A stretch of DNA of 64,000 bases from Aureimonas fodinaquatilis. Lineage in GTDB: Bacteria; Pseudomonadota; Alphaproteobacteria; Rhizobiales; Rhizobiaceae. The DNA lies in contig NZ_VTWH01000003.1 in assembly GCF_008369445.1 (NCBI RefSeq), positions 62,001 to 126,000 on the forward strand, written 5' to 3'. The notes below the pieces were generated by a model. It did no database searches. It was not told the origin of the DNA and saw only the letters and a list, made by a program, of their open reading frames with translations. Below, one piece after another: positions 1 through 64,000 of this stretch. Position 1 is the first letter of the stretch, and each line of letters starts with the position of its first letter. The position numbers and the translations under genes are program-made.

Positions 1-1058
1 CGGCGCGTATTCCCGGTGTGCGCCAGATCGTGCTCAAGGAACCGGTCGGTCCGGTTCTGGCCTTTGCCGCCTGGAATTTTCCGGCAAGCAATGTGATCCG
101 CAAGATCTCCGGCGCGCTTGGTGCCGGATGTTCCATCATCGTCAAACCGGCGGAAGAAACCCCGGGAACGGCTATTGCACTGACGCAATGTTTTGTTGAA
201 GCCGGATTGCCGGCCGGGGTCATCGGCATCGTCTTCGGTGTACCGGGCGAAGTGTCGAGCCACCTCATTGCATCACCCGTGGCCAAGAAGGTTTCGCTCA
301 CCGGGTCGACACAGGTTGGCAAGGTTTTGCAGCGGCTGGCGGCAACCACCGTCAAACGCACAACCATGGAACTGGGCGGTCATGCGCCGGTTATCGTGTT
401 CGAAGATGCGGACCTCGACAACGCCGTCAACACACTGGCCATGTTCAAATTCAGAAATGCCGGGCAGGTGTGCACCTCGCCAACGCGCTTTTATGTGCAT
501 GAGTCGCTTTATGATCGCTTCGTCGAAGGGTTTGCCCAGCGGACTGCCGCTCTCAAGGTTGGCAACGGTATTGATGCGGGCACGCAGATGGGGCCAATGA
601 TCGCCGAACGTCGGCTGGCGGTCATGGTGGAACTGGTGGAAGACGCCAAGGCAAAGGGCGCGCGCGTGTTGACAGGCGGTGCACGGATAGAGGGTGCAGG
701 CTACTTCTTTGCGCCAACGGTTCTGGCCGATGTCCCGGACACCGCACGCATCATGTCTGAGGAGCCATTCGGCCCGATTGCGCCGATCACCCGCTTTTCC
801 AGCTATGACGAAGTGATTGAGCGGGCCAACAGCTCGCCCTATGGCCTGGCATCCTTCATCTTCACCCAAAGCCTCGCCACGGCGGCAAAGGCAGAAGGTG
901 ATCTGAATGCCGGGCTGGTCGGCGTCAACCACATGGTCGTTTCCACCGCTGAAACGCCATTTGGTGGCGTCAACGAATCCGGTTTCGGCTCAGAAAGCGG
1001 CATTGAAGGGCTGGATGCGTTTCTGCGAACCAAATTTGTGACCGAGCGCGGAATCTAA
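1..1058 (+). CDS. NAD(P)-dependent aldehyde dehydrogenase, 3' part
   Basis: The reading frame is open from the window edge, so the N-terminus is missing and about 351 residues are visible. It is an ALDH-superfamily enzyme that oxidises an aldehyde to the acid with NAD(P)+. Visible motifs are the cofactor-pocket segment AAWNFPAS, the general-base Glu in MELGGHAP (visible residue about 123), the catalytic Cys in NAGQVCTSPTR (about 157) and the EEPFGP motif. The overall look is closest to succinate-semialdehyde dehydrogenase-type (GabD) enzymes, but the substrate cannot be fixed from sequence. A GTG at 18 is only an internal codon: the frame continues upstream through it. A strong terminator follows the stop codon, so this gene ends its transcript. 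Confidence 0.93.
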   Translation, partial: ARIPGVRQIVLKEPVGPVLAFAAWNFPASNVIRKISGALGAGCSIIVKPAEETPGTAIALTQCFVEAGLPAGVIGIVFGVPGEVSSHLIASPVAKKVSLTGSTQVGKVLQRLAATTVKRTTMELGGHAPVIVFEDADLDNAVNTLAMFKFRNAGQVCTSPTRFYVHESLYDRFVEGFAQRTAALKVGNGIDAGTQMGPMIAERRLAVMVELVEDAKAKGARVLTGGARIEGAGYFFAPTVLADVPDTARIMSEEPFGPIAPITRFSSYDEVIERANSSPYGLASFIFTQSLATAAKAEGDLNAGLVGVNHMVVSTAETPFGGVNESGFGSESGIEGLDAFLRTKFVTERGI

Positions 1059-1089
1059 TCCCCTTCAGGTCATCATGACGGTAAGGAAG

Positions 1090-1118
1090 GGCCAGAGCCT
1101 GCTGCTCTGGCCTTTTTT
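1090..1118 (+). terminator. Rho-independent terminator after the aldehyde dehydrogenase
   Basis: Arms GGCCAGAG (1090-1097) and CTCTGGCC (1105-1112) pair perfectly around a 7-base loop and are followed by six T residues. It lies 31 bases after the stop codon on the same strand. Confidence 0.9.
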
Positions 1119-1173
1119 GTTTTGCGCGTCCCTGCACAACCGCTCGCCAACACTGAGTTCTTCCGGCTGCATC

Positions 1174-1968
1174 CTATTGAGGAAACAGAAACGTCAATGT
1201 CGTTCTGAATCCCCAGTCCGGTCCGCCCTGCGGCGCGTCGGCGTAATATCTTCCACCAACTTGCAGGCTCAGCGTCTGTTCTCCAACCTTGAAAATCTGT
1301 GATATGCCGACGTTGATGGGAATAGTCCATTCGCCATCAATCCAGTTGTAGGTTGCTTCGGAATTGGCCGATACAGTCCGACCACCACCAATGGTTCGGG
1401 ATATAAAAGGCTGCAGGAAAGTCTGGCTGACATCTTCCCGGCTATCGCTTCCAGCCACCGACCACACATGGTTAGCCAATGCCCCCACGGTCCATGGGCC
1501 ATCCTGCAGGGCAAGAACACCCGTTGGTCCGACGCCAAATTTTCCAGTTCCCAGCACATCTTCCGTTGCGGTCGGCAGCAGGAAAACGGGGCCAAAACCC
1601 AGGATCAGACCATCCGAGCCCGGTTTCTGTGGCGACAGAAAGAAGCTGGCATTAATGTCTCCAAGGCCTCCGACATCTCCATCCGGCAGATAGTCACGAT
1701 AGGCGATAGGGATGATGGTGCGGGAGATCAACAACCAGTCATCGCTTAGCGGAATGGGGATGACGGGTTGGAGATTCACCGTATACGCAAAGCCGCTTTC
1801 CGCAAAACCTGCCCCATAGTCGAAATTATTCTGTATGGGAACGCTGATCAGATTTGCGACCGGGTTGGCAAGTTTTTTGGCAAGCTCGTCAGCTTCCTGG
1901 GCGTTTGCTCCGCATGGAAAAAAGACCGCCAGCATCAGAAACCCGGCGGATGTTCTGGAAACTTTCAT
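1174..1968 (-). CDS. Exported outer-membrane beta-barrel protein (MetA-type transporter family)
   Basis: This 264-residue protein has a clear signal peptide ending in GANAQ. The rest consists of alternating hydrophobic/polar strands rich in Gly and aromatic residues, ending in LTFLFPQ, with a near-C-terminal aromatic as in outer-membrane barrels. Phrases such as PVIPIPLSDDWLLISRTIIPI and GLGDINASFFLSP match my memory of the phenol-degradation MetA-like putative transporter family. The start is supported by GGGAG upstream of ATG. It is the last of four minus-strand genes encoding exported proteins (two DUF1254 proteins and a HAD enzyme), which suggests that it brings a substrate across the outer membrane for them or anchors them. 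Family assignment is by pattern and the function is inferred. Confidence 0.75.
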   Translation of the reverse strand: MKVSRTSAGFLMLAVFFPCGANAQEADELAKKLANPVANLISVPIQNNFDYGAGFAESGFAYTVNLQPVIPIPLSDDWLLISRTIIPIAYRDYLPDGDVGGLGDINASFFLSPQKPGSDGLILGFGPVFLLPTATEDVLGTGKFGVGPTGVLALQDGPWTVGALANHVWSVAGSDSREDVSQTFLQPFISRTIGGGRTVSANSEATYNWIDGEWTIPINVGISQIFKVGEQTLSLQVGGRYYADAPQGGPDWGFRTTLTFLFPQ

Positions 1969-2054
1969 GCGAACTCCCGTTTGCGATGTCCTGATTGGTC
2001 AGCCAGTGCGTTTCATGTGATGGGTCGACCACCAATCTGCGCACCTCTTTGCTC

Positions 2055-2092
2055 TGTCGCATTGTCCTGCCGTTGAACCATTTTGTTTCAAC
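2055..2092. repeat. Short palindromic intergenic repeat, copy 1
   Basis: TGTCGCATTGTCCTGCC is followed by an imperfect inverted repeat, GTTGAA ... TTTCAAC. The copy at 33806-33844 carries the same unit in reverse orientation, and related copies lie at 31433, 55345 and 59798. It sits just downstream of the DUF1254 gene stop. Confidence 0.6.
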
Positions 2093-2094
2093 AG

Positions 2095-3573
2095 CTACAG
2101 GCGCTCAACCGCGGGGGGTGTCCAGGATCCGTCAATGATCGGGGTTTTCGGCCAGTATGCCCGCAGGTAAAGGGTGAAATCTGCATTGGCGGGCGCAGGC
2201 AGCCAGTTCGCTTCGAGGTCCGCGCCCGGCGAAGTAGCCTGCACGTACAGCGTCAACGACCCGTCCTCATTAAACTTGAGCGTCTTATTCTTTGTACCCA
2301 GTGAGTACCGGTCAATCGGGTTGGGAGCGAAAAAGTGGTGCTCATCGTACAGCGTCAGCGACCAGAACCCTTCCACCGGCGGTGTTTCATCCTTTGCGAA
2401 TGTAACAGTGTAGTTGTTGGACCCATTCAGCCGTTCACCGTTCACATCAAGGTCCTGATACAGGTATTTCGTTTCCTTAGGCGCGTTGACGAGAATATTG
2501 GATTTCGCAACCGCCGTGCGGGTAAAATAGTCGGTGCCAAAGGCGGCATTGTTATCAGTTGAGCTCCAATGGTGGGCGAGCTGCGTTCCCCAATTGCGAA
2601 ACTGGAGCAATGGTGCAACGAGCTCTGCGTCGGTTTTTCCAGCCTCATCAACCATTGCCGCCATCAGGTCAGGGTCTCGCTCGGCGGCATCCATCACGGC
2701 CTGAATCTGCGCATAGCGCGCTTCCTCTCCCGGCAGTGGGGATGCATCGCGCATGACATCCGGCAACTGTTTGAAGAAGGTTTCAGGAAAGACCCATCGG
2801 GTTTCACCTTTTCCCTCGTCGCCGGTGGGCGAGCCGAGCGTTGGAAGCTTGCTCCAGTCGTGAGTCTTCAGTGTGCCATCAAATTCTGATAGCGGATAGA
2901 TATCAATGCCAGCAATCAGGGGCTGGATGGCTTCACGTTCCTCAGCGGTGTCGTTCATGAAAACGCGGGGGCCTACAAAGGCCGTATTGGTTCGGGAACG
3001 AAAAACCTGCGTTACGCCCTGTGGTACTTCGCCTTTCCAGTCTGGACCGACAAGCAGGTAGAAGCCGGGTTGAGTGCCATACATCGCGCCAAGCTCGGCG
3101 AAGCTATCAGTTCGCAGATCAACGATTTGATAGGCCCAGAACCTGCCGCCGAAATCGGGCACCTGCACAATTACAGGTGTTTGCTCCAGCGCAACAATGC
3201 CGGCGCCATAGACGACATCCTGATTTGGACAGGCCACCCATCGCTGGTCCGGTTTGATATAGTCGTGGAGCATCGCCAGTCGATTGAGCGGAGCGAAAGG
3301 CAAAACCCCATTCATCAATCCAACCTCGGGAGACTCGCTGAAAGCCAGACGCCGATTGTAGATGTTGACCATTGGCCACGCCCAGAAATAAGCGTCCCGC
3401 GCGACCATGCGAGCGTAGGCTTCAGTGATCTTGACCTGGCTGTCCGGGCCGGCAGGCATGGCAGCCGACCAGTTCGGCGAGGGTGGCAGCGGTTGCGGGT
3501 TCAGTTCGGCGGCATCGGCCATGCCGGACACGCCGGTGAGCAGAACGATCAGCATAAGCCTGAAGCGGGTCAT
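2095..3573 (-). CDS. Exported DUF1254/DUF1214 domain protein (492 aa)
   Basis: A signal peptide of about 22 residues ends in GMADAAEL. The N-terminal half has the DUF1254 pattern: an Ala/Tyr/Phe-rich helix (ARMVARDAYFWAWPMV), then NQDVVYGAGIVALEQTPVIV and FGGRFWAYQIVD. The C-terminal part matches DUF1214: NNYTVTFAKDETPPVEGFWSLTLYD, then NPIDRYSLG and a closing LRAYWPK. The biochemical role of the family is unknown to me. It lies 11 bases after the HAD gene and upstream of the barrel protein on the same strand, so the four genes are probably one operon. A second, more diverged DUF1254 protein (4617-5942) starts the operon. A GGGGGA motif lies upstream of the ATG. Confidence 0.85.
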   Translation of the reverse strand: MTRFRLMLIVLLTGVSGMADAAELNPQPLPPSPNWSAAMPAGPDSQVKITEAYARMVARDAYFWAWPMVNIYNRRLAFSESPEVGLMNGVLPFAPLNRLAMLHDYIKPDQRWVACPNQDVVYGAGIVALEQTPVIVQVPDFGGRFWAYQIVDLRTDSFAELGAMYGTQPGFYLLVGPDWKGEVPQGVTQVFRSRTNTAFVGPRVFMNDTAEEREAIQPLIAGIDIYPLSEFDGTLKTHDWSKLPTLGSPTGDEGKGETRWVFPETFFKQLPDVMRDASPLPGEEARYAQIQAVMDAAERDPDLMAAMVDEAGKTDAELVAPLLQFRNWGTQLAHHWSSTDNNAAFGTDYFTRTAVAKSNILVNAPKETKYLYQDLDVNGERLNGSNNYTVTFAKDETPPVEGFWSLTLYDEHHFFAPNPIDRYSLGTKNKTLKFNEDGSLTLYVQATSPGADLEANWLPAPANADFTLYLRAYWPKTPIIDGSWTPPAVERL

Positions 3574-3584
3574 CGGTGGTCCCC

Positions 3585-4586
3585 CTACTTGCGGTCGATA
3601 ATGGTTTTCCAGTCATCCCTGATGCTGACGACATGGAAGCCGTATTCTTTTGCGGCGTTCAACGAATAGTTGTCGGGTTCGCTATAGGCGAACTCCCGGC
3701 TTTCATCGTCGTGATTAACTAGAAGTTGAAAACTGGGGCCGTCGCGATCCATCGACCAGCGCATCATGGCAATGTCGCCGCGCCCGCCTTCATTACCGCC
3801 GACAAAAGCCGGGCGCTGACCGATTGCCAGATTGATCGTGACGGGCTTTCCCTCGCCATCATTGAGGCGCGCAATTGTGCCGTCAAACACGAGCACGGTT
3901 TTGCCGTCCTGTTCGTCCAGTCTTGTGCCGACATAGCTGCCCATCACGCGCTCAGGCGGTATGCCGAACATCTCTTGCGAAAGCTCCCGGGTGATCAACA
4001 GGGGACTGCCGCTGCATATCCATATTGTGAAGCCGTTTGCCTCAAGCAGCGCGATCACCTCCCGCATGGGCTGGTAGACTGCTCTGGAATAGGGAACATC
4101 AAACCGGGCAGAGGTTTTGCCATCAACCAGCGACCGGACATTCTGTACAATGTCCTCGGTGGTCCTGCCGTCCGTCGCCACCGCGATCAGGTCGTTGATG
4201 CCTTGTTCGCCGGCTGCATGCAGTGCGGCCTCGTCTCCCTTCAAAAGGGCGGCCACAGCGGGTTTTTCCGCAAGTTCCGGCTTGGCGGCCACTGCCTGTT
4301 GAATGTCATCCAGAACCGGGATGAGGGCGAGCGGAATGGGCTTTTCCGGTATTAAAGTGCCGTCCATGTCAAAAACGGCAATCCGTTCGTCCGGAGGAAT
4401 GAAACCCGGCCCTTCTTCAGTCGTCGCATCCCGGGCAAAATCCAGAAGAGCCTGTTTGACGGGCGTTTCGTTCCACGATGGCAATGGATCAGTCTGGGCG
4501 AAAGCGTATTGCGTCATGCCCAGGAAGAGCGCCAACGCAAAAGCCGTCACTCTGGATGCGCATCTGTCGGTCGGCGATGAACTCAT
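3585..4586 (-). CDS. Exported HAD-superfamily phosphatase
   Basis: This 333-residue protein has a signal peptide ending near QYAFAQ. HAD motif I is FDMDGTL (about residue 71), with the nucleophile Asp and the DxDGT signature. Motif II is ICSGSP, and the acidic motif IV region is GGNEGGRGDIAMM. The layout resembles phosphoserine-phosphatase-like HAD enzymes. The reaction expected from the family is hydrolysis of a phosphate monoester, here in the periplasm because of the leader. It lies between two DUF1254 genes (gaps of 11 and 30 bases), suggesting a shared pathway or complex. The substrate is unknown. The start is chosen because GAGGA precedes the ATG and because it gives an intact signal peptide. 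Confidence 0.85.
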   Translation of the reverse strand: MSSSPTDRCASRVTAFALALFLGMTQYAFAQTDPLPSWNETPVKQALLDFARDATTEEGPGFIPPDERIAVFDMDGTLIPEKPIPLALIPVLDDIQQAVAAKPELAEKPAVAALLKGDEAALHAAGEQGINDLIAVATDGRTTEDIVQNVRSLVDGKTSARFDVPYSRAVYQPMREVIALLEANGFTIWICSGSPLLITRELSQEMFGIPPERVMGSYVGTRLDEQDGKTVLVFDGTIARLNDGEGKPVTINLAIGQRPAFVGGNEGGRGDIAMMRWSMDRDGPSFQLLVNHDDESREFAYSEPDNYSLNAAKEYGFHVVSIRDDWKTIIDRK

Positions 4587-4616
4587 TTCAGAGCGTCCTC
4601 TGGTTTGGCGCGGATG

Positions 4617-5942
4617 TCAGTTAACCTTCGTCACGGCCGGAGGCCAGAATGTTCCATTCGACACGCCATCAAGCGGGCCATAGAAGCGGAACGTCAGGCG
4701 ATAGAGCGAGCCACTCGGCGTCGGCAGCCAGTTGCCATCCGGCACGCCTTCCGGTTTTTCCGCGGCAAAATGCAGCGTCAGCGAACCATCCGCCTCATAT
4801 TCGGGGTTGGTTTCAGCGTTTAGAAGATATCGCTCCTGCGGGTTCGGCAGCACACGAAAACGTTCAGTATCGACCGCAATCACCGACCAGAAATACCTGG
4901 CAAAGCGCGCGGGCAGGGCATCGGCCGAAAATGTCAGGGTATAGGTGTTGTCACCCGAAAGCCGTGCCGCGTCACCGTCCAGGCTTGCCCGGTAATACAT
5001 GACCTCCGGCGCAATATTGGCCCAGATGCCACCATAGTTGATCAACGTTCGGGTGAGGTAGTCAATGTTGTAAACGCCGACGGTTGCTGGACGTGCCCAG
5101 CCATTGGAAACCGTGCCATGCCCGATTGCGGCCCCAGCCTTTGCAAAGTCAGCAAATGCGCGCTCGCGAATGATTTCGTCTATGCGCTCACGTTCAGCAG
5201 GGTCTTTTACCGCCTCGCCGATTGCACGGGCTGCGGCGGCCAGCGGCTCAAGTCCGGGGTTGAGGTCTGGTTCGCTGTCAAGCGCTGCAGCTGCCGCTTC
5301 GAACGCTTCAACACCTGGAAGGGCTGTCAGCTCTAAAATTGGGGTCTTCGGCAAATCCGGCAGTTCGGGTGAACCTGTAGCCCGCAGTGTGAACTGGTGC
5401 TGCAAAGTGTCGGCGGTGTCCCAGTCGCTTCCAAGCGCCACACGCGTCAAAAGGCGAGATGTCTTCACAGGCAAATCTATGCGCGCCGTTATATCGGCAG
5501 GAAGATCAACTCCGGCGCCTATGAGGCAGACTGCAAAATCACCATAAGGCTTGTTTGGAAAGACACGCTCATTGATATTGGCCAGCGTTTCGCCCCAACC
5601 ATTCAGCAACTGCACGGTGAAATAGCGATCCTGGATTTCAGGCACGCTGACAATGGTGCAGCTTGTCTCATCCACCGCGACCCAGGCTTCCGAGTAGGCG
5701 ACATCCAGGTTCGGATTTGGCCAGTCAACCGCGCCGGGCTTGCGATGGACAATCTCGTTCCACTCAAAGCCTTCCTGAAAATCAAGCTGCTGACGGCTCG
5801 CCACCAGAAGGCGACCAAAAATATATAGATACGCGTCGCTGACGTCCTGGTCGCTATAGCTGGGCTGGGCCAGCGATGGCGTTGCAAATGTCAGAGCACA
5901 GATGAGTCCAGTCACAAAACGGGATATGCACGCCGTATCCAT
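4617..5942 (-). CDS. Exported DUF1254/DUF1214 domain protein (441 aa)
   Basis: A signal peptide of about 25 residues ends in ATPSLAQ. The DUF1254 region contains VSDAYLYIFGRLLVASRQQ and a DVAYSEAWVAVD segment. The DUF1214 region contains DNTYTLTFSADALPARFARYFWSV, NPQERYLL and GSLTLHFAAEKPEG. It is shorter than, and clearly diverged from, the second DUF1254 protein encoded downstream. A strong GGGGGGAAAAC precedes the ATG, and the 169-base gap upstream makes it the first gene of the four-gene exported-protein operon. The family has no function that I can state with certainty. The context points to a periplasmic process together with a HAD phosphatase and an outer-membrane barrel. Confidence 0.85.
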   Translation of the reverse strand: MDTACISRFVTGLICALTFATPSLAQPSYSDQDVSDAYLYIFGRLLVASRQQLDFQEGFEWNEIVHRKPGAVDWPNPNLDVAYSEAWVAVDETSCTIVSVPEIQDRYFTVQLLNGWGETLANINERVFPNKPYGDFAVCLIGAGVDLPADITARIDLPVKTSRLLTRVALGSDWDTADTLQHQFTLRATGSPELPDLPKTPILELTALPGVEAFEAAAAALDSEPDLNPGLEPLAAAARAIGEAVKDPAERERIDEIIRERAFADFAKAGAAIGHGTVSNGWARPATVGVYNIDYLTRTLINYGGIWANIAPEVMYYRASLDGDAARLSGDNTYTLTFSADALPARFARYFWSVIAVDTERFRVLPNPQERYLLNAETNPEYEADGSLTLHFAAEKPEGVPDGNWLPTPSGSLYRLTFRFYGPLDGVSNGTFWPPAVTKVN

Positions 5943-6111
5943 GTTTTCCCCCCGTCAGGCCATGGTCAACTGCACTCAATTTCTATGTCGGTGTAACTCT
6001 CTTTTTGGCGTGGCCGTGTTGTTGAACGCGCAAACGCATTAACGGCAAGACCATGCTCCGGTTCTGACATTCTGCCAGATCGGGGCACCTGTCAACGAGG
6101 CGAATAGGCCG

Positions 6112-7329
6112 TTATTGCTCGTACCTCACCAGAGGATGTGACAGAGCGGTCATCACCCCGCGAAGCTCTGCCAGCCCTTTCAGCCGCCCGATAATTGGAT
6201 AGCCAGGCTGTCCCTGCCGTCCAAGATCGTCCACAATGCGCTGACCGTGGTCCGGTCGCATCGGAATTTGATGGTCGGATCGTCCTTCTGCCTTGCGCCG
6301 CGATTCTTCGCGAACAATTTCAGCAATGAACGCCACCATATCCGTGCTGCCACCCAGATGTTCGGCCTCATGGAAGGAGGCAGGCACCCCAGTGCTTTCT
6401 CTGGCAACATTGCGCAGGTGCAGAAAATGCACGCGCGGACCGAATGTCCGCATCAGCGCGGCCAGGTCATTGTCGGGCCGGGCACCCAATGAACCGGAGC
6501 ATAGAGTCAGGCCACTGGCCGGACTGTCCACCGCTTGCAAAATTGCCGCGAAGTCTTCGCCGGTCGACATGATGCGGGGCAGGCCCAGCAGCGGGAATGG
6601 CGGATCGTCGGGATGGCAGCACAGCCGCATGCCCAATTTCTCTGCGACAGGCACAACCTCTTCAAGGAATGCGATGTAATTGCTGCGCAGTTTATCGGCG
6701 TCGATAAGATCATATTCCGCCAGATGCTGCGCGACATCGTCAATCGTCAGGCTCTCGGTTGATCCGGGAAGTCCGCCGGTCACATTCCGGGTGAGCTCAA
6801 GACGCCGTGCCTCATCCATCCCGGCGAAACGTTCAGCTGCCGCTTCAACAACCTCGGTATCAAACGACGCCGCGGCATTTCTGCGTTTGAGAATGTGGAT
6901 GTCGAAAGCGGCAAAATCGATGAGGTCGAAACGCATGCAGGTGCCGCCATGCGACACCTTGAAGGCCAGATCAGTTCGTGTCCAATCCAGAACCGGCATG
7001 AAATTATAGCAGATTGTCTCGATACCGCAGTCGCGCAGATTTGCCAGACTTTGCTTGTAGTTGGCGATGTGGGTCCGCCAGTCGCCGGTCTGCTTTTTGA
7101 TGCTTTCTGAAACGGGTAGACTTTCAACAACTTCCCACGCCAGATCCGATGGGGAGCCATCCTTCATCCTGGCGATCAGATTTTGCCGCTGGCGTATGTC
7201 TTCAACCGACCAGACTTCGCCGGTCGGGATCTGGTGCAGGGCGGTAACCACGCCTTCCACACCAGCCTGCCGCATATCGTCCACCGAGGTTTCATCGTGT
7301 GGCCCAAACCAGCGCCAAGTTTGCCGCAT
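6112..7329 (-). CDS. uxuA: Mannonate dehydratase
   Basis: UxuA dehydrates D-mannonate to 2-keto-3-deoxy-D-gluconate in hexuronate breakdown; it is a cytoplasmic, metal-dependent TIM-barrel enzyme. The protein has 405 residues, about the usual length, and opens with the family signature MRQTWRWFGPHDE. Other family stretches are the ICYNFMPVLDWTRTDL segment, the metal-site region LCCHPDDPPFPLLGLPR and the late MRPDHGQRI block. It lies 84 bases downstream of the ABC ATPase gene and is probably the last gene of the operon that starts with the FCD regulator at 13203. This implies that the importer brings in a hexuronate or a derived sugar acid. No uxuB-type mannitol-dehydrogenase-family reductase is present; the SDR at 11660 may fill that step. 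Confidence 0.93.
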   Translation of the reverse strand: MRQTWRWFGPHDETSVDDMRQAGVEGVVTALHQIPTGEVWSVEDIRQRQNLIARMKDGSPSDLAWEVVESLPVSESIKKQTGDWRTHIANYKQSLANLRDCGIETICYNFMPVLDWTRTDLAFKVSHGGTCMRFDLIDFAAFDIHILKRRNAAASFDTEVVEAAAERFAGMDEARRLELTRNVTGGLPGSTESLTIDDVAQHLAEYDLIDADKLRSNYIAFLEEVVPVAEKLGMRLCCHPDDPPFPLLGLPRIMSTGEDFAAILQAVDSPASGLTLCSGSLGARPDNDLAALMRTFGPRVHFLHLRNVARESTGVPASFHEAEHLGGSTDMVAFIAEIVREESRRKAEGRSDHQIPMRPDHGQRIVDDLGRQGQPGYPIIGRLKGLAELRGVMTALSHPLVRYEQ

Positions 7330-7413
7330 TGCAGTTCCTCATGTCCAAAAAATCATATCGCATCAGAACGCTGATGCTTTGCCGCCTTACCGGTCGTCTT
7401 TTTGTCGCACGCC

Positions 7414-8448
<1,035 letters not shown>

Positions 8449-8460
8449 AATATGTCTACC

Positions 8461-9294
8461 TCAACCTTTAACGCCGGACAGGGCAAAGCTCTCGATGATC
8501 TGGCGCTGGGCAATCAGATAAATGATGAGCACAGGGATGACCGCTAGGGTCGTTGCCGCAAGCTGCAGGTTCCACAATGGAAGCCCATAGCTGTCGTTGA
8601 AATTGGACAGCGCAAGCGGCAGTGTGAATTTTTCCAGCGAACTCAGGAAGATCAGCGGTTCAAGAAACAGGTTCCACGAGTTCAGGAATGTGATGATTGC
8701 CACCGCCGCCAGAGCCGGTCTGGACATCGGCAATGCAACCTTCCACCAGATTCCGAGCCGGGAAAGCCCGTCCATTTTGGCGGCTTCTTCCAGCTCTTTT
8801 GGAAGAGACAGAAAGTATTGGCGCATCAAAAATGTGGCGATGACACCCTGTGCGCCGAACACGGGCAGCAGGATCAATGGCCAATGCGTATCAACCAGTC
8901 CAACCCAGCGGATCAGGAAGAAATTCGGGATAATGGTGACTTCATCGGGCACCATCAGCGCAGTGACCAGAAACAGCATCACAATACCCGCCCCGGCAAA
9001 GCGAATGCGCGCCAAGGCGTAACCTGCCAGCGATGAGATGAAGAGCGTCAGCACAGTGACAACTCCTGCAATATAGAGCGAGTTGAAATACTGCCGGGCG
9101 AACGGCTGATAGGTGAACACTTCCACAAAGTTCTGGTACCGCCAGACCCGGGGTATCAGGCTTGGTGCGCCAAAAATTTCCGTTACGCTTTTGAACCCGG
9201 CGGAAACCATCCACAAAAATGGAAAAACAAAGGGCACAGCCAGGATCATCAAGAGCACTGTCCAGGCAAGCCGGTTCCAGGATGATCGTGTCAT
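8461..9294 (-). CDS. Sugar ABC transporter permease (MalG/UgpE type)
   Basis: This 277-residue inner-membrane permease has six predicted hydrophobic segments: one near the N-terminus (WTVLLMILAVPFVFPFLWMV), then the long periplasmic stretch and five more. The EAA loop that docks the ATPase is visible as EELEEAAKMDGLSRLGIWWKV. Its start codon overlaps the stop of the upstream permease gene by four bases (ATGA), which is typical of translational coupling. It is the second of the permease pair. Confidence 0.92.
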   Translation of the reverse strand: MTRSSWNRLAWTVLLMILAVPFVFPFLWMVSAGFKSVTEIFGAPSLIPRVWRYQNFVEVFTYQPFARQYFNSLYIAGVVTVLTLFISSLAGYALARIRFAGAGIVMLFLVTALMVPDEVTIIPNFFLIRWVGLVDTHWPLILLPVFGAQGVIATFLMRQYFLSLPKELEEAAKMDGLSRLGIWWKVALPMSRPALAAVAIITFLNSWNLFLEPLIFLSSLEKFTLPLALSNFNDSYGLPLWNLQLAATTLAVIPVLIIYLIAQRQIIESFALSGVKG

Positions 9295-10217
9295 GCGTTT
9301 TCCTTTCGGCGCACAGTCAGCTGGACGATTGTCAGCGCCATGACGATCACAAACATGATCATGGCCAGCGCGGATGCATAACCGATGTCGAAGAACTGGA
9401 AGCCCTGCTGATAGATGTAGAACGCCAGCACCAAGGTGCCGTTTTCGGGTCCGCCGCCTGTCATCTGGTAAATGTGGTCAAACACTTTGAACGAGCCGAT
9501 TGTTGTCAGAATAACAATCACCAGTGTGGTTGGCCCAAGCAGCGGCCAGGTGACCATTCGGAAAACCTGCCAGCGCGACGCGCCTTCCAGTCCCGCCGCT
9601 TCATCATAATCCCGCGGGATCGCCTGAAGCGCCGCTATATAGAGGATCATGTTCAGGCCAACCATTTTGATGACGCGTGTCACGATAACTGCGGCCATTG
9701 CCCAGTTCGGCTCACGCAGCCAGTTGGGTCCAGCGATGCCGATCAGGGCCAGCATCTGATTGACAGGGCCACCTTCACCTTGAAGCATGAATTTCCAGAC
9801 GATAGCCCAGGCAATTGCGGAGGTGATGACAGGGGCGAAGAATATGGTCCGGAAGACAATGACGCCGCGAAACGGGCGCGATAAAGCCACTGCCAGAAAC
9901 AGCGCGAGGGCAACATTCAGCGGTACAAGGCCCAGAGCAAACACCGCGGAATTTCGCAGCACATGCCAGAAGTCCGGGTTTTGAAACAAGGCATCTTCAA
10001 AATTGGCAAGGCCGACAAAAATGGCCTCACCCGACAGGAAATTCCAATCTGACATCGCGTAAATGAAAATGGCGATGAGCGGGCCGAGAAAGAAAATCAG
10101 AAAGCCGATCAGGGTCGGACTGACAAACAACCATCCCTCTATCGCATCGCGTAGCTGGAGGGTCAGCCGGGGGGCGCGAGCCTGCGCGCCTGATCGGTGC
10201 GATGAAGGTCTGGTCAC
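9291..10217 (-). CDS. Sugar ABC transporter permease (MalF/UgpA type)
   Basis: This 308-residue inner-membrane permease has a first membrane segment (LFVSPTLIGFLIFFLGPLIAIFIYAM) typical of UgpA-class proteins and five further segments. The EAA loop is DYDEAAGLEGASRWQVFRMV. It follows the binding-protein gene after a 143-base spacer that carries two perfect hairpins. It overlaps the next permease gene by four bases. It forms the heterodimeric channel with the product of 8461-9294. Confidence 0.92.
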   Translation of the reverse strand: MTRPSSHRSGAQARAPRLTLQLRDAIEGWLFVSPTLIGFLIFFLGPLIAIFIYAMSDWNFLSGEAIFVGLANFEDALFQNPDFWHVLRNSAVFALGLVPLNVALALFLAVALSRPFRGVIVFRTIFFAPVITSAIAWAIVWKFMLQGEGGPVNQMLALIGIAGPNWLREPNWAMAAVIVTRVIKMVGLNMILYIAALQAIPRDYDEAAGLEGASRWQVFRMVTWPLLGPTTLVIVILTTIGSFKVFDHIYQMTGGGPENGTLVLAFYIYQQGFQFFDIGYASALAMIMFVIVMALTIVQLTVRRKENA

Positions 10218-10259
10218 CAGCTTTTATCCTTGGAAATTTCAACTGCGAAAAGCGATTTG

Positions 10260-10300
10260 CTGGAGAATTTTTGCTGATCCGTGCAGCACAAATTCTCCAG
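10260..10300 (-). promoter_or_regulatory. Intercistronic hairpin B between binding-protein and permease genes
   Basis: Arms CTGGAGAATTT (10260-10270) and AAATTCTCCAG (10290-10300) are perfectly complementary over 11 bp. A further GCTG/CAGC pair lies inside the loop. No T-run follows on the minus strand, so a processing or mRNA-stabilising role is more likely than full termination. Confidence 0.6.
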
Positions 10301-10319
10301 GTATCTGTTCCAGAACAAT

Positions 10320-10356
10320 GTTTCATGCAGAAACGTTGGGCGGCCCTGCATGAAAC
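10320..10356 (-). promoter_or_regulatory. Intercistronic hairpin A directly after the binding-protein stop codon
   Basis: Arms GTTTCATGCAG (10320-10330) and CTGCATGAAAC (10346-10356) are perfectly complementary over 11 bp. The structure begins five bases after the stop codon of the binding-protein gene. With hairpin B it probably raises binding-protein expression relative to the permeases, as is common in binding-protein operons. Confidence 0.6.
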
Positions 10357-10360
10357 TGAT

Positions 10361-11602
10361 CTAGAGCAACGGTTGAATTGAGGCGCAGATTGCCTGAAGG
10401 GATTTGCCGACATCAGCATCAGCACGCCACAAAGCATCAACCCGCGGCTTCATGGCCGCAAAAATCTGCGGAACTTTTTCATGCGCAGGGTGGACACGTC
10501 CGTCCTGGATCGCGGCCGCCACGGTTTGCATGATGTCGGGTGAAAGCAATGCGTTGTTGTTGATGAAGGCGTCACTTGCAAGGACGCTCTGGCGTGCTGG
10601 CGGGAAGAACTGTGCCAGGGCCGTTACGGATTGCGGCGTTGTCATCTCGGCAACAAGTTCAGCAGCCAGCTCTTTGTTTGCACTGGATTCAAACACAACG
10701 AAGCCAGCCTGACCGATCACAGGAGCCTCTTCACCGCCGGGTCCGGTTGGCAATGGTGCAATGCCCCAGTCAAAGCCTGCCTCGGCCATTTTCGAAGCAC
10801 GGGAAATCTGGTTCACCGTCATTGCAGAACTGCCGGAGAAGTAGTCTCCCTGTTCGCCTGGGGGAACGATTGTCTTGTCGACAAACACCATGTCATGCAA
10901 CTGCTGCACGGCCTGAACCGCGGCCGGGCTGTCAAACCCGCATTTGCCATCTTCCCAGAGGTCGCCGCCATAGGCGCGGATTGGCGGCAGAAACGCATGG
11001 GTCATGCGTGCGCCATATCCTTCACCATCCTTGAACTCGAGAGCCCATTTGCCCGGATTGGCTTCCACCAGTTTTTTCGAGATTTCCTGGAACGTCGTCA
11101 TGTTCCACTCGCCCTTGGCGGCAAGCTGTGCAGGGTCTTCCAGACCTGCCTGATCGAACATCGCCTTATTGTAGTAGATCAGGAATGGCGAGGTGGAAAA
11201 CGGTACGCCATAAACCTTTTCCTCATCACGCCACAGCGCCATGCCGGGCTCGGTGAAGTCCGCCAGATTGTAGTCTGGATAGGCTTCAAGCGTCGGTTTC
11301 AGGTCGGCCAGAATGCCAGCCTTGATGAATGCCGGCGCGGCATCCTCCATCATCCATGCCACATCCGGCGCATTGCCTCCTGCAACCTGAAATGACAGCT
11401 TCTGCGTGTAATCGGTAACGGGAATGGTCTCAAAACGTACATTGACGCCGGGATGAGATGCCTTGAACCCTTCTGCCAGCTCGTTAAGAAGCTTCAAATG
11501 AGCTTCACTTCCCGTATAAACTGCAACACGCAAATCCTGCGCTGAGGCCTGCGTTGCCATCAAGACTATGGCGGACGCCGCTAATGTGAATATGCCCTTC
11601 AT
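10361..11602 (-). CDS. Sugar ABC transporter periplasmic binding protein (family 1)
   Basis: This 413-residue solute-binding protein captures the sugar in the periplasm and delivers it to the permease pair. The chosen start (complement of 11600-11602) has GGGAGGAA upstream and gives a clean signal peptide, MKGIFTLAASAIVLMATQASAQ. A longer in-frame start at 11650 would add 16 residues with no leader character. Family features include the SEAHLKLLNELAEGFKASHPGVNV opening, NAPDVAWMMEDAAPAFIKAG and a Trp/Tyr-rich ligand cleft. It is encoded first among the transporter genes, after the SDR, and is followed by two hairpins. Confidence 0.92.
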   Translation of the reverse strand: MKGIFTLAASAIVLMATQASAQDLRVAVYTGSEAHLKLLNELAEGFKASHPGVNVRFETIPVTDYTQKLSFQVAGGNAPDVAWMMEDAAPAFIKAGILADLKPTLEAYPDYNLADFTEPGMALWRDEEKVYGVPFSTSPFLIYYNKAMFDQAGLEDPAQLAAKGEWNMTTFQEISKKLVEANPGKWALEFKDGEGYGARMTHAFLPPIRAYGGDLWEDGKCGFDSPAAVQAVQQLHDMVFVDKTIVPPGEQGDYFSGSSAMTVNQISRASKMAEAGFDWGIAPLPTGPGGEEAPVIGQAGFVVFESSANKELAAELVAEMTTPQSVTALAQFFPPARQSVLASDAFINNNALLSPDIMQTVAAAIQDGRVHPAHEKVPQIFAAMKPRVDALWRADADVGKSLQAICASIQPLL

Positions 11603-11659
11603 CGCTTCCTCCCGATATGAAGACTGATTTCCGCTCTGTAACGAGCGCACTCTTGGGTA

Positions 11660-12451
11660 TTATTGTGGTGTGGAGACCTGGCCGACAGGCGCATCTCCAA
11701 TCGACCAACCGCCGTTGACCGGAATATCAGCCCCGGTTACGTAGGCCGCCGCATCGCTGCAAAGATATATATATGCGCCGACCAGATCCTCCGGGCGACC
11801 AGGCCGGCCTGCCGGAATTTTTGAAGCAACGGCGCTGCGAAATTGTTGGTCGGCGTAGCGATCTGCATTGGCCTCAATTTCAATCGCCCCTGGTGAAACG
11901 ACATTCATCGTAACTCCGCACGATGCCACTTCCCTGGCAATGCTTCGAACTGCTGTCAGCTGGGCTGATTTCATTGCTGCGTAGACAATCGTTTCAGCGC
12001 GTGGGCGCGTTGCCATAATGCTGCCGGTTGCAACAACACGGCCCCAGCCACGGCTGGTCATTGGTGGCAGCATCCGGCTTGCAACCGTCAGCAGCGCTGC
12101 AAAATTGGCTGCAACATGGTCTGCGACAGTCTGTGGAGACACTTCGTTCCATGGACCACGCCGCTCGATTGCAGCGTTCCAGATCAGTATATCAATATCG
12201 CCGGCCGCATTGAGTGCCTGATCTGCAAATGCGGCTGCGGCGTTTGGCTGGGTGAAGTCTGCTTCCAGAACCGGAGTCTGGCCGCCCAGCAGGCGGGCAA
12301 GGTCTTCAGCCGCATCCTGATCACTGAAATGGTGCACCACAAGCGAGGCACCCTGTTCCGCCAGCCCCAGGGCAACGGCTCGTCCAATGCCGGAACTTGC
12401 GCCTGTGACCAGCGCCCGCTTTCCTGCCAGAGAGAACCGGTCGGTGCTCAT
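11660..12451 (-). CDS. Short-chain dehydrogenase/reductase
   Basis: This 263-residue classical SDR has the Rossmann motif TGASSGIG (about residues 17-24), the NAA element, a catalytic Ser in VVATGSIMAT and the YxxxK pair in YAAMKSAQ. It ends with the typical SPGAIEIE and GADIPVNGGW blocks. AGGAGG precedes the ATG. Its start overlaps the stop of the FCD regulator gene by four bases. Because uxuA lies in the same operon without uxuB, this enzyme could be the NAD(P)H-dependent reductase that makes D-mannonate from fructuronate, or it could oxidise another sugar acid. That role is inference. Confidence 0.88.
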   Translation of the reverse strand: MSTDRFSLAGKRALVTGASSGIGRAVALGLAEQGASLVVHHFSDQDAAEDLARLLGGQTPVLEADFTQPNAAAAFADQALNAAGDIDILIWNAAIERRGPWNEVSPQTVADHVAANFAALLTVASRMLPPMTSRGWGRVVATGSIMATRPRAETIVYAAMKSAQLTAVRSIAREVASCGVTMNVVSPGAIEIEANADRYADQQFRSAVASKIPAGRPGRPEDLVGAYIYLCSDAAAYVTGADIPVNGGWSIGDAPVGQVSTPQ

Positions 12452-13203
12452 GGATTGCCTCCTCGGCTGTCTTCGGCAACCTCAACCGAGGCAACGTCGG
12501 CAGCTTCATAGTGAGCCAGAATCCTGTCTTCGGCGGCTTGCGGATCTCCCGCCTCAATGGCTTTGAAAATGTCCTGATGTCGCGCAACAGTCCGCCGCCA
12601 ATCATCCATGCTCCGTGTGGAACGCGTCGAGAAAATCTCGGAAACCTGTGTCTGTATCGACCGCAGGCCTTCAATCTGAATGCGAATCATCGAGTTGCCG
12701 GTGGTCATTGCCATGCCGAGGTGAAAGCGGATGTCTGCTTCGGTAAATTCCTGCGGGTTGCCGAGTGACGAATGCATGTCGGCCAGCGCCTTGCGCATGA
12801 GAGCCAGTCCGTCCGCATCGCGCCTGCTGGCGGCCAGCTTTGCGATTCCGGTTTCCATGACCCGGCGCATTTCATTCGCTTCTTTCAGCGATTTGATGCT
12901 GGAGCGCACGGCATAACCGTAGATTTTGTCCATAGGCTCGCCGCTCAGTGCCTTTGCCCTGGCGACTTTGCCCTGCTGGGTTGTCACCAGCCCGGCTGAC
13001 GTCAATTGCCGCAAAGCTTCCCGCGCAATGGGGCGCGAGACGCCAAATTCTTTTGCAATCTCGCCCTCTGGCGGCAGTGCTTCGCCGGGCGCAATGCTTC
13101 CTTCCAGCAGCGCAGCAGCAATGGCATCCGACACTGTGTCGGCCAGACGAAGCGGGCTTGCCACCTTACCACTGAAAATTGTGCTGCGTTTGATCTCGCT
13201 CAT
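12448..13203 (-). CDS. GntR-family regulator, FadR/FCD subfamily
   Basis: This 251-residue DNA-binding regulator has an N-terminal winged helix at about residues 20-90 (LPPEGEIAKEFGVSRPIAREALRQL) and a C-terminal FCD ligand-binding domain. FCD metal-site residues are visible in ADIRFHLGMA, VARHQDIF and LAHYEA. It is the first gene of the minus-strand uptake/uxuA operon and is divergent from the enolase-superfamily operon across 101 bases, so it probably controls both from that region. The ligand is likely a sugar acid or its metabolite. Confidence 0.9.
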   Translation of the reverse strand: MSEIKRSTIFSGKVASPLRLADTVSDAIAAALLEGSIAPGEALPPEGEIAKEFGVSRPIAREALRQLTSAGLVTTQQGKVARAKALSGEPMDKIYGYAVRSSIKSLKEANEMRRVMETGIAKLAASRRDADGLALMRKALADMHSSLGNPQEFTEADIRFHLGMAMTTGNSMIRIQIEGLRSIQTQVSEIFSTRSTRSMDDWRRTVARHQDIFKAIEAGDPQAAEDRILAHYEAADVASVEVAEDSRGGNP

Positions 13204-13304
13204 ACCGATTACCCTAACCTCAACTTTTTAACTTGGCAACTAGGTTTGTTTGTTGATAAGTAGACACCACTGGATGACACTAGCAGGAAACGAAAGCAGA
13301 GAGC
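13204..13304. promoter_or_regulatory. Divergent promoter region of the sugar-acid locus
   Basis: This 101-base A+T-richer spacer lies between the divergent FCD regulator operon and the enolase-superfamily operon. It should hold both promoters and the regulator's operator. I see no perfect palindrome of the TGGT-N-ACCA class here; the closest is the weak CTTGGCAACTAGG at about 13232. Confidence 0.4.
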
Positions 13305-14432
13305 ATGATTTCCGAGCCGATCGAGATCATTGACGTGGTCGCTCATCCACTGCAGCAGACCCTTCCTGTTCCAACTGTGACCTCCTGGGGGAGTTACACG
13401 CAGGTTGGTATGGTTCTGGTCGAAGTCCGCACGCGATGCGGGCTTGTGGGGGTAGGGGAAACTTTGGCCCGCTTCGCGCCCAAGGCCTATGCGGAATTGA
13501 TTCACACCGCCTTGCGACCCCGCCTGATCGGGCAGGATGCGCGAAACATTGCCGCCTTGTGGCACTCAATGCGGCGGGCATTGTCCGGTCGCGCTGGTGG
13601 AATGTTGATTGAAGCGATAGCCGGAGTGGATATTGCCCTCTGGGATATTGCCGGCAAGGCCGCAGGACAGCCAATTTCCAGGCTGCTGGGCGGCATGGGC
13701 CGTGACCGCATCGATGTTTATGCCGCTGCGGTGAACTGGGGCTCGGATGAGCAAGCAGACCGGGAGCTGCAGCGCTATCTGGATGAAGGTTTCACCCGGA
13801 TCAAGATCAAGCTGGCCAGCCATGTGCAGGAAGCCTGCACGCGCGTCGAGAGGATGCGTAGAATTGCCGGCGACACCATCGGCCTGTGTGTTGATGCCAA
13901 TTGGGCCTACGACCTGGATGGGGCAATTGAGGTTGGCCATGCACTGGCCGACAACGGCTATTTCTGGTTTGAGGAGCCGCTAGCTCCAGAGAATGAACAG
14001 GGCTATGAGGAACTGCGCAAACGGTGCACTGTTCCGCTGGCCGCCGGTGAAAGCAATTTCACGCTGGATCAGGCCACCCGGCTTCTGGCATCCCGAACCC
14101 TTTCCATTCTCCAGCCGGACATTGCGCGTTCAGGCGGCTTTACGGAAACGCGCAGAATGGCCGACTATGCGGCTGCACACGGCGTGGCTTACGCGCCGCA
14201 TATCGGCATGTCCGGAATCATCTGTGAAACTGCGAGCATCCACCTCGCAGCGGCCATGCCGAATTTCAAACTTCTCGAATGCGAATGTGATCGCAGTCCC
14301 TTCAAAACCATTCTTGCCGACCTTGAGCCAGCTTGCCTGCGCCAGAAAAACGGCGTCGTCGAGGTGCCGCAGGGGCCGGGACTTGGCATTGAGATTGATT
14401 GGGACGCAGTCAAAACCTTGAGGGCAGAATAG
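13305..14432 (+). CDS. Enolase-superfamily sugar-acid dehydratase (mandelate racemase/muconate lactonizing type)
   Basis: This 375-residue TIM-barrel enzyme abstracts the proton alpha to a carboxylate, with Mg2+ stabilising the enolate. Visible active-site elements are the KxK motif in TRIKIKLASH, the metal ligands in LCVDANWAYD (Asp), FEEPLAPEN (Glu) and AAGESNF (Glu), and the general-base His in YAPHIGMSG. These place it in the mandelate-racemase subgroup, most of whose members dehydrate sugar acids. The exact substrate is not readable from sequence. It heads the plus-strand operon and is divergent from the FCD regulator. A second dehydratase (uxuA) in the same locus suggests two related acids are handled. 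Confidence 0.88.
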   Translation: MISEPIEIIDVVAHPLQQTLPVPTVTSWGSYTQVGMVLVEVRTRCGLVGVGETLARFAPKAYAELIHTALRPRLIGQDARNIAALWHSMRRALSGRAGGMLIEAIAGVDIALWDIAGKAAGQPISRLLGGMGRDRIDVYAAAVNWGSDEQADRELQRYLDEGFTRIKIKLASHVQEACTRVERMRRIAGDTIGLCVDANWAYDLDGAIEVGHALADNGYFWFEEPLAPENEQGYEELRKRCTVPLAAGESNFTLDQATRLLASRTLSILQPDIARSGGFTETRRMADYAAAHGVAYAPHIGMSGIICETASIHLAAAMPNFKLLECECDRSPFKTILADLEPACLRQKNGVVEVPQGPGLGIEIDWDAVKTLRAE

Positions 14433-14434
14433 TA

Positions 14435-15337
14435 ATGGATGCGATAACAAGCTCAACCCTTGCCGAAAGCATGCGACTTGCCTTGCTTCGCGCCGATCCC
14501 GCGCTGAGCCGGTTCGATCCGCTGCCGCGCATCATTGCGCATGACAGCTTTGCAAAGGGCCATTGTGGCTGGTCGCAGCTGGTTGGCAATTACGAGGGTG
14601 ACCTGGATACAATGCTGCCGGGCTATGCGCAGCATTCAAGCGCCATGTTGTCCACCTTGTCGCATTGGGACGCAGGCTCGCACGGCGGCATGAACTCTTC
14701 TTATGCGTTGAAAGTTGCCACCAAACCGGTTGCAGGTTCACGCAATGTCGCAATCAAGCGCCACACGTTTCGCAAGCGCGGGCCGATCCGGCTTGAGGCT
14801 TACTTCACGTTCAAGCCGGAAGCCAATGAACTGAAGCTTTCGGAAACGGACGTGCGGTCGGTCGGCTTCCTGTTCGATCTTCAGGGCGGCGACCAGGATG
14901 GCGACGGCATGCGGGTGATGCCACATATGCGGTTTCTGAATGCCGAAAACGGCGTCCACACGCAAAAATGGCAGTTCAAGCGCGAGACGGGCGACCTGAA
15001 GGCGGTTGGTTCGGAAGACAAGATTTTCAGCCATGACCACCTGAACCCCAATGACTGGCAGGACCTGCCGGATGGCGGACAGCGGCTCTGCTACAACGAA
15101 ATTCCCACCAAGGTAAACTGGACCTACATCTGCTTTGATTTCGATCTGGAAACGATGAGGGCAACCGGGTTCCGGTGCAATGATCGTTACTTCGATATGT
15201 CGCAGTACGAAAGCATCAAGATCCCAGCGATGAAAAACCTCTGGTGCATGCTGAACATCTGCCTGTTTGCGGAAGCCGATACAGACAAGCGCGCCTTTCT
15301 CTATGTCGATTCAGTTTGCCTGTCGGGAGATTTCTGA
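14435..15337 (+). CDS. Uncharacterised protein in sugar-acid operon (possibly DUF6772 family)
   Basis: This 300-residue cytoplasmic-looking protein has no signal peptide or membrane segments. It is rich in aromatic residues, Asp and Asn. Notable stretches are HDSFAKGHCGWSQLVGNYEG, a Gly/Asp cluster DLQGGDQDGDGMRVMP, and FLNAENGVHTQKWQFKRETG. The alternation of strands suggests a beta-sandwich or jelly-roll fold of the kind seen in sugar-binding and lyase domains. From memory it resembles proteins labelled DUF6772, but I cannot confirm that. The start at 14435 is two bases after the preceding stop; an upstream in-frame start at 14399 would lie inside the enolase gene. Its stop overlaps the next start (TGATG). 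The function is unknown. Position in the operon argues for handling of the imported sugar. Confidence 0.75.
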   Translation: MDAITSSTLAESMRLALLRADPALSRFDPLPRIIAHDSFAKGHCGWSQLVGNYEGDLDTMLPGYAQHSSAMLSTLSHWDAGSHGGMNSSYALKVATKPVAGSRNVAIKRHTFRKRGPIRLEAYFTFKPEANELKLSETDVRSVGFLFDLQGGDQDGDGMRVMPHMRFLNAENGVHTQKWQFKRETGDLKAVGSEDKIFSHDHLNPNDWQDLPDGGQRLCYNEIPTKVNWTYICFDFDLETMRATGFRCNDRYFDMSQYESIKIPAMKNLWCMLNICLFAEADTDKRAFLYVDSVCLSGDF

Positions 15338-15672
15338 TGCTGCCTGAAAACATCACAGCCATTGTTACACGAAATGACACCTGGAGCGGTGTGGCAGCAA
15401 GCGAACCTTTTGAGGCGGGCTGGGCCAGAGAGGCCGTGTTCTTTGTTCGCGCATTGAAGCAACCGATTGGCGCTTCTGCAAAGGGGCGTGTCGAAATATC
15501 GCCCGACGGCATCATCTGGATTGCCGAGGGCACCGAGTTCGACCTTCCAGCATCGCGCGATGCAGTGGCTGTCGCCCGTGTCGCACATTTCGGAAACTGG
15601 TTGCGTGTTCGCGCCGAGTTCGCGGACGGCGCTGAATGCACCGTTCTTGTCACTCTCCACCTCAAGGCTTGA
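15337..15672 (+). CDS. Small uncharacterised protein (111 aa) coupled to the preceding gene
   Basis: The start ATG overlaps the preceding stop as TGATG, giving a 111-residue product. It reads as mostly beta strand: FEAGWAREAVFFVRALKQP, GRVEISPDGIIWIAEGTEF, and VAHFGNWLRVRAEFADG followed by CTVLVTLHLKA. There is no signal peptide and I see no known catalytic motif. The ISPDGIIWIAEG and FGNWLRVR phrases recall carbohydrate-binding-like sandwich domains. Translational coupling to the 300-residue protein suggests a two-subunit unit. A longer in-frame start at 15244 would overlap the previous gene by 94 bases and lacks a matching ribosome-binding site. The function is unknown. Confidence 0.7.
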   Translation: MLPENITAIVTRNDTWSGVAASEPFEAGWAREAVFFVRALKQPIGASAKGRVEISPDGIIWIAEGTEFDLPASRDAVAVARVAHFGNWLRVRAEFADGAECTVLVTLHLKA

Positions 15673-15677
15673 TACAC

Positions 15678-16451
15678 ATGACGAACTATTCAACATTCGC
15701 TTCAGACGCTTTCAGTGGCCGTTCGGTTCTGGTCACCGGTGCAGCCAGTGGTATGGGGCTTGAAACGGCGCGTGCCTTTCTTTCAAAGGGTGCCGAGGTT
15801 GTTCTTGCGGACCGTGATGCGGATGGGTTGCAGCGCGCACGCGGCGAGCTTTCCGGCAAAGTCCATACTGTAACGGTGGATGTCGGGCAGCCTGACAGCA
15901 TCGAGAAAATGTTCGAATATTGTGATTCGAACCTCGCCCGCCTCGACAATCTCGTATGCTGCGCGGCCGTCATCACGGCGAAAAAAATCCCCGATCAGGA
16001 TTGGGCGCACTGGGAACGTGTCATGTCCATCAACCTGCTCGGCACATTCTTCACTGCCAAGGGCGCCATCAGCAGAATGCTGACAAACGAGAACGGCGGC
16101 AACATAGTCTGTGTCGCGTCGGATGTTGCCTATCATGGCGGCGGCGGGCTGATTGCCGACACGGCCTATGCTGCGTCGAAAGCAGGAACTCTCTCCATGG
16201 TCAAATCCATTGGACGTGAGCTCGCCGGCAAGAATGTCCGGATCAATGCGCTTAATCCGGGACCAACGGACTCTCCGATGCACAGCCATATCGACCCGGC
16301 TTTGAAAGAGCGGATTGCCGCCAATCTGCCGATGCGCCGCATGGGTCGGCCCGACGATATGGCAGCGGCGATCATGTTCCTTTGTTCGGAAGCGGCAGAG
16401 TTTGTCTATGGCTCTGCGCTGGACGTGGATGGTGGTTCAAGCTTCCGGTAA
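15678..16451 (+). CDS. Short-chain dehydrogenase/reductase
   Basis: This 257-residue classical SDR has the Rossmann motif TGAASGMG at about residues 20-27, an acidic residue after beta-2 (LADRDADG) suggesting NAD(H) preference, NLVCCAAV in place of the usual NNAG, the catalytic YAASK pair, NPGPTDSP and a terminal VDGGSSFR. The start at 15678 follows the small gene by five bases; an earlier in-frame start at 15636 would overlap that gene. It probably oxidises a sugar acid or lactone precursor made in the same pathway. Substrate unknown. Confidence 0.9.
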   Translation: MTNYSTFASDAFSGRSVLVTGAASGMGLETARAFLSKGAEVVLADRDADGLQRARGELSGKVHTVTVDVGQPDSIEKMFEYCDSNLARLDNLVCCAAVITAKKIPDQDWAHWERVMSINLLGTFFTAKGAISRMLTNENGGNIVCVASDVAYHGGGGLIADTAYAASKAGTLSMVKSIGRELAGKNVRINALNPGPTDSPMHSHIDPALKERIAANLPMRRMGRPDDMAAAIMFLCSEAAEFVYGSALDVDGGSSFR

Positions 16452-16569
16452 ACGCCGCACCAACTGCGAGATATGGTTACGGGCTGCACGATGCGCTGAA
16501 GGATCTTCTTCGGGGCATCTGGCGGCCCGTTTCTGTTCATGAGCTGACCAAATTGTATGGAGGTTGAAC

Positions 16570-17418
16570 GTGGAAGAGCATGTTGATCCCTTGCCGGGAC
16601 CCAGAGCTGTCATCGGCGAGGGTCCGAGCTTTGATGCAGCACGCGATACTCTGTGGTGGTTCGACATCCCGTCCGGGCGACTGTTTGAGCACCGGTTTGC
16701 CGACAGGCAAACGGTGATGCATGAGTTGCCCTTCATGGCGAGTGCGCTGGCCCGGATCGATGATGAACGTCAGCTTCTGTGCACGGAAAATGGTTTTTTC
16801 ATCCGAACCATTGCCACCGGAGAACTTCAGCAGCATCAGCCCCTTGAAGCCGATGACACAAGCACCCGTTCCAACGATGCGCGCACGCATGTTTCCGGTG
16901 CCTTTTGGGTAAGCACGATGCACAAGGCTGCAGAAGCGGAATGCGGCTCGATCTACTGGTACAGGAAAGGCGAGGTGCGAAAGCTTTTCGACCGGTTGAC
17001 CGTGCCGAATTCTATCTGCTTCTCACCGGACGGTGAGAGAGCCTATTTTTCTGATACACGCAAATCCACGGTCTACACTGTGGCTTTGGATGCCGAAACC
17101 GGCCTGCCGCAGGGCGAACCAGGCATTTTTATTGAAGATATCCAGGGCCCGGATGGCGCAGTGGTTGATAGTCTGGGCAACATCTACATCGCCCGGTGGG
17201 GCGGTTCGCGAATTTCAGTCTTCTCGGCAGACGGTATCCAGGTTCAGGATATTCCTGTTCCAACGGCTCAGCCAACCTGCCCGGTCTTTATCGGGCATGA
17301 CTTTGGTCGTCTTGCAACGACAACCGCCTCCGTCAACCGGAATGACGAGACTGCTGGCTCAACCTTTGTGCTGCCTGGCCGTGTGAAGGGAATTTCCGAT
17401 CCAGCGGTCGTGCTTTAA
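16570..17418 (+). CDS. SMP-30/gluconolactonase family lactonase
   Basis: This 282-residue six-bladed beta-propeller lactonase hydrolyses a sugar lactone to the acid using a divalent metal. The metal Glu lies in VIGEGPSFD, the Asn/Asp ligands in STRSNDARTHVSGAFWV and the catalytic Asp in NSICFSPDGERAYFSD. Blades repeat the D..G.IYIARWGG pattern. The GTG start at 16570 is chosen because GGAGG ends six bases before it; the TTG at 16564 abuts that motif. A lactonase next to an SDR and a dehydratase fits an oxidative sugar pathway: sugar to lactone, acid, then 2-keto-3-deoxy acid. Confidence 0.9.
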   Translation: MEEHVDPLPGPRAVIGEGPSFDAARDTLWWFDIPSGRLFEHRFADRQTVMHELPFMASALARIDDERQLLCTENGFFIRTIATGELQQHQPLEADDTSTRSNDARTHVSGAFWVSTMHKAAEAECGSIYWYRKGEVRKLFDRLTVPNSICFSPDGERAYFSDTRKSTVYTVALDAETGLPQGEPGIFIEDIQGPDGAVVDSLGNIYIARWGGSRISVFSADGIQVQDIPVPTAQPTCPVFIGHDFGRLATTTASVNRNDETAGSTFVLPGRVKGISDPAVVL

Positions 17419-17423
17419 AGCTT

Positions 17424-17451
17424 CTTTGTGCGCTCGAATGACCGCACAAAG
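17424..17451. terminator. Probable bidirectional terminator between the lactonase gene and acnB
   Basis: Arms CTTTGTGCG (17424-17432) and CGCACAAAG (17443-17451) form a 9-bp perfect stem with a 10-base loop between two convergent stop codons. There is no long T-run, so strength is uncertain. Confidence 0.6.
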
Positions 17452-17471
17452 AGCCAGCATATCGTGACGTT

Positions 17472-20261
17472 CTAAAAGTGGACAGACAGCGTATCGATAG
17501 GAGCAGTCTTGGGCGGGGCGAACTTGGTCAGATCAATCCCCTCGACGGCGGCCTTGTATTCTTCAGCGCTGGGCGTGCGGCCAAGAATTGCCGAGAGCAC
17601 CACCACCGGAGTTGACGCCAAAAGGGATTCGCCCTTCTTCTCCGTGCTGTCCTCAACAACCCGGCCCTGGAACAAGCGGGTTGAGGTGGCCAGAACCGTG
17701 TCACCCTTTTCGGCTTTTTCCTGATTGCCCATGCACAGGTTGCACCCAGGACGTTCGAGATAGAGAATATTCTCATATTCGGTCCGGGCGGTGCTTTTTG
17801 GCAGGAGATCATCAAATTCAAAGCCGGAATAGCGCTGAAGGATTTCCCAGTCACCTTCCGCCTTCAACTCATCAATGATGTTGTAGGTGGGGGCAGCGAC
17901 GACCAAGGGCGCCTTGAACTCCACCTTGCCGTCCGTCTTCTCAATATTCTTCAACATCTGGGCAACGATTTTCATGTCGCCCTTGTGCACCATGCAGGAG
18001 CCGACGAAGCCCAGGTCTACCTTTTTGGTTCCGCCGTAATAGGAAATCGGGCGGATGGTGTCGTGGGTGTAGCGGCGCGACACTTCGGCATTGTTCACGT
18101 CGGGATCGGCAATCATCGGCTCGTCAATCACATCCAGATCGACCACGACTTCGGCAAAATATTTTGCATTGTCGTCGGGGGTCAGAGCCGGTTTTTCACC
18201 GGAGCTTATCTCCGCGATGCGCTTGTCCGCCTTGTCGATCAGGCCTTGCAGCGTCTGCGCGGCATTGTCCATGCCCTTGTCAATCATGATCTGAATGCGC
18301 GATTTGGCGATTTCCAGGGACTCGATCAAGGTCTCGTCCTGGGAAATGCAGATGGAGGCCTTCGCCTTCATCTCTGCGGTCCAGTCGGTGAAGGTGAAGG
18401 CCTGGTCTGCCAGAAGCGTGCCAATATGCACCTCTATGATCCGGCCCTGAAAGACATTGTCGCCATGCTGTTTGAGCATCTGCGCCTGGGTCGCATGCAC
18501 CACGTCACGGAAGTCCATCCAGGGCTTCATTGCACCCTTGAAGGTTACCTTGACGGATTGTGGAATTGGCATGGTCGCTTCGCCGGTGGCTAGCGCAAGC
18601 GCCACGGTGCCGGAGTCCGCGCCAAAAGCAACGCCCTTTGACATTCGGGTGTGACTGTCGCCGCCGATGATGATCGCCCAGTCATCCACGGTGATATCGT
18701 TCAGCACCTTATGGATGACATCGGTCATCGCGTGATAAACGCCCTTCGGGTCGCGTGCGGTGATCACCCCGAAATTGTTCATGAAGGACATCAGCTTGGG
18801 AATGTTGGCTTGCGCTTTCCTGTCCCAGACCGATGCGGTGTGGCAGCCCGACTGGTAAGCACCATCGACCAGCGGCGAGATCACCGTGGCCGCCATGGCC
18901 TCAAGCTCCTGCGCGGTCATCAGGCCGGTTGTGTCCTGCGATCCGACAATGTTCACCTTGACGCGAACGTCTGAACCGGCATGCAGCACCTTGCCCGGAG
19001 TGACGCCAACCGCATTGCGGTTGAAGATTTTCTCAACGGCGGTCAGACCCTGACCTTCGATTGCAATTTCCTTGTTCGGAGCGAAGACCGGTGTTGCCTC
19101 GACGCCAAGGGTCTGCGCGGCGAAGGTCTGAAGTTTTTTGCCGAAGACGATGGCGTAGGAACTGCCAGCCTTCATGAACTCCATTTTCTGCGGCGTGAAA
19201 GCGGAGGCTATGTCCACCAGCTCCGCGCCGTTCTCATCACGAAGCTTCCTGTTCTTTGCGTCGATTTTCAGAACCGTGCCTGTTTCGACAGAGAACTGCT
19301 GCTCAAGAACCGGGTTGCCCTCATTGTTCAGTAGCGGCTTGCCGTCCTCGCCAAGTTGCTTGGTCCAGTTTTTCAGGTTGATGCCGATGCCACCTGTCAC
19401 GTCCACCGTGGTGGCGAAGATAGGGGAGATGCCGTTTGTGCCTGCGACGATGGGGGCGAAGTTGACGAAAGGCACATAAGGGCTGGCCTGTTTGCCGGTC
19501 CAGAGCGCCACGTTGTTCACGCCGGACATGCGCGAGGAGCCGACGCCCATGGTGCCTTTCTCGGCAATCATCATGACGCGCTTGTCGGGATGCTGCTTCT
19601 GCAGTGCCACGATTTCCTGCTGTGCCTGAGGCGTGATCATGCACTGGCCGTGCAGTTCGCGGTCCGAGCGGGAGTGGGCCTGATTGCCGGGCGACAGAAG
19701 GTCGGTCGAGATATCGCCTTCGGCTGCTATGAAGGTGACGACTTTTATCTCATCGTCGACGTCCGGCAGCTTGGTGAAAAACTCGGCTTTGGCGTAGCTG
19801 TCGAGAATATTTTTCGCCACGGCGTTACCCGCCTTGTAGGCGTCGCGCAGGCGGAACAAGTCGGCGTCGTAAAGGAAGACCTGGGTTTTCAGAACCTCGC
19901 CGGCCTTGACGGCTATGGCTGCATCAGCGCCGAGCGCCATGTCGAGCAGCACTTCCACGGAAGGCCCACCCTTCATGTGCGAGAGCAGTTCAAGCGCGAA
20001 ATCCGGGGTGATCTCCGGGACGATGGTTTGGCCCAGGACGATCTTCTTCAGGAAGGCCGCTTTGGCCCCGGCCGCGCTGGTTGTGCCCGGCAGCGTATTG
20101 TAAATGAAGAACTTCAGCGCATCGGACCGATGCTCGCTTCCGGCGTCTTCGATCAGAGTGATGATTTCGGCGGTCAGTGCCCCATCATCAATCGGCTTGG
20201 GAGCCAGCCCCTGGCCTTTCCTGCTGTCGATCTCGGCCAGGTAATTCAGGTAAAGGGTCAT
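17472..20261 (-). CDS. acnB: Bifunctional aconitate hydratase 2 / 2-methylisocitrate dehydratase
   Basis: AcnB isomerises citrate to isocitrate in the TCA cycle and can act on 2-methylisocitrate. The protein has 929 residues. The N-terminal AcnB-specific helical domain begins MTLYLNYLAEIDSRKGQGLAPKPI. The swivel domain is followed by the catalytic domains with GGDSHTRMSKGVAFGADSG, and the [4Fe-4S] ligands are expected in VGSCMVHKG and RPGCNLCMGNQ (CxxC). It is longer than the roughly 865 residues of the enterobacterial enzyme. Part of the extra length seems to lie around residues 290-360, where the frame reads smoothly and I see no frameshift. It appears to be monocistronic, convergent with the lactonase gene. 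Confidence 0.95.
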   Translation of the reverse strand: MTLYLNYLAEIDSRKGQGLAPKPIDDGALTAEIITLIEDAGSEHRSDALKFFIYNTLPGTTSAAGAKAAFLKKIVLGQTIVPEITPDFALELLSHMKGGPSVEVLLDMALGADAAIAVKAGEVLKTQVFLYDADLFRLRDAYKAGNAVAKNILDSYAKAEFFTKLPDVDDEIKVVTFIAAEGDISTDLLSPGNQAHSRSDRELHGQCMITPQAQQEIVALQKQHPDKRVMMIAEKGTMGVGSSRMSGVNNVALWTGKQASPYVPFVNFAPIVAGTNGISPIFATTVDVTGGIGINLKNWTKQLGEDGKPLLNNEGNPVLEQQFSVETGTVLKIDAKNRKLRDENGAELVDIASAFTPQKMEFMKAGSSYAIVFGKKLQTFAAQTLGVEATPVFAPNKEIAIEGQGLTAVEKIFNRNAVGVTPGKVLHAGSDVRVKVNIVGSQDTTGLMTAQELEAMAATVISPLVDGAYQSGCHTASVWDRKAQANIPKLMSFMNNFGVITARDPKGVYHAMTDVIHKVLNDITVDDWAIIIGGDSHTRMSKGVAFGADSGTVALALATGEATMPIPQSVKVTFKGAMKPWMDFRDVVHATQAQMLKQHGDNVFQGRIIEVHIGTLLADQAFTFTDWTAEMKAKASICISQDETLIESLEIAKSRIQIMIDKGMDNAAQTLQGLIDKADKRIAEISSGEKPALTPDDNAKYFAEVVVDLDVIDEPMIADPDVNNAEVSRRYTHDTIRPISYYGGTKKVDLGFVGSCMVHKGDMKIVAQMLKNIEKTDGKVEFKAPLVVAAPTYNIIDELKAEGDWEILQRYSGFEFDDLLPKSTARTEYENILYLERPGCNLCMGNQEKAEKGDTVLATSTRLFQGRVVEDSTEKKGESLLASTPVVVLSAILGRTPSAEEYKAAVEGIDLTKFAPPKTAPIDTLSVHF

Positions 20262-21088
20262 GATGCTTCCGACGTAGTGAGTTCTGTGCCACTGACATAC
20301 ATAGTCAGCGGTGCGGATTCAATGGATTCCGACTAATCCGATAGAGGCGGGCGAACAAGGTGCGGCACGGATGTCAAACGGCGCGTCGGCCGGAGGCAAC
20401 CCAACGACAAGATTTTGCAAGTGGATTTTGTCGGTGTAAAGTGGTGGCCTCTTTTGGGCTTGTTAACAATTGTCGCGCGCCAGATGACTGTCCACACTCC
20501 GAGTATGTAAACTGACGAAAATTGTGCACTTGGCGGCTGTGAGATGGCGGGGGAAGATTTGGCAGAATCGGAGGTGTTGACTCTTCGTCGCGGTTAAGCA
20601 CTTGCGCAGGCGTGGATCGAAAATTGGATAGAGACGCCGCAACGGTCGCTCCGTTTTTCACGGACGCGGTGGCTCATGGATGAACTTGGGTAGCTATGCA
20701 TTGCCGAAACATTACGACGCAAGAAATGCAAATCCCAATTGTACGTCCGCCTTAGTCGGGCATGGGATATAGTCCACAGCATCCGGTATGCGCTCCAGCC
20801 AAAGTATGCGACCAAGTTTTACCGATCCGAAGACGATCAGCCGAGCGATGAGGATAAGCAGCGCATTGCTCTCAACCTGAGCCAAGCGTTTCCTTCGAGC
20901 CACAGCAGAATGAAAACGTAAGGTGATTTGAAGCTTGGCCGGAATCATTGTTTCAGCGGGTTTCCTTTATGAAAGATACTTTGCCCTTAGTAGAAACTGA
21001 GATCAGGAATTGTAAAATAAGCGACTGTGCGGGTTTAAACCGGAGCAAGCGGGCGGACGATAATCTAGTTGATGGTCTGTCAGCGATA
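20262..21088. other. Non-coding or degenerate stretch at the left edge of the accessory island
   Basis: This stretch of more than 800 bases has no gene I can support. The first part must carry the acnB promoter. A perfect palindrome TTGTTAACAA lies at about 20460. A short open frame ending at 20921 (tail FYRSEDDQPSDEDKQRIAL) has protein-like composition but no credible start and may be gene debris. Base composition drops in G+C from about 20900 onwards. Confidence 0.5.
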
Positions 21089-21116
21089 TTGACTTCTAAT
21101 TGGGTTATCTTAGGAT
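21089..21116 (+). promoter_or_regulatory. Candidate sigma-70-type promoter of the island operon
   Basis: A TTGACT -35 box (21089-21094) and TAGGAT -10 box (21111-21116) are separated by 16 bases, about 45 bases before the GTG start of the HARE-HTH gene. The -10 box matches the consensus at only four of six positions. Confidence 0.4.
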
Positions 21117-21159
21117 AGCGAGTTTTACGATGTTCAACCAATGGGCGTGAGGGCAGAGA

Positions 21160-22089
21160 GTGAGTTCTTATCTGCAAATTGCAGAAGAGGTCTTGCGTTC
21201 GGCCCGCCAACCACTTTCTGCGCGCGCGATTCTAAAACAAGCATACTCGCTCGAAATTGCGCCCTATCACTTGCACGGCAAAACCCAGCACAAAACGCTG
21301 CAAGCGCGATTGAGCGAAGATATCCTTCAGCGTCGTGAACACAGCCTTTTTTTTCGAACGAAACCGGGGCAGTTCTTCCTGCGGGAGTTTTTAACTGACA
21401 CCTCAATACCCGCTGAGTATCGACAGCCGATCGTCGCGCGACGACGCACTCGCGACCTATTACTTGGGCCAGCGCTCTCGGTAAGCTACAGGTATGCTGC
21501 AAGGCTTCTACAGGCTGATCAGTATGCGGACGCTGATTTGGTCGAAAAGATAGCTAATTCTGGACGTTATCGGTACATCGATCCCAAGAAAGCAGATGAT
21601 GACGACGTGCTGCTTTGGGCCGTGTCCGCCTTGACCCGTCCAGGAAAGATGCTTTCTTATCGATCAGGAAGATATAGGGACGACCGAGATCACTTCGCCC
21701 ACAAAAGGTCAATTGCGTTTTCAACTCTGGTTTCGGAAGCAAACCACACGCTCTTTGATACGCAAAGTCTAGGCGTACCTGATAGTGCGCTGTTTGCGGC
21801 GGCGGCGGACTTAGATATCCCGTTGCCAGAAACATTTTCAGCGCGGGCTACATTCGAACATTATATCCGCTTTTTCGCATGGCAGCCTGAAGCTGACGCA
21901 AAGAAGAGCTTGCTTGCATTTGTAGAGGTTTGTGCTCCTGATTGGTTTGAGCCTACAGCGTCACGACTATCCCTAAATGATCTTTGTTGGCTGGATATGA
22001 GTGTGCCTCCCAATAATTGGGATGATTTCGACCCGCCGTCGCAAACTATACTATCATATTACTTCCCCAGAGCCGCAATGCATGGCTGA
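21160..22089 (+). CDS. HARE-HTH domain protein with possible Nudix-like C-terminal domain
   Basis: The product has 309 residues from a GTG start with GAGGG upstream. Residues 1 to about 75 match the HARE-HTH winged-helix module known from restriction and chromatin proteins (YLQIAEEVLRSARQPLSARAILKQA, then GKTQHKTLQARLSEDIL and a Phe-rich beta wing). After a linker, LSYRSGRYRDDRDHFAHKRS and IAFSTLVSEANHTLFD recall Nudix-like domains in bacterial conflict proteins, but the usual Gly-Gly-His is replaced by STL, and the Nudix REL..E box is degenerate (GVPDSALFAAAADLD). It is soluble, with no signal peptide. It overlaps the next gene by eight bases, so the two are translationally coupled. Hand-counted G+C is near 50%, lower than neighbours, suggesting transfer. 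A defence or DNA-surveillance role is inferred from the HARE-HTH module and island setting; the enzymatic assignment is tentative. Confidence 0.75.
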   Translation: MSSYLQIAEEVLRSARQPLSARAILKQAYSLEIAPYHLHGKTQHKTLQARLSEDILQRREHSLFFRTKPGQFFLREFLTDTSIPAEYRQPIVARRRTRDLLLGPALSVSYRYAARLLQADQYADADLVEKIANSGRYRYIDPKKADDDDVLLWAVSALTRPGKMLSYRSGRYRDDRDHFAHKRSIAFSTLVSEANHTLFDTQSLGVPDSALFAAAADLDIPLPETFSARATFEHYIRFFAWQPEADAKKSLLAFVEVCAPDWFEPTASRLSLNDLCWLDMSVPPNNWDDFDPPSQTILSYYFPRAAMHG

Positions 22090-23557
22090 TCGCCGTAGGA
22101 GAATGCTAAACTCTTTCCAGGCGGGCTATCTCAAATCCGAACTTGAGAGCGGATCAGCCATTAGGAGTAAGCAGGCACTTCAGCAACTCTGTAAAATGTT
22201 TAGAATGGGCGTCGCGCTCCAGCAAGACGACCGCATCAGTATGGAGATCGCAATCCTTGGCGTTCTTAGCTCTGCGGCTTCTGACGAAAAGATCAGGCGA
22301 TGGGCGTTATCCGCATTAACGTATGTGGGGCGCAAAGAAGTTAGCCGTAATGCTGTTCTGCGAGCGATTTCCGATTATCCTGATGAGCCGCAAGTGTTGG
22401 CCGCGGCCATAGCGACTTTGTTTAAATTTGACGGTAACGCGGCCCAAAAAGTCATAACCCATCATGGAGCTTGTACCGCTGAAATGATCGCTCTGTCAGC
22501 GTTGCAAACTACCGACCCTAAACAACTTGATCTGTCGAATCTCAACGTGAACATTGAAAATGCAGAGCCCGTGCCGTTGAAATTGGCATTGCTTCTCGTC
22601 GGCCTTGATCGATCACCAGAAAATATTTTCGATCCTCGGCATTCGAATGCCGAGATAGTTAGGGTACTTGGTGCACACCACGAACCGATCGTTTCCCAAT
22701 ACTCGGTATGGGCTGCTGCGGAGAACCCGCACTTAGGCGCTGCCAATATCGGAATAGACCTTAGAGACCTTTATGGACAGGAGCCGAATGTTCGTTCCTA
22801 TGTCTATCGGCTTTTCGCTGAGGAGAGCGCCGTCTCCTCCCAACGCCATGAGATAATTGTTCAAGGCAGTAAAGATAGCGATAAGGAGGCCCGATCAGGT
22901 TTAGCGATTGGATTGCGGGACAACTTCTATGATGGGCTGGAAAGTGTAACCGTTGACTGGTTTCATGAGGAAGATGACCATGATATAGGCGCACATGTGT
23001 TGGACCACATTATCGCGCAAGCCGAAAAAGTTCCCACATACGAGAAGATCGCAATTGACCATTACGAATTTGCAGCAGGCGATCTGAAGAAGCGGTTTCG
23101 TATGGAAGCTGCAGCGGCAGGCACGAAAATTTACAGCGCGTTCAAGCGCAAGTCGATTGAGCTAGAGGCCGGATTATTTGGGCTAGTGGGAGGTAATGTG
23201 ACCAACAATAATAGCTTCATCAACAATGGCACCATGCAGGGAGCTGTGTCGCAGTCTGGACAGGCCGTAAACCATGGCGAAATGCAGGCAGCTTTAACGC
23301 AGGGTCAAATTCTGGAGTCTCGGAAACTTCTAGATAGGGTAGTCGCGGAAATCGATACTGTGCCGTTATCGGATGAAATAAAGGGCGAGGTCCGACAAGC
23401 TGTCGTTCACGCCAAAGGGCAAACGGACAACGAGACACTAAGTACTGTTGTTGGTGTGCTTGAGAAGGCAGAGAAAGGATTGAAAGCCGTAAGCGGGATG
23501 GCCGACCATGCGAACAAAGTCGGCACACTTGTCCTCGGTCTTTCAGGATTTCTTTAA
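22082..23557 (+). CDS. Alpha-solenoid protein with Asn/Gly-rich linker and C-terminal helical tail
   Basis: The product has 491 residues when started at the ATG overlapping the previous gene (ATGGCTGA). Another ATG at 22103 has GGAG placed very close to it. Residues 1 to about 360 read as paired amphipathic helices of HEAT/ARM type (EIAILGVLSSAASDEKIRRW, then ALSALTYVGRKEVSRNAVLRAI). Around residue 375, GGNVTNNNSFINNGTMQGAV and SQSGQAVNHGEM form a low-complexity Asn/Gly/Gln segment like those preceding effector tails in STAND and abortive-infection proteins. A roughly 90-residue helical tail ends in the apolar VGTLVLGLSGFL, which could insert in membrane or oligomerise. There is no known catalytic motif. 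It is coupled to the HARE-HTH protein and is lower in G+C than the flanks. I do not recognise the family; an effector or scaffold role is inference. Confidence 0.75.
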   Translation: MADRRRRMLNSFQAGYLKSELESGSAIRSKQALQQLCKMFRMGVALQQDDRISMEIAILGVLSSAASDEKIRRWALSALTYVGRKEVSRNAVLRAISDYPDEPQVLAAAIATLFKFDGNAAQKVITHHGACTAEMIALSALQTTDPKQLDLSNLNVNIENAEPVPLKLALLLVGLDRSPENIFDPRHSNAEIVRVLGAHHEPIVSQYSVWAAAENPHLGAANIGIDLRDLYGQEPNVRSYVYRLFAEESAVSSQRHEIIVQGSKDSDKEARSGLAIGLRDNFYDGLESVTVDWFHEEDDHDIGAHVLDHIIAQAEKVPTYEKIAIDHYEFAAGDLKKRFRMEAAAAGTKIYSAFKRKSIELEAGLFGLVGGNVTNNNSFINNGTMQGAVSQSGQAVNHGEMQAALTQGQILESRKLLDRVVAEIDTVPLSDEIKGEVRQAVVHAKGQTDNETLSTVVGVLEKAEKGLKAVSGMADHANKVGTLVLGLSGFL

Positions 23558-23793
23558 TTATAACTGTCAGTGAATTTCATATCGATCAGGGCGAAGTCTC
23601 TTTCTTCGCCTTTTTCCACGTCAATTGCCTTGATGAACCATTGTTCGTCCGGATGCCAATCAGTTGTGCCGTACCAAATTTTTATAGGCAGGATTCTTCT
23701 AACGGAGGTGTCTCCGCGCCAGTTTTTATATACAAACCGAAGCTCTTTCACTGGCTCGCCTAACGTGGTGCTATTGAGAACATTGACCGTCAT
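23554..23793 (-). CDS. Small WYL-like protein (79 aa)
   Basis: This 79-residue product reads LRFVYKNWRGDTSVRRILPI, then KIWYGTTDWHPDEQWFIKAI and EKGEERDFALIDM. That is the core pattern of a WYL-type ligand-binding fold (Arg-rich strand, WYG, HP..QW, ERDFAL) without any DNA-binding domain. WYL domains commonly act as sensors or regulators in phage-defence and CRISPR loci. Its stop overlaps the solenoid gene stop by four bases, tail to tail. No strong Shine-Dalgarno precedes the ATG. It may be a stand-alone modulator, or a widespread small cytosolic protein unrelated to the two plus-strand genes. Confidence 0.65.
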   Translation of the reverse strand: MTVNVLNSTTLGEPVKELRFVYKNWRGDTSVRRILPIKIWYGTTDWHPDEQWFIKAIDVEKGEERDFALIDMKFTDSYN

Positions 23794-24715
23794 ACGAAAT
23801 CCATTGTCAATTCAGTTTGGCGAAAGTTCGGTCTTGGCTAGAGAATGGGTGATCTGGTGGTCGTCGTGAGATGCCGTAATTATTGAGTGTGCCGTTTCTT
23901 GCTTACCAAAAGATAAACAAGAAAATCATCTGGGTTGATGATGGTCGGTCAGGCAATGGCCTTGGGAATGATGGAAAATCCTCGATCTCTGAAATAAGCG
24001 AGGATGATTCAGTCTAAATTACTGAAATTCATATGAAAACTGAGAAAATTTTGGCAGCGGCATGCGTAGCCGTCGTGTAAAGGACGCGGTTTCTCGCCTG
24101 AGGACGTGCGAGGATGGGCCGAAAAACTCTATATTGCAGGCGGTCCTTGCGGCGGGAACTCCTGCTGTAATCGCGGGCGCGATCAATATGGAGATGTCCG
24201 ATGACATTCGATGATCGCCTGCACATGATAATATCTGTGCGGTGGTGATGCAGTGATCCAGGGTATTGCCGCCAAGCGAGTTTTTCGTCTCTTGGGTGAC
24301 ATTGCCCGAAGCTCGCGCGGGCAGCCCGACCGGCCTCGTTGAGATACATGCCGGATGCTCGCACCGCACGTTCCAGGACGTGGTTGTAGAACCTGGGTAA
24401 GGTGGGTGAGTTGATCCTGGGTATGCATGGTTTTGCGCGAGCCGTTTCGAAAAGTTGTTCGGAGAACCAATATGGTTCATCGGCTGTTGCCGCACGTTCC
24501 TGGGACGCTAGCGCCGAAGCTGCGCACCAGTGCGCGTCTTTTCAGCCTGTCGCGCAAATCTGCTGGAACGGCTCGCCGGAAATGAAATATACGTCCGCCC
24601 CGGACGATATTGGAAGGAACTGCAACGCCGCTTCGCTCGCTCTTTGTAGCAAATGCTTCATCCCGCCTGAGGTGGCGCGAGGCGCGTTAATGGTTTCAAT
24701 GAATTGAGAGGGATT
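23794..24715. other. Gene-poor stretch between the island genes and tRNA-Gln
   Basis: More than 900 bases contain no convincing gene. A start-like MKTEKILAAACVAVV at 24032-24079 reads as the beginning of a leader and then stops. On the minus strand, a fragment translating to HLLQRASEAALQFLPISSG and GADVYFISGEPFQQ (about 24541-24660) is protein-like but ends in a stop, followed by another protein-like stretch in the same frame down to about 24030. A hairpin with arms ATCCTCG/CGAGGAT spans 23978-24005. The picture fits decayed genes beside a tRNA. Confidence 0.45.
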
Positions 24716-24789
24716 TGGCTGGGGAACCTGGATTCGAACCAAGACTAACGGAGTCAGAGTCCGTTGTTCTACCCTTAAACTATTCCCCA
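24716..24789 (-). tRNA. tRNA-Gln (anticodon CUG)
   Basis: Read on the minus strand, the acceptor stem TGGGGAA pairs with TTCCCCA (7 bp), the discriminator is G and CCA is encoded (24716-24718). The D-loop contains TTTAAGGGTAGA. The anticodon stem ACGGA/TCCGT encloses CTCTGAC, giving anticodon CTG (codon CAG). The T-arm contains GGTTCGAATCC. The 3' end faces the accessory island, the usual side for tRNA-targeted integration. Confidence 0.95.
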
Positions 24790-24951
24790 GCAGGGCCATG
24801 CCCGAGCAATCAGGCCGACGCGCGGTCTATACAACGCGTAACGCCAATTGCAAAGCAAAAATGACAGATCCAATCCCAAAAGTTCCGCTATACCCTCAGC
24901 CACAGCATCAAGGATTTTTACGCGCAGGCTTCTAAACAACCCAACATTGCT

Positions 24952-24968
24952 ATATTGCAGTGCAATAT
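24952..24968. promoter_or_regulatory. 17-bp perfect palindrome upstream of the MFS gene (candidate operator)
   Basis: ATATTGCA (24952-24959), a central G, and TGCAATAT (24961-24968) form a perfect dyad about 50 bases before the chosen MFS start. Its placement suits a repressor site at the pump promoter. No regulator gene is adjacent. Confidence 0.55.
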
Positions 24969-25019
24969 GCGCTGACTGGTTGCGGTGGTGCGCAGAAATC
25001 TAACATGCGGGAATCAAGC

Positions 25020-26261
25020 ATGCTCTCCTCAGACCAGACTGCCAGACCTGCGGAGCAGCAAGAGGCTGTGTTGCCGCAGAAGGGCGCGAGCGGTTTTGGA
25101 TCTGCCGCATACGCCCTCGCGGCGCTCTCTACGGCGTCCTTTTCGATCGGCGTTGGCGAGTTCGGAATTATGGGCCTGTTGCCCGGCCTTGCCAGTGATC
25201 TTGGAGTTTCCATTCCGCAAGCCGGGCTTCTCGTTACCGGCTATGCACTGGGCGTGGTATTCGGTGGGCCGTTGCTTGCCGCAATGACCTCCCGCATGGA
25301 GCGGCGGCGCTTGCTCCTGGCCATGACGGTGATTTTCATCATCGGCAATCTGGCCTGTGCGCTGGCTCCAACCTACGAGCTCTTGATGGCCGCGCGGGTG
25401 TTTACCGCTCTGGCGCATGCCACCTTTTTTGGCATTGGCGCTGTTATGGCCGCCGACATATCGCCTCCCGGCAAGCAGGCACAGGCAATTTCCCTGATGT
25501 TTGTTGGCATGACTCTGGCAAATGTCATGGGTGTGCCGCTTGGCACCTTCATCGGGCAGGCATTTGGCTGGCGTTCAACTTTCTGGGCCGTCACTGCCCT
25601 TAGTGTCCTGTCCGGCATTGCATTGATGATTTGTCTGCCCAAAAGCTACCCGCAAGCCGATATTCGCTTCAGGGCAGAACTGCGCGCCCTCACCAGGCCG
25701 CAAGTCATGCTGGCCATGTCACTCAGCGTTCTGGCATCCATAGCGTTCTTCTCAGTCTTCACCTACATCACGCCCATGCTGACGGATGTGACCGGCCTTG
25801 CAGAAGCAACGGTTCCCTATGTTCTGCTGGTGTTTGGTGTTGGCCTGACCATTGGCAATCTGGCTGGCGGCAAATTGGCCGACTGGAAGCTGATGCCGTC
25901 CATTATCGGGCTGTTTGCGCTGTTGATCGTCATTCTGCTGGCGCTTTACACCGGCATGGCCAATCCGGCTCTAATGCTTGGCCTGATGTTTCTGTGGGGC
26001 ATTGTGGTTTTTGGGCTGGTGCCACCCGTGCAGATGCGCATTGTTTCGCAAGCCACGGGTGCGCGCAATCTGGCTTCCACATTCAATCAAAGCGCGTTCA
26101 ACCTGGGCAATGCCATTGGCGCATGGATGGGCGCTGCCCTGCTGACAGCGGGTTTTTCCTACCGCCAACTGCCCATTGCGGCCTTGGTGGTGGCCTTTGT
26201 TGCGCTGGGCGTGGCCATTGTCAGTTCGCGGATGCAGCGCCGTGTCGACAGTCAGCTATGA
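25020..26261 (+). CDS. MFS transporter, drug/sugar efflux type (DHA1, YdhP/AraJ-like)
   Basis: This 413-residue inner-membrane protein has twelve predicted segments. The first contains STASFSIGVGEFGIMGLLP. The MFS motif after TM2 is RMERRRLLL, and motif C-like Gly/Pro residues lie in ISLMFVGMTLANVMGVPLG. This pattern fits DHA1 proton-driven exporters of the AraJ/YdhP group. The ATG at 25020 is chosen because GGGA lies eight bases upstream; in-frame starts at 25005 and 24960 are possible, but the latter falls inside the palindrome. Substrate unknown. It appears to be monocistronic, with a convergent terminator behind it. Confidence 0.88.
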   Translation: MLSSDQTARPAEQQEAVLPQKGASGFGSAAYALAALSTASFSIGVGEFGIMGLLPGLASDLGVSIPQAGLLVTGYALGVVFGGPLLAAMTSRMERRRLLLAMTVIFIIGNLACALAPTYELLMAARVFTALAHATFFGIGAVMAADISPPGKQAQAISLMFVGMTLANVMGVPLGTFIGQAFGWRSTFWAVTALSVLSGIALMICLPKSYPQADIRFRAELRALTRPQVMLAMSLSVLASIAFFSVFTYITPMLTDVTGLAEATVPYVLLVFGVGLTIGNLAGGKLADWKLMPSIIGLFALLIVILLALYTGMANPALMLGLMFLWGIVVFGLVPPVQMRIVSQATGARNLASTFNQSAFNLGNAIGAWMGAALLTAGFSYRQLPIAALVVAFVALGVAIVSSRMQRRVDSQL

Positions 26262-26289
26262 AAAAAGGCGTTTGCCGAAAGCAAACGCC
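26261..26289 (-). terminator. Rho-independent terminator for the OmpA-like lipoprotein gene
   Basis: Arms GGCGTTTGC (26267-26275) and GCAAACGCC (26281-26289) form a perfect 9-bp stem with a 5-base loop. On the minus strand six T residues follow (A-run 26261-26266). It can also act weakly on the convergent MFS transcript. Confidence 0.9.
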
Positions 26290-26319
26290 CTTCTGACTCA
26301 TTCCGCATAAAGGCCGAAA

Positions 26320-26982
26320 TTATCCGGCTTGCAGTGGCGAGATGGAAATTTCCACCCGGCGGTTCTGCGCGCGGCCTTCCTCTGTTGCATTGGAAGCAAC
26401 CGGGCGCGACATGCCAAAGCCCTGAATGTTCAGTCGGTTGCCGGAAACGCCCTGCGTTTGCAGGAACTGGCCAACGCTGCCCGCGCGCCGCTGGGACAAT
26501 GCGAAGTTATAGCTTTCGGAACCAACATTGTCGGTGTTGCCTGCAACGTCAACAATGGTCTGGTTGTACTTGTTCAGCACAATCGCCACAGATGTCAGCG
26601 TTGGATAAAACTCCGAGCGCACCTGATCCTGATTGGTTGCGAAGGTGATGTTGGATGGCATGTTCAGGATGATGCGGTCGCCAGAGCGCGTGACGGACAC
26701 GCCTGTGCCCTGCAATTGCGCGCGCAGGTCCGCTTCCTGCCGGTCCATGTAAACGCCAATGCCGCCACCGGTCAGCGCGCCAACACCAGCACCAATCAGT
26801 GCTGCCTGACCGCGGTTGACCCCGGCGATTTCGCCAACAAGCAAACCACCCAGCGCGCCTACGCCAGCGCCGATGCCGGTGCCTGCCGCTGTGCGCGAAA
26901 CCTGCTGTTCATTGGTGTAGGGATTGGTGGTGCAACCGGCCAGAACAGTCAGTGCGGCGCATACAGCCAGAATCTTTTTCAT
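26320..26982 (-). CDS. OmpA-family lipoprotein with glycine-zipper domain
   Basis: This 220-residue envelope protein starts at the ATG of MKKILAVCAALTVLAGC. The lipobox LAGC is cleaved and lipidated on Cys18, with TTNPYT following. Residues of about 35-85 form a glycine-zipper (GTGIGAGVGALGGLLVGEIA and GAGVGALTGGGIGVYM). The OmpA C-terminal peptidoglycan-binding domain has TFATNQDQVRSEF, VDVAGNTDNVGS, LSQRRAGSVGQFL and RRVEISI. It tethers the outer membrane to peptidoglycan; the product resembles YiaD-type proteins. A longer frame upstream (to 27114) has no leader and overlaps an intergenic repeat. A strong terminator follows. Confidence 0.92.
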   Translation of the reverse strand: MKKILAVCAALTVLAGCTTNPYTNEQQVSRTAAGTGIGAGVGALGGLLVGEIAGVNRGQAALIGAGVGALTGGGIGVYMDRQEADLRAQLQGTGVSVTRSGDRIILNMPSNITFATNQDQVRSEFYPTLTSVAIVLNKYNQTIVDVAGNTDNVGSESYNFALSQRRAGSVGQFLQTQGVSGNRLNIQGFGMSRPVASNATEEGRAQNRRVEISISPLQAG

Positions 26983-27015
26983 GAAAGGCTCTTTGATTGG
27001 ACGAAATCTTACAAA

Positions 27016-27110
27016 GCAATTCCAGCAGCATTGTGAGGCGGATTTGAGTCCGGAATTGCGACAAAACAAAGTTTTGGAGCACTTTCGCGATTCGAGGAAA
27101 CGCGAAAAGC
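27016..27110. repeat. Intergenic inverted repeats upstream of the OmpA-like gene
   Basis: GCAATTCC (27016-27023) pairs with GGAATTGC (27052-27059), and TTTCGCG (27083-27089) pairs with CGCGAAA (27101-27107). The second element resembles the GCACTTTCGCG-type palindromes scattered in Rhizobiales intergenic regions. Confidence 0.45.
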
Positions 27111-27212
27111 ACACCGGAATTTGCAGGCACTATGGTTAAAATTGTGTGAATTGTCACGGCGAAGGCAGCGGATCGATGTTTTTCAACCCGCTGCCTGTGC
27201 CTACAGCAGAAC

Positions 27213-28244
27213 TCAGGCAGCCTTTGCGCCGCGCAGCAGCTTGCGATTGACCAGAAGTTCGGCAATCTGAATGGCGTTCAGCGCCGCACCCTTGCGCAAA
27301 TTGTCTGCCACAACCCAAATGTTCAGGCCGTTTTCCAACGTCTGATCTTCCCGAATGCGGGAAATATAGGTTGCATCTTCACCGGCAGATTCAATCGGGG
27401 TGATGTAGCCGCCATCTTCCCGCTTGTCGATGACAAGGCAGCCAGGAGCTTCGCGCAGAATATTGCGAGCTTCTTCGGCAGTGATCGGCTTTTCAAACTC
27501 GATATTGACCGCTTCCGAATGGCCGATAAACACAGGAACGCGCACGGCTGTGCACGTAACCTTGATCTTTGGATCAAGCATCTTCTTGGTTTCGGCCATC
27601 ACCTTCCATTCTTCCTTTGTCGAACCGTCTTCCATGAAGACGTCGATATGCGGAATCACGTTGAAGGCGATGCGCTTGGTGAATTTCTGGGTCGAAATCG
27701 GATCGGCCACGAAAACAGCGCGGCTCTGCTGGAACAACTCGTCCATGCCGTCCTTGCCGGCACCGGAAACCGACTGATAGGTTGAAACCACCACGCGCTT
27801 GATTGTGGCATAGTCATGCAATGGCTTCAGCGCCACGACCAACTGGGCAGTGGAACAGTTCGGATTGGCAATGATGTTGCGGCGGGTAAATCCGGTAACA
27901 GCGTCGGCGTTCACCTCGGGAACAATCAACGGCACGTCCTGATCATAGCGGAAGGCCGAGGAGTTATCGATCACCACACAGCCTTGAGCGGCAATCCTGG
28001 GTGCCCATTCCTTGGCAACAGAGCCACCTGCCGACATGAGCGCAATGTCAGTGCCAGTAAAATCATAGGATTCCAGCGCTTTGACCTTGAGCGGCTTATC
28101 GCCGAAAAAGACCTCTGTTCCCTGGCTGCGGCGAGAGGCAAGAGCCACCACTTCATCTGCCGGAAAGCCACGCTCTTCCAGAATATTCAGCATTTCCCGG
28201 CCGACATTGCCTGTCGCTCCGACAATCGCCACCTTGTAACCCAT
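27213..28244 (-). CDS. asd: Aspartate-semialdehyde dehydrogenase
   Basis: Asd reduces aspartyl-4-phosphate to aspartate semialdehyde with NADPH, the branch point to lysine/diaminopimelate, threonine and methionine. This 343-residue protein starts MGYKVAIVGATGNVGREML (Rossmann GxTGxVG). The catalytic Cys lies in ANPNCSTAQLVVAL and the substrate/catalytic region is HSEAVNIEFEKP. AGGA precedes the chosen ATG; a frame extending to 28397 adds residues with no family resemblance. It ends in the usual basic tail LLVNRKLL. Apparently monocistronic. Confidence 0.95.
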   Translation of the reverse strand: MGYKVAIVGATGNVGREMLNILEERGFPADEVVALASRRSQGTEVFFGDKPLKVKALESYDFTGTDIALMSAGGSVAKEWAPRIAAQGCVVIDNSSAFRYDQDVPLIVPEVNADAVTGFTRRNIIANPNCSTAQLVVALKPLHDYATIKRVVVSTYQSVSGAGKDGMDELFQQSRAVFVADPISTQKFTKRIAFNVIPHIDVFMEDGSTKEEWKVMAETKKMLDPKIKVTCTAVRVPVFIGHSEAVNIEFEKPITAEEARNILREAPGCLVIDKREDGGYITPIESAGEDATYISRIREDQTLENGLNIWVVADNLRKGAALNAIQIAELLVNRKLLRGAKAA

Positions 28245-28552
28245 GAAACCTGTTCCTTGCTCCCCGCAGCCAGTCAACGCCTCCAACCCCGTCCCGGGGG
28301 AGTGCGGGACGAAGGCTTCAGCTAATCGCGGTTTTAATAATGGAGCGTGTGAACATGGAAAGGGCATATGCGCTGTCACAGCCGCAAAGTCAATCACCCC
28401 GCCCGCGTGAGTTGCATAAGTAAATCAGCCTTGAATGAAACTGAACGGTCGCTTTTTTGCCGCTTTTCATTTTTTTAAAGTCAGGTAGCTTCCTTTTATA
28501 GCGTCCGGCGGCGGCTTTACTGCCTACAAGTGACGTAATGGGAGGAAAAACA
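28245..28552. other. Divergent intergenic region between asd and the MHS transporter gene
   Basis: About 308 bases with no gene. It must hold the asd promoter and the transporter promoter. A small hairpin with arms GTCCCG/CGGGAC lies near 28292-28314. A T-rich stretch around 28450-28500 may be part of the transporter promoter; I cannot fix the boxes. Confidence 0.5.
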
Positions 28553-30229
28553 GTGGCTTCATATGATTCTGCGGGTGATCCCCGCTCACATACAAGCATG
28601 ACCAAAGAAGAGCGCAAGGTTATTGTCGCATCCTCGTTGGGTACCGTATTTGAATGGTACGATTTTTATCTATATGGTTCTCTTGCTGCAATTATTGCGG
28701 CGCAGTTTTTTGCAGGCGTAAATCCAACTGCTGGTTTTATATTTGCACTGCTTGCATTTGCTGCCGGTTTTGCGGTCAGACCCTTCGGTGCACTTGTTTT
28801 TGGTCGCCTCGGCGACATGGTCGGTAGAAAATATACATTTCTGATAACAATTGTTATTATGGGCCTCTCAACATTCATTGTTGGCCTTCTGCCCAACTAT
28901 GCCTCGATCGGCGTTCTAGCGCCCGTTCTCCTCATCATTCTGCGTCTTTTGCAGGGCCTGGCCCTTGGTGGTGAATATGGCGGCGCGGTGGTTTACGTTG
29001 CCGAACATTCTCCCAACGGCAAGCGCGGCTATTTCACGGCGTGGATTCAAACCACAGCCACAATGGGTCTGTTTCTGTCGCTCATCATCATTCTGGGAAC
29101 CCGCACCTTCATGGGTGAAGAGGCGTTCCGTGAATGGGGCTGGCGTATCCCATTCCTCATCTCGATCGTGCTTCTGGCAATTTCGGTCTGGATTCGGACA
29201 AAGCTGAACGAAAGCCCGGTTTTCCAGCGGATGAAGGCTGAAGGTAAAACTTCGAAAAGCCCATTGCGGGAATCATTCGGCCAATGGTCCAACCTGAAAA
29301 TTGTGCTTCTGGCCCTGTTCGGCCTGACGGCCGGTCAGGCTGTGGTCTGGTACACTGGCCAGTTCTATGCGCTGTTCTTCCTGACACAGACGCTTAAAGT
29401 AGACGGCGCAACGGCCAATATCATGATGGCTGTGGCACTGTTGCTGGCAACGCCATTCTTCCTGGTTTTCGGCGCGCTTTCCGACAGGATTGGCCGCAAG
29501 GCCGTCATCATGGCCGGGCTGCTGATTTCAGTGGTAACGCTGTTCCCGGCTTTCCAGCTTCTGACCAATGTCACCAATCCACGTCTTGCTGCCGCACAGG
29601 CCAGTGCGCCTGTTTCTGTTACCGCAGATCCGGCAACCTGTTCCTTCCAGTTCAACCCGGTTGGTACTTCCGCCTTTGTGTCATCCTGCGATATTGCAAA
29701 GGCATTTCTGGCCAGAAACGCCGTGAACTACGACAATATTGCTGCGCCTCCGGGCACAGTGGCCAGTGTGCAGATTGGCGACGTAACAGTGCAGAGCTTT
29801 GAGGGTGCAACGCTTACGCCCGAAGAGCGTAAGGTTCAGACGGATGCGTTTGGCGTTGCGGCCACCGATGCAATTCGCGCAGCGGGTTATCCTGCGGCCG
29901 CTGATCCGAATGAAATCAACTATGTAGCGGCAACCGCAATTCTGTTCTTCCTGGTGTTTCTGGTCACCATGGTTTACGGCCCGATTGCGGCTTATCTGGT
30001 GGAATTGTTCCCAACGCGCATTCGCTACACATCCATGTCACTGCCATATCACATCGGTAACGGCTGGTTTGGTGGCTTCCTGCCAACTACCTCGTTCGCA
30101 ATTGTTGCGGCTACAGGCAATATTTACTCGGGTCTCTGGTATCCGGTCATTATTGCAGCCATGTCTTTCATTGTCGGCATGCTCTTCCTGAAAGACACGC
30201 GACACGAAAACATCAACGATATCGATTAA
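28553..30229 (+). CDS. MHS-family MFS transporter with large extracytoplasmic insertion
   Basis: This 558-residue inner-membrane protein belongs to the metabolite:H+ symporter group (ProP/KgtP/ShiA-like). Family motifs are SLGTVFEWYDFYLYG at TM1, RPFGALVFGRLGDMVGRKYTF between TM2 and TM3, and LQGLALGGEYGGAVVYVAEH. Most members have about 430 residues. Here roughly 120 extra residues lie between about residues 345 and 465, including Cys363 and Cys379, before the TM pair AILFFLVFLVTMVYGPIAAY. The GTG at 28553 is preferred because GGGAGG lies about seven bases before it. It is likely an importer of a carboxylate or betaine-type compound. A strong terminator follows. Confidence 0.88.
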   Translation: MASYDSAGDPRSHTSMTKEERKVIVASSLGTVFEWYDFYLYGSLAAIIAAQFFAGVNPTAGFIFALLAFAAGFAVRPFGALVFGRLGDMVGRKYTFLITIVIMGLSTFIVGLLPNYASIGVLAPVLLIILRLLQGLALGGEYGGAVVYVAEHSPNGKRGYFTAWIQTTATMGLFLSLIIILGTRTFMGEEAFREWGWRIPFLISIVLLAISVWIRTKLNESPVFQRMKAEGKTSKSPLRESFGQWSNLKIVLLALFGLTAGQAVVWYTGQFYALFFLTQTLKVDGATANIMMAVALLLATPFFLVFGALSDRIGRKAVIMAGLLISVVTLFPAFQLLTNVTNPRLAAAQASAPVSVTADPATCSFQFNPVGTSAFVSSCDIAKAFLARNAVNYDNIAAPPGTVASVQIGDVTVQSFEGATLTPEERKVQTDAFGVAATDAIRAAGYPAAADPNEINYVAATAILFFLVFLVTMVYGPIAAYLVELFPTRIRYTSMSLPYHIGNGWFGGFLPTTSFAIVAATGNIYSGLWYPVIIAAMSFIVGMLFLKDTRHENINDID

Positions 30230-30241
30230 ACCCGATACAGC

Positions 30242-30281
30242 AAAAAACCGCCCCGGAACGTTGGTTCCGGGGCGGTTTTTT
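30242..30281. terminator. Bidirectional rho-independent terminator between the MHS gene and leuB
   Basis: An A-run (30242-30247), arms CCGCCCCGGAAC (30248-30259) and GTTCCGGGGCGG (30264-30275), a 4-base loop and a T-run (30276-30281) form a 12-bp perfect stem flanked by A6 and T6. It serves both convergent genes. Confidence 0.93.
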
Positions 30282-30297
30282 ATGGATGGAGAAGATT

Positions 30298-31407
30298 TCA
30301 GGAAAGCTTGGCGCGGAAGCTCTCCGCAATGGCATCACCCATTTCGACCGTGCCAACCTGACGCGCGCCTTCCGACATGATGTCGCCGGTGCGGATGCCC
30401 GCCTGCAGCACTTCTGCAATGGACGCTTTCAGCTTGTCGGCTTCTTCAATCATGTTGAAAGAGTAGCGCAAAGCCATGGCAAATGATGCAATCATGGCGA
30501 TGGGGTTGGCGATGCCCTTGCCCGAAATATCGGGGGCCGAACCGTGTACGGGCTCATACATGGCATTGCGGCGACCCGTTGTTTCATCTGCCGGGCCAAG
30601 TGACGCCGAAGGCAACATGCCCAAAGAACCTGTCAGCATGGCGGCAATGTCGGACAGCATGTCGCCGAACAGATTGTCGGTTACGATAACGTCAAACTGC
30701 TTTGGTGCGCGCACAAGCTGCATCCCGCCAGCATCGGCCAGCATGTGCTCCAGCTCCACATCCGGATAGTCGGCGTGCACGGCGGTCACAACCTCATTCC
30801 ACAAAACGCCTGTCACCATGACATTGCGCTTTTCCATCGAGGTAACCTTGCCGCGGCGCGTGCGGGCCAGCTCAAAAGCGGCGCGGGCAATGCGCTCTAT
30901 CTCATAGGTCTGGTAAACCTGTGTATCGACACCGCGCTTCTGGCCGTTGCCAAGCTCGGTAATTTCCTTCGGCAGACCAAAGTAAACGCCACCGGTCAAC
31001 TCTCGCAGGATCAGGATATCCAGCCCGTCAACCAGTTCACGCTTGAGCGAAGAGGCTTCTGCCAGTGCCGGGTAGCAAATGGCAGGGCGCAGATTGGCAA
31101 ACAGGTCAAGATCCTTGCGCAGCCGCAACAGGCCAGATTCCGGGCGGGTCTCATAGCTGTTCTTGTCCCATTTGGGGCCGCCGACCGCGCCAAACAAAAT
31201 GGCGTCTGCTGTTTTGGCCAGTTCCATGTCTGCATCGGAAATGGCAGCGCCGTGCACATCATAGGCTGCGCCGCCAACAAGGCCGGTTTCGGTTTCAAAG
31301 CCGCTGCCCGCAACTTCGTTCATCAGGCTGATGAGTTTTTCTACCTCAGCCATTGCCTCCGGCCCGATTCCATCGCCGGGGAGAAGAAGAAGCTTGCGGG
31401 TGGTCAT
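30298..31407 (-). CDS. leuB: 3-isopropylmalate dehydrogenase
   Basis: LeuB oxidatively decarboxylates 3-isopropylmalate to 2-oxoisocaproate with NAD+ in leucine synthesis. This 369-residue protein starts [19 protein letters not shown]. Substrate residues are in [16 protein letters not shown], and the metal/NAD region includes [19 protein letters not shown] and [18 protein letters not shown]. It lies downstream of leuD on the same strand (133-base gap with a palindromic repeat) and ends at a strong bidirectional terminator. Confidence 0.96.
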
Positions 31408-31432
31408 TGAATTTCCTCCAGATTTGAACTTC

Positions 31433-31458
31433 TTGTTGAAACGGCATCATTTCAACAA
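31433..31458. repeat. Short palindromic intergenic repeat, copy 2
   Basis: TTGTTGAAA (31433-31441) and TTTCAACAA (31450-31458) form a perfect 9-bp dyad around CGGCATCA. It lies between leuD and leuB and shares the GTTGAAA ... TTTCAAC core with the other copies. Confidence 0.6.
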
Positions 31459-31540
31459 CAAAACAGAAAGTTAAAGCGTGACAGATGATCGAAAGATCAT
31501 ATGAAACTCTTCAAGCCTCAACAGACAGTCGGTCGGTGTT

Positions 31541-32146
31541 TCAGGCCCAGGGGCGGCTCTCGCCCAGGCGTTCTTCAAACGAAGAAATCACGGTGTCGCG
31601 CTCCAGCGTCATGCCAATATCGTCAAGACCATTCAGCAACCGGTTCTTGCGCGATTCCTCAATTGGAAAATGAATAACCTGTCCATCGGGGCGGCGAATT
31701 TCCTGTGTGGCAAGGTCTACCGAAATGCGGGCGTTGGAGCCTTTTTCGGCGTCTTTCAGCAACTGTTCCAGTTCTTCCGGGCTGACGCGGATTGGCAGAA
31801 TGCCGTTCTGGAAGCAGTTGTTGTAAAAAATATCGGCAAAAGAGGTGGAGATGACGCAGCGAATGCCAAAATCCAGCAAGGCCCATGGCGCATGCTCACG
31901 CGATGAGCCGCAGCCGAAATTGTCACCGGCAATCAGAATTTCCGATTTGCTGTAGGCGGGCTTGTTCAGGACAAAATCTTCATTGGGCGAGCCGTCTTCA
32001 TTGTAACGAAGATTGGCAAACAACCCGACACCCAGACCGGTGCGCTTGATTGTCTTGAGATAGTCCTTGGGGATAATCATATCGGTATCGATGTTGACGA
32101 TCGGCAGGGGAGCCGCCACGCCAGTCAGCGTATCAAATTTTTGCAT
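31541..32146 (-). CDS. leuD: 3-isopropylmalate dehydratase small subunit
   Basis: LeuD is the swivel-domain subunit that pairs with LeuC to isomerise 2-isopropylmalate to 3-isopropylmalate. This 201-residue protein starts [20 protein letters not shown]. Family hallmarks are [36 protein letters not shown] and [26 protein letters not shown] precedes the chosen ATG; a frame extending further upstream is antisense to the CitE-like gene. leuC is not in this window, and the next gene upstream is divergent. Confidence 0.96.
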
Positions 32147-32245
32147 AATGCCTCTCCTCACGGATAATTGGCATTTCGATATCATTTTCGCCCGACACTG
32201 GTCAAAAGCATTGCGAGGAATATCGGCATTTGGCAGGAAGGAAAT

Positions 32246-33106
32246 ATGACTCAAGCTGATTTTTCTGCCCGATCCGCCCTGTTTGTGCCCGCTGCCAACG
32301 CCCGCGCACTGGCAAAAAGCACGCAATTGCCGGCCGATACCCTGATTTTTGATCTGGAAGATTCGGCCGCGCCAACAGAAAAAGCCGCCGCGCGGGAAAA
32401 TCTGCGCCAGCATCTGGCTGCGCCACGCAGTACGGCGCGGCATGTTGTGCGCATCAACTCACTCACCACACCGGAAGGCACGGAAGATCTGCTGATGGCG
32501 CGTGGCGCGCGGGTTGACGCTATCTTGCTGCCAAAGGTGGAAAAAGCGGGCGAGCTTGCCGAGCTTTCACAAGCGCTGGAACAGACAGATGCTCCGCCCG
32601 AGCTGGCCATCTGGGCCATGGTGGAAACGCCAAAGGGCATTTTAAATGCCGGCGCTTTGGCCGCAATGCAGCTTGCCTATCGGCTGGAAGCGCTGGTTGT
32701 CGGCCCGAATGACATCGTGGCTGCAACCAATTTGCGGCCCTCTGCCGGGCGGGCCGAACTGGTGCCCTGGCTGGCGCAGATTGTGCTGGCGGCCAAAGCG
32801 GCGGAAATTCTGGTTCTGGACGGTGTGTACAATGATTTTCGCGATAGAGCCGGTTTTGAAGCGGAGTGTACACAGGGCCGGGCAATGGGGTTTGACGGCA
32901 AAACCCTGATTCATCCCGATCAGATTGAGCCTGCCAATCTTGCTTTTGGCCCCACAGCGGATGAACTGGCGCAGGCGCAGGAAATTGTGGCGGCATTTGC
33001 TGACCCGGCCAATGCCGGGCGCGGTGTTATTCGCCTTGGCGGGCGTATGGTTGAATTGCTGCATCTGAAAAAAGCGCAGCGGCTTTTGCGACAGAAATCG
33101 CTTTGA
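32246..33106 (+). CDS. HpcH/HpaI-family CoA-ester lyase (CitE-like)
   Basis: This 286-residue TIM-barrel enzyme of the citrate-lyase-beta/malyl-CoA-lyase type cleaves or forms CoA esters of hydroxy acids with Mg2+. Motifs are [16 protein letters not shown], the metal Glu in [24 protein letters not shown], the Glu in WAMVETPKG and the Asp of GPNDIVAAT. The end [13 protein letters not shown] is typical. AAGGAA precedes the ATG at 32246. It is divergent from leuD with about 100 bases between and is followed by a DUF1737 gene 13 bases on. The exact substrate is not readable. Confidence 0.9.
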
Positions 33107-33119
33107 AAGAGGATTGGAA

Positions 33120-33326
33120 ATGAAGCTTTATCGTTTGTTGACCGGCGTTGATGATGCGCATTTTTGTCACAAGGTTTCGCTGGCCCTGTCGAAAGGCTGG
33201 GAGCTGGCAGGAAGCCCAGCTTATGCTTTTGATGCGGCAGAAGGGGTGATGAAATGCGCTCAGCCGGTGACCAAAGTGGTTGAGGGCAAGCAGTATGACC
33301 CATCCATGAAGCTGGGCGAACAATAG
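33120..33326 (+). CDS. DUF1737 domain protein (68 aa)
   Basis: This small soluble protein reads MKLYRLLTGVDDAHFCHKVS, then LALSKGWELAGSPAYAFDA. That matches the DUF1737 pattern of a LYRLLTG strand, then a helix with HKVS.AL..GW.L.G.P. GAGGA precedes the ATG at 33120. It lies 13 bases after the CitE-like lyase gene and is probably cotranscribed. Function unknown; related short domains occur fused to or near metabolic enzymes. Confidence 0.85.
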   Translation: MKLYRLLTGVDDAHFCHKVSLALSKGWELAGSPAYAFDAAEGVMKCAQPVTKVVEGKQYDPSMKLGEQ

Positions 33327-33352
33327 GTTTTTAGCATTTCTCGTTCAGCGGT

Positions 33353-33775
33353 TTAATCCGCGGCGTCTTCCAGAGCTTCCATATCGTCGTCCGAAAGGCC
33401 AAAGTGATGGCCAATTTCGTGGATGAGAACATGGGAAACCAGCGCGCCAAGCGTTTCCTCATGCTCTGCCCAATAATCCAGAATCGGGCGGCGATACAGA
33501 AGAATGCGGTTTGGCAACTGACCGGTTGCCGGTGCCGAGGCTTCAGCAATGGCACTGCCTTCAAAAAGGCCCAGAATGTCATAGGGCGTTTCCAGCCCCA
33601 TTTCATCGGCGATTTCCTCATCGGGAAAATCAGCAACATGCAGCTGAATATCCCCGCACAGGGACCGAAATTCCACAGGAAGAGCGGCATATGCCACGAT
33701 GGCAATCTGCTCGATTTCTTCAAGGCTGGGAGCCATGCAATGTGCCCAGTCTGAGCTTCGGTCAAGCTTTCCCAT
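33353..33775 (-). CDS. Small metallopeptidase-like protein (zincin, PF06262 type)
   Basis: This 140-residue cytoplasmic protein has the zinc-binding HEXXH motif in SHVLIHEIGHHFGLSDDDME. The first two His residues and the Glu are followed by GHHFGLSDDDM, the signature of the DUF1025/zincin_1 family. Strand and helix segments upstream (FPDEEIADEMGLETPYDILG and LPNRILLYRRPILDYW) also fit. Substrates of this widespread family are unknown. It is convergent with the DUF1737 gene and divergent from the SOS cassette. Confidence 0.88.
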   Translation of the reverse strand: MGKLDRSSDWAHCMAPSLEEIEQIAIVAYAALPVEFRSLCGDIQLHVADFPDEEIADEMGLETPYDILGLFEGSAIAEASAPATGQLPNRILLYRRPILDYWAEHEETLGALVSHVLIHEIGHHFGLSDDDMEALEDAAD

Positions 33776-33805
33776 GGATGCGTTCCGGCCTTCTGAATTT
33801 TTCCA

Positions 33806-33844
33806 GTTGAAATGATTTCATTTCAACGGCGGGACAATGCGACA
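33806..33844. repeat. Short palindromic intergenic repeat, copy 3
   Basis: GTTGAAATGA (33806-33815) and TCATTTCAAC (33818-33827) form a perfect 10-bp dyad with a 2-base centre, followed by GGCGGGACAATGCGACA. It is the inverse orientation of the unit at 2055-2092. Confidence 0.65.
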
Positions 33845-33946
33845 AGCCATGAACCAGCCTCGTCCCACATTCCTGTCACAGGTTCATTATCCACTGACAT
33901 CGGCAATGCCAAGCTTGACTCTGTTTTACGGTTCTGGAATCTATAA

Positions 33947-33961
33947 GAACATATAGTGAAC
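33947..33961 (-). promoter_or_regulatory. LexA (SOS) box of the imuA-imuB-dnaE2 operon
   Basis: GAAC ATATAGT GAAC is the reverse complement of GTTC-N7-GTTC, the direct-repeat LexA site of alphaproteobacteria. A TTGACT -35-like box lies at 33915-33920 and an A+T-rich -10 region at about 33938-33947, so bound LexA would block the promoter. The imuA start is 75 bases downstream. Confidence 0.85.
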
Positions 33962-34035
33962 ATTTCACGGATTCCCATTGGAATCACGGGCGGCAGAATG
34001 ACCTCATTCTGCTGAAAGAATGGATATTGCCGTTA

Positions 34036-34872
34036 ATGCTGATACCGGAAAAAGCCCGAAAGCTGGAAATGCTGCAACGGCAATTGGCCGGGGTAACCAC
34101 TGCGCCTGTTGCACCTGACTTGCGCTCATTTGGTGTGGATGCGGCGGACAAGGCCCTTGGCGGCGGCATTCCGGCGGCAGGGTTGCTGGAGGTGCGCTTG
34201 CCACAGCCGCGAGGTGGTGGCTGTGGAGCAGGGTTTTTAACGGCTTTGGCGGTGCTGTTCGGGGCCAGCCGCAAACGGCCTTTTCTCTGGATAGGAGAGC
34301 AGTTTGTGTTTGGTGAGGCCGGGTGGTTTTACCATTCCGGACTTGCAGCCCATGGTCTGGACCCGGCGGCTTTGGCCATTGTGCGCCCGCCGCGTCTGGA
34401 GCAGGCAATATGGGCGGCGGAGGAAGCGGTGGCTTCCGGGGCTGTGGCGCTGGTGGTGCTGGAGCTGTTTGGCAATCCGGCGCGTATGGCGCTGGAAGGT
34501 ACACGTCGTCTGCACATGCGGGCTTTGGCTGGCGGCACCCCGCTGGTTTTGCTGCGTCAGGCGGCAATGGTGCAAACCAGTGCAGCACCCTTGCGCTTGC
34601 GGCTGGCCAGTGCGCCCGCCGCTTTGCCGGAAGATATAGCCAGTCGATGGCGGCTGATTGGCAACCCGGTTTTTGATGTTGAAGTTGAAAAGCTGCGGGG
34701 TGGGCCGCCCGCCCGCTTCCGTGTGGAGTGGAATCCCCATGAATGCTGTTTCAAAACCTGCCAGCCGCATTCTGGCATTGCTGTTCCCGTATCTGCCGAC
34801 CGACAGAATAAGGCGGGCTTGTCTGGGCCGTTTGTGGCGCGTGAACCTGCCGGCCAGCGGCGATGGGCCTAA
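34036..34872 (+). CDS. imuA: ImuA, RecA-like SOS mutagenesis protein
   Basis: This 278-residue RecA/SulA-related protein supports translesion synthesis with ImuB and DnaE2. Family features are the start MLIPEKARKLEMLQRQLAGV, SFGVDAADKALGGGIPAAGL, a degenerate P-loop-like EVRLPQPRGGGCGAG, and RPFLWIG then LDPAALAIVRPPR. It ends in the ARFRVEWNPHECCF block seen in alphaproteobacterial ImuA. The ATG at 34036 is preferred over the TTG at 34027. The 3' end overlaps imuB by 134 bases in another frame, an unusually long overlap. First gene of the LexA-controlled cassette. Confidence 0.88.
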   Translation: MLIPEKARKLEMLQRQLAGVTTAPVAPDLRSFGVDAADKALGGGIPAAGLLEVRLPQPRGGGCGAGFLTALAVLFGASRKRPFLWIGEQFVFGEAGWFYHSGLAAHGLDPAALAIVRPPRLEQAIWAAEEAVASGAVALVVLELFGNPARMALEGTRRLHMRALAGGTPLVLLRQAAMVQTSAAPLRLRLASAPAALPEDIASRWRLIGNPVFDVEVEKLRGGPPARFRVEWNPHECCFKTCQPHSGIAVPVSADRQNKAGLSGPFVAREPAGQRRWA

Positions 34873-36451
34873 GCCTGTTTTGCAGGCAGGCGAAACCGAC
34901 ACTATGGCCGGCCTGTTCCGCGAAGGGCCGGGCAGTGCCCACCATGTGCCGCGCTCTGCCGCTTTAACGGCGCAGCCGGCAAGCCCGTCAACCGGGCTGC
35001 AACCATTGGTGCTTTATGAAAAAGACGCCAACGCGTTTTGCATAACGGCCTGTTGTGAAGCGGCAATGGCAAATGGTGTTCGCCCCGGCCTGACCATGGC
35101 GGAAACACGGGCTCGGTTTCCATTCTTTGCGTTTGAACCGGCAGAACCTGCTGCCGATGCCCGGTTGCTGGAGGCGATTGCCGACTGGTGTGATGGCTAT
35201 ACGCCACTGGTGGCGCTGGATAAGCCAAACGGCTTGCTGCTGGACATTTCCGGCTGTGCACATCTGTTTGGTGGTGAAGCCGCCTTGCTGGACGATCTTG
35301 TCAGAAAATTGGTTGCACAGGGGTTTAAACCGCAGGCGGCCATTGCCTCACAGGCAGGCCCGGCTCTGGCACTCGCCGCTTATCGGCCGGGGTTCATTGT
35401 GCCGGAAACAGCCGCAGTTGAACCAATTCTTGCGCCTTTGCCCGCCCGGGCTTTGCGGTTTGGCGCGCAGACCACGGCTGTTCTAAGCCGGCTGGGGCTG
35501 AAACAGGTGGGCGATCTTCTGGCTTTGCCGCGTGCGGGCCTTGGCCGGCGGTTTGGTGCCGATTTTATGGACCGGCTGGATATTGGTCTTGGGCGGGCTG
35601 AGCGTCCTTTGAATCCGCGCCGGCTGGTGCCGCAGCTGATTCATGAGCGGCGGCTGTGCGAGCCGATTGGCCGTATGGAAGATATTGAAGGGCTGACCCT
35701 GCATCTGGCCCAAATGCTGAAGCCGGATCTTGAACGGCGCGGACAGGGCGCACGCCATCTGGAACTGGCACTTTTCCGGGTGGATGGCGTGGTGGACAGG
35801 GTTGAACTGCGCACGGCCATGCCCCTGCGCGACCCGGAGCGCATTCGCCGCCTGTTTGCAGAACGGTTGAAGGCAATTGGCGATGAGCGGGATGCCGGTT
35901 TCGGCTATGATCTTTTGCGCCTCTCCGTGCTGTCTTCTGCGGCAATGTCGGATCAGCAGCAGAATTTTACTGCCGGTGTTGATGACAATTCCGAAGCGCT
36001 GGAAATTCTGATCGACAGATTGGCGGCGCGGCTGGGAGTGGAAAGCGTTCAGTCTTTACAGCCTGTGGCATCACATTGGCCGGAAAAGGCGCAAAGATTG
36101 CAGGCGGGTCTTGCAACGGCTTCTGTGCAGCTTGCTCATGTGCCGGACTATGCGCCCAGGCCATTACGGCTTTTGACGCCGCCGGAAAAAATTGAAGCCA
36201 TGGCCGTGCTGCCGGAAGGAGAACCGATCCGCTTTGTCTGGCGCAGGGCCACGCACCGGGTGGTGCGGATGGAAGGGCCAGAGCGGATTGCGCCGGAATG
36301 GTGGCAACAGGCGGTGCCGGATATGCCGGCCATGCCTGCGCGGGACTATTTTCGCATCGAGGATTCAGAAGGACGCCGTTACTGGATGTTTCGTCTGGGT
36401 GATTATGAAACGCAGGAGCCGCAATGGTTTCTGCATGGAATTTTCGCATGA
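34739..36451 (+). CDS. imuB: ImuB, Y-family polymerase-like SOS mutagenesis protein
   Basis: This 570-residue catalytically inactive Y-family polymerase homologue bridges DnaE2 to the beta clamp. It opens with RILALLFPYLPTDRIRRACLG, where active Y polymerases carry the DxDxFF(Y)A motif. The palm region LLLDISGCAHLFGGE also lacks the acidic pair of an active enzyme. A little-finger-like region follows around residues 290-400 (RPLNPRRLVPQLIHERRL, then LHLAQMLKPDLERRG). The start is the ATG at 34739, inside imuA; no later start keeps the conserved first strand. Its stop overlaps the dnaE2 start as ATGA. Confidence 0.93.
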   Translation: MNAVSKPASRILALLFPYLPTDRIRRACLGRLWRVNLPASGDGPKPVLQAGETDTMAGLFREGPGSAHHVPRSAALTAQPASPSTGLQPLVLYEKDANAFCITACCEAAMANGVRPGLTMAETRARFPFFAFEPAEPAADARLLEAIADWCDGYTPLVALDKPNGLLLDISGCAHLFGGEAALLDDLVRKLVAQGFKPQAAIASQAGPALALAAYRPGFIVPETAAVEPILAPLPARALRFGAQTTAVLSRLGLKQVGDLLALPRAGLGRRFGADFMDRLDIGLGRAERPLNPRRLVPQLIHERRLCEPIGRMEDIEGLTLHLAQMLKPDLERRGQGARHLELALFRVDGVVDRVELRTAMPLRDPERIRRLFAERLKAIGDERDAGFGYDLLRLSVLSSAAMSDQQQNFTAGVDDNSEALEILIDRLAARLGVESVQSLQPVASHWPEKAQRLQAGLATASVQLAHVPDYAPRPLRLLTPPEKIEAMAVLPEGEPIRFVWRRATHRVVRMEGPERIAPEWWQQAVPDMPAMPARDYFRIEDSEGRRYWMFRLGDYETQEPQWFLHGIFA

Positions 36452-39400
36452 GCACGCCCGGCGGCAAAACCGGCTTTTTTGCCATGCAAAAAGGCTTTTG
36501 TGAAATTGGCGTTTCATCGGCATTTTCCTTTCTGCGCGGCGCTTCCAGCCCGTCTGAACTGGTTGCCGCTGCCAGTGCTCTTGGGCTTGGCGGCATAGGG
36601 CTGGCAGATCGCAACACTGTGGCCGGAGTGGTGCGGGCCTATCAGACTGCACGCGATACCGGCATGGCATTTCGGCCGGGGGCAAGGCTGGTTTTTGCTG
36701 ATGGCACGGCGGATATACTGGCTTATCCCCGCAACCGGGCAGGGTGGGGGCATTTGTGCCGTCTGCTCAGCCTTGGCAATCTGCGCACCAAAAAGGGTGA
36801 TTGCCAGTTGTTTCTGGCAGATTTGCTGCAATGGGGCGGCGATATGCAACTGGCGCTTCTGTGTCCGGATGGGTTGGCATTGCCGGATTGGCAGACCGTT
36901 GCCCGCCCGGTTAAAGTCACGCTGGCAGCGCTGATGAACACATTTCCTGGCTCTGTCTGGCTGGCCGGTTCTGTGCGCCATGATGGGCAGGACCAGAGGC
37001 GGCTGGCCCGTGCAGCATCATTGGCGGCAGAGGTGCAAGTGCCATTTCTGGCCACCAATGATGTGTATTACCACATTCAGGAACGGCGCATGTTGCAGGA
37101 TGTGGTCACGGCCATTCGCGAGCATGTGACCCTGCAGGAGGCCGGGTTTCTGCTGGCACGCAATGCGCAAAGGCGGCTTTGCGCAACAGCGGAAATGGAT
37201 TTTCTGTTTCGCGAATATCCGCATGCGGTGGATGAAAGCCGCCGGTTTTTTGCGCCGTTGAACTTTGATCTCAAAAGCCTGCATTATGAATATCCCGATG
37301 AAGGCTTGAAACTGAACCGCAGCCCGGCGGAAGAGCTTTTTCGTCTTGCCCGTGAGGGCGCATATTGGCGCTACCCCAATGGCGTGCCGGACAATATCTG
37401 GCGCGAAATTGACCGGGAAATGGCGATTATCATAGAGCTGCAATATGAGCCCTATTTCCTGACCGTGCACCGGATTATGGAAGCGGCCCGCCGCATGAAC
37501 ATTCTGTGTCAGGGCCGCGGTTCAGCCGCCAATTCCACCATATGCTACTGCATGGGCATAACGGCGGTGCCGCCAGAGGATGGCAAAACGCTGTTTGAGC
37601 GCTTTATTTCGCCCGAGCGCGGCGAACCGCCGGATATTGATATTGATTTTGAGCATGAGCGGCGAGACGACATCATCAACTGGATTTATGAAGAATATGG
37701 CCGCGAGAATGCGGCCATTACCGCCACGGTCATTTCCTATCGCTCACGTTCTGCCGGGCGCGAGGTGGGCAAGGTTTTCGGGCTTTCCGAAGATGCCTTG
37801 TCGGCTTTGTCGGCATCGGTCTGGGGCACATCGCACTCGGCCCCCGGTGAATGGGAGGCGCAGGCAGCAGGGCTGTCGACGCAGGATGCCACCACCACCA
37901 ATATCCTGCATTTTGCCAGCGAACTGGCCGGTTTTCCCCGGCACCTTTCGCAGCATGTCGGCGGGTTTGTGCTGACCAGAGGTCGGGTGGATGAGGTCGT
38001 GCCAATCATGAACACCGGCAGCAAAGGCCGGTTGATTGTTGAATGGGACAAGGATGATCTGGACGAGCTGAATATTCTGAAAATCGACATATTGGCGCTG
38101 GGCATGCTGAGCTGCCTGCACCGCTCATTTGATATGCTGAAGCAGCATTATCCGGAAGATTTTTGCGGGCAGGAGCTGGAGCTTGGTTACTTTCCGAAAG
38201 AGCCGCCTGATGGTCCTGTGTGGAAAATGACGCATCGGGCCGACACGCTGGGCGTATTTCAGATTGAAAGCCGGGCGCAGATGTCCATGCTGCCCAAGCT
38301 GAAACCCAACGAGTATTACGATCTGGTCATTCAGGTGGCGATTGTGCGGCCCGGGCCAATTCAGGGCGATATGGTGCACCCCTATCTGAAGCGGCGGATG
38401 GCTGTTGAAAAGGTCACCTATCCGAAAGAGGAGTTGCGCGCGGTTCTGGAACGGACCTGCGGCGTGCCATTGTTTCAGGAACAGGCCATGCAGATTGCCA
38501 TGGTGGCGGCGGGTTTTTCCGGCACCAAGGCAGATGGCTTGCGCCGCGCCATGGCAACATTCAAGCGCACCGGTGAAGTGGGCAATTTCCGGGATGATAT
38601 GATCAATGGCATGCTGCAAAATGGTTATGAGCAGGATTTTGCGGAAAGATGCTTCCGGCAGATTGAAGGCTTCGGCGAATATGGTTTTCCGGAAAGCCAC
38701 GCCGCGTCCTTTGCGGTGCTGGTCTATGATTCCGCCTGGATCAAATGCCACTATCCCGATGTGTTTGCCGCAGCCCTTCTGAACTCCCAGCCACTGGGCT
38801 TTTATGCCCCGGCACAAATTGTGCGTGATGCGCGCGAGCATGGGGTGGAGGTGCGCCCGGTCTGCATCAACTCCTCGCAATGGGACCAGACATTGGAGCC
38901 CACAGGATTTGATGCAACGCGCATCCACAGGCAGCACGCAGAAATGGCCGGGGCAATTCGCACAAGCCATGCCATGCGACTTGGCTTTCGGCAGGTGAAA
39001 GGGCTTTCGGAAGCTGCCATGAAATTGCTGGTAGAAGAGCGCGCCAGACGACCCTTTGACTCGGTGCGTGAAGTCTGGCTGCGCACCGGCCTGCCACGCG
39101 CCACCATTGCCCGGTTGGCGGATGCCGATGCTTTTCACATCCTGGGTCTTGGCCGTCGCGATGCCTTATGGGCAGCAGAGGCTTTGGACAAGCAAAGTGC
39201 GGTGGAACATCTGCCATTGTTTGTCGCAATGGAGGCAGACCCGGTGCAGGATGAGCCCGACGCGCATTTGCCACCAATGCCTTTGGGTGAGGAGGTGGTG
39301 AACGACTACCGCTACCTTTCGCTTTCACTCAAAGCGCATCCGGTGTCGTTTCTGAGGCCGGAACTGGTGGCACAGAATGTCATGCCCAACAGCCGTTTGC

Positions 39401-39768
39401 CACAGTTGCCTTCCGGTCGCCGGGCCTGTGTTGCGGGATTGGTGTTGATCCGCCAGCGCCCCGGCTCGGCAAAGGGGGTTATCTTCATGACGCTGGAAGA
39501 TGAAACCGGCATTGCCAATGTTGTTGTCTGGCCAAAGACTTTTGAAATATTTCGCGCCGTGGTGCTGGGTGGCCGTTTTTTGAAAGTGCGGGGGCGCGTG
39601 CAATCCAGCCACAATGTTGTTCACCTTGTGGCTGAAGAGATTATCGACATGACATCCATGCTGGGGCAGTTGCAGCAGAAGGGTGGAAGGGATTCCACCC
39701 CTTACCGCGCCCGCAATGTTGGCGATGGCAGCCGCCCTGTTGGCGTGTCAGTCCAGAATGGCCGGTAG
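36448..39768 (+). CDS. dnaE2: Error-prone DNA polymerase III alpha subunit DnaE2
   Basis: DnaE2 performs damage-induced translesion synthesis with ImuA and ImuB. This 1106-residue C-family polymerase has an N-terminal PHP domain ([20 protein letters not shown], then [15 protein letters not shown]). The catalytic palm contains [17 protein letters not shown] and the Asp triad region [33 protein letters not shown] follows, then [19 protein letters not shown] and a C-terminal OB-fold ([20 protein letters not shown]). It starts at the ATG overlapping the imuB stop. Its last 21 bases overlap the 3' end of hutU, which is convergent. Confidence 0.96.
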
Positions 39769-41424
39769 GTTCAAGCCCTGTTCACGCGCGCAATCCAGTG
39801 CAATTTCGTAACCGGCATCGGCATGGCGCATGACGCCGGTTGCCGGGTCATTCCACAAAACACGCTCCACCCTTCTGGCCGCATCTTCCGATCCGTCGCA
39901 ACAGATCACCATGCCGGAATGCTGAGAAAAGCCCATGCCGACGCCGCCGCCATGATGCAGGCTGACCCATGTTGCGCCGGAGGCGGTGTTGAGCAGCGCA
40001 TTCAGAAGCGGCCAGTCAGAAACTGCATCTGAACCGTCCTTCATGGCTTCGGTTTCGCGGTTGGGAGAGGCCACCGAGCCGGAATCGAGATGGTCGCGAC
40101 CAATGACAATCGGCGCCTTCAACTCGCCCTTTGCCACCATTTCGTTGAATGCCAGACCCAACCGGTGCCGATCGCCCAGGCCCACCCAGCAAATTCGTGC
40201 CGGCAAGCCCTGAAATGCTATGCGCTCCCGCGCCATGTCCAGCCAGCGGTGCAAATGGGTGTTGTCCGGCAAAAGCTCCTTCACCTTGGCGTCGGTGCGG
40301 TAGATGTCTTCCGGGTCACCGGAAAGCGCCGCCCAGCGAAACGGGCCAACACCACGGCAGAACAGCGGGCGAATATAGGCCGGCACAAAGCCGGGGAAGG
40401 CAAAGGCATCGGCAAAGCCTTCATCCTTGGCCACCTGGCGGATATTGTTGCCATAATCCAGCGTCGGTACACCCGCCCGATGGAAGGCCACCATGGCTTC
40501 CACATGTTCGCGCATGGACGCGCGGGCGGCCACTTCCACGGATTTCGGGTCGGTTTCGCGCTTTGCCTTCCACTCGGCCAGTGTCCAGCCTTTTGGCAGA
40601 TATCCGTTCAGCGGATCATGGGCAGAAGTCTGGTCTGTTACCATGTCGGGGCGCACGCCACGGCGATACAGTTCCGGCACAATCTCGGCTGCATTGCCCA
40701 CAAGGCCGACTGAGCGGGCCTGCCCGGCACTGGTCCAGCGCTGGATCATCTCCAGTGCCTCGTCCAGTGTTTCAGCCTTTTCATCGACATAGCGGGTGCG
40801 AATGCGAAAATCGATCCGCTCGGGGTCGCATTCAATCGCCAGACATGAAGCACCGGCCATGACTGCGGCCAAAGGCTGCGCGCCGCCCATGCCGCCCAGA
40901 CCGGCGGTCAGCACCCATTTGCCGGTCAGGTTGCCATCATAATGCTGGCGGCCCGCCTCGACAAAAGTCTCGTATGTGCCTTGCACGATGCCTTGCGTGC
41001 CAATGTAAATCCATGAGCCGGCGGTCATCTGCCCATACATGGCAAGGCCGCGCCGGTCCAATTCGTTGAAATGCTCCCATGTGGCCCAATGGGGCACCAG
41101 ATTGGAATTGGCAATCAGCACCCGTGGTGCATCCTTGTGAGTGCGGAAAACGCCCACCGGCTTGCCGCTTTGCACCAGAAGCGTCTGGTCATCTTCCAGC
41201 TCACGCAATGTGCTGACAATCCGGTCAAAATCATCCCAGGTGCGGGCAGCGCGGCCGATACCACCATAAACCACCAGCTCGTTGGGGTTTTCGGCAACAT
41301 CAGGGTCAAGATTGTTCATCAGCATGCGCAATGGCGCTTCAGTCAGCCAGCTTTTGGCTGAAAGCTCTGTGCCATGGGGGCTGCGAACTTCGCGCATATT
41401 GTGACGGCGTTGGTCTATGTTCAT
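39748..41424 (-). CDS. hutU: Urocanate hydratase
   Basis: HutU adds water to urocanate to give imidazolonepropionate, the second step of histidine breakdown, using tightly bound NAD+ as electrophile. This 558-residue protein starts [18 protein letters not shown] with ACGAGG upstream. Family blocks are [36 protein letters not shown] and [17 protein letters not shown]. The catalytic Cys region is [16 protein letters not shown], with [18 protein letters not shown] near the end. Last gene of hutIHGU, one base after hutG. It overlaps dnaE2 by 21 bases tail to tail. Confidence 0.97.
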
Positions 41425-41425
41425 T

Positions 41426-42229
41426 TCAACCTCGTGGCAATTCAGGAGCGAGTGTCTCAAGCTCTTTCAACAGGTCTGATAAATGCAGGCGCAGGCCATC
41501 GGCTTTGGCCTCGTCATAGGCAAAGGGCGGTGTTTCTGTGTTCAGATGCGTGCTTTGCGCCAGCTCCATCTGCACGGCGTGCACATTTGCATGGGGCTGG
41601 CCATAATGGCGGGTGGTCCAGCCACCCCGGAAACGACCGTTGACCACATGCGAAAAGCCCGCAGCACTGGCGACGACGCGGCCCGCCGCTGCTTCAAGTT
41701 CCGGTGCGCAGGTCTGGCCGCTGTTTGTGCCAAGGTTCAGATCCGGCAACCGCCCTTCAAACAAAAACGGAATGATGGAACGGATGGAGTGGCAATCATA
41801 CAGAATGGCAGTGCCGTGCAGCGCCTTCACCCGCGCTATCTCCCGGCTCAGCGCTGCATGATAGGGCGCAAAGAACTGTTCCAGCCGCAGCTCTCTGTCC
41901 AGCTCCGTTGGCTCTTGCCCCCGCTGCCATATTGGTTTGCCGTCAAAGTTCGTCAGGGGGATCAGTCCGGTGGTGTTCTGGCCTGGATAAAGGCTTGCGC
42001 CCAGCGGATCGCGGTTGGCGTCAATGACATAGCGGTGAAACTGCGCGGCAACGATTGTTGCGCCCGGCAACAGCCCGTCATAAAGCCGGTGCAGGTGCCA
42101 GTCCGTGTCGCGCAGCACCTGACCCTCGGTGTTCAGCCGTGAAAAAATTTCTGGCGGCACATGCGTTCCGCTGTGCGGGAATGCCAGAATAACCGGGCTG
42201 TTGCCGGGTTGAACTCTCACAGCACTCAT
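41426..42229 (-). CDS. hutG: N-formylglutamate deformylase
   Basis: HutG hydrolyses N-formylglutamate to glutamate and formate, the last step of the HutF-dependent route. This 267-residue zinc enzyme shows [15 protein letters not shown] (metal His region), [40 protein letters not shown] and [18 protein letters not shown]. The start overlaps the hutH stop by four bases. Presence of this enzyme with hutF shows that formimidoylglutamate is first deiminated rather than cleaved to formamide. Confidence 0.95.
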
Positions 42230-43761
42230 TGCGCCAGTTCCGGCAGAAGATTCTGCGAAACGGCATCGATCAGAGTGCCTTGCGCAATCAACTGTGTGGC
42301 TGCCGCCAGATCAACGGCCATATAGCGGTCTTCATCCAGCGCGGGAATGTGCGCGCGAATGGCTGCCAGCGCCTTCAACAGTTCCTGCCCGGTTTGCAGC
42401 GGCGCCCGAAACTCCACGCCTTGTGCAGCGGTCATCGCTTCAATGCCAACAATGCTGAACAGATTGTCTGTCATCAACAAAAGCCGCCTTGCCCCATGGC
42501 AAGCCATCGACACATGGTCTTCCTGATTGGCAGATGTGGGGGTGGAATCCACAGAGGCGGGGTGCGACATCTGCTTGTTTTCGGACATCAGCGCCGCCGA
42601 AGTGACTTCGGCAATCATCAACCCGGAATTCAGCCCCGGATTTTTCGCCAGAAAGGCTGGCAGGCCAAAAGACAAAGCCGGATCAACCAGAAGTGCAATG
42701 CGCCGTTGGGCGATGGCGCCGATTTCGCACACGGCCAGCGCAATCTGGTCGGCTGCCAGGGCCACAGGCTCGGCATGGAAATTGCCGCCGGACAACACCT
42801 GCCCGTCAGACAGCACCAGCGGATTGTCGGTTACAGCATTGGCTTCAATGGTCAGTGTGTGGCCCGCCTGACGCAACACATCCAGGCACGCGCCATCCAC
42901 CTGCGGCTGGCAGCGTATGCAATAAGGGTCCTGCACGCGCTCGTCGCCTTCAAGGTGGCTTTCGCGGATCTGCGATCCGGCCAGCAAGCCCCGCAACGTC
43001 GCGGCGGCATCTATCTGCCCGGCATGGCCGCGCAAAGTGTGAATTTCTGCGTGAAATGGCGCGGATGAACCCATGGCCGCGTCGGTGGACAGCGCCCCGG
43101 TGATCAAAGCGCTCTGGGCCGCGCGGTGGGCTCGAAACAGCCCGACAAGTGCCAGTGCGGTGGAAACCTGTGTGCCGTTGATCAGCGCCAGACCTTCTTT
43201 GGCGGCCAATGTTACAGGCTCAAGCCCGACAGCGGCCAGTGCCGTTGCTGCCGGCTGTTGCACACCATTGACGGTAACATAGCCTTCACCAATCATGGCG
43301 GCTGCCATATGCGCCAGTGGCGCCAGATCGCCGGATGCGCCAACCGAGCCCTGACCGGGTATGACCGGCAAAACGCCAAGGGCCAGCATGGCTTCCAGCA
43401 AGGCAATAATCTGCGGGCGCACGCCGGATGCGCCGCGCCCCAGCGACATCAGCTTGATTGCCATGATCAGCCGGACGATTGGCGCATCCAGTGGTGTGCC
43501 AACGCCGCAGCAATGCGACAGAATGAGGTTTCGCTGCAATGTTGCAACATCGCCGGGGGCAATGCGCACGCTGGCCAGTTTGCCGAAACCGGTATTGACG
43601 CCGTAGACGGCAACATCCCCTGCGGCAATTTCTGCAATGCGCGCGGCACTGGCGGCTATGCCTGGGCGGGTTGCCGGGTCCAGTGTTACCGCGTCATTGC
43701 TGCGGTAAATCCGTTCCAGCGTGGATAGGGAAACCTGGCCGGGAATAAGAACAATGCTCAT
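42226..43761 (-). CDS. hutH: Histidine ammonia-lyase
   Basis: HutH deaminates L-histidine to trans-urocanate through the MIO cofactor, which forms from an Ala-Ser-Gly triad. Here the triad is in [21 protein letters not shown] (ASG about residues 143-145). Other blocks are [30 protein letters not shown], the QDHVSMAC-like segment [16 protein letters not shown] and the [20 protein letters not shown] region. It has 511 residues, the usual length. The start overlaps the hutI stop by one base (TGATG). Confidence 0.97.
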
Positions 43762-44963
43762 CAGTTTTTCTCGATGATGGATGAGTGGAGCGGATTAAAG
43801 CCGATGCGGTAGGCAAGTTCGGCAGGATGTTCGATGGACCAGACGGCAAGCTCGGCGCGCTTTCCGGCCTCTACGGTGCCGATTTCGTTTTGCAGGCCTA
43901 ACGCCAGGGCTGCATTGCGGGTTGCGCCGGCAAGCGCTTCCTCTGGCGTCATGCGGAACAATGTCGCTGCCATATTCATGGTCAGCAGCAGCGAGGTAAT
44001 GGGCGATGTGCCGGGGTTGCAATCGCTTGCCAGAGCCATTGGCACGCCTGCGGCTCGCATTCCTTCAACGGGCGGAACCATGGTTTCCCGCAAGGTGTAA
44101 AAGGCCCCCGGCAGCAATACGGCGACGGTGCCTGCCGCGGCCATTGCAGCAATGCCGGCCGGGCTCAGATATTCCAGATGATCAGCGGAAAGCGCAGCGA
44201 ATTCGGCTGCCAGCGCTGCACCGCCCTGATCGGAAAGCTGCTCGGCATGGAGTTTGACCGGCAGGCCCAGTAACCGTGCGTGCTCGAACACAGTGCGGGT
44301 TTCTGAGGTGCTGAAGGCGATGTTTTCACAAAATGCGTCCACCGCATCTATCAGCCCCTCAGCCGCTCCTGCTGTCATCCCGGGCAACACCACCTCGGAA
44401 ATATAGTCGCCGGCGCGCCCCTTATATTCGGGCGGGGTGGTGTGGGCTGCCAGATAGGTTGTGCAAATGCGAATGCCGGACAGTGCCTGCAACCGGCGCG
44501 CGGCGCGCAGCATTTTCAGCTCGTCAGCAATTGTCAGCCCGTATCCGGATTTGATTTCAACCGTGGCCACCCCCTCTGCAGTAAGGGCGTTCAGGCGAGG
44601 CAACGCGGTTTCCACAAGCTGGTCTTCAGTCAATTGGCGCGTGGCCTGCACGGTGGAGTTGATGCCGCCGCCCGCCCGCGCAATGTCTTCGTAGCTGCGG
44701 CCCTGCAAACGCATCTCAAATTCAAGCGCCCGGTTGCCGCCAAAAATCAAATGGGTGTGGCAGTCAATAAGGGCTGGTGTCACCAGCCGCCCGTCCAGAC
44801 CTTCCGCGTCCAGCCCGTGCCACTCCTTCGGCAGGTCGCCTTTGGGGCCGCAATAGCGAATTTGCCCATCGGCCAATACCAGGGCCGCGTCCGGAACCAG
44901 CCCGTAAGCAGTTTCACCAACCATACGGCAAAGGTTCAGTCGGTCGAGCAGTCTGGCGGCCAT
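43761..44963 (-). CDS. hutI: Imidazolonepropionase
   Basis: HutI hydrolyses 4-imidazolone-5-propionate to N-formimidoyl-L-glutamate. This 400-residue amidohydrolase has the metal motif in [19 protein letters not shown], then [17 protein letters not shown], the His ligand region [23 protein letters not shown] and [13 protein letters not shown]. The ATG at 44963 is chosen because the family begins near [12 protein letters not shown]. An in-frame start at 45014 would put translation inside the candidate operator. First gene of hutIHGU. Confidence 0.95.
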
Positions 44964-45001
44964 AATCCAACATTCCCTTTTTGATTGTGCCGCGACGATA
45001 A

Positions 45002-45015
45002 TATGTATAGACATA
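45002..45015. promoter_or_regulatory. Candidate HutC operator between hutI and hutF
   Basis: TATGT (45002-45006), central ATAG and ACATA (45011-45015) form a dyad containing TGTATAGACA, the kind of site bound by HutC-type GntR repressors. It lies midway between the divergent hutI and hutF starts, with hutC itself in the hutF operon. Confidence 0.65.
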
Positions 45016-45050
45016 ATGTGTCAACAGGCTAGGGATTCAGGGAGCGGGTC

Positions 45051-46412
45051 ATGAAAATCCGGGCGCAGACTGCATTGCTACCAGACGGATGGGCACAGAA
45101 TGTTGTGGTCTCGGTGGATTCCACCGGACACATCAGGCAGGTCACCCCTGATGGTGAACCTGGGTCAGCCTACGGTGTCGACGTTCTGCTGCCGGCGCTG
45201 TCCAATGTGCACAGCCACACCTTTCAGCGGGCAATGGCCGGGCTGACAGAGCGCAGAGGGCCAGAAGGCAGAGACAGTTTCTGGACATGGCGGGTGTTGA
45301 TGTTCCGGTTTCTGGATGTGCTGGAGCCGGACGAGGTGGAGGCCATTGCTGCTTTCGCTTTCATGGAAATGCTGGAGGCCGGTTTTGGCTCTGTGGCGGA
45401 GTTTCATTATCTGCACCACGCGCAGGGCGGCCAGTCCTATGACGACATAGGCGAGTTGTCGGGCAGAATCTTCGCTGCAGCCGCAACTTCCGGCATCGGC
45501 CTGACAATGTTGCCAGTTCTTTACGAGCAGGGCGGGCTGGATGGTCGCCCTCTGGCAGGTGGCCAACAGCGCTTTGGCAATGATCTGGCGCGGTTTGAAA
45601 AGCTTCTTTCCCGTATTCAAAGCCAGATTGGCGCGCATTCCAGCGACACCGGGCTGGGAATTGCTCCGCATTCGCTGCGGGCGGTGCCGCCTGAGCATAT
45701 TGAACACATGTTGCGCATGCTACCCCAAGGGCCGGTGCACATGCACATTGCCGAGCAGGAGCAGGAAATTGTCGAGGTTGAAGGCGCGCTGGGACAACGG
45801 CCGGTGGACTGGCTCACCAGCCATTGTGAGGTGAACTCCCGCTGGTGCCTGATCCACGCAACCCATATGACGGAGCAGGAAACCGCCAATCTTGCCCGCA
45901 GCGGCGCAGTTGCAGGCCTGTGCCCGGTTACAGAGGCAAATCTTGGCGACGGCATTTTCAACGCTGTTCACTATCTGGAGGCAGAGGGGCGTTTCGGCAT
46001 CGGCTCAGACTCCAATATTCGCATCTCGACTGTTGAAGAATTGCGGCAGCTGGAATATTCGCAGCGCCTCTTGCACAGGCAACGGGCGGTGCTGGCACCT
46101 GCAGGTGGTTCGGTAGGGCGCACACTCTACGATGGCGCACTGGCTGGGGGTGCCCAGGCGCTGGGTCGGCCATCGGGGAGCATTCAACCCGGCATGCTAG
46201 CAGACATGATTGCGCTGGACGCCAGCCGCTTCGCCGGTTTTGCACAGGACGACGGAATTCTGGACGGTTTTCTGTTTACCGGCGACAAAAACGCCGTCAT
46301 GGATGTCTGGTCCGCGGGTCGCCATATGGTGCGAAGAGGGCGCCATATCCGCCGCAAAGCCATTGCAAAACAGTATGAACAGACATTGAGCAAAGTCAGA
46401 CAGCGCTTATGA
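45051..46412 (+). CDS. hutF: Formimidoylglutamate deiminase
   Basis: HutF converts N-formimidoyl-L-glutamate to N-formyl-L-glutamate and ammonia. This 453-residue amidohydrolase has the metal motif in ALSNVHSHTFQRAMAGLTER, then HYLHHAQGGQSYDDIGELSG, LGIAPHSLRAVPPEH, MHIAEQEQEIVE, HATHMTEQE and FGIGSDSNIRIS. GGGAGCGGGTC precedes the ATG. Together with hutG it defines the five-step histidine-to-glutamate route. It is divergent from hutI and overlaps hutC by four bases. Confidence 0.96.
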   Translation: MKIRAQTALLPDGWAQNVVVSVDSTGHIRQVTPDGEPGSAYGVDVLLPALSNVHSHTFQRAMAGLTERRGPEGRDSFWTWRVLMFRFLDVLEPDEVEAIAAFAFMEMLEAGFGSVAEFHYLHHAQGGQSYDDIGELSGRIFAAAATSGIGLTMLPVLYEQGGLDGRPLAGGQQRFGNDLARFEKLLSRIQSQIGAHSSDTGLGIAPHSLRAVPPEHIEHMLRMLPQGPVHMHIAEQEQEIVEVEGALGQRPVDWLTSHCEVNSRWCLIHATHMTEQETANLARSGAVAGLCPVTEANLGDGIFNAVHYLEAEGRFGIGSDSNIRISTVEELRQLEYSQRLLHRQRAVLAPAGGSVGRTLYDGALAGGAQALGRPSGSIQPGMLADMIALDASRFAGFAQDDGILDGFLFTGDKNAVMDVWSAGRHMVRRGRHIRRKAIAKQYEQTLSKVRQRL

Positions 46413-47110
46413 CAAGTCCAACCCGGTCCTCTTTTCGCAGCATCAAGGATGAGCTTGCGCGGCGCATTGGTGAGCGGGTCTGGCAACCGGGAAGCCTGAT
46501 ACCGGGAGAAGAAACATTGGCGCGCGAGTTTGGCGCAGCGCGAGCAACGGTAAACCGCGCACTTCAGGAACTGGCGCAGGCCGGGCTGGTAGAGCGCAAA
46601 CGCAAGGCGGGCACCCGGGTGGCCGCAAACCCTGTGCGCCAGGCGCGGTTTTCCATTCCCGTTGTTGGCGATGAAATTGCGGCGCTGGGCAAAAGCAGCC
46701 GCTACCAGTTGCTGAGCCGGCAGGTGCGCCATGCGCAAAAGGCAGAAGCAACCCGCATGGGAATAAACCCCGGTGAAAAACTGTTGCACATTGCCTGCCT
46801 GCATTATGCCGATGATGTGCCCTATCAGTATGAGGACCGGCTGATCAATCTTGCCACAGTTCCACGCGCGGAACATGAGGGCTTTGAGTCAGTTGGCCCC
46901 AATGAATGGCTGGTCAATGAAGCGCCGTTTTCACGCGCGGATTTTACTTTTCTTGCCGCAGCAGCCAGCGAGAAGGAAGCCAGGTTGCTGAACATAGCGC
47001 CCGGGCAGCCGGTGTTTGTTGGCGAAAGACTGACATGGCTTCTGGCAAAGCCAATCACCTATGTGAGAATGGTGCATCCGCCCAGCCACCGGCTGCACAC
47101 TAAGCTGTAA
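46409..47110 (+). CDS. hutC: Histidine utilisation repressor HutC (GntR/HutC family)
   Basis: This 233-residue regulator has an N-terminal GntR winged helix (LIPGEETLAREFGAARATVN, then RALQELAQAGLVERKR) and a C-terminal UTRA ligand-binding domain. UTRA residues are in LLHIACLHYADDVPYQYEDRLI and the tail VFVGERLTWLLAKPITYVRM. The expected inducer is urocanate. It overlaps the hutF stop as ATGA and probably represses both divergent hut operons at the dyad near 45002. Its 3' end overlaps the convergent RTX gene by 11 bases. Confidence 0.94.
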   Translation: MTSPTRSSFRSIKDELARRIGERVWQPGSLIPGEETLAREFGAARATVNRALQELAQAGLVERKRKAGTRVAANPVRQARFSIPVVGDEIAALGKSSRYQLLSRQVRHAQKAEATRMGINPGEKLLHIACLHYADDVPYQYEDRLINLATVPRAEHEGFESVGPNEWLVNEAPFSRADFTFLAAAASEKEARLLNIAPGQPVFVGERLTWLLAKPITYVRMVHPPSHRLHTKL

Positions 47111-50100
47111 TGGCTGGGGACCAGGCTGCTGCCAGAACGGGCTGCATCAGTGGCAGGTAATTCGCGTCTATAATTCCATAGGCTGCCATCATGCCAGGAT
47201 CCGTTGCCTGTGCCATCGCCTCTGCCAGTAATGCAACCTGACCTCCAGCCAGAATATGGCCGTTGCTGTCGACGAAGGCGGCTTTGCGGTTGCCCGGATT
47301 GGTGAAGTAATTGCTGATCAGCACAGTTGCAGGATTTTCCGGCAGTTGCAGTTGTTTGCCGCCAAAGCGTTTTTCAAGCGATACCACTTCCAGATCGTTG
47401 TCATGACGCACAAAGAACATTTCAACACTGCTGGTCTGCGTAAACAGAAATATGTCTCCTGCCAGATCAAGCTCATTCTGCGCGACAATCTGGTCGCTGC
47501 CTGAATTGCGGTCAAAAATGAAAGTGTCGTTGCCGCGTGCGCCTTCCATGAAATCGGAGCCTTTGCCACCAATAATCGTATCATTGCCATGTCCGGCAAA
47601 AATGAAGTCGTTTCCGTCCAACCCCGCCAGATAGTTGGCATATTGGTTCCCGGTTATATTGTCGTCAAACTGCGTGGCTTCGACATTTTCCATTGATATC
47701 AGATTTCTGGCGGCAGCATCGCCGGTGGCCCTGAAATTGCGTCTGACGCTGTCACTGACCAGTGAAATCTCAATGCCGAATTTCAAGTGGCGGCCTGTCC
47801 ATGTGTCGGTGCCGGGGCCGCCGTCGAACAGGCTGTCCAGAGACAAGTCCGCCGCAACAAACACGTCGTCGCCTGCCTGTCCATACAGGCTGTTGCGACC
47901 CGAATCGTCAAAGAACACATCGCCATCATCGCCACCGAACAAGACGTCGTTGCCTTCCGAGCCGACGAGAGTGTCCTTGCCGCTTCCGCCGTTCAGTGTG
48001 TCATTGCCCGCGCCGCCAACCAGAATGTCGTCTCCGGCATCGCCATCCAGCCGGTCATGTCCGGCATCGCCATACAATGTGTCGTCACCATCGCCGCCAA
48101 AAATCGTATCATCGCCGGTATGCCCGGTCACAACATCATTGCCGCCGCCTGCGCGGATAAGGTCGTTGCCCGCTTCGCCGTCAATCTGGTCAGCACCAGA
48201 ACCCGCTTCAACGGTATCCTGTCCGGCTCCGGCCAGAATGATATTGGCGCCGGATGCATCTTTGATGAGGTCATTTCCCGCACCGCCGGACAGTGCGTCG
48301 TCACCATGCCCGCCATCCAGCGTGTCATTGCCCTCATCGCCGCTCAGATAGTCATTTCCTGCGCCGCCATTCAGCGTATCATCGCCTTCACCGCCGAAAA
48401 ATGAATCAACCCCGCTCGACCCGTTCATCAGGTCGCGACCAGAACTGCCAAAGATCCATTCGATGTTTTTCAGTTCGTCCGTCTGGTTGTTGATCAGGCT
48501 GTTGCGACGAAGCACCGCCTTTTTATAAACGACTTCTGTCGTGTGCTTTCCTTCAGTAACGGACTGAGATTCCTGAACGATCTCGAAAAAATCTCCGTAG
48601 CCTGATTTTGCTGCGAGATAGGTGCCCGGATCCTTTCCAGTTACGGAAATGGCTGCGCCGCTGGCGGAATGACTGGTAAAAACATTGCGGTAGTCCACCC
48701 CGTCAATACCTGTGCCGCCATTGGCATAAAATGCATAAGCGCCAGACAGAATGATATCGTCTCCGCCACCCATCTCCAGACTTAACCCACCGGCTTTTCC
48801 GGTGGTGCTTTTGGTCATGCCGTTTTCAGAGACAAGATTGACAATCGAAGCGCTTGCACCGTCTCGAATGGTCAGTGCTACCGGAACTTCTGGCTTGTAC
48901 CTGGTTTTCTTGCCCGTGGACGAGCCAACCCGCTCAACCTCTTCCATACCGATGAAGGGAGTGAGAAAGGTGATGTATTGGGTTGCCGCGGCTGAAGAAA
49001 CGTCAATCATGTTTGATGCCAGCCCGACAACCTGTTTTGCGTCGCTGCCGATGAAATAGGTCTGGTTGCTTTTTCCCGTTGCAGCAAATTTCCCGCCCAG
49101 ATAGGCCGCTGTGACAGCCATGTCGCTTTGCATATAAAGGCTGACAAGACCCACCACCCGGTCTGTCCTTTCTTTCAGGGCAAGGCTGTTGACCATCGCA
49201 ATATAGTCATGGCTCCACCTGACCATGCGGGAATCGAAACCGTCTCGCCAGAACTGGCTTGCCGCTTCGCTTAACTGTGCTTCAGTTGCTTGGTTTCCTG
49301 CGCCATAGTCCGCCATGATCTGCCAATAGATCCGGTCGGAATTGGCCAGGGTGCCCGCAAGGCTGCTGAAAACATTGACCAGCGGAATTGTGCCCAGAAT
49401 TGCCCCGGTCATCATCTGCCCATAGTAGCTGGCCCGCGCATTGTCGCCCTGCCAGCCAGTGGTGGCGTAAAGATCTGCAGCCGCATTGGCGGCGCTTCGA
49501 TACTCAAAAACTGCATTGAGTGATGTTGGGCTGAACATTGAGAGGATGGAAGCAATTGCGACACCCCCCACGCCAAGTGAGGGACCAACGGTCATCAAAG
49601 CGCCAAGAAAAGCACTCAGCCCGAATTCTGTGCCTGCGGCAATCAACGCGTTTTGACTTGCGCCCGAATCCGCCAGAGATTTGAGAACCAGTATATTTGC
49701 AACAATCGAGGCTATTGCGCCTGCGCCACCAATCAGCCCTGTTGCACCTTTGCCCAGCACGTCACCGGCAGATGTTACGCCAGCCGCCTGTGCCAGACCC
49801 GGCAGGCGCCTTGCGATGCTGATGACGGATGACACGGTTTGAAGTGCCATAATGGCTTCTTCCATGCCATTTTTGCTGGTTTTGCCTTCCAGCGCCTTTG
49901 CAGTCAGCGACACAACACCGGCAACAATCAGCATTGTATTGGTGGCAATTCCCACGCCGCCAGTCAAAGACACGCTTGTGCCGCGCGTTGCCAGCAGGCG
50001 ATCCGTCATTGAAACGGCATAAAGGCTATGGGCTGCAAGCAACAGGACATCGCCGGAATAGCGCACATTATCGGCGGTTGTTCCCTTGGAAGTCTTGACC

Positions 50101-50624
50101 AGATTGGGCAGGTTCGCAAATGCCCGCACCACCTGTATGGCCCACGCGCCGAGATTGTCATTCACCAGATCCCGGCCATTGGGAATGCTCTGGATTTTTC
50201 GGTCGTGAACCTCAAAATATCGCCCGACAGTGTTGCGCGATGATGCACCAGTGCCGAACTCCTGCGCGATTTCGTTATATTCAAGTGTCGTTCCCCAAAG
50301 CCCCGGCATGCGAAACAGGCGGGGAAATGTGGACGCCACATCGCCCACCAGATTGGACAATTTCCCTGTGTCTGAAAACGTCGGAAGGTGGGGCGCTTCT
50401 GGATTGAAGGTGACTGCCAGCTCAGAAAACAGTCTGGCAATATCGGCGTGCGATTGAGCATTTGCAAGGATTTGCGCCGCCGGGTCGGCGGTGCCGCCGG
50501 GCGCCGCCATTGGGTTTTCCAACCCGTCCAGAGCAGCCTTTAGCGCACGCAGACAGGCCACAAGACCGGTCATCTGATCAGATTCAGGAATCTCGCCCAC
50601 ATCAGCAAATACAGTGCTCACCAT
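47100..50624 (-). CDS. RTX toxin-like secreted protein (1174 aa)
   Basis: This large acidic protein has no Sec signal, as expected for type I secretion. Residues 200-420 contain several apolar segments (GGVGIATNTMLIVAGVVSLT; GLIGGAGAIASIVANILVL; AFLGALMTVGPSLGVGGVAI), matching the pore-forming region of HlyA-type cytolysins. RTX nonapeptides start near residue 724 (GSSGRDLMNGSSGVD, then GGEGDDTLNGGAGNDYLSGD) and continue to about 908, with a second block near 990-1040 (AGHGNDTIIGGKGSDFMEGA). These bind Ca2+ outside the cell. A C-terminal segment follows that should hold the secretion signal. No hlyB/hlyD/tolC or acyltransferase hlyC gene is in the window. It overlaps hutC by 11 bases tail to tail. 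It could be a cytolysin or an adhesin; activity is inferred. Confidence 0.85.
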   Translation of the reverse strand: MVSTVFADVGEIPESDQMTGLVACLRALKAALDGLENPMAAPGGTADPAAQILANAQSHADIARLFSELAVTFNPEAPHLPTFSDTGKLSNLVGDVASTFPRLFRMPGLWGTTLEYNEIAQEFGTGASSRNTVGRYFEVHDRKIQSIPNGRDLVNDNLGAWAIQVVRAFANLPNLVKTSKGTTADNVRYSGDVLLLAAHSLYAVSMTDRLLATRGTSVSLTGGVGIATNTMLIVAGVVSLTAKALEGKTSKNGMEEAIMALQTVSSVISIARRLPGLAQAAGVTSAGDVLGKGATGLIGGAGAIASIVANILVLKSLADSGASQNALIAAGTEFGLSAFLGALMTVGPSLGVGGVAIASILSMFSPTSLNAVFEYRSAANAAADLYATTGWQGDNARASYYGQMMTGAILGTIPLVNVFSSLAGTLANSDRIYWQIMADYGAGNQATEAQLSEAASQFWRDGFDSRMVRWSHDYIAMVNSLALKERTDRVVGLVSLYMQSDMAVTAAYLGGKFAATGKSNQTYFIGSDAKQVVGLASNMIDVSSAAATQYITFLTPFIGMEEVERVGSSTGKKTRYKPEVPVALTIRDGASASIVNLVSENGMTKSTTGKAGGLSLEMGGGDDIILSGAYAFYANGGTGIDGVDYRNVFTSHSASGAAISVTGKDPGTYLAAKSGYGDFFEIVQESQSVTEGKHTTEVVYKKAVLRRNSLINNQTDELKNIEWIFGSSGRDLMNGSSGVDSFFGGEGDDTLNGGAGNDYLSGDEGNDTLDGGHGDDALSGGAGNDLIKDASGANIILAGAGQDTVEAGSGADQIDGEAGNDLIRAGGGNDVVTGHTGDDTIFGGDGDDTLYGDAGHDRLDGDAGDDILVGGAGNDTLNGGSGKDTLVGSEGNDVLFGGDDGDVFFDDSGRNSLYGQAGDDVFVAADLSLDSLFDGGPGTDTWTGRHLKFGIEISLVSDSVRRNFRATGDAAARNLISMENVEATQFDDNITGNQYANYLAGLDGNDFIFAGHGNDTIIGGKGSDFMEGARGNDTFIFDRNSGSDQIVAQNELDLAGDIFLFTQTSSVEMFFVRHDNDLEVVSLEKRFGGKQLQLPENPATVLISNYFTNPGNRKAAFVDSNGHILAGGQVALLAEAMAQATDPGMMAAYGIIDANYLPLMQPVLAAAWSPAITA

Positions 50625-50863
50625 CTCATATCTCTATAATATTCAAGATAAATTATGGTGTGTGCACATATAGCGGGTTTTTAAAACTAATGTGACATAA
50701 AGGTCTTTTTGTTTCGCAATCTTACAGGCAAGAATTTGATGCTTTTCAAGCTCTTAGTGACATTTCACCACCGGAAATAACTCAAATTGCGGTGTAAAAA
50801 TTGCCTCTGATGTTTTTGCGCTACTTTAGATTGTATCAAAGACGCTGTAGTTTGGTGAAAGCT

Positions 50864-53038
50864 ATGAGAGAGGCGCAGAGTGGAAGTCGGTTGCTAATGA
50901 ATTCCATCCGCCATTTCTTCCCGCGCCAATATGTGCCGCCCGTAGCGCTTTTGATCATAACCACATTTGTCGCGCTGTTCTCGCTGCTTTACTATCTGAC
51001 TGCGGTGCAGGACCGGATGGATACAGAGCGCGACCGGCAGACCATCAGCAGCGGTTTGCAAAGCCTGGTGGAATTTGCTGTCCGCGATCTGCAGGATTAT
51101 GCCGTCTGGGATGACGCTGCGCGGGCATTGCTTCTGCGTTTTGACCCCAAATGGGCTGATGAAAATGTCAGTGTCTATCTGGGCAATCGCCAGGACTATT
51201 CGCATATATTCATCATCGAGAATGGCGAGCGCACGATCTACTCCTTCTATCGTGGCAGCCAGTCGGCAGCACCGATGGATGCCTATAATGTTCTTGGGCG
51301 TGGGCTGGCGCGTGGCATAACCGATGCTGCCTTTTCTGCCGATATTGGTGAAGATGCCTCTGGTGGCTACACCCGACAGGGCAGCCAGGTTTTTCTGTAC
51401 GCAGCGGCAGATATTGTGCCGCTTTCGCCGGAAATTTCCATGCCGGCAGCCTTGCGCCGCACACTGGTTGTTGCGCGTGAACTGGACCCCGTGGCGCTGG
51501 ATCGGCTGGCACGGCGCTATGGCACAGCGCCGCTGGAACTGATGGTGGATGCCCAGCGTGCCGAGAATTTTGAAGCGGTTCCGGTGGTGGCCCGCGACGG
51601 AATTCAACTGGCTGAGGTTGCATGGTTGCCGGACAGGCCCGGCACCGCGCTGATGCACCAGATGCTGCCAGGATACTTGCTGATCACCGTCGTGACGGTG
51701 TTGCTGGCCGGTGCGATTCTCAACCGCGCGCGGCGTTCCACTGAAGCACTGAAATTCAGCCAGGGCAATGTTCGTTACCTCGCCTATCATGATGCTCTGA
51801 CAGGCCTGCCCAACCGCCGCAGGTTGTTGGACAGTATGCGTGGCAAGGCTGGGCTGGGTCCGGAAAACGTGCTTCTCTATATGGATCTGGATGGGTTCAA
51901 AGAAGCCAATGACGTTTACGGCCATGCGATTGGCGATGATTTGCTGATAGAGGCCGGCCGGCGCATTCGCAAATCGGTGCGCAGTGAAGATCTGGTCGCA
52001 CGCACCGGTGGTGATGAATTTGCCGTGCTGCTGGCCCCTGTGTCTGCGGGGCCTTCTGATATGGCAGAAAGCATTCTGACCGCTTTTGAACCACCCTTCA
52101 ATGTCAGCGGCTACAGCGTCAACCTGGGTATCAGCATTGGTGCAGCCACCAGCCAGCCGGGAATAACGGCAGAAGAGCTGATGCGCCGCGGCGATGTTGC
52201 CATGTACGCGGCAAAATCGCGGGGGAAACGAGGTTGGCTTTCTTACGACCCCTCGTTTGATGAGGCCAACCGCATACGCCACATGATGGAAGGGATGCTG
52301 CGGGTCGCCGTGGATTCAGATCAGATTGAGGTGGCGTTTCAGCCGATTGTGGAGGCGACCAGCGGCCGCATAGATTGTGTGGAAGCGCTGGCGCGGTGGG
52401 ACCACCCGGCGCTGGGCAGTGTTGCGCCGGACCATTTCATTCGGGTGGCAGAACAAAGCGGCCTGATCAACGAACTGGGACGCAAGGTTTTGGTCAAAGC
52501 GTGTCGGCTGGCATTGGACTGGAATGTGCGGCTGTCGGTAAACCTGTCTCCGGCACAGTTCTGGGACAGAGACCTTGTTTCGACAATCACCAATGCATTG
52601 AGTGAGATTGGCTTTCCCGCCGAAAGGCTGGATCTGGAAATCACCGAGCGCTATCTTCTGCGCCGGCCGGCAGAAGCTGAGCAGAAGCTGCGGGCGTTTC
52701 GCCAACTGGGCATCCGCATTTCACTGGATGACTTTGGCACCGGTTATGCCAGCATTGGCTATTTGCAGCGGCTGTCACTCGACAGGATCAAGATGGACAA
52801 GTCTTTTGTCATGGCAGCGCAGGACACGCAACGGGCGTTTCGTCTGGCGGCAGCCATTGTCGAGCTTGGTACCGCGCTGGGTCTGCCCGTTACGGCAGAA
52901 GGTGTGGAGACTGAAGAACAGGCGCAGTTGATGCAGAAGATCGGATGCAGCCATTTGCAGGGCTGGCTGTATGGCCATGCATTGACGCCGGACGAGGTTG
53001 AGCGGCGCCTGCAGGAGCCACATCTGGCTGCCACCTGA
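50864..53038 (+). CDS. Membrane sensor with CHASE4, GGDEF and EAL domains
   Basis: This cyclic-di-GMP enzyme has one N-terminal membrane segment (PPVALLIITTFVALFSLLYYL), a periplasmic CHASE4-type sensor (SLVEFAVRDLQDYAVWDDAA, then IIENGERTIYSFYRG), and a second membrane segment (LLITVVTVLLAGAIL). The GGDEF domain has an intact active site RTGGDEFAVLL (diguanylate cyclase). The EAL domain has the intact motif in VEALARWDHP, plus NLSPAQFWD, LEITERYLL and DDFGTGYASIGYL (phosphodiesterase). Both activities look preserved, so it may be switched by an external signal. The start is uncertain: ATGs at 50864 and 50897 and a TTG at 50801 are in frame; I chose 50864 for its GGTGAAAG. Monocistronic. Confidence 0.9.
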   Translation: MREAQSGSRLLMNSIRHFFPRQYVPPVALLIITTFVALFSLLYYLTAVQDRMDTERDRQTISSGLQSLVEFAVRDLQDYAVWDDAARALLLRFDPKWADENVSVYLGNRQDYSHIFIIENGERTIYSFYRGSQSAAPMDAYNVLGRGLARGITDAAFSADIGEDASGGYTRQGSQVFLYAAADIVPLSPEISMPAALRRTLVVARELDPVALDRLARRYGTAPLELMVDAQRAENFEAVPVVARDGIQLAEVAWLPDRPGTALMHQMLPGYLLITVVTVLLAGAILNRARRSTEALKFSQGNVRYLAYHDALTGLPNRRRLLDSMRGKAGLGPENVLLYMDLDGFKEANDVYGHAIGDDLLIEAGRRIRKSVRSEDLVARTGGDEFAVLLAPVSAGPSDMAESILTAFEPPFNVSGYSVNLGISIGAATSQPGITAEELMRRGDVAMYAAKSRGKRGWLSYDPSFDEANRIRHMMEGMLRVAVDSDQIEVAFQPIVEATSGRIDCVEALARWDHPALGSVAPDHFIRVAEQSGLINELGRKVLVKACRLALDWNVRLSVNLSPAQFWDRDLVSTITNALSEIGFPAERLDLEITERYLLRRPAEAEQKLRAFRQLGIRISLDDFGTGYASIGYLQRLSLDRIKMDKSFVMAAQDTQRAFRLAAAIVELGTALGLPVTAEGVETEEQAQLMQKIGCSHLQGWLYGHALTPDEVERRLQEPHLAAT

Positions 53039-53091
53039 AGCATATTGCCTTAAGTCTTTCTTCGACGATGCGATATGCGGCAGACAAAGCT

Positions 53092-53421
53092 TCAGTCCAT
53101 GTGAAAAACAGGTTCCAGCATGGCCCAGTGCTCGTCCGGTGCGCGGGTTGCAAGCGGTGCCTGACACGGCTCGCAAAATGTCCACCAGCGTTGGGTTTCC
53201 GGGTCTGCGGCAATCGCCGCCATATCCGCGGCATAATCGCTGCCGTGATATTCCCAATAGCCGAAGAGCAGATTTTCCGGCTCGCGCAGAAAAATGGAGT
53301 AATTGCGAATGTTGGACGCACTTAAACGCGCCAGAACCTGAGGCCAGACCGCCGAATGAAGACGCTTGTACTCTTCGACCTTTTCCGGAACGAGGCCGAT
53401 GACCATTGCCATTCGTTGCAT
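53092..53421 (-). CDS. L-rhamnose/L-fucose mutarotase-type protein
   Basis: This 109-residue ferredoxin-like-fold enzyme interconverts alpha and beta anomers of a 6-deoxy sugar. Family residues are in MVIGLVPEKVEEYKRLHSAVW (His22-type catalytic region), ASNIRNYSIFLREPENLLFGYWEY and the Trp pair QRWWTFCEPCQAPL. It is last in a minus-strand set with an amidohydrolase-family lactonase and an aldo/keto reductase, so L-fucose (or a related sugar) is the likely substrate. Five bases separate it from the lactonase gene. Confidence 0.9.
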   Translation of the reverse strand: MQRMAMVIGLVPEKVEEYKRLHSAVWPQVLARLSASNIRNYSIFLREPENLLFGYWEYHGSDYAADMAAIAADPETQRWWTFCEPCQAPLATRAPDEHWAMLEPVFHMD

Positions 53422-53426
53422 GGATG

Positions 53427-54260
53427 TCAGATCTCCAGCCGGTAAAAGCGTACGGCATTTCCACCAAAAATCGCCGCTTCATCTGCTTCGCCAAACTGGC
53501 GCGCAACCCGGTCACGGGCAAATTCAAGCCACCCGGAATAGGTGCCGGCAAGGTTCAGCACCGGCCAGTCGCTGCCAAACATCGTGCGCTGCGGGCCAAA
53601 CAGGTCCAGAACAGTGTCGGCTGCATAGGCTACCCCATCCATGTCCGGTGGGCTGCCTGCCTCTGTCATCAGGCCGGAAAGCTTGCAATGAATATGCGGC
53701 AGGTCTGCCAAAGCCCGCATATCCTGTTTCCACATTTCCAAGTTGCCACCTGCTATGTCTGGCTTGCCGCCATGGTCGATAACAATGGCAAGGTCAGGAT
53801 TGCGCCGGGCAAATGTGAGCAAAGGTTGAAGGTGCGGTGGCTTGGCCAGAGCGTCAAAGGAAAGGCCGCTTGCCAGCATGGCATCAACTGCTGGCTGCAA
53901 TGCCGGATTGGCAATCCAGGCGGCATCCGGCAAATCCTGCAACATTGGCCGCAATCCCTTAAGCTTCGGATTGGTGGCCAGTTGCTCAATGGTTTTCGCT
54001 GCATCATCGGCCAGCAGATCTGCCCAGCCGACAACGCCTTTGACAAAGCTGTTTTGCTGCGCAATGCCCAACATGTAATGCGTGTCGGCCAGCCGGGGCA
54101 GGGTTTGCACCAGCACTGTGCCATGAATACCGTTCTGCTTCAGCAAAGGGTCGAGGTCGGGCACGGAAAAATCGCGGTAAATCTGCACCAGATCTGCCGG
54201 GGGCCACTCTCCAACCCGGTCTTCCAGCCGCCAGAAATGATGGTGGGAATCAATGCGCAT
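53427..54260 (-). CDS. Amidohydrolase-family sugar lactonase (L-fucono-1,5-lactonase-like)
   Basis: This 277-residue TIM-barrel hydrolase of the COG3618 amidohydrolase group starts MRIDSHHHFWRLEDR, with HxH metal or substrate residues. Further motifs are VVGWADLLADDA, LKGLRPMLQDLPDAAW, VIDHGGKPDIAGG (His/Asp), HCKLSGLMTEAG and MFGSDWPVLNLAG. In L-fucose degradation the homologue opens L-fucono-1,5-lactone to L-fuconate. It lies between the mutarotase and the aldo/keto reductase genes (gaps of 5 and 1 bases), matching the reaction order. Confidence 0.88.
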   Translation of the reverse strand: MRIDSHHHFWRLEDRVGEWPPADLVQIYRDFSVPDLDPLLKQNGIHGTVLVQTLPRLADTHYMLGIAQQNSFVKGVVGWADLLADDAAKTIEQLATNPKLKGLRPMLQDLPDAAWIANPALQPAVDAMLASGLSFDALAKPPHLQPLLTFARRNPDLAIVIDHGGKPDIAGGNLEMWKQDMRALADLPHIHCKLSGLMTEAGSPPDMDGVAYAADTVLDLFGPQRTMFGSDWPVLNLAGTYSGWLEFARDRVARQFGEADEAAIFGGNAVRFYRLEI

Positions 54261-54261
54261 A

Positions 54262-55308
54262 TCAGTTCAACCCCGGTAGTGGCGTGCCTTCGGCAACAAG
54301 GCCCTGTGTTGCCAGTGCCTGCCAGAATTCGGCAGGAACCGGGGTTTCAAACCAGGCAACGCTGCTGGCTATCCGTTCCGGGGTGTTGGTGCCGGTGACA
54401 ATGGAAACAACAGCGGGATGTGCAAGGCCAAACTGAATGGCCGCGGCTGGCAGGGGCACATCAAACTGCTGTGCCAGCGCATTCAGCGTTTCAGCCCGCT
54501 TCAACACGTCTTCCGGCGCTTCGTCATAATTAAACTTGCCATTGCCAACCAGCAGCCCGGAATTGAACGGCGCGGCGGCAACAATTGCATGTCCGGCTTT
54601 GGCTGCACGGTTCAGCAAGGCAAGGCTGTCCTGCTCCAGCAGCGTATAGCGCCCGGCCAGCATGGTGCAGTCCAGGTCCATTTCGTTCATGGCAGCGTCC
54701 ACCACCTGCCATTCATTGACACCCAGACCAACCGATTTGACCAGTCCGCTGCGGCGCAACTCTTCCAGAGCGCGGAAGCCGCCGCCTTTGGTCAGTTGCT
54801 CCCAATAATGGGCATGGCGCTCGCCATGGGTCATGCTGCCAATGTCATGCACGTAAAGCATGTCGATGCTGGGAAGGCCGAGCCTTTGCAAACTGTCTTC
54901 GTGCGAGCGGATGATTGCATCGTACCGATAGTCATATTCAGGCCGAAACGGCAGCGGCTCGCAATAGCCCTGCTCAAATTCCCCGACGCTTGCGTTGGGC
55001 CGCATCATTCGACCGACCTTGGTCGACAGAGCAAATTCATTGCGCGCTTCCTTGCGCAGAGCATTGCCCATCCGATGTTCAGAGCGGGTGAAACCGTAGA
55101 ACGGTGCCGTGTCGAAGTAGCGAATGCCCGCCTGCCAGGCTGCATCAACGATGGCAGCGGCATTTGCATCGCTCATTGCTCGGTACAGGCCGCCAATCTG
55201 CGCGCCGCCAATTCCAAGGACTGAAAGTTGCAGATCAGCGCGGGGCAGGGGGCGGCGGTCGGTTACGTTCATGTCTGGGCCATGTTCCTGAATAAAGAAG
55301 CGTTTCAT
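54262..55308 (-). CDS. Aldo/keto reductase, L-fucose (D-threo-aldose 1-) dehydrogenase-like
   Basis: This 348-residue AKR has LSVLGIGGAQIGGLYRAM, the catalytic Asp/Tyr region GIRYFDTAPFYGFTRSEHRMG, the Lys in ALSTKVGRMMR, the His in MLYVHDIG and a C-terminal NAD(P)-binding region near VSIVTGTNTPERI. These phrases match D-threo-aldose 1-dehydrogenases, which oxidise L-fucose and L-galactose-type sugars to lactones. The start is ambiguous: 55308 or the ATG at 55272, neither with a strong ribosome-binding site. It is the first gene after a terminator, so it may have its own promoter. A dyad TGATC-ATTC-GATCA lies at 55310-55323, right before the start. Confidence 0.87.
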   Translation of the reverse strand: MKRFFIQEHGPDMNVTDRRPLPRADLQLSVLGIGGAQIGGLYRAMSDANAAAIVDAAWQAGIRYFDTAPFYGFTRSEHRMGNALRKEARNEFALSTKVGRMMRPNASVGEFEQGYCEPLPFRPEYDYRYDAIIRSHEDSLQRLGLPSIDMLYVHDIGSMTHGERHAHYWEQLTKGGGFRALEELRRSGLVKSVGLGVNEWQVVDAAMNEMDLDCTMLAGRYTLLEQDSLALLNRAAKAGHAIVAAAPFNSGLLVGNGKFNYDEAPEDVLKRAETLNALAQQFDVPLPAAAIQFGLAHPAVVSIVTGTNTPERIASSVAWFETPVPAEFWQALATQGLVAEGTPLPGLN

Positions 55309-55344
55309 GTGATCATTCGATCAGTTGAAATGCTGCAACTCGTT

Positions 55345-55375
55345 GTTTGCCGTTAAAACGGAACTGTTTCAACGA
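55345..55375. repeat. Short palindromic intergenic repeat, copy 4
   Basis: TGTTTGCCGTTAAAACGG and AACTGTTTCAACGAG are a diverged copy of the GTTGAAAC-type unit in reverse orientation. It lies between the aldo/keto reductase start and the transporter terminator. Confidence 0.45.
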
Positions 55376-55390
55376 GACATGCTTTTTGAC

Positions 55391-55425
55391 AAAAAGGCGC
55401 GGCAGCCTGTTACAGCCGCCGCGCC
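55391..55425 (-). terminator. Rho-independent terminator after the fucose-type binding-protein gene
   Basis: On the minus strand GGCGCGGC (complement of 55418-55425) pairs with GCCGCGCC (complement of 55396-55403), followed by five T residues (A-run 55391-55395). It lies nine bases after the binding-protein stop and separates the transporter operon from the catabolic genes. Confidence 0.85.
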
Positions 55426-55433
55426 GCATTGCC

Positions 55434-56378
55434 TTAGTATAGTACGTTCTGGGCTTCCGGTGTGTCGATATTTTCCTTGGTCACCAGAACAACACCGGTG
55501 TCCTGCTGCTTTTCAACCGGCTCACGGTTGATAACCTTGACCACTGTTTCCACACCCAGTTCGCCCATCTGGAACGAACCCTGCACGGCAATAGCTGCCA
55601 GTGTGCCGTCCTTGACAAAGTTCTGCAGGTCTTCATTTCCGTCAAAACCGATGGCGACGACCTGACCTGCCTTGCCGGACTGTGCAAGGGCGCGGCCCAT
55701 GCCGATTGCAGTCGGCTCATTGGCACCAAAAATGCCCTTCAGATCCGGGTTGGAGGCCAGAACATCGGTTGTCTGGTTCAAAGCAGTTGCCATTTGCGAC
55801 TGCGAATAGAACGGCCCGACGATTTCAATGTTGGAATTGGCTTTCAGATAATCCACAAACCCGCCCACACGGCCAATTTCCGAGCCTGCACCGGCAACAT
55901 AGGACATGACGGCGACTTTTCCGTCTGTGCCGATTTTGTCGATCATTGCCTGTGCGGCCAACTCACCGGCGGCCTTGTTGTCAGTTGCCAGAAATGACTG
56001 AAAATAGTCCGAGGCACTGTCGGCAATGGCTGAATCGATCAGCACCACCGGAATGCGGGCTTCCCATGCTTTTTTGATGGAAGGAACCAGTGCTTCCGGA
56101 TCCGAAGGCGCCAGAACAATGCCGGCCACACCCCGGTTGACTGCGTTGTCCACCATGTTCACCTGGTCCGCGATTGCGGACTCGGATGCCGGTCCCTGGA
56201 ATGTGATGGAATAGCCGTCGGCATCCTTGATCGCCTCATCCGCGCCCTTCTGCACATTCTGCCAGAATGTGGCATTGGCGGTTTTGACGATGACGGCAAT
56301 TTCCTTTTCCTGCGCCATTGCCGCACCTGCGGTCAGCGACAAAAGGGAAGCCAGAGCAACCTTAGCCAGTTTGTTCAT
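55434..56378 (-). CDS. Sugar ABC transporter binding protein (ribose/RbsB class)
   Basis: This 314-residue periplasmic protein of the type-I fold has signal peptide MNKLAKVALASLLSLTAGAAMAQ. Family blocks are NATFWQNVQKGADEAIKDAD, MVDNAVNRGVAGIVLAPSDPEAL, IPVVLIDSAIADS, LATDNKAAGELAAQAM, GIFGANEPTAIGMGRAL and VAIGFDGNEDLQNF. It captures a monosaccharide, probably L-fucose or a similar sugar given the genes downstream. It is last in the ATPase-permease-binding protein operon and has its own terminator. Confidence 0.92.
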   Translation of the reverse strand: MNKLAKVALASLLSLTAGAAMAQEKEIAVIVKTANATFWQNVQKGADEAIKDADGYSITFQGPASESAIADQVNMVDNAVNRGVAGIVLAPSDPEALVPSIKKAWEARIPVVLIDSAIADSASDYFQSFLATDNKAAGELAAQAMIDKIGTDGKVAVMSYVAGAGSEIGRVGGFVDYLKANSNIEIVGPFYSQSQMATALNQTTDVLASNPDLKGIFGANEPTAIGMGRALAQSGKAGQVVAIGFDGNEDLQNFVKDGTLAAIAVQGSFQMGELGVETVVKVINREPVEKQQDTGVVLVTKENIDTPEAQNVLY

Positions 56379-56401
56379 TCTATCCTCCTCGTTAGATGCA
56401 A

Positions 56402-57388
56402 TCAGCGCCGGTTGCGGATCTGGTCGAGCCAGACGGTCAAGAGAATGACAAGACCGATGATGATTTGCTGGGTAAATGCAGAAACGCCGTTCATATTGAG
56501 GCCATTCCGCAGAATTCCGATGACAAAAGCGCCAATTATCGTGCCTGAAATGGTGCCAACGCCGCCCATCAGTGATGTGCCACCAATTACGGCGCTGGCA
56601 ATGGCGTCCAGCTCATACATCACGCCTTCATTGGGCTGGGCAGTGACAAGGCGCGACATCAGCACGCAGCCTGTCAACCCCGCCATTGTGCCAGACAGCA
56701 CATAGGTGAAAAGCGTAACCATTTTGACATTGACGCCCGAAAGGCGCGCGGCCTCGGCGTTGGAGCCAACCGCATAAATGTGCCTGCCAAGAGTGGTGCG
56801 CGTCAGCATGATGGAAATGACGATGGCCAGAACCACCATCAGGATGACCGGGTAGGGAATGCCGGGAAACACAACGGTCGGGAAGCCGTCATCGCCAATT
56901 GTGACCATGCGAAACAATGCGCCGTTGCCCAGTTCGCCAAACGACGAGCCAAGCCCGGAAACCGGCCGTGCTCCGGTAATTTGCAGGGCAAGGCCGCGGG
57001 CAATCAACATCATGCCCAGTGTGGCGATGAAGGGGGGAAGACGCAATTGCGTAACCGCAATGCCGTTCACCAGCCCGCACAACGCACCAACCGCAATGCC
57101 GCCCAGCATGCCAACCGGCACGGGCACGCCCGCTTTGACCAGCAGGGCCGCGGCCACGCCAGCCAGTGCCAGCACCGAACCCACTGAAAGGTCGATGCCC
57201 CCCGTGATGATGACGCAGGTTGCGCCAAAGCCCAGAATGGCAATGGATGTGACCTGCAGGGCAACCGTCATTCCGTTGCTGACTGTGAAGAAAGCATTGC
57301 TGGTGATGGAAAAGGCAATTGTCAGCAGAAACAGACTGCCAAGCGCCGCAAATTTCTGCAGCAGGTCTTTTTTGCGATCGGTGGTCAT
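56402..57388 (-). CDS. Sugar ABC transporter permease (RbsC class)
   Basis: This 328-residue inner-membrane permease has eight to ten hydrophobic segments. Diagnostic stretches are GFGATCVIITGGIDLSVGSVLAL, FIATLGMMLIARGLALQITG, GRHIYAVGSNAEAARLSGVNV and DAIASAVIGGTSLMGGVGTISGT. These are the conserved RbsC/XylH features. It overlaps the ATPase gene by four bases and forms the homodimeric channel for the product of 55434-56378. Confidence 0.94.
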   Translation of the reverse strand: MTTDRKKDLLQKFAALGSLFLLTIAFSITSNAFFTVSNGMTVALQVTSIAILGFGATCVIITGGIDLSVGSVLALAGVAAALLVKAGVPVPVGMLGGIAVGALCGLVNGIAVTQLRLPPFIATLGMMLIARGLALQITGARPVSGLGSSFGELGNGALFRMVTIGDDGFPTVVFPGIPYPVILMVVLAIVISIMLTRTTLGRHIYAVGSNAEAARLSGVNVKMVTLFTYVLSGTMAGLTGCVLMSRLVTAQPNEGVMYELDAIASAVIGGTSLMGGVGTISGTIIGAFVIGILRNGLNMNGVSAFTQQIIIGLVILLTVWLDQIRNRR

Positions 57389-58947
57389 TGTTTCTTACTG
57401 CCCGTCTCAACACCGCCCGGACCGGAATAGCCCGAGGCGTAGTGCATGATTTCTTCCTGAGTGGTTTGTGCAGTGTTCAAAGTGGCCATGATCCGGCCCT
57501 GGTGGAAAACCGCAATCCGGTCTGTTACGCCCAGTATTTCCGGCAGTTCAGACGAAATCAGCACAACACCGATGCCATTGGCCGCCAACTGGTCCAGCAA
57601 TTCGTATATGGCAAATTTGGCGCCCACATCGATGCCTCTGGTCGGCTCGTCGAAAAACAGGACGCGCGATCCGCGAAACAGCCATTTGCCAATAACAATT
57701 TTCTGCTGATTGCCGCCGGAAAGCAGCCGCGTAATCTGTTTCTCTGAAGGGGTTTTGATGTTGAGCTGCCGGATATAGGTCTGGGCCGCCTCACGCTCCT
57801 GCGCAAAGCGGATAAATCCAAGCGGGCCTGAAACCTTATCCATATTGGGCAGCGTCAGATTTTCCGCTACGGACATTTTCACGGCCAGCCCGTCACCCTT
57901 GCGGTCTTCCGAAAGATAGGCAATTCCATTGGCAATGGCATCGCGTGGAGAGTTGATTTTCAGTTGCTGGCCAGCCAGTTCAATTGTGCCGCTGTCAAAC
58001 GGGTCTGCGCCGAATATGGCCCGGGCGACTTCCGTGCGGCCTGCCCCCATAAGCCCGGCAAAGCCCAGAATTTCACCCCGGCGAATTTCAAAGGAAATGT
58101 CGTTGAAACGGTTGCGGCGATTCAGATCGCTGACGCGGAAGATAACGTCGCTGCCAGGCACAGACTGGCGATCGGGAAATTTTTCGTCCAGCGACCGGCC
58201 AACCATTTGCGCAACAATGTCATCCACAGTGGTATCGGCAAAATCGCGGGTTGAAACATAGGTACCATCGCGCAAAACCGTGACACGATCCACAATCTGC
58301 GCCATTTCATCCAGTCGGTGTGAAATGTAGATGATGCCGACGCCGCTTTTCTTCAGATCGCGAATGATCTTGAACAGGACATGGGTTTCCGCTTCGGTCA
58401 GAGAGGATGTCGGCTCATCCATGATCAGCACGCGCGCATTCAGCGACAGCGCCTTGGCAATTTCCACCATCTGGCTTTGTGCAAGAGACAGCGTGCGCAC
58501 TTCCTGCGTTGGTGCAATATCCACGCCCAATTGCGCCAGCGCACGCGCGGCATCACCATTCAGTTTTTTGCGGTTGATAAACGGGCCGCGCTTTGGCTCT
58601 CGAGCCAGGAAAATGTTTTCAGCAACGGTGAGATGCGGAACAAGGTTGAGTTCCTGGTGAATGATGGCAATGCCCGCCGCTTCCGATTCCCGTGTGCCGG
58701 AAAAGCGCACTTCCTGCCCATCAAGCAGCATCCGCCCTTCATCAGGCTGGTACAAGCCGCTGATCACCTTCATCAAAGTGGATTTGCCGGCGCCGTTTTC
58801 ACCGCACACTGCATGAACCTCACCTGCACGCAATGTCAGTGACACTTTGTTCAGGGCCTTGACGCCGGGGAAGCTTTTGACAATCTCTTCCAACACCAGC
58901 AGTTCATGTGCAGAATGATCATGTTTGATCACGGCAGCAGTCGACAT
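57385..58947 (-). CDS. Sugar ABC transporter ATP-binding protein, two nucleotide-binding domains (RbsA/MglA class)
   Basis: This 520-residue tandem ATPase has an intact first Walker A (GENGAGKST), signature LSLAQSQMVEIAKAL and Walker B RVLIMDEPTSSL. The second half has the degenerate Walker A GLMGAGRTE, then LSGGNQQKIVIGKWL and RVLFFDEPTRGIDVGAK. This asymmetry is normal for the RbsA class. The ATG at 58947 is chosen; a start at 59013 would add 22 residues of non-family sequence. First gene of the transporter operon, with a FadR-type palindrome about 140 bases upstream. Confidence 0.94.
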   Translation of the reverse strand: MSTAAVIKHDHSAHELLVLEEIVKSFPGVKALNKVSLTLRAGEVHAVCGENGAGKSTLMKVISGLYQPDEGRMLLDGQEVRFSGTRESEAAGIAIIHQELNLVPHLTVAENIFLAREPKRGPFINRKKLNGDAARALAQLGVDIAPTQEVRTLSLAQSQMVEIAKALSLNARVLIMDEPTSSLTEAETHVLFKIIRDLKKSGVGIIYISHRLDEMAQIVDRVTVLRDGTYVSTRDFADTTVDDIVAQMVGRSLDEKFPDRQSVPGSDVIFRVSDLNRRNRFNDISFEIRRGEILGFAGLMGAGRTEVARAIFGADPFDSGTIELAGQQLKINSPRDAIANGIAYLSEDRKGDGLAVKMSVAENLTLPNMDKVSGPLGFIRFAQEREAAQTYIRQLNIKTPSEKQITRLLSGGNQQKIVIGKWLFRGSRVLFFDEPTRGIDVGAKFAIYELLDQLAANGIGVVLISSELPEILGVTDRIAVFHQGRIMATLNTAQTTQEEIMHYASGYSGPGGVETGSKKQ

Positions 58948-59084
58948 TTGGCTGGCTTCTCCCCAGTAACCGCCACCTCCCAGCAGCGCATATCGAGGAT
59001 TGTTTAAATGCAATTGCCCAACTGGTCAATCCAATTTGGCAAAAACTGACGGCTATCCGGTTGAAAAGCCATAGTTGCTGATTT

Positions 59085-59099
59085 TTTGGTCTGACCAAA
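59085..59099. promoter_or_regulatory. FadR-type (GntR/FCD) operator upstream of the fucose-type transporter operon
   Basis: TTTGGTC-T-GACCAAA is a perfect 15-bp dyad with the TGGT-N3-ACCA core typical of FadR/FCD regulators. It lies about 140 bases before the ATPase start and 15 bases after the tetR stop. The cognate regulator is not adjacent; the only FCD protein in the window is at 12448-13203. Confidence 0.6.
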
Positions 59100-59113
59100 T
59101 TACCGAAGGTGCC

Positions 59114-59749
59114 TTAACCCGCCTTAAGTTGGCGCTCGGGGAGCGGAGCCGACAAGCCGGAAAAGATCAGGTCCACATGCATCTTTATAATTGCATTCTG
59201 CGACAACCGGCCATCCGGGTTGTACCAGTTGCAAACGCCAGTCAGCATTGAAATCAGAGCAAATGCGGTGACTTGCGGATCTTCGACAATCAGCGAGCCA
59301 TCGGCTTTTCCAGCCTGTAGAATTGCCACCAGTTCATCTTCATAAGCGCGCCGCAATGCTACAACCTCCGCCAGATTGTCAGGCTCAAGGCTGCGCAGTT
59401 CGGAATTGATGACAAACACTTCAACTCGCCGTGTCAGGTGATAGCGCAGGTGGAACAGCAGAAATGCCAGCAGCCTGTCGCGGGCGCTCAGTCCGTCACT
59501 CTCTGCCAGTGCAGGCCGCAACTCGGCCAGCAGACTGTTCATATGTTCCAGCAGAAGCTCTACCAGCAATGCCTGTTTTGTGGATATGTGATTGTAGATG
59601 GAAGACAGACCGATACCGACTTCCTGCGCAAGATCGCGCATGGAAACAGCCGCATATCCCTTTTGGTAGATCAGCTTGAGACCCGCCCGCCGAATGGCGT
59701 CCGCGGTGCGTTCTCCGCTATTGGCAGCTCGCTTGACCAACTTCCCCAC
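59114..59749 (-). CDS. TetR-family transcriptional regulator
   Basis: This 211-residue protein has an N-terminal TetR helix-turn-helix (AIRRAGLKLIYQKGYAAVSM, then RDLAQEVGIGLSSIYNHIST) and a helical C-terminal ligand domain (residues about 70-200, with TGVCNWYNPDGRLS near the end, a phrase common in acyl-CoA-responsive TetR proteins). It lies downstream of the liu genes on the same strand after a 169-base gap with a dyad at 59858. It probably controls leucine/isovalerate genes in response to an acyl-CoA; that is inferred from context. Confidence 0.88.
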   Translation of the reverse strand: MGKLVKRAANSGERTADAIRRAGLKLIYQKGYAAVSMRDLAQEVGIGLSSIYNHISTKQALLVELLLEHMNSLLAELRPALAESDGLSARDRLLAFLLFHLRYHLTRRVEVFVINSELRSLEPDNLAEVVALRRAYEDELVAILQAGKADGSLIVEDPQVTAFALISMLTGVCNWYNPDGRLSQNAIIKMHVDLIFSGLSAPLPERQLKAG

Positions 59750-59797
59750 TCCAACAATCAGTCAGCCTCGTGACCGTTTCCCCTTTTTCTCTCGCTC

Positions 59798-59850
59798 TCT
59801 AGAGCATTTTCCACTGAAACGGAATCGTTTTACGGCAGGGCAATGCGGCA
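59798..59850. repeat. Short palindromic intergenic repeat, copy 5
   Basis: CTCTAGAGCATTTTCCACTG leads into GAAACGGAATCGTTTTA and CGGCAGGGCAATGCGGCA. The end matches the CGGCGGGACAATGCGACA tail of the copy at 33806, and the TCTAGAGCATTTT lead is a common Rhizobiales intergenic motif. Confidence 0.55.
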
Positions 59851-59857
59851 TTATGCG

Positions 59858-59871
59858 AACGATCATTCGTT
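59858..59871. promoter_or_regulatory. Candidate TetR operator upstream of the tetR gene
   Basis: AACGA-TCAT-TCGTT is a dyad about 110 bases before the tetR start, in the spacer after liuC. TetR regulators often bind such sites to autoregulate. Arms are only five bases, so this is tentative. Confidence 0.4.
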
Positions 59872-59918
59872 ATTGGGCGAATGTCAATTACTGGTTGTGG
59901 GTGGTGACGATATTACCG

Positions 59919-60686
59919 TCAGCCTTTTGTCTTGAGCAGGAATGCTCCAATGCGTTTCTGCGCTTGCGGGCTGTCCCATGCATCTGCCAGCGCTTCAGCC
60001 GTCTGGCGAATAGTGGCCGCATCGATCACCGGGCCTAGCGAGCGCGTCAACTGTTTGGCGCTGGCAACAGCCACCGGGTCAGTTGCCAGATAGGGTTGAA
60101 TTTCTGCGGCGATGGCTGCGTCCAACTGGTCTGGCGCAACACAGCCCGCCAGAAGGTCCAGCTTGACCGCTTCTGCTGCATCAAAAAGCCGGGCAGAGAA
60201 AAACACCCGCCTTGCCCGCGCCTCGCCCATTCTCGCCATGACATAGGGGCTTATGGTTGCCGGAATGATGCCAAGTCGCGTCTCGGAAAAGGCAAATCTG
60301 GCAGTATCCGTCGCAATTGCGACGTCGCAGACAGCGATCAGGCCAAGTCCGCCACCATAGGCAGCCCCATTGATCTTGCCAATGAGGGGCTTGGACAAGC
60401 GGTTCAGGCGGTCCAGCATGTTGGCCAATGCCATGGCCTGTTCCATCCGGTCTGCCCGACTGGCCTGAAACTGCATCTCCATCCAGCCAAGGTCAGCACC
60501 GGCGCAGAAGCTGCGCCCGGCGCCGGTCAACACAACCGCATGAACGTCTTCATTGGCTTCAATGCGCTCTGCCGCTTCCGCCAGTTCGGCAAACATCGCG
60601 GCACTCATGGCATTGTGCTTGGCGGGCCGGTTCAGCGTCAGCGTGGCCACGCCCGTGCCATCAAATGTCAGGTCAATGGTCTGCAT
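59919..60686 (-). CDS. liuC: Enoyl-CoA hydratase family protein, probable 3-methylglutaconyl-CoA hydratase
   Basis: This 255-residue crotonase-fold enzyme hydrates 3-methylglutaconyl-CoA to HMG-CoA in leucine breakdown. Motifs are the oxyanion-hole segments AVVLTGAGRSFCAGADLGWM and KINGAAYGGGLGLIAVCDVAI, with the catalytic Glu/Gly region ARFAFSETRLGIIPATISPYV. The family fold is certain. The specific role rests on position, three bases after the HMG-CoA lyase gene and in line with liuB and liuD. Confidence 0.88.
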   Translation of the reverse strand: MQTIDLTFDGTGVATLTLNRPAKHNAMSAAMFAELAEAAERIEANEDVHAVVLTGAGRSFCAGADLGWMEMQFQASRADRMEQAMALANMLDRLNRLSKPLIGKINGAAYGGGLGLIAVCDVAIATDTARFAFSETRLGIIPATISPYVMARMGEARARRVFFSARLFDAAEAVKLDLLAGCVAPDQLDAAIAAEIQPYLATDPVAVASAKQLTRSLGPVIDAATIRQTAEALADAWDSPQAQKRIGAFLLKTKG

Positions 60687-60689
60687 TGC

Positions 60690-61547
60690 CTAAATCTCCG
60701 CTCGCAGGCCACGCGCAAAAGCCGCCGCCTCACTTAACAAAACAGCGTCCAGCCCCGTGTGATAGCCAAGCCGGGTCAGCAGCCTGTTCACCGCAACCGT
60801 ATCAACATTGCCTTTGGCGCCCGGGGCGTATGGGCAGCCGCCAAGGCCACCGGCGGCGGCATCAAAAACCGAAATACCCAGCGCTACGCTGGCCTCGATA
60901 TTGTCGAGCGCCAGCCCGTTGGTGTCGTGGTAGTGGCCGGCGACAACCTGCTCCGGCACCTCCTGCAACACCGCCTTCAACATGGCCTCCACCGTTTCGG
61001 GTGTTCCAGCGCCCGTCGTATCCCCCAGGCTGATTTCCACACAGCCCATGGCCAGAAAATCGCGCGCCAGCCGGGCAACTGCGTCTGGCGCAACCGCGCC
61101 GGAATAGGGGCATGCCACAACGCAGGATATATATCCGCGCACTGGAATTCTTGCCTCGGTCGCGGCGAAGATGACCGGCTTGAACCGCTCCAGACTTTCA
61201 CTGATGGAACAATTGATGTTGGCCATGGAAAAGGCTTCCGACGCAGAGCCGAAAATTGCGACTTCGTCGGCCTTGGCGGCGCATGCCGCTTCAAAACCTT
61301 TCAGATTGGGCGTCAAGGCGGTGTAGCGAATTCCGGCCTTGCGGTGAATGCCCGCCATAACCTCTGCCGCATCTGCCATTTGCGGCACCCAGCGGGCGGA
61401 AACAAAACTCGTCGCCTCAATTCGCGAAAAACCACACGCAGATAACCGATCAATCAACGCGATCTTGCGGTCTGTGGGTACAAGCACTTTTTCGTTCTGC
61501 AACCCGTCACGGGCGCTCATTTCAACAATCTCGACAAAGCGGCTCAC
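60690..61547 (-). CDS. liuE: Hydroxymethylglutaryl-CoA lyase
   Basis: This 285-residue TIM-barrel enzyme cleaves HMG-CoA to acetyl-CoA and acetoacetate, the final step of leucine breakdown. It shows VEMSARDGLQNEKVLVPTD (catalytic Arg-Asp), IEATSFVSARWVPQMADA, SISESLERF, YISCVVACPYSGAV, LGDTTGAGTPE, HYHDTNGLALDNI (metal His pair) and the loop GGLGGCPYAPGAKGNV with the signature Cys. Its start overlaps the liuD stop by four bases. Confidence 0.95.
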   Translation of the reverse strand: MSRFVEIVEMSARDGLQNEKVLVPTDRKIALIDRLSACGFSRIEATSFVSARWVPQMADAAEVMAGIHRKAGIRYTALTPNLKGFEAACAAKADEVAIFGSASEAFSMANINCSISESLERFKPVIFAATEARIPVRGYISCVVACPYSGAVAPDAVARLARDFLAMGCVEISLGDTTGAGTPETVEAMLKAVLQEVPEQVVAGHYHDTNGLALDNIEASVALGISVFDAAAGGLGGCPYAPGAKGNVDTVAVNRLLTRLGYHTGLDAVLLSEAAAFARGLRAEI

Positions 61548-63514
61548 GCTGCATCCTCCAGCGTCAGGAGCAGCATGCCATCATCCGCCCGATCGCCAAC
61601 GCTGACAAGAACCGTTGCCACGGTGCCATCGCGCGGGGCGGTGAGGGTGTGCTCCATCTTCATTGCCTCGACAATGATCAGCGGCGCGCCCTTTTTCACA
61701 ATGTCGCCAGCGCGGGCCGAAACCATGCGCACAGTTCCGGGCATGGGGGAGGTGATGGCATTGCCGGCATCCATCACAAGCCCACTCGAACCCGGCAAGG
61801 GGCGGTGCGCCTCAAAGGTTTCGCCGTCGAGAAACAGGCTGACTGCCCATTCCTGCCTGAACCAGCCAAAATGCTGCGAAATGCCATCAAGCGACACGCG
61901 CGGGCGTGGGCCTTTTTCAGCAATGTCGATTGTTACAAGCTGGCCTTCAACATCAACCGATGCGAGCGAGCCGCAAAGTGTGGTGCGCACCAGCCGGGTC
62001 TGGCCTCCAATGTCCACGCGAATGGGCATGGTTGCGTGACCGAAGTGGCGAAAGCCGCGCAACTGGTCCCACGGCGCATCCGATTGCGGCCGATCAAAGC
62101 AGTTTTGCAGAACCAGCGCTGCCAGTGCATAGGCTCGCGCAGGAGGGGCATCATCAGGCACCAGAACGCCCATGTCCCGTTCGATCAGCCCTGTGTCCAC
62201 CTGCCCGGCAGCAAATCCGGAATGGCCGGCCAGACGGGTCAGGAAGGCCAGATTGGTGGTCACTCCGGCAATCTCGCTTGCAGCAAGACCCTGTTTCAGC
62301 TTGCGCAAAGCGGCCTGTCGGCTGGGGCCATGTGCAATGACTTTGGCAATCATCGGGTCGTAGTAAGGGGAAACCTCGTCGCCCTCCCTCACGCCACTGT
62401 CTATGCGCAGATCCTGTTGCAGTGACAGCCGCTTCAACTGGCCGGTCGCGGGCAAAAATCCCCTGCCGGGGTTTTCGGCATAGACACGGGCTTCAAAAGC
62501 ATGGCCGTTCAGGCCAATCTGGTCCTGCGTTGCAGGCAGCTTTTCGCCACTGGCAACGCGAAGCTGCCATTCCACCAGATCCAGCCCGGTCACCGCTTCG
62601 GTTACGGGGTGTTCGACCTGCAGGCGGGTGTTCATTTCCATGAACCAGAAGCGGTCAGGCAACAGGCCTTCCGACCCATCGACGATAAATTCGATCGTGC
62701 CAGCGCCGCTATAGCCAATGGCCTTGGCAGCCCGCACCGCAGCATCGCCCATGGCCGCGCGCATCTCTGCCGTCATTCCGGGAGCCGGGGCCTCTTCAAT
62801 CACTTTCTGGTGGCGGCGCTGCAATGAGCAGTCCCGCTCATACAAATGCACGGCATTGCCATGATTGTCGCCAAACACCTGAATTTCGATGTGGCGTGGC
62901 GCGGTGATATATTTTTCAATCAGGCAGGCCGCATCGCCAAAGGCTGCGCGTGCCTCGCGCTGCGCGCCTTCCAGCGCAGCAGAGAAATCCTCTGCCCGGT
63001 CCACGCGGCGCATGCCCTTGCCGCCGCCGCCTGCACGAGCCTTGATCAGAACCGGATAGCCAATGCGTGCGGCTTCCTGCGCCAGGAAATTGCTGTCCTG
63101 CTCGGCGCCGTGATAGCCGGGAACCACCGGCACACCGGCCTGTTCCATCAGACGTTTTGCGGCGTCTTTCAGGCCCATGGCGCGTATGGCCGATGCGGAT
63201 GGGCCGATAAACACCAGACCGGCGGTTGTCACCGCATCAACAAATTCAGGATTTTCTGAAAGAAAGCCATAGCCGGGGTGAATGGCCTGAGCGCCGGTTT
63301 TGCGGGCTGCATCCAGTATGGCGTCCATGCGCAGATAGCTTTCTGCCACCGGTGCAGGGCCAATGTGCACAGCCTGATCGGCCAGACGCACATGCTGGGC
63401 GTTGGCATCGGCGTCAGAGTAGACCGCCACCGTGGCAATGCCAAGCCGCCGGGCAGTCCTGATGATCCGAACGGCTATTTCGCCGCGATTGGCAATCAAT
63501 ATCTTGTCAAACAT
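61544..63514 (-). CDS. liuD: Methylcrotonoyl-CoA carboxylase biotin-containing (alpha) subunit
   Basis: This 656-residue enzyme carries biotin carboxylase and biotin carrier domains for carboxylation of 3-methylcrotonyl-CoA. Biotin carboxylase: MFDKILIANRGEIAVRIIRT, HPGYGFLSENPEFV, the Gly-rich ATP loop KARAGGGGKGMRRV, RDCSLQRRHQKVIEEAPAPG and MNTRLQVEHPVTE. The C-terminal carrier has the biotinylated Lys in VEAMKMEHTL. The ATG at 63514 follows GAGGCG; a second ATG three bases upstream is possible. It lies eight bases after the liuB stop. Confidence 0.95.
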   Translation of the reverse strand: MFDKILIANRGEIAVRIIRTARRLGIATVAVYSDADANAQHVRLADQAVHIGPAPVAESYLRMDAILDAARKTGAQAIHPGYGFLSENPEFVDAVTTAGLVFIGPSASAIRAMGLKDAAKRLMEQAGVPVVPGYHGAEQDSNFLAQEAARIGYPVLIKARAGGGGKGMRRVDRAEDFSAALEGAQREARAAFGDAACLIEKYITAPRHIEIQVFGDNHGNAVHLYERDCSLQRRHQKVIEEAPAPGMTAEMRAAMGDAAVRAAKAIGYSGAGTIEFIVDGSEGLLPDRFWFMEMNTRLQVEHPVTEAVTGLDLVEWQLRVASGEKLPATQDQIGLNGHAFEARVYAENPGRGFLPATGQLKRLSLQQDLRIDSGVREGDEVSPYYDPMIAKVIAHGPSRQAALRKLKQGLAASEIAGVTTNLAFLTRLAGHSGFAAGQVDTGLIERDMGVLVPDDAPPARAYALAALVLQNCFDRPQSDAPWDQLRGFRHFGHATMPIRVDIGGQTRLVRTTLCGSLASVDVEGQLVTIDIAEKGPRPRVSLDGISQHFGWFRQEWAVSLFLDGETFEAHRPLPGSSGLVMDAGNAITSPMPGTVRMVSARAGDIVKKGAPLIIVEAMKMEHTLTAPRDGTVATVLVSVGDRADDGMLLLTLEDAA

Positions 63515-63521
63515 CATCGCC

Positions 63522-64000
63522 TCACATCCGGAACAGGCCAAAGCGCGTTTCGCCCACCGGGGCGTTCAGCGCAGCGGAAAGCGAAAGTCCAAGCGCGTCG
63601 CGGCTCTTGCGCGGGTCCAGAATGCCATCATCCCACAGTCGTGCAGAGGCGTAGAGCGGGTGGCTCTGACGTTCAAACAGTTCGATCGTCGGTCGCTTGA
63701 ACTCAGTCTCCTCGTCATTGCTCCAGCTTTGGCCGCGCCGTTCCATGCCTTCGCGTTTGACCGTGGCCAGAACGCCCGCCGCCTGTTCGCCGCCCATGAC
63801 TGCAATTCGGGAATTGGGCCAGCTCCATAGAAAGCGAGGTGAAAACCCGCGCCCACACATGCCGTAATTGCCAGCACCATAGGAGCCGCCAACCAGCATG
63901 GTGATTTTGGGAACCGCTGTTGTGGAAACCGCGGTGACCAGCTTTGCGCCATGCTTGGCAATGCCGCCCGCCTCGTAACTGCGGCCAACCATAAAGCCGG
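63522..64000 (-). CDS. liuB: Methylcrotonoyl-CoA carboxylase carboxyltransferase (beta) subunit, C-terminal part
   Basis: The frame is open to the right window edge, so only the C-terminal part (about 158 residues) is visible. It reads [21 protein letters not shown], then [20 protein letters not shown] and [16 protein letters not shown], all conserved in acyl-CoA carboxyltransferases of the MCC class. It transfers CO2 from biotin to methylcrotonyl-CoA together with the adjacent liuD product. First visible gene of the liu operon. Confidence 0.95.

Follow-up and report, generated by a model that had tools for sequence, protein, structure and literature searches.

Bacterial immunity often joins sensors to interchangeable effectors, and several described systems resemble in part the locus which we report here. 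In the transcription factors NrtR and AraR, whose signals are ADP-ribose or arabinose, a box-less Nudix domain is combined with a winged helix (PMC4666351). Protein A of our locus likewise has a box-less Nudix fold, a putative ligand pocket, next to a DNA-binding winged helix. It differs from these regulators in that the order is reversed, the winged helix is a HARE-HTH domain and the partner gene encodes B, a HEAT protein whose end is of effector type. In defence loci HARE-HTH has been proposed to read modified DNA (PMC10853773, PMC12839542 and PMC11037411), and there it is also fused to restriction endonucleases linked to Dnd and BREX. A shares the HARE-HTH domain with these fusions, but no nuclease domain of Pfam is matched by A or B, HARE is joined to Nudix and the output lies in a second protein.

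The CHAT domain is listed for the type III-E CRISPR and Borvo defence systems (PMC10952713). In a sister clade of our locus B ends in such a domain (PF12770) with its His and Cys motifs; however the sensor and the HEAT carrier are different, and B of the window has no CHAT domain. Type IV Thoeris is composed of a TIR protein and a caspase-like protease, a nucleotide signal being wired to the protease (PMC12847820). The same logic is proposed below for our cassette, and ThsB-TIR and caspase genes are found near two loci of the CHAT type, but neither TIR nor caspase-like domains are reported in A, B or the third protein C (Pfam, E up to 1), and the sensor fold is Nudix. WYL domains, as in BrxR, are proposed binders of ligands or nucleic acids (PMC9122601). 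C is likewise a small WYL-like protein beside a putative defence gene; however, with 79 aa it is too short for the multi-domain plan of BrxR, it is convergent to B and it scores below the WYL cut-off.

No described system with this make-up was found in PADLOC, NCBIfam or the literature covered, to which subscription papers mostly do not belong. The words HARE and CHAT do not appear in the main text of PMC7159879, which deals with effector-swapping conflict systems. The locus is a real, conserved and mobile sensor-effector cassette, undescribed as far as these searches reach.

Layout of the locus and its proteins

The window is the whole 64-kb stretch of DNA analysed; it comes from Aureimonas fodinaquatilis (GCF_008369445.1, NZ_VTWH01000003.1), whose own genome is G000 in our sample. 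A block of three ORFs, A, B and C, is confirmed at 21160-23793, and its features are collected in Table 1. A preliminary description of this DNA had reported two plus-strand genes overlapping by 8 bases, with a HARE-HTH and a solenoid-plus-tail product. ORFs, Pfam and AlphaFold2 agree with it in all these points. The overlap corresponds to the ATG of B at 22082, which gives 491 aa; an alternative GTG at 22001 would give 518 aa. The convergent mini-protein C, as also described, overlaps the end of B by 4 bases, and its likeness to WYL stays below the Pfam cut-off. The lower G+C of the block is borne out as well: it is 0.497, against a mean of 0.563 (sd 0.024) for 2634-base windows over the 64 kb. 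Six of the 307 windows are equally low, among them those which overlap the island. The block had been placed beside a tRNA: a tRNA-Gln is indeed present, but 922 bases beyond C, so that "beside" is a loose word. The genes which flank the locus look ordinary; we take them to be an aconitase and an MFS transporter.

Table 1. Features of the locus, with positions in the window
Feature	Position	Strand	Description
A+B+C unit extent	21130..23830		74% DNA similarity to Agrobacterium cavarae L006, blastn
ORF A	21160..22089	+	309 aa, GTG start; HARE-HTH and box-less predicted Nudix fold; proposed sensor
HARE-HTH winged-helix domain of A, residues 5-77	21172..21390	+	Pfam PF05066, E 4.8e-8
Predicted Nudix-fold domain of A, residues 103-305	21466..22074	+	catalytic box absent
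ORF B	22082..23557	+	491 aa; HEAT solenoid and C-terminal tail; putative scaffold and effector
Alpha-solenoid of B, residues 11-362	22112..23167	+	AlphaFold2 model, 14-locus alignment; common to tail and CHAT versions
Asn/Gly-rich stretch of B, residues 364-403	23171..23290	+	low model confidence
Four predicted helices of B, residues 407-490	23300..23551	+	occupy the CHAT position of the sister clade
ORF C	23554..23793	-	79 aa WYL-like mini-protein, convergent to B
tRNA-Gln (CTG)	24716..24789	-	ARAGORN; far edge of the low-G+C stretch; context, outside the unit

The HARE-HTH domain of A has a Pfam score of 33.7 bits, above the cut-off of 25.9, and the A homologues of loci L013 and L009 also exceed the PF05066 cut-off. 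The C-terminal half of A is predicted to have a Nudix fold, which places it in the Nudix superfamily by its fold. The catalytic box GX5EX7REUXEEXGU of active hydrolases is absent from all A proteins (16/16). It is for this reason that we consider the Nudix fold of A a putative ligand binder which probably does not hydrolyse its ligand. The domain order of NrtR, with Nudix first and the winged helix second, is not found in A.

Neither A nor B matches a housekeeping family in the Pfam and NCBIfam scans, a result in favour of the preliminary description, and no toxin-antitoxin family is matched in the same two collections. The sole NCBIfam row for the cassette, an arginyltransferase (E 0.055, 12.7 bits against 267), is meaningless. 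PADLOC-DB 2.0.0 has no model which matches A or B of the window (E up to 1), and a search of solved structures by sequence gave nothing convincing.

B shows a single Pfam row (E up to 1), HEAT_2, with 26.8 bits (E 6.4e-6), just below the cut-off of 27.7; PF12770 is not matched. In the AlphaFold2 model (10 rows, mean pLDDT 81.7) the helical solenoid is followed by the low-confidence stretch and the four helices given in Table 1. The VIA-align rows for B cover residues 5-336, which do not include the tail. A membrane-pore reading of the tail was tried and rejected: over the last 100 residues the 19-residue hydropathy peaks at 0.79 in the window, and the peaks of six tail proteins lie at 0.69-1.68. 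Only L013, with the highest value, may come near a membrane segment. The membrane effector of the preliminary description is not supported by these values. Profile scans did not find an enzymatic end in the tail; PADLOC gives a weak match to PDC-M14B (E 0.0014) for the tail of L013. An amyloid-signalling reading of the Asn/Gly-rich stretch was also considered.

A conserved pair with an exchangeable end

B is found directly downstream of A in 16/16 loci of the A family, which lie on plasmids, on contigs classed as viral and on chromosomes. A rare co-occurrence of the two genes would have spoken against the preliminary description, and this is not what we see. The 16 loci are the window, Agrobacterium cavarae, G102, G041, five distinct plasmid loci and seven loci on viral contigs. 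L007 and three near-copy Agrobacterium plasmid records are counted as one locus, and L020-L023 are repeats of counted contigs. The count includes L011, with an incomplete B, and Zymomonas L009, which matches A over 24% of the query. Three distant HARE proteins with other neighbours (L004/L066, L005/L067 and L025/L068) are excluded; B is absent by blastp in L004 and L005, and in L068 as judged by the ORF list and a Pfam scan of four ORFs.

Searches of plasmids with A and with B separately returned the same 8 records. Viral contigs have 7 A loci, with B directly downstream in 7/7; a B search of these contigs gave 4 loci, all on contigs of the A set, and a scan with B of the window alone gave no match. 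We also scanned 84,980 species with B, each represented by one genome, by short exact peptide patterns which detect close relatives only. A single relative was found, Agrobacterium cavarae, with 81% identity in the best segment; A is 84% and C 73% identical in this species. Blastn of positions 17001-27000 of the window against L006 gives a match at 21130-23830 and otherwise just 27 bases. The similarity is limited to A+B+C, which have therefore been inherited or moved as one block.

Between the window and A. cavarae pS/pN is 0.739 / 0.083 in A, 0.794 / 0.101 in residues 1-336 of B and 0.656 / 0.150 in 74 codons of C; these ratios are rough because synonymous sites are near saturation. The order kept in all 16 loci and the mostly synonymous changes indicate that the cassette is more than a chance arrangement. 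Two copies of B appear damaged. In A. cavarae (L006 8001-9472) its frame is broken while A and C are open, either by decay or by an assembly error. In the Sulfitobacter locus (L011 7073-9810) B is represented by its first ~100 residues, with an ISL3 transposase gene behind them; A is open.

The A-B system is rare. At E 1e-5 A is found in 5/151 genomes of the family, three of them with a full-length A. The phylum sample gives 2/398, the own genome and another HARE protein in G676. The B profile matches 1/337 genomes of the own class, the own genome itself. A HEAT profile gives 0/368 in the class of G492, a sample which contains no positive control. No A homologue is present in 50,697 phage records.

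The end of B has two forms. In seven loci (L003/L026, L007, L008, L015, L016, L017 and L019) it is a CHAT domain. The three B proteins of this type which were scanned (L007, L015 and L019) all exceed the PF12770 cut-off, the HFSGHG (His) and Cys motifs are present in 7/7, and the generic chat and SAVED_CHAT models of PADLOC match these ends. In eight loci (the window, L002/L027, L006, L009, L010, L013, L014 and L018) the end is a tail, an Asn/Gly-rich stretch followed by helix-forming sequence, with its last part in an odd frame in L014. L011, where the transposase gene follows the start of B, is left without effector class. As judged from these sequences, the end of B appears to be exchangeable: it is a linker with a helical tail here and a CHAT protease in the sister clade. 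The tail module is strong in just two of the 151 family genomes, G000 and G102, with weaker matches in G094 (E 3.3e-4) and G058 (E 1.4e-3). In plasmids it is found only in the Paracoccus record already in the set.

A tree of 15 A proteins, which omits the too divergent L009 and the distant HARE proteins, separates 7 tail rows from 7 CHAT rows across one branch with support 99/97. Label shuffles match the split in 2 and 0 cases of 500. The split fits a joint evolution of sensor and effector, and equally one old swap followed by shared descent. The tree gives no proof of contact between A and B, because one old swap fits as well as repeated exchange.

C is associated with the tail version. It is present in 5/8 tail loci, window included, in 0/7 CHAT loci, and it is absent in L011. 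A one-sided exact test gives 56/3003, about 0.019, a value which ignores shared ancestry. Its homologues in L006, L027, L013 and L010 are convergent and lie right downstream of B. Together with the block shared with A. cavarae, this upholds the suggestion that the mini-WYL gene belongs to the tail variant. C is not obligatory, since it is missing from 3/8 tail loci. Its score against WYL PF13280 is 19.2 bits (cut-off 21.8, E 0.0012), which leaves it outside the family; PADLOC gives it a WYL row (E 0.0022), and phrog_3715 is matched at 85.8 bits. The C profile matches 5/151 family genomes, two of which are the tail-type G000 and G102. Three of the six matches of this profile lie inside frames which are longer, 241-291 aa. 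C is therefore no common chance neighbour. The own genome has a second C-like sequence (G000 contig C2 219193-219372, L057), within a 291-aa frame.

Genomic setting

The plasmid loci are carried by conjugative or other plasmids, and L008 is found near repABC plasmid replication, integrase and CcdAB genes. On viral contigs the neighbours include terminase and major head protein genes (L017), an integrase (L016) and NinB (L014); the phage-type genes of L013 and L018 are less informative. Near the chromosomal copies, which are the window, L026 and L027, the ORF lists showed no gene that we noticed as belonging to a plasmid or phage.

Defence genes had been expected in the neighbourhood. They are present at three CHAT loci: ThsB-TIR and caspase genes lie near L007 and L015, and an HsdR gene adjoins L019. 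None was seen for the window or the tail loci, whose neighbours were scanned in part. On the viral contig of L015 (324-8598) and on the Ti plasmid of L007 (5356-14101), metallophosphoesterase and further CHAT genes also stand around A-B; these stretches are perhaps a larger shared protease island.

The tRNA-Gln and the MFS gene occur together, as in the window, in 4/20 relatives of the same genus (G845, G853, G854 and G851). In the other 16/20 their matches are far apart or on different contigs. On the A-B-C side of the tRNA these four relatives (L058-L061) lack A, B and C and show no DNA similarity to the window, over about 2 kb in L061 and 7 kb or more in the other three. Among 61 genomes only 4 others match most of the aconitase gene, which lies on the opposite side of A, and none of these 4 belongs to the same genus, so that the variable stretch has no fixed left edge. 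The link of the cassette to the tRNA is suggestive only. A tRNA-borne element was considered and set aside: the direct repeats in 20240-24850 include no copy of the tRNA end, and no integrase-like ORF is seen for the island in the ORF lists, by eye.

Elsewhere in the window, ORFs which by eye resemble ImuA, ImuB and DnaE2 are found at 34027-39768. A DnaE2-like ORF, again by eye, also adjoins A-B in G102 (L027 10013-13276). A 1174-aa ORF at 47100-50624 has repeated segments of the GGxGxD type and by eye looks RTX-like.

Possible function and distant relatives of the sensor

We give about an even chance to the reading that A and B, with or without C, form a mobile conflict system of two or three genes, probably directed against phage, in which one type of sensor is joined to exchangeable effectors. 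The anti-phage role is the likeliest reading, argued from association. From the defence system of the preliminary description we retain the conserved pair, its non-housekeeping nature, some defence neighbours and the tie of C to one variant; the membrane effector is not supported.

A would be a sensor with two inputs: HARE would read modified or invading DNA, and the dead Nudix pocket would sense a nucleotide-like ligand. At rest A would keep B silent. Upon a signal the solenoid of B may change shape or assemble, and its terminal module would be freed. In the sister clade the freed CHAT module would cut cell proteins. In the tail clade the Asn/Gly-rich stretch may drive an assembly of helical tails which stops the infected cell. 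C could be a small binder of nucleic acids or ligands which tunes or restrains the tail version.

Other explanations start from the same observations. A could be an NrtR-like transcription factor of its own operon: the Nudix domain would bind a metabolite, HARE would leave or bind the promoter, and B would act alone, so that no A-B complex is needed. NrtR and AraR do pair a box-less Nudix with a winged helix (PMC4666351), and A and B overlap in the manner of an operon. On the other hand the winged helix comes first in A, and the clades of A follow the ending of B, a fact which a single old swap explains too. We consider this regulator rather unlikely. A still smaller probability is given to a toxin-antitoxin-like module for plasmid or prophage maintenance or for competition, which would keep the element from being lost or would act on its rivals, and not on lytic phage. 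The eight plasmid records, the repABC, integrase and CcdAB neighbours of L008 and the phage genes at the viral-contig loci agree with such a module. They are opposed by the three chromosomal copies, which have no noticed genes of this kind, and by the proteins themselves, both of them large and without a match to a toxin-antitoxin family.

The least probable in our opinion, and quite improbable, is an ordinary function in stress or DNA metabolism which merely resides on mobile DNA and has no immune role. No activity has been identified for the tail, and the flanking genes of the window look ordinary, as this explanation would have it. However the end of B is exchanged for a CHAT protease with intact motifs, as happens in conflict systems, and the recurrent mobile setting with TIR, caspase and HsdR neighbours is also typical of them.

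If the reading as a conflict system is true, a reader of modified DNA together with a dead Nudix pocket would be a new input layer. The sensor would then link two questions that are mostly treated separately, how foreign DNA is recognised and by which nucleotide signal an infection is reported. The CHAT and tail clades offer a natural comparison: the protease output can be assayed in order to find the trigger, and what is learned in the CHAT clade may then be used on the tail and the mini-WYL gene.

A wider version of the conflict-system reading is more tentative, and we hold it possible at clearly less than even chances. HARE with a mostly dead Nudix would be a general immune sensor of both DNA and a nucleotide-like signal, and the effectors supplied by overlapping partner genes could be exchanged: they would be CHAT proteases, phosphorylases or nucleosidases of the PNP type, or a self-assembling helical tail, with the WYL-like mini-protein as a clade-specific controller. 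A broader class of sensors is suggested by three further HARE matches, distant and with other neighbours, in G083, G104 and G676, although three sequences are a small number of examples. The HARE genes of G083 and G104 each overlap a gene for a protein with a C-terminal PNP_UDP_1 domain, which scores above the cut-off. The two PNP_UDP_1 partners (L066 and L067) are 25% identical over 611 columns and show no HEAT homology to B. The HARE gene of G676 (L068) is found near SIR2, Ham1 and methyltransferase genes.

The pairs of HARE and PNP_UDP_1 genes (L066 4142-6968 and L067 4567-7298) both stand between LepA-like and hydantoinase-like genes, named by eye. Their proteins are only 25-31% identical despite the same flanks, and the site is a possible insertion hotspot. 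The HARE-HTH protein at L068 4357-8273 contains a Nudix-like segment as well as a part which resembles AAA kinases.
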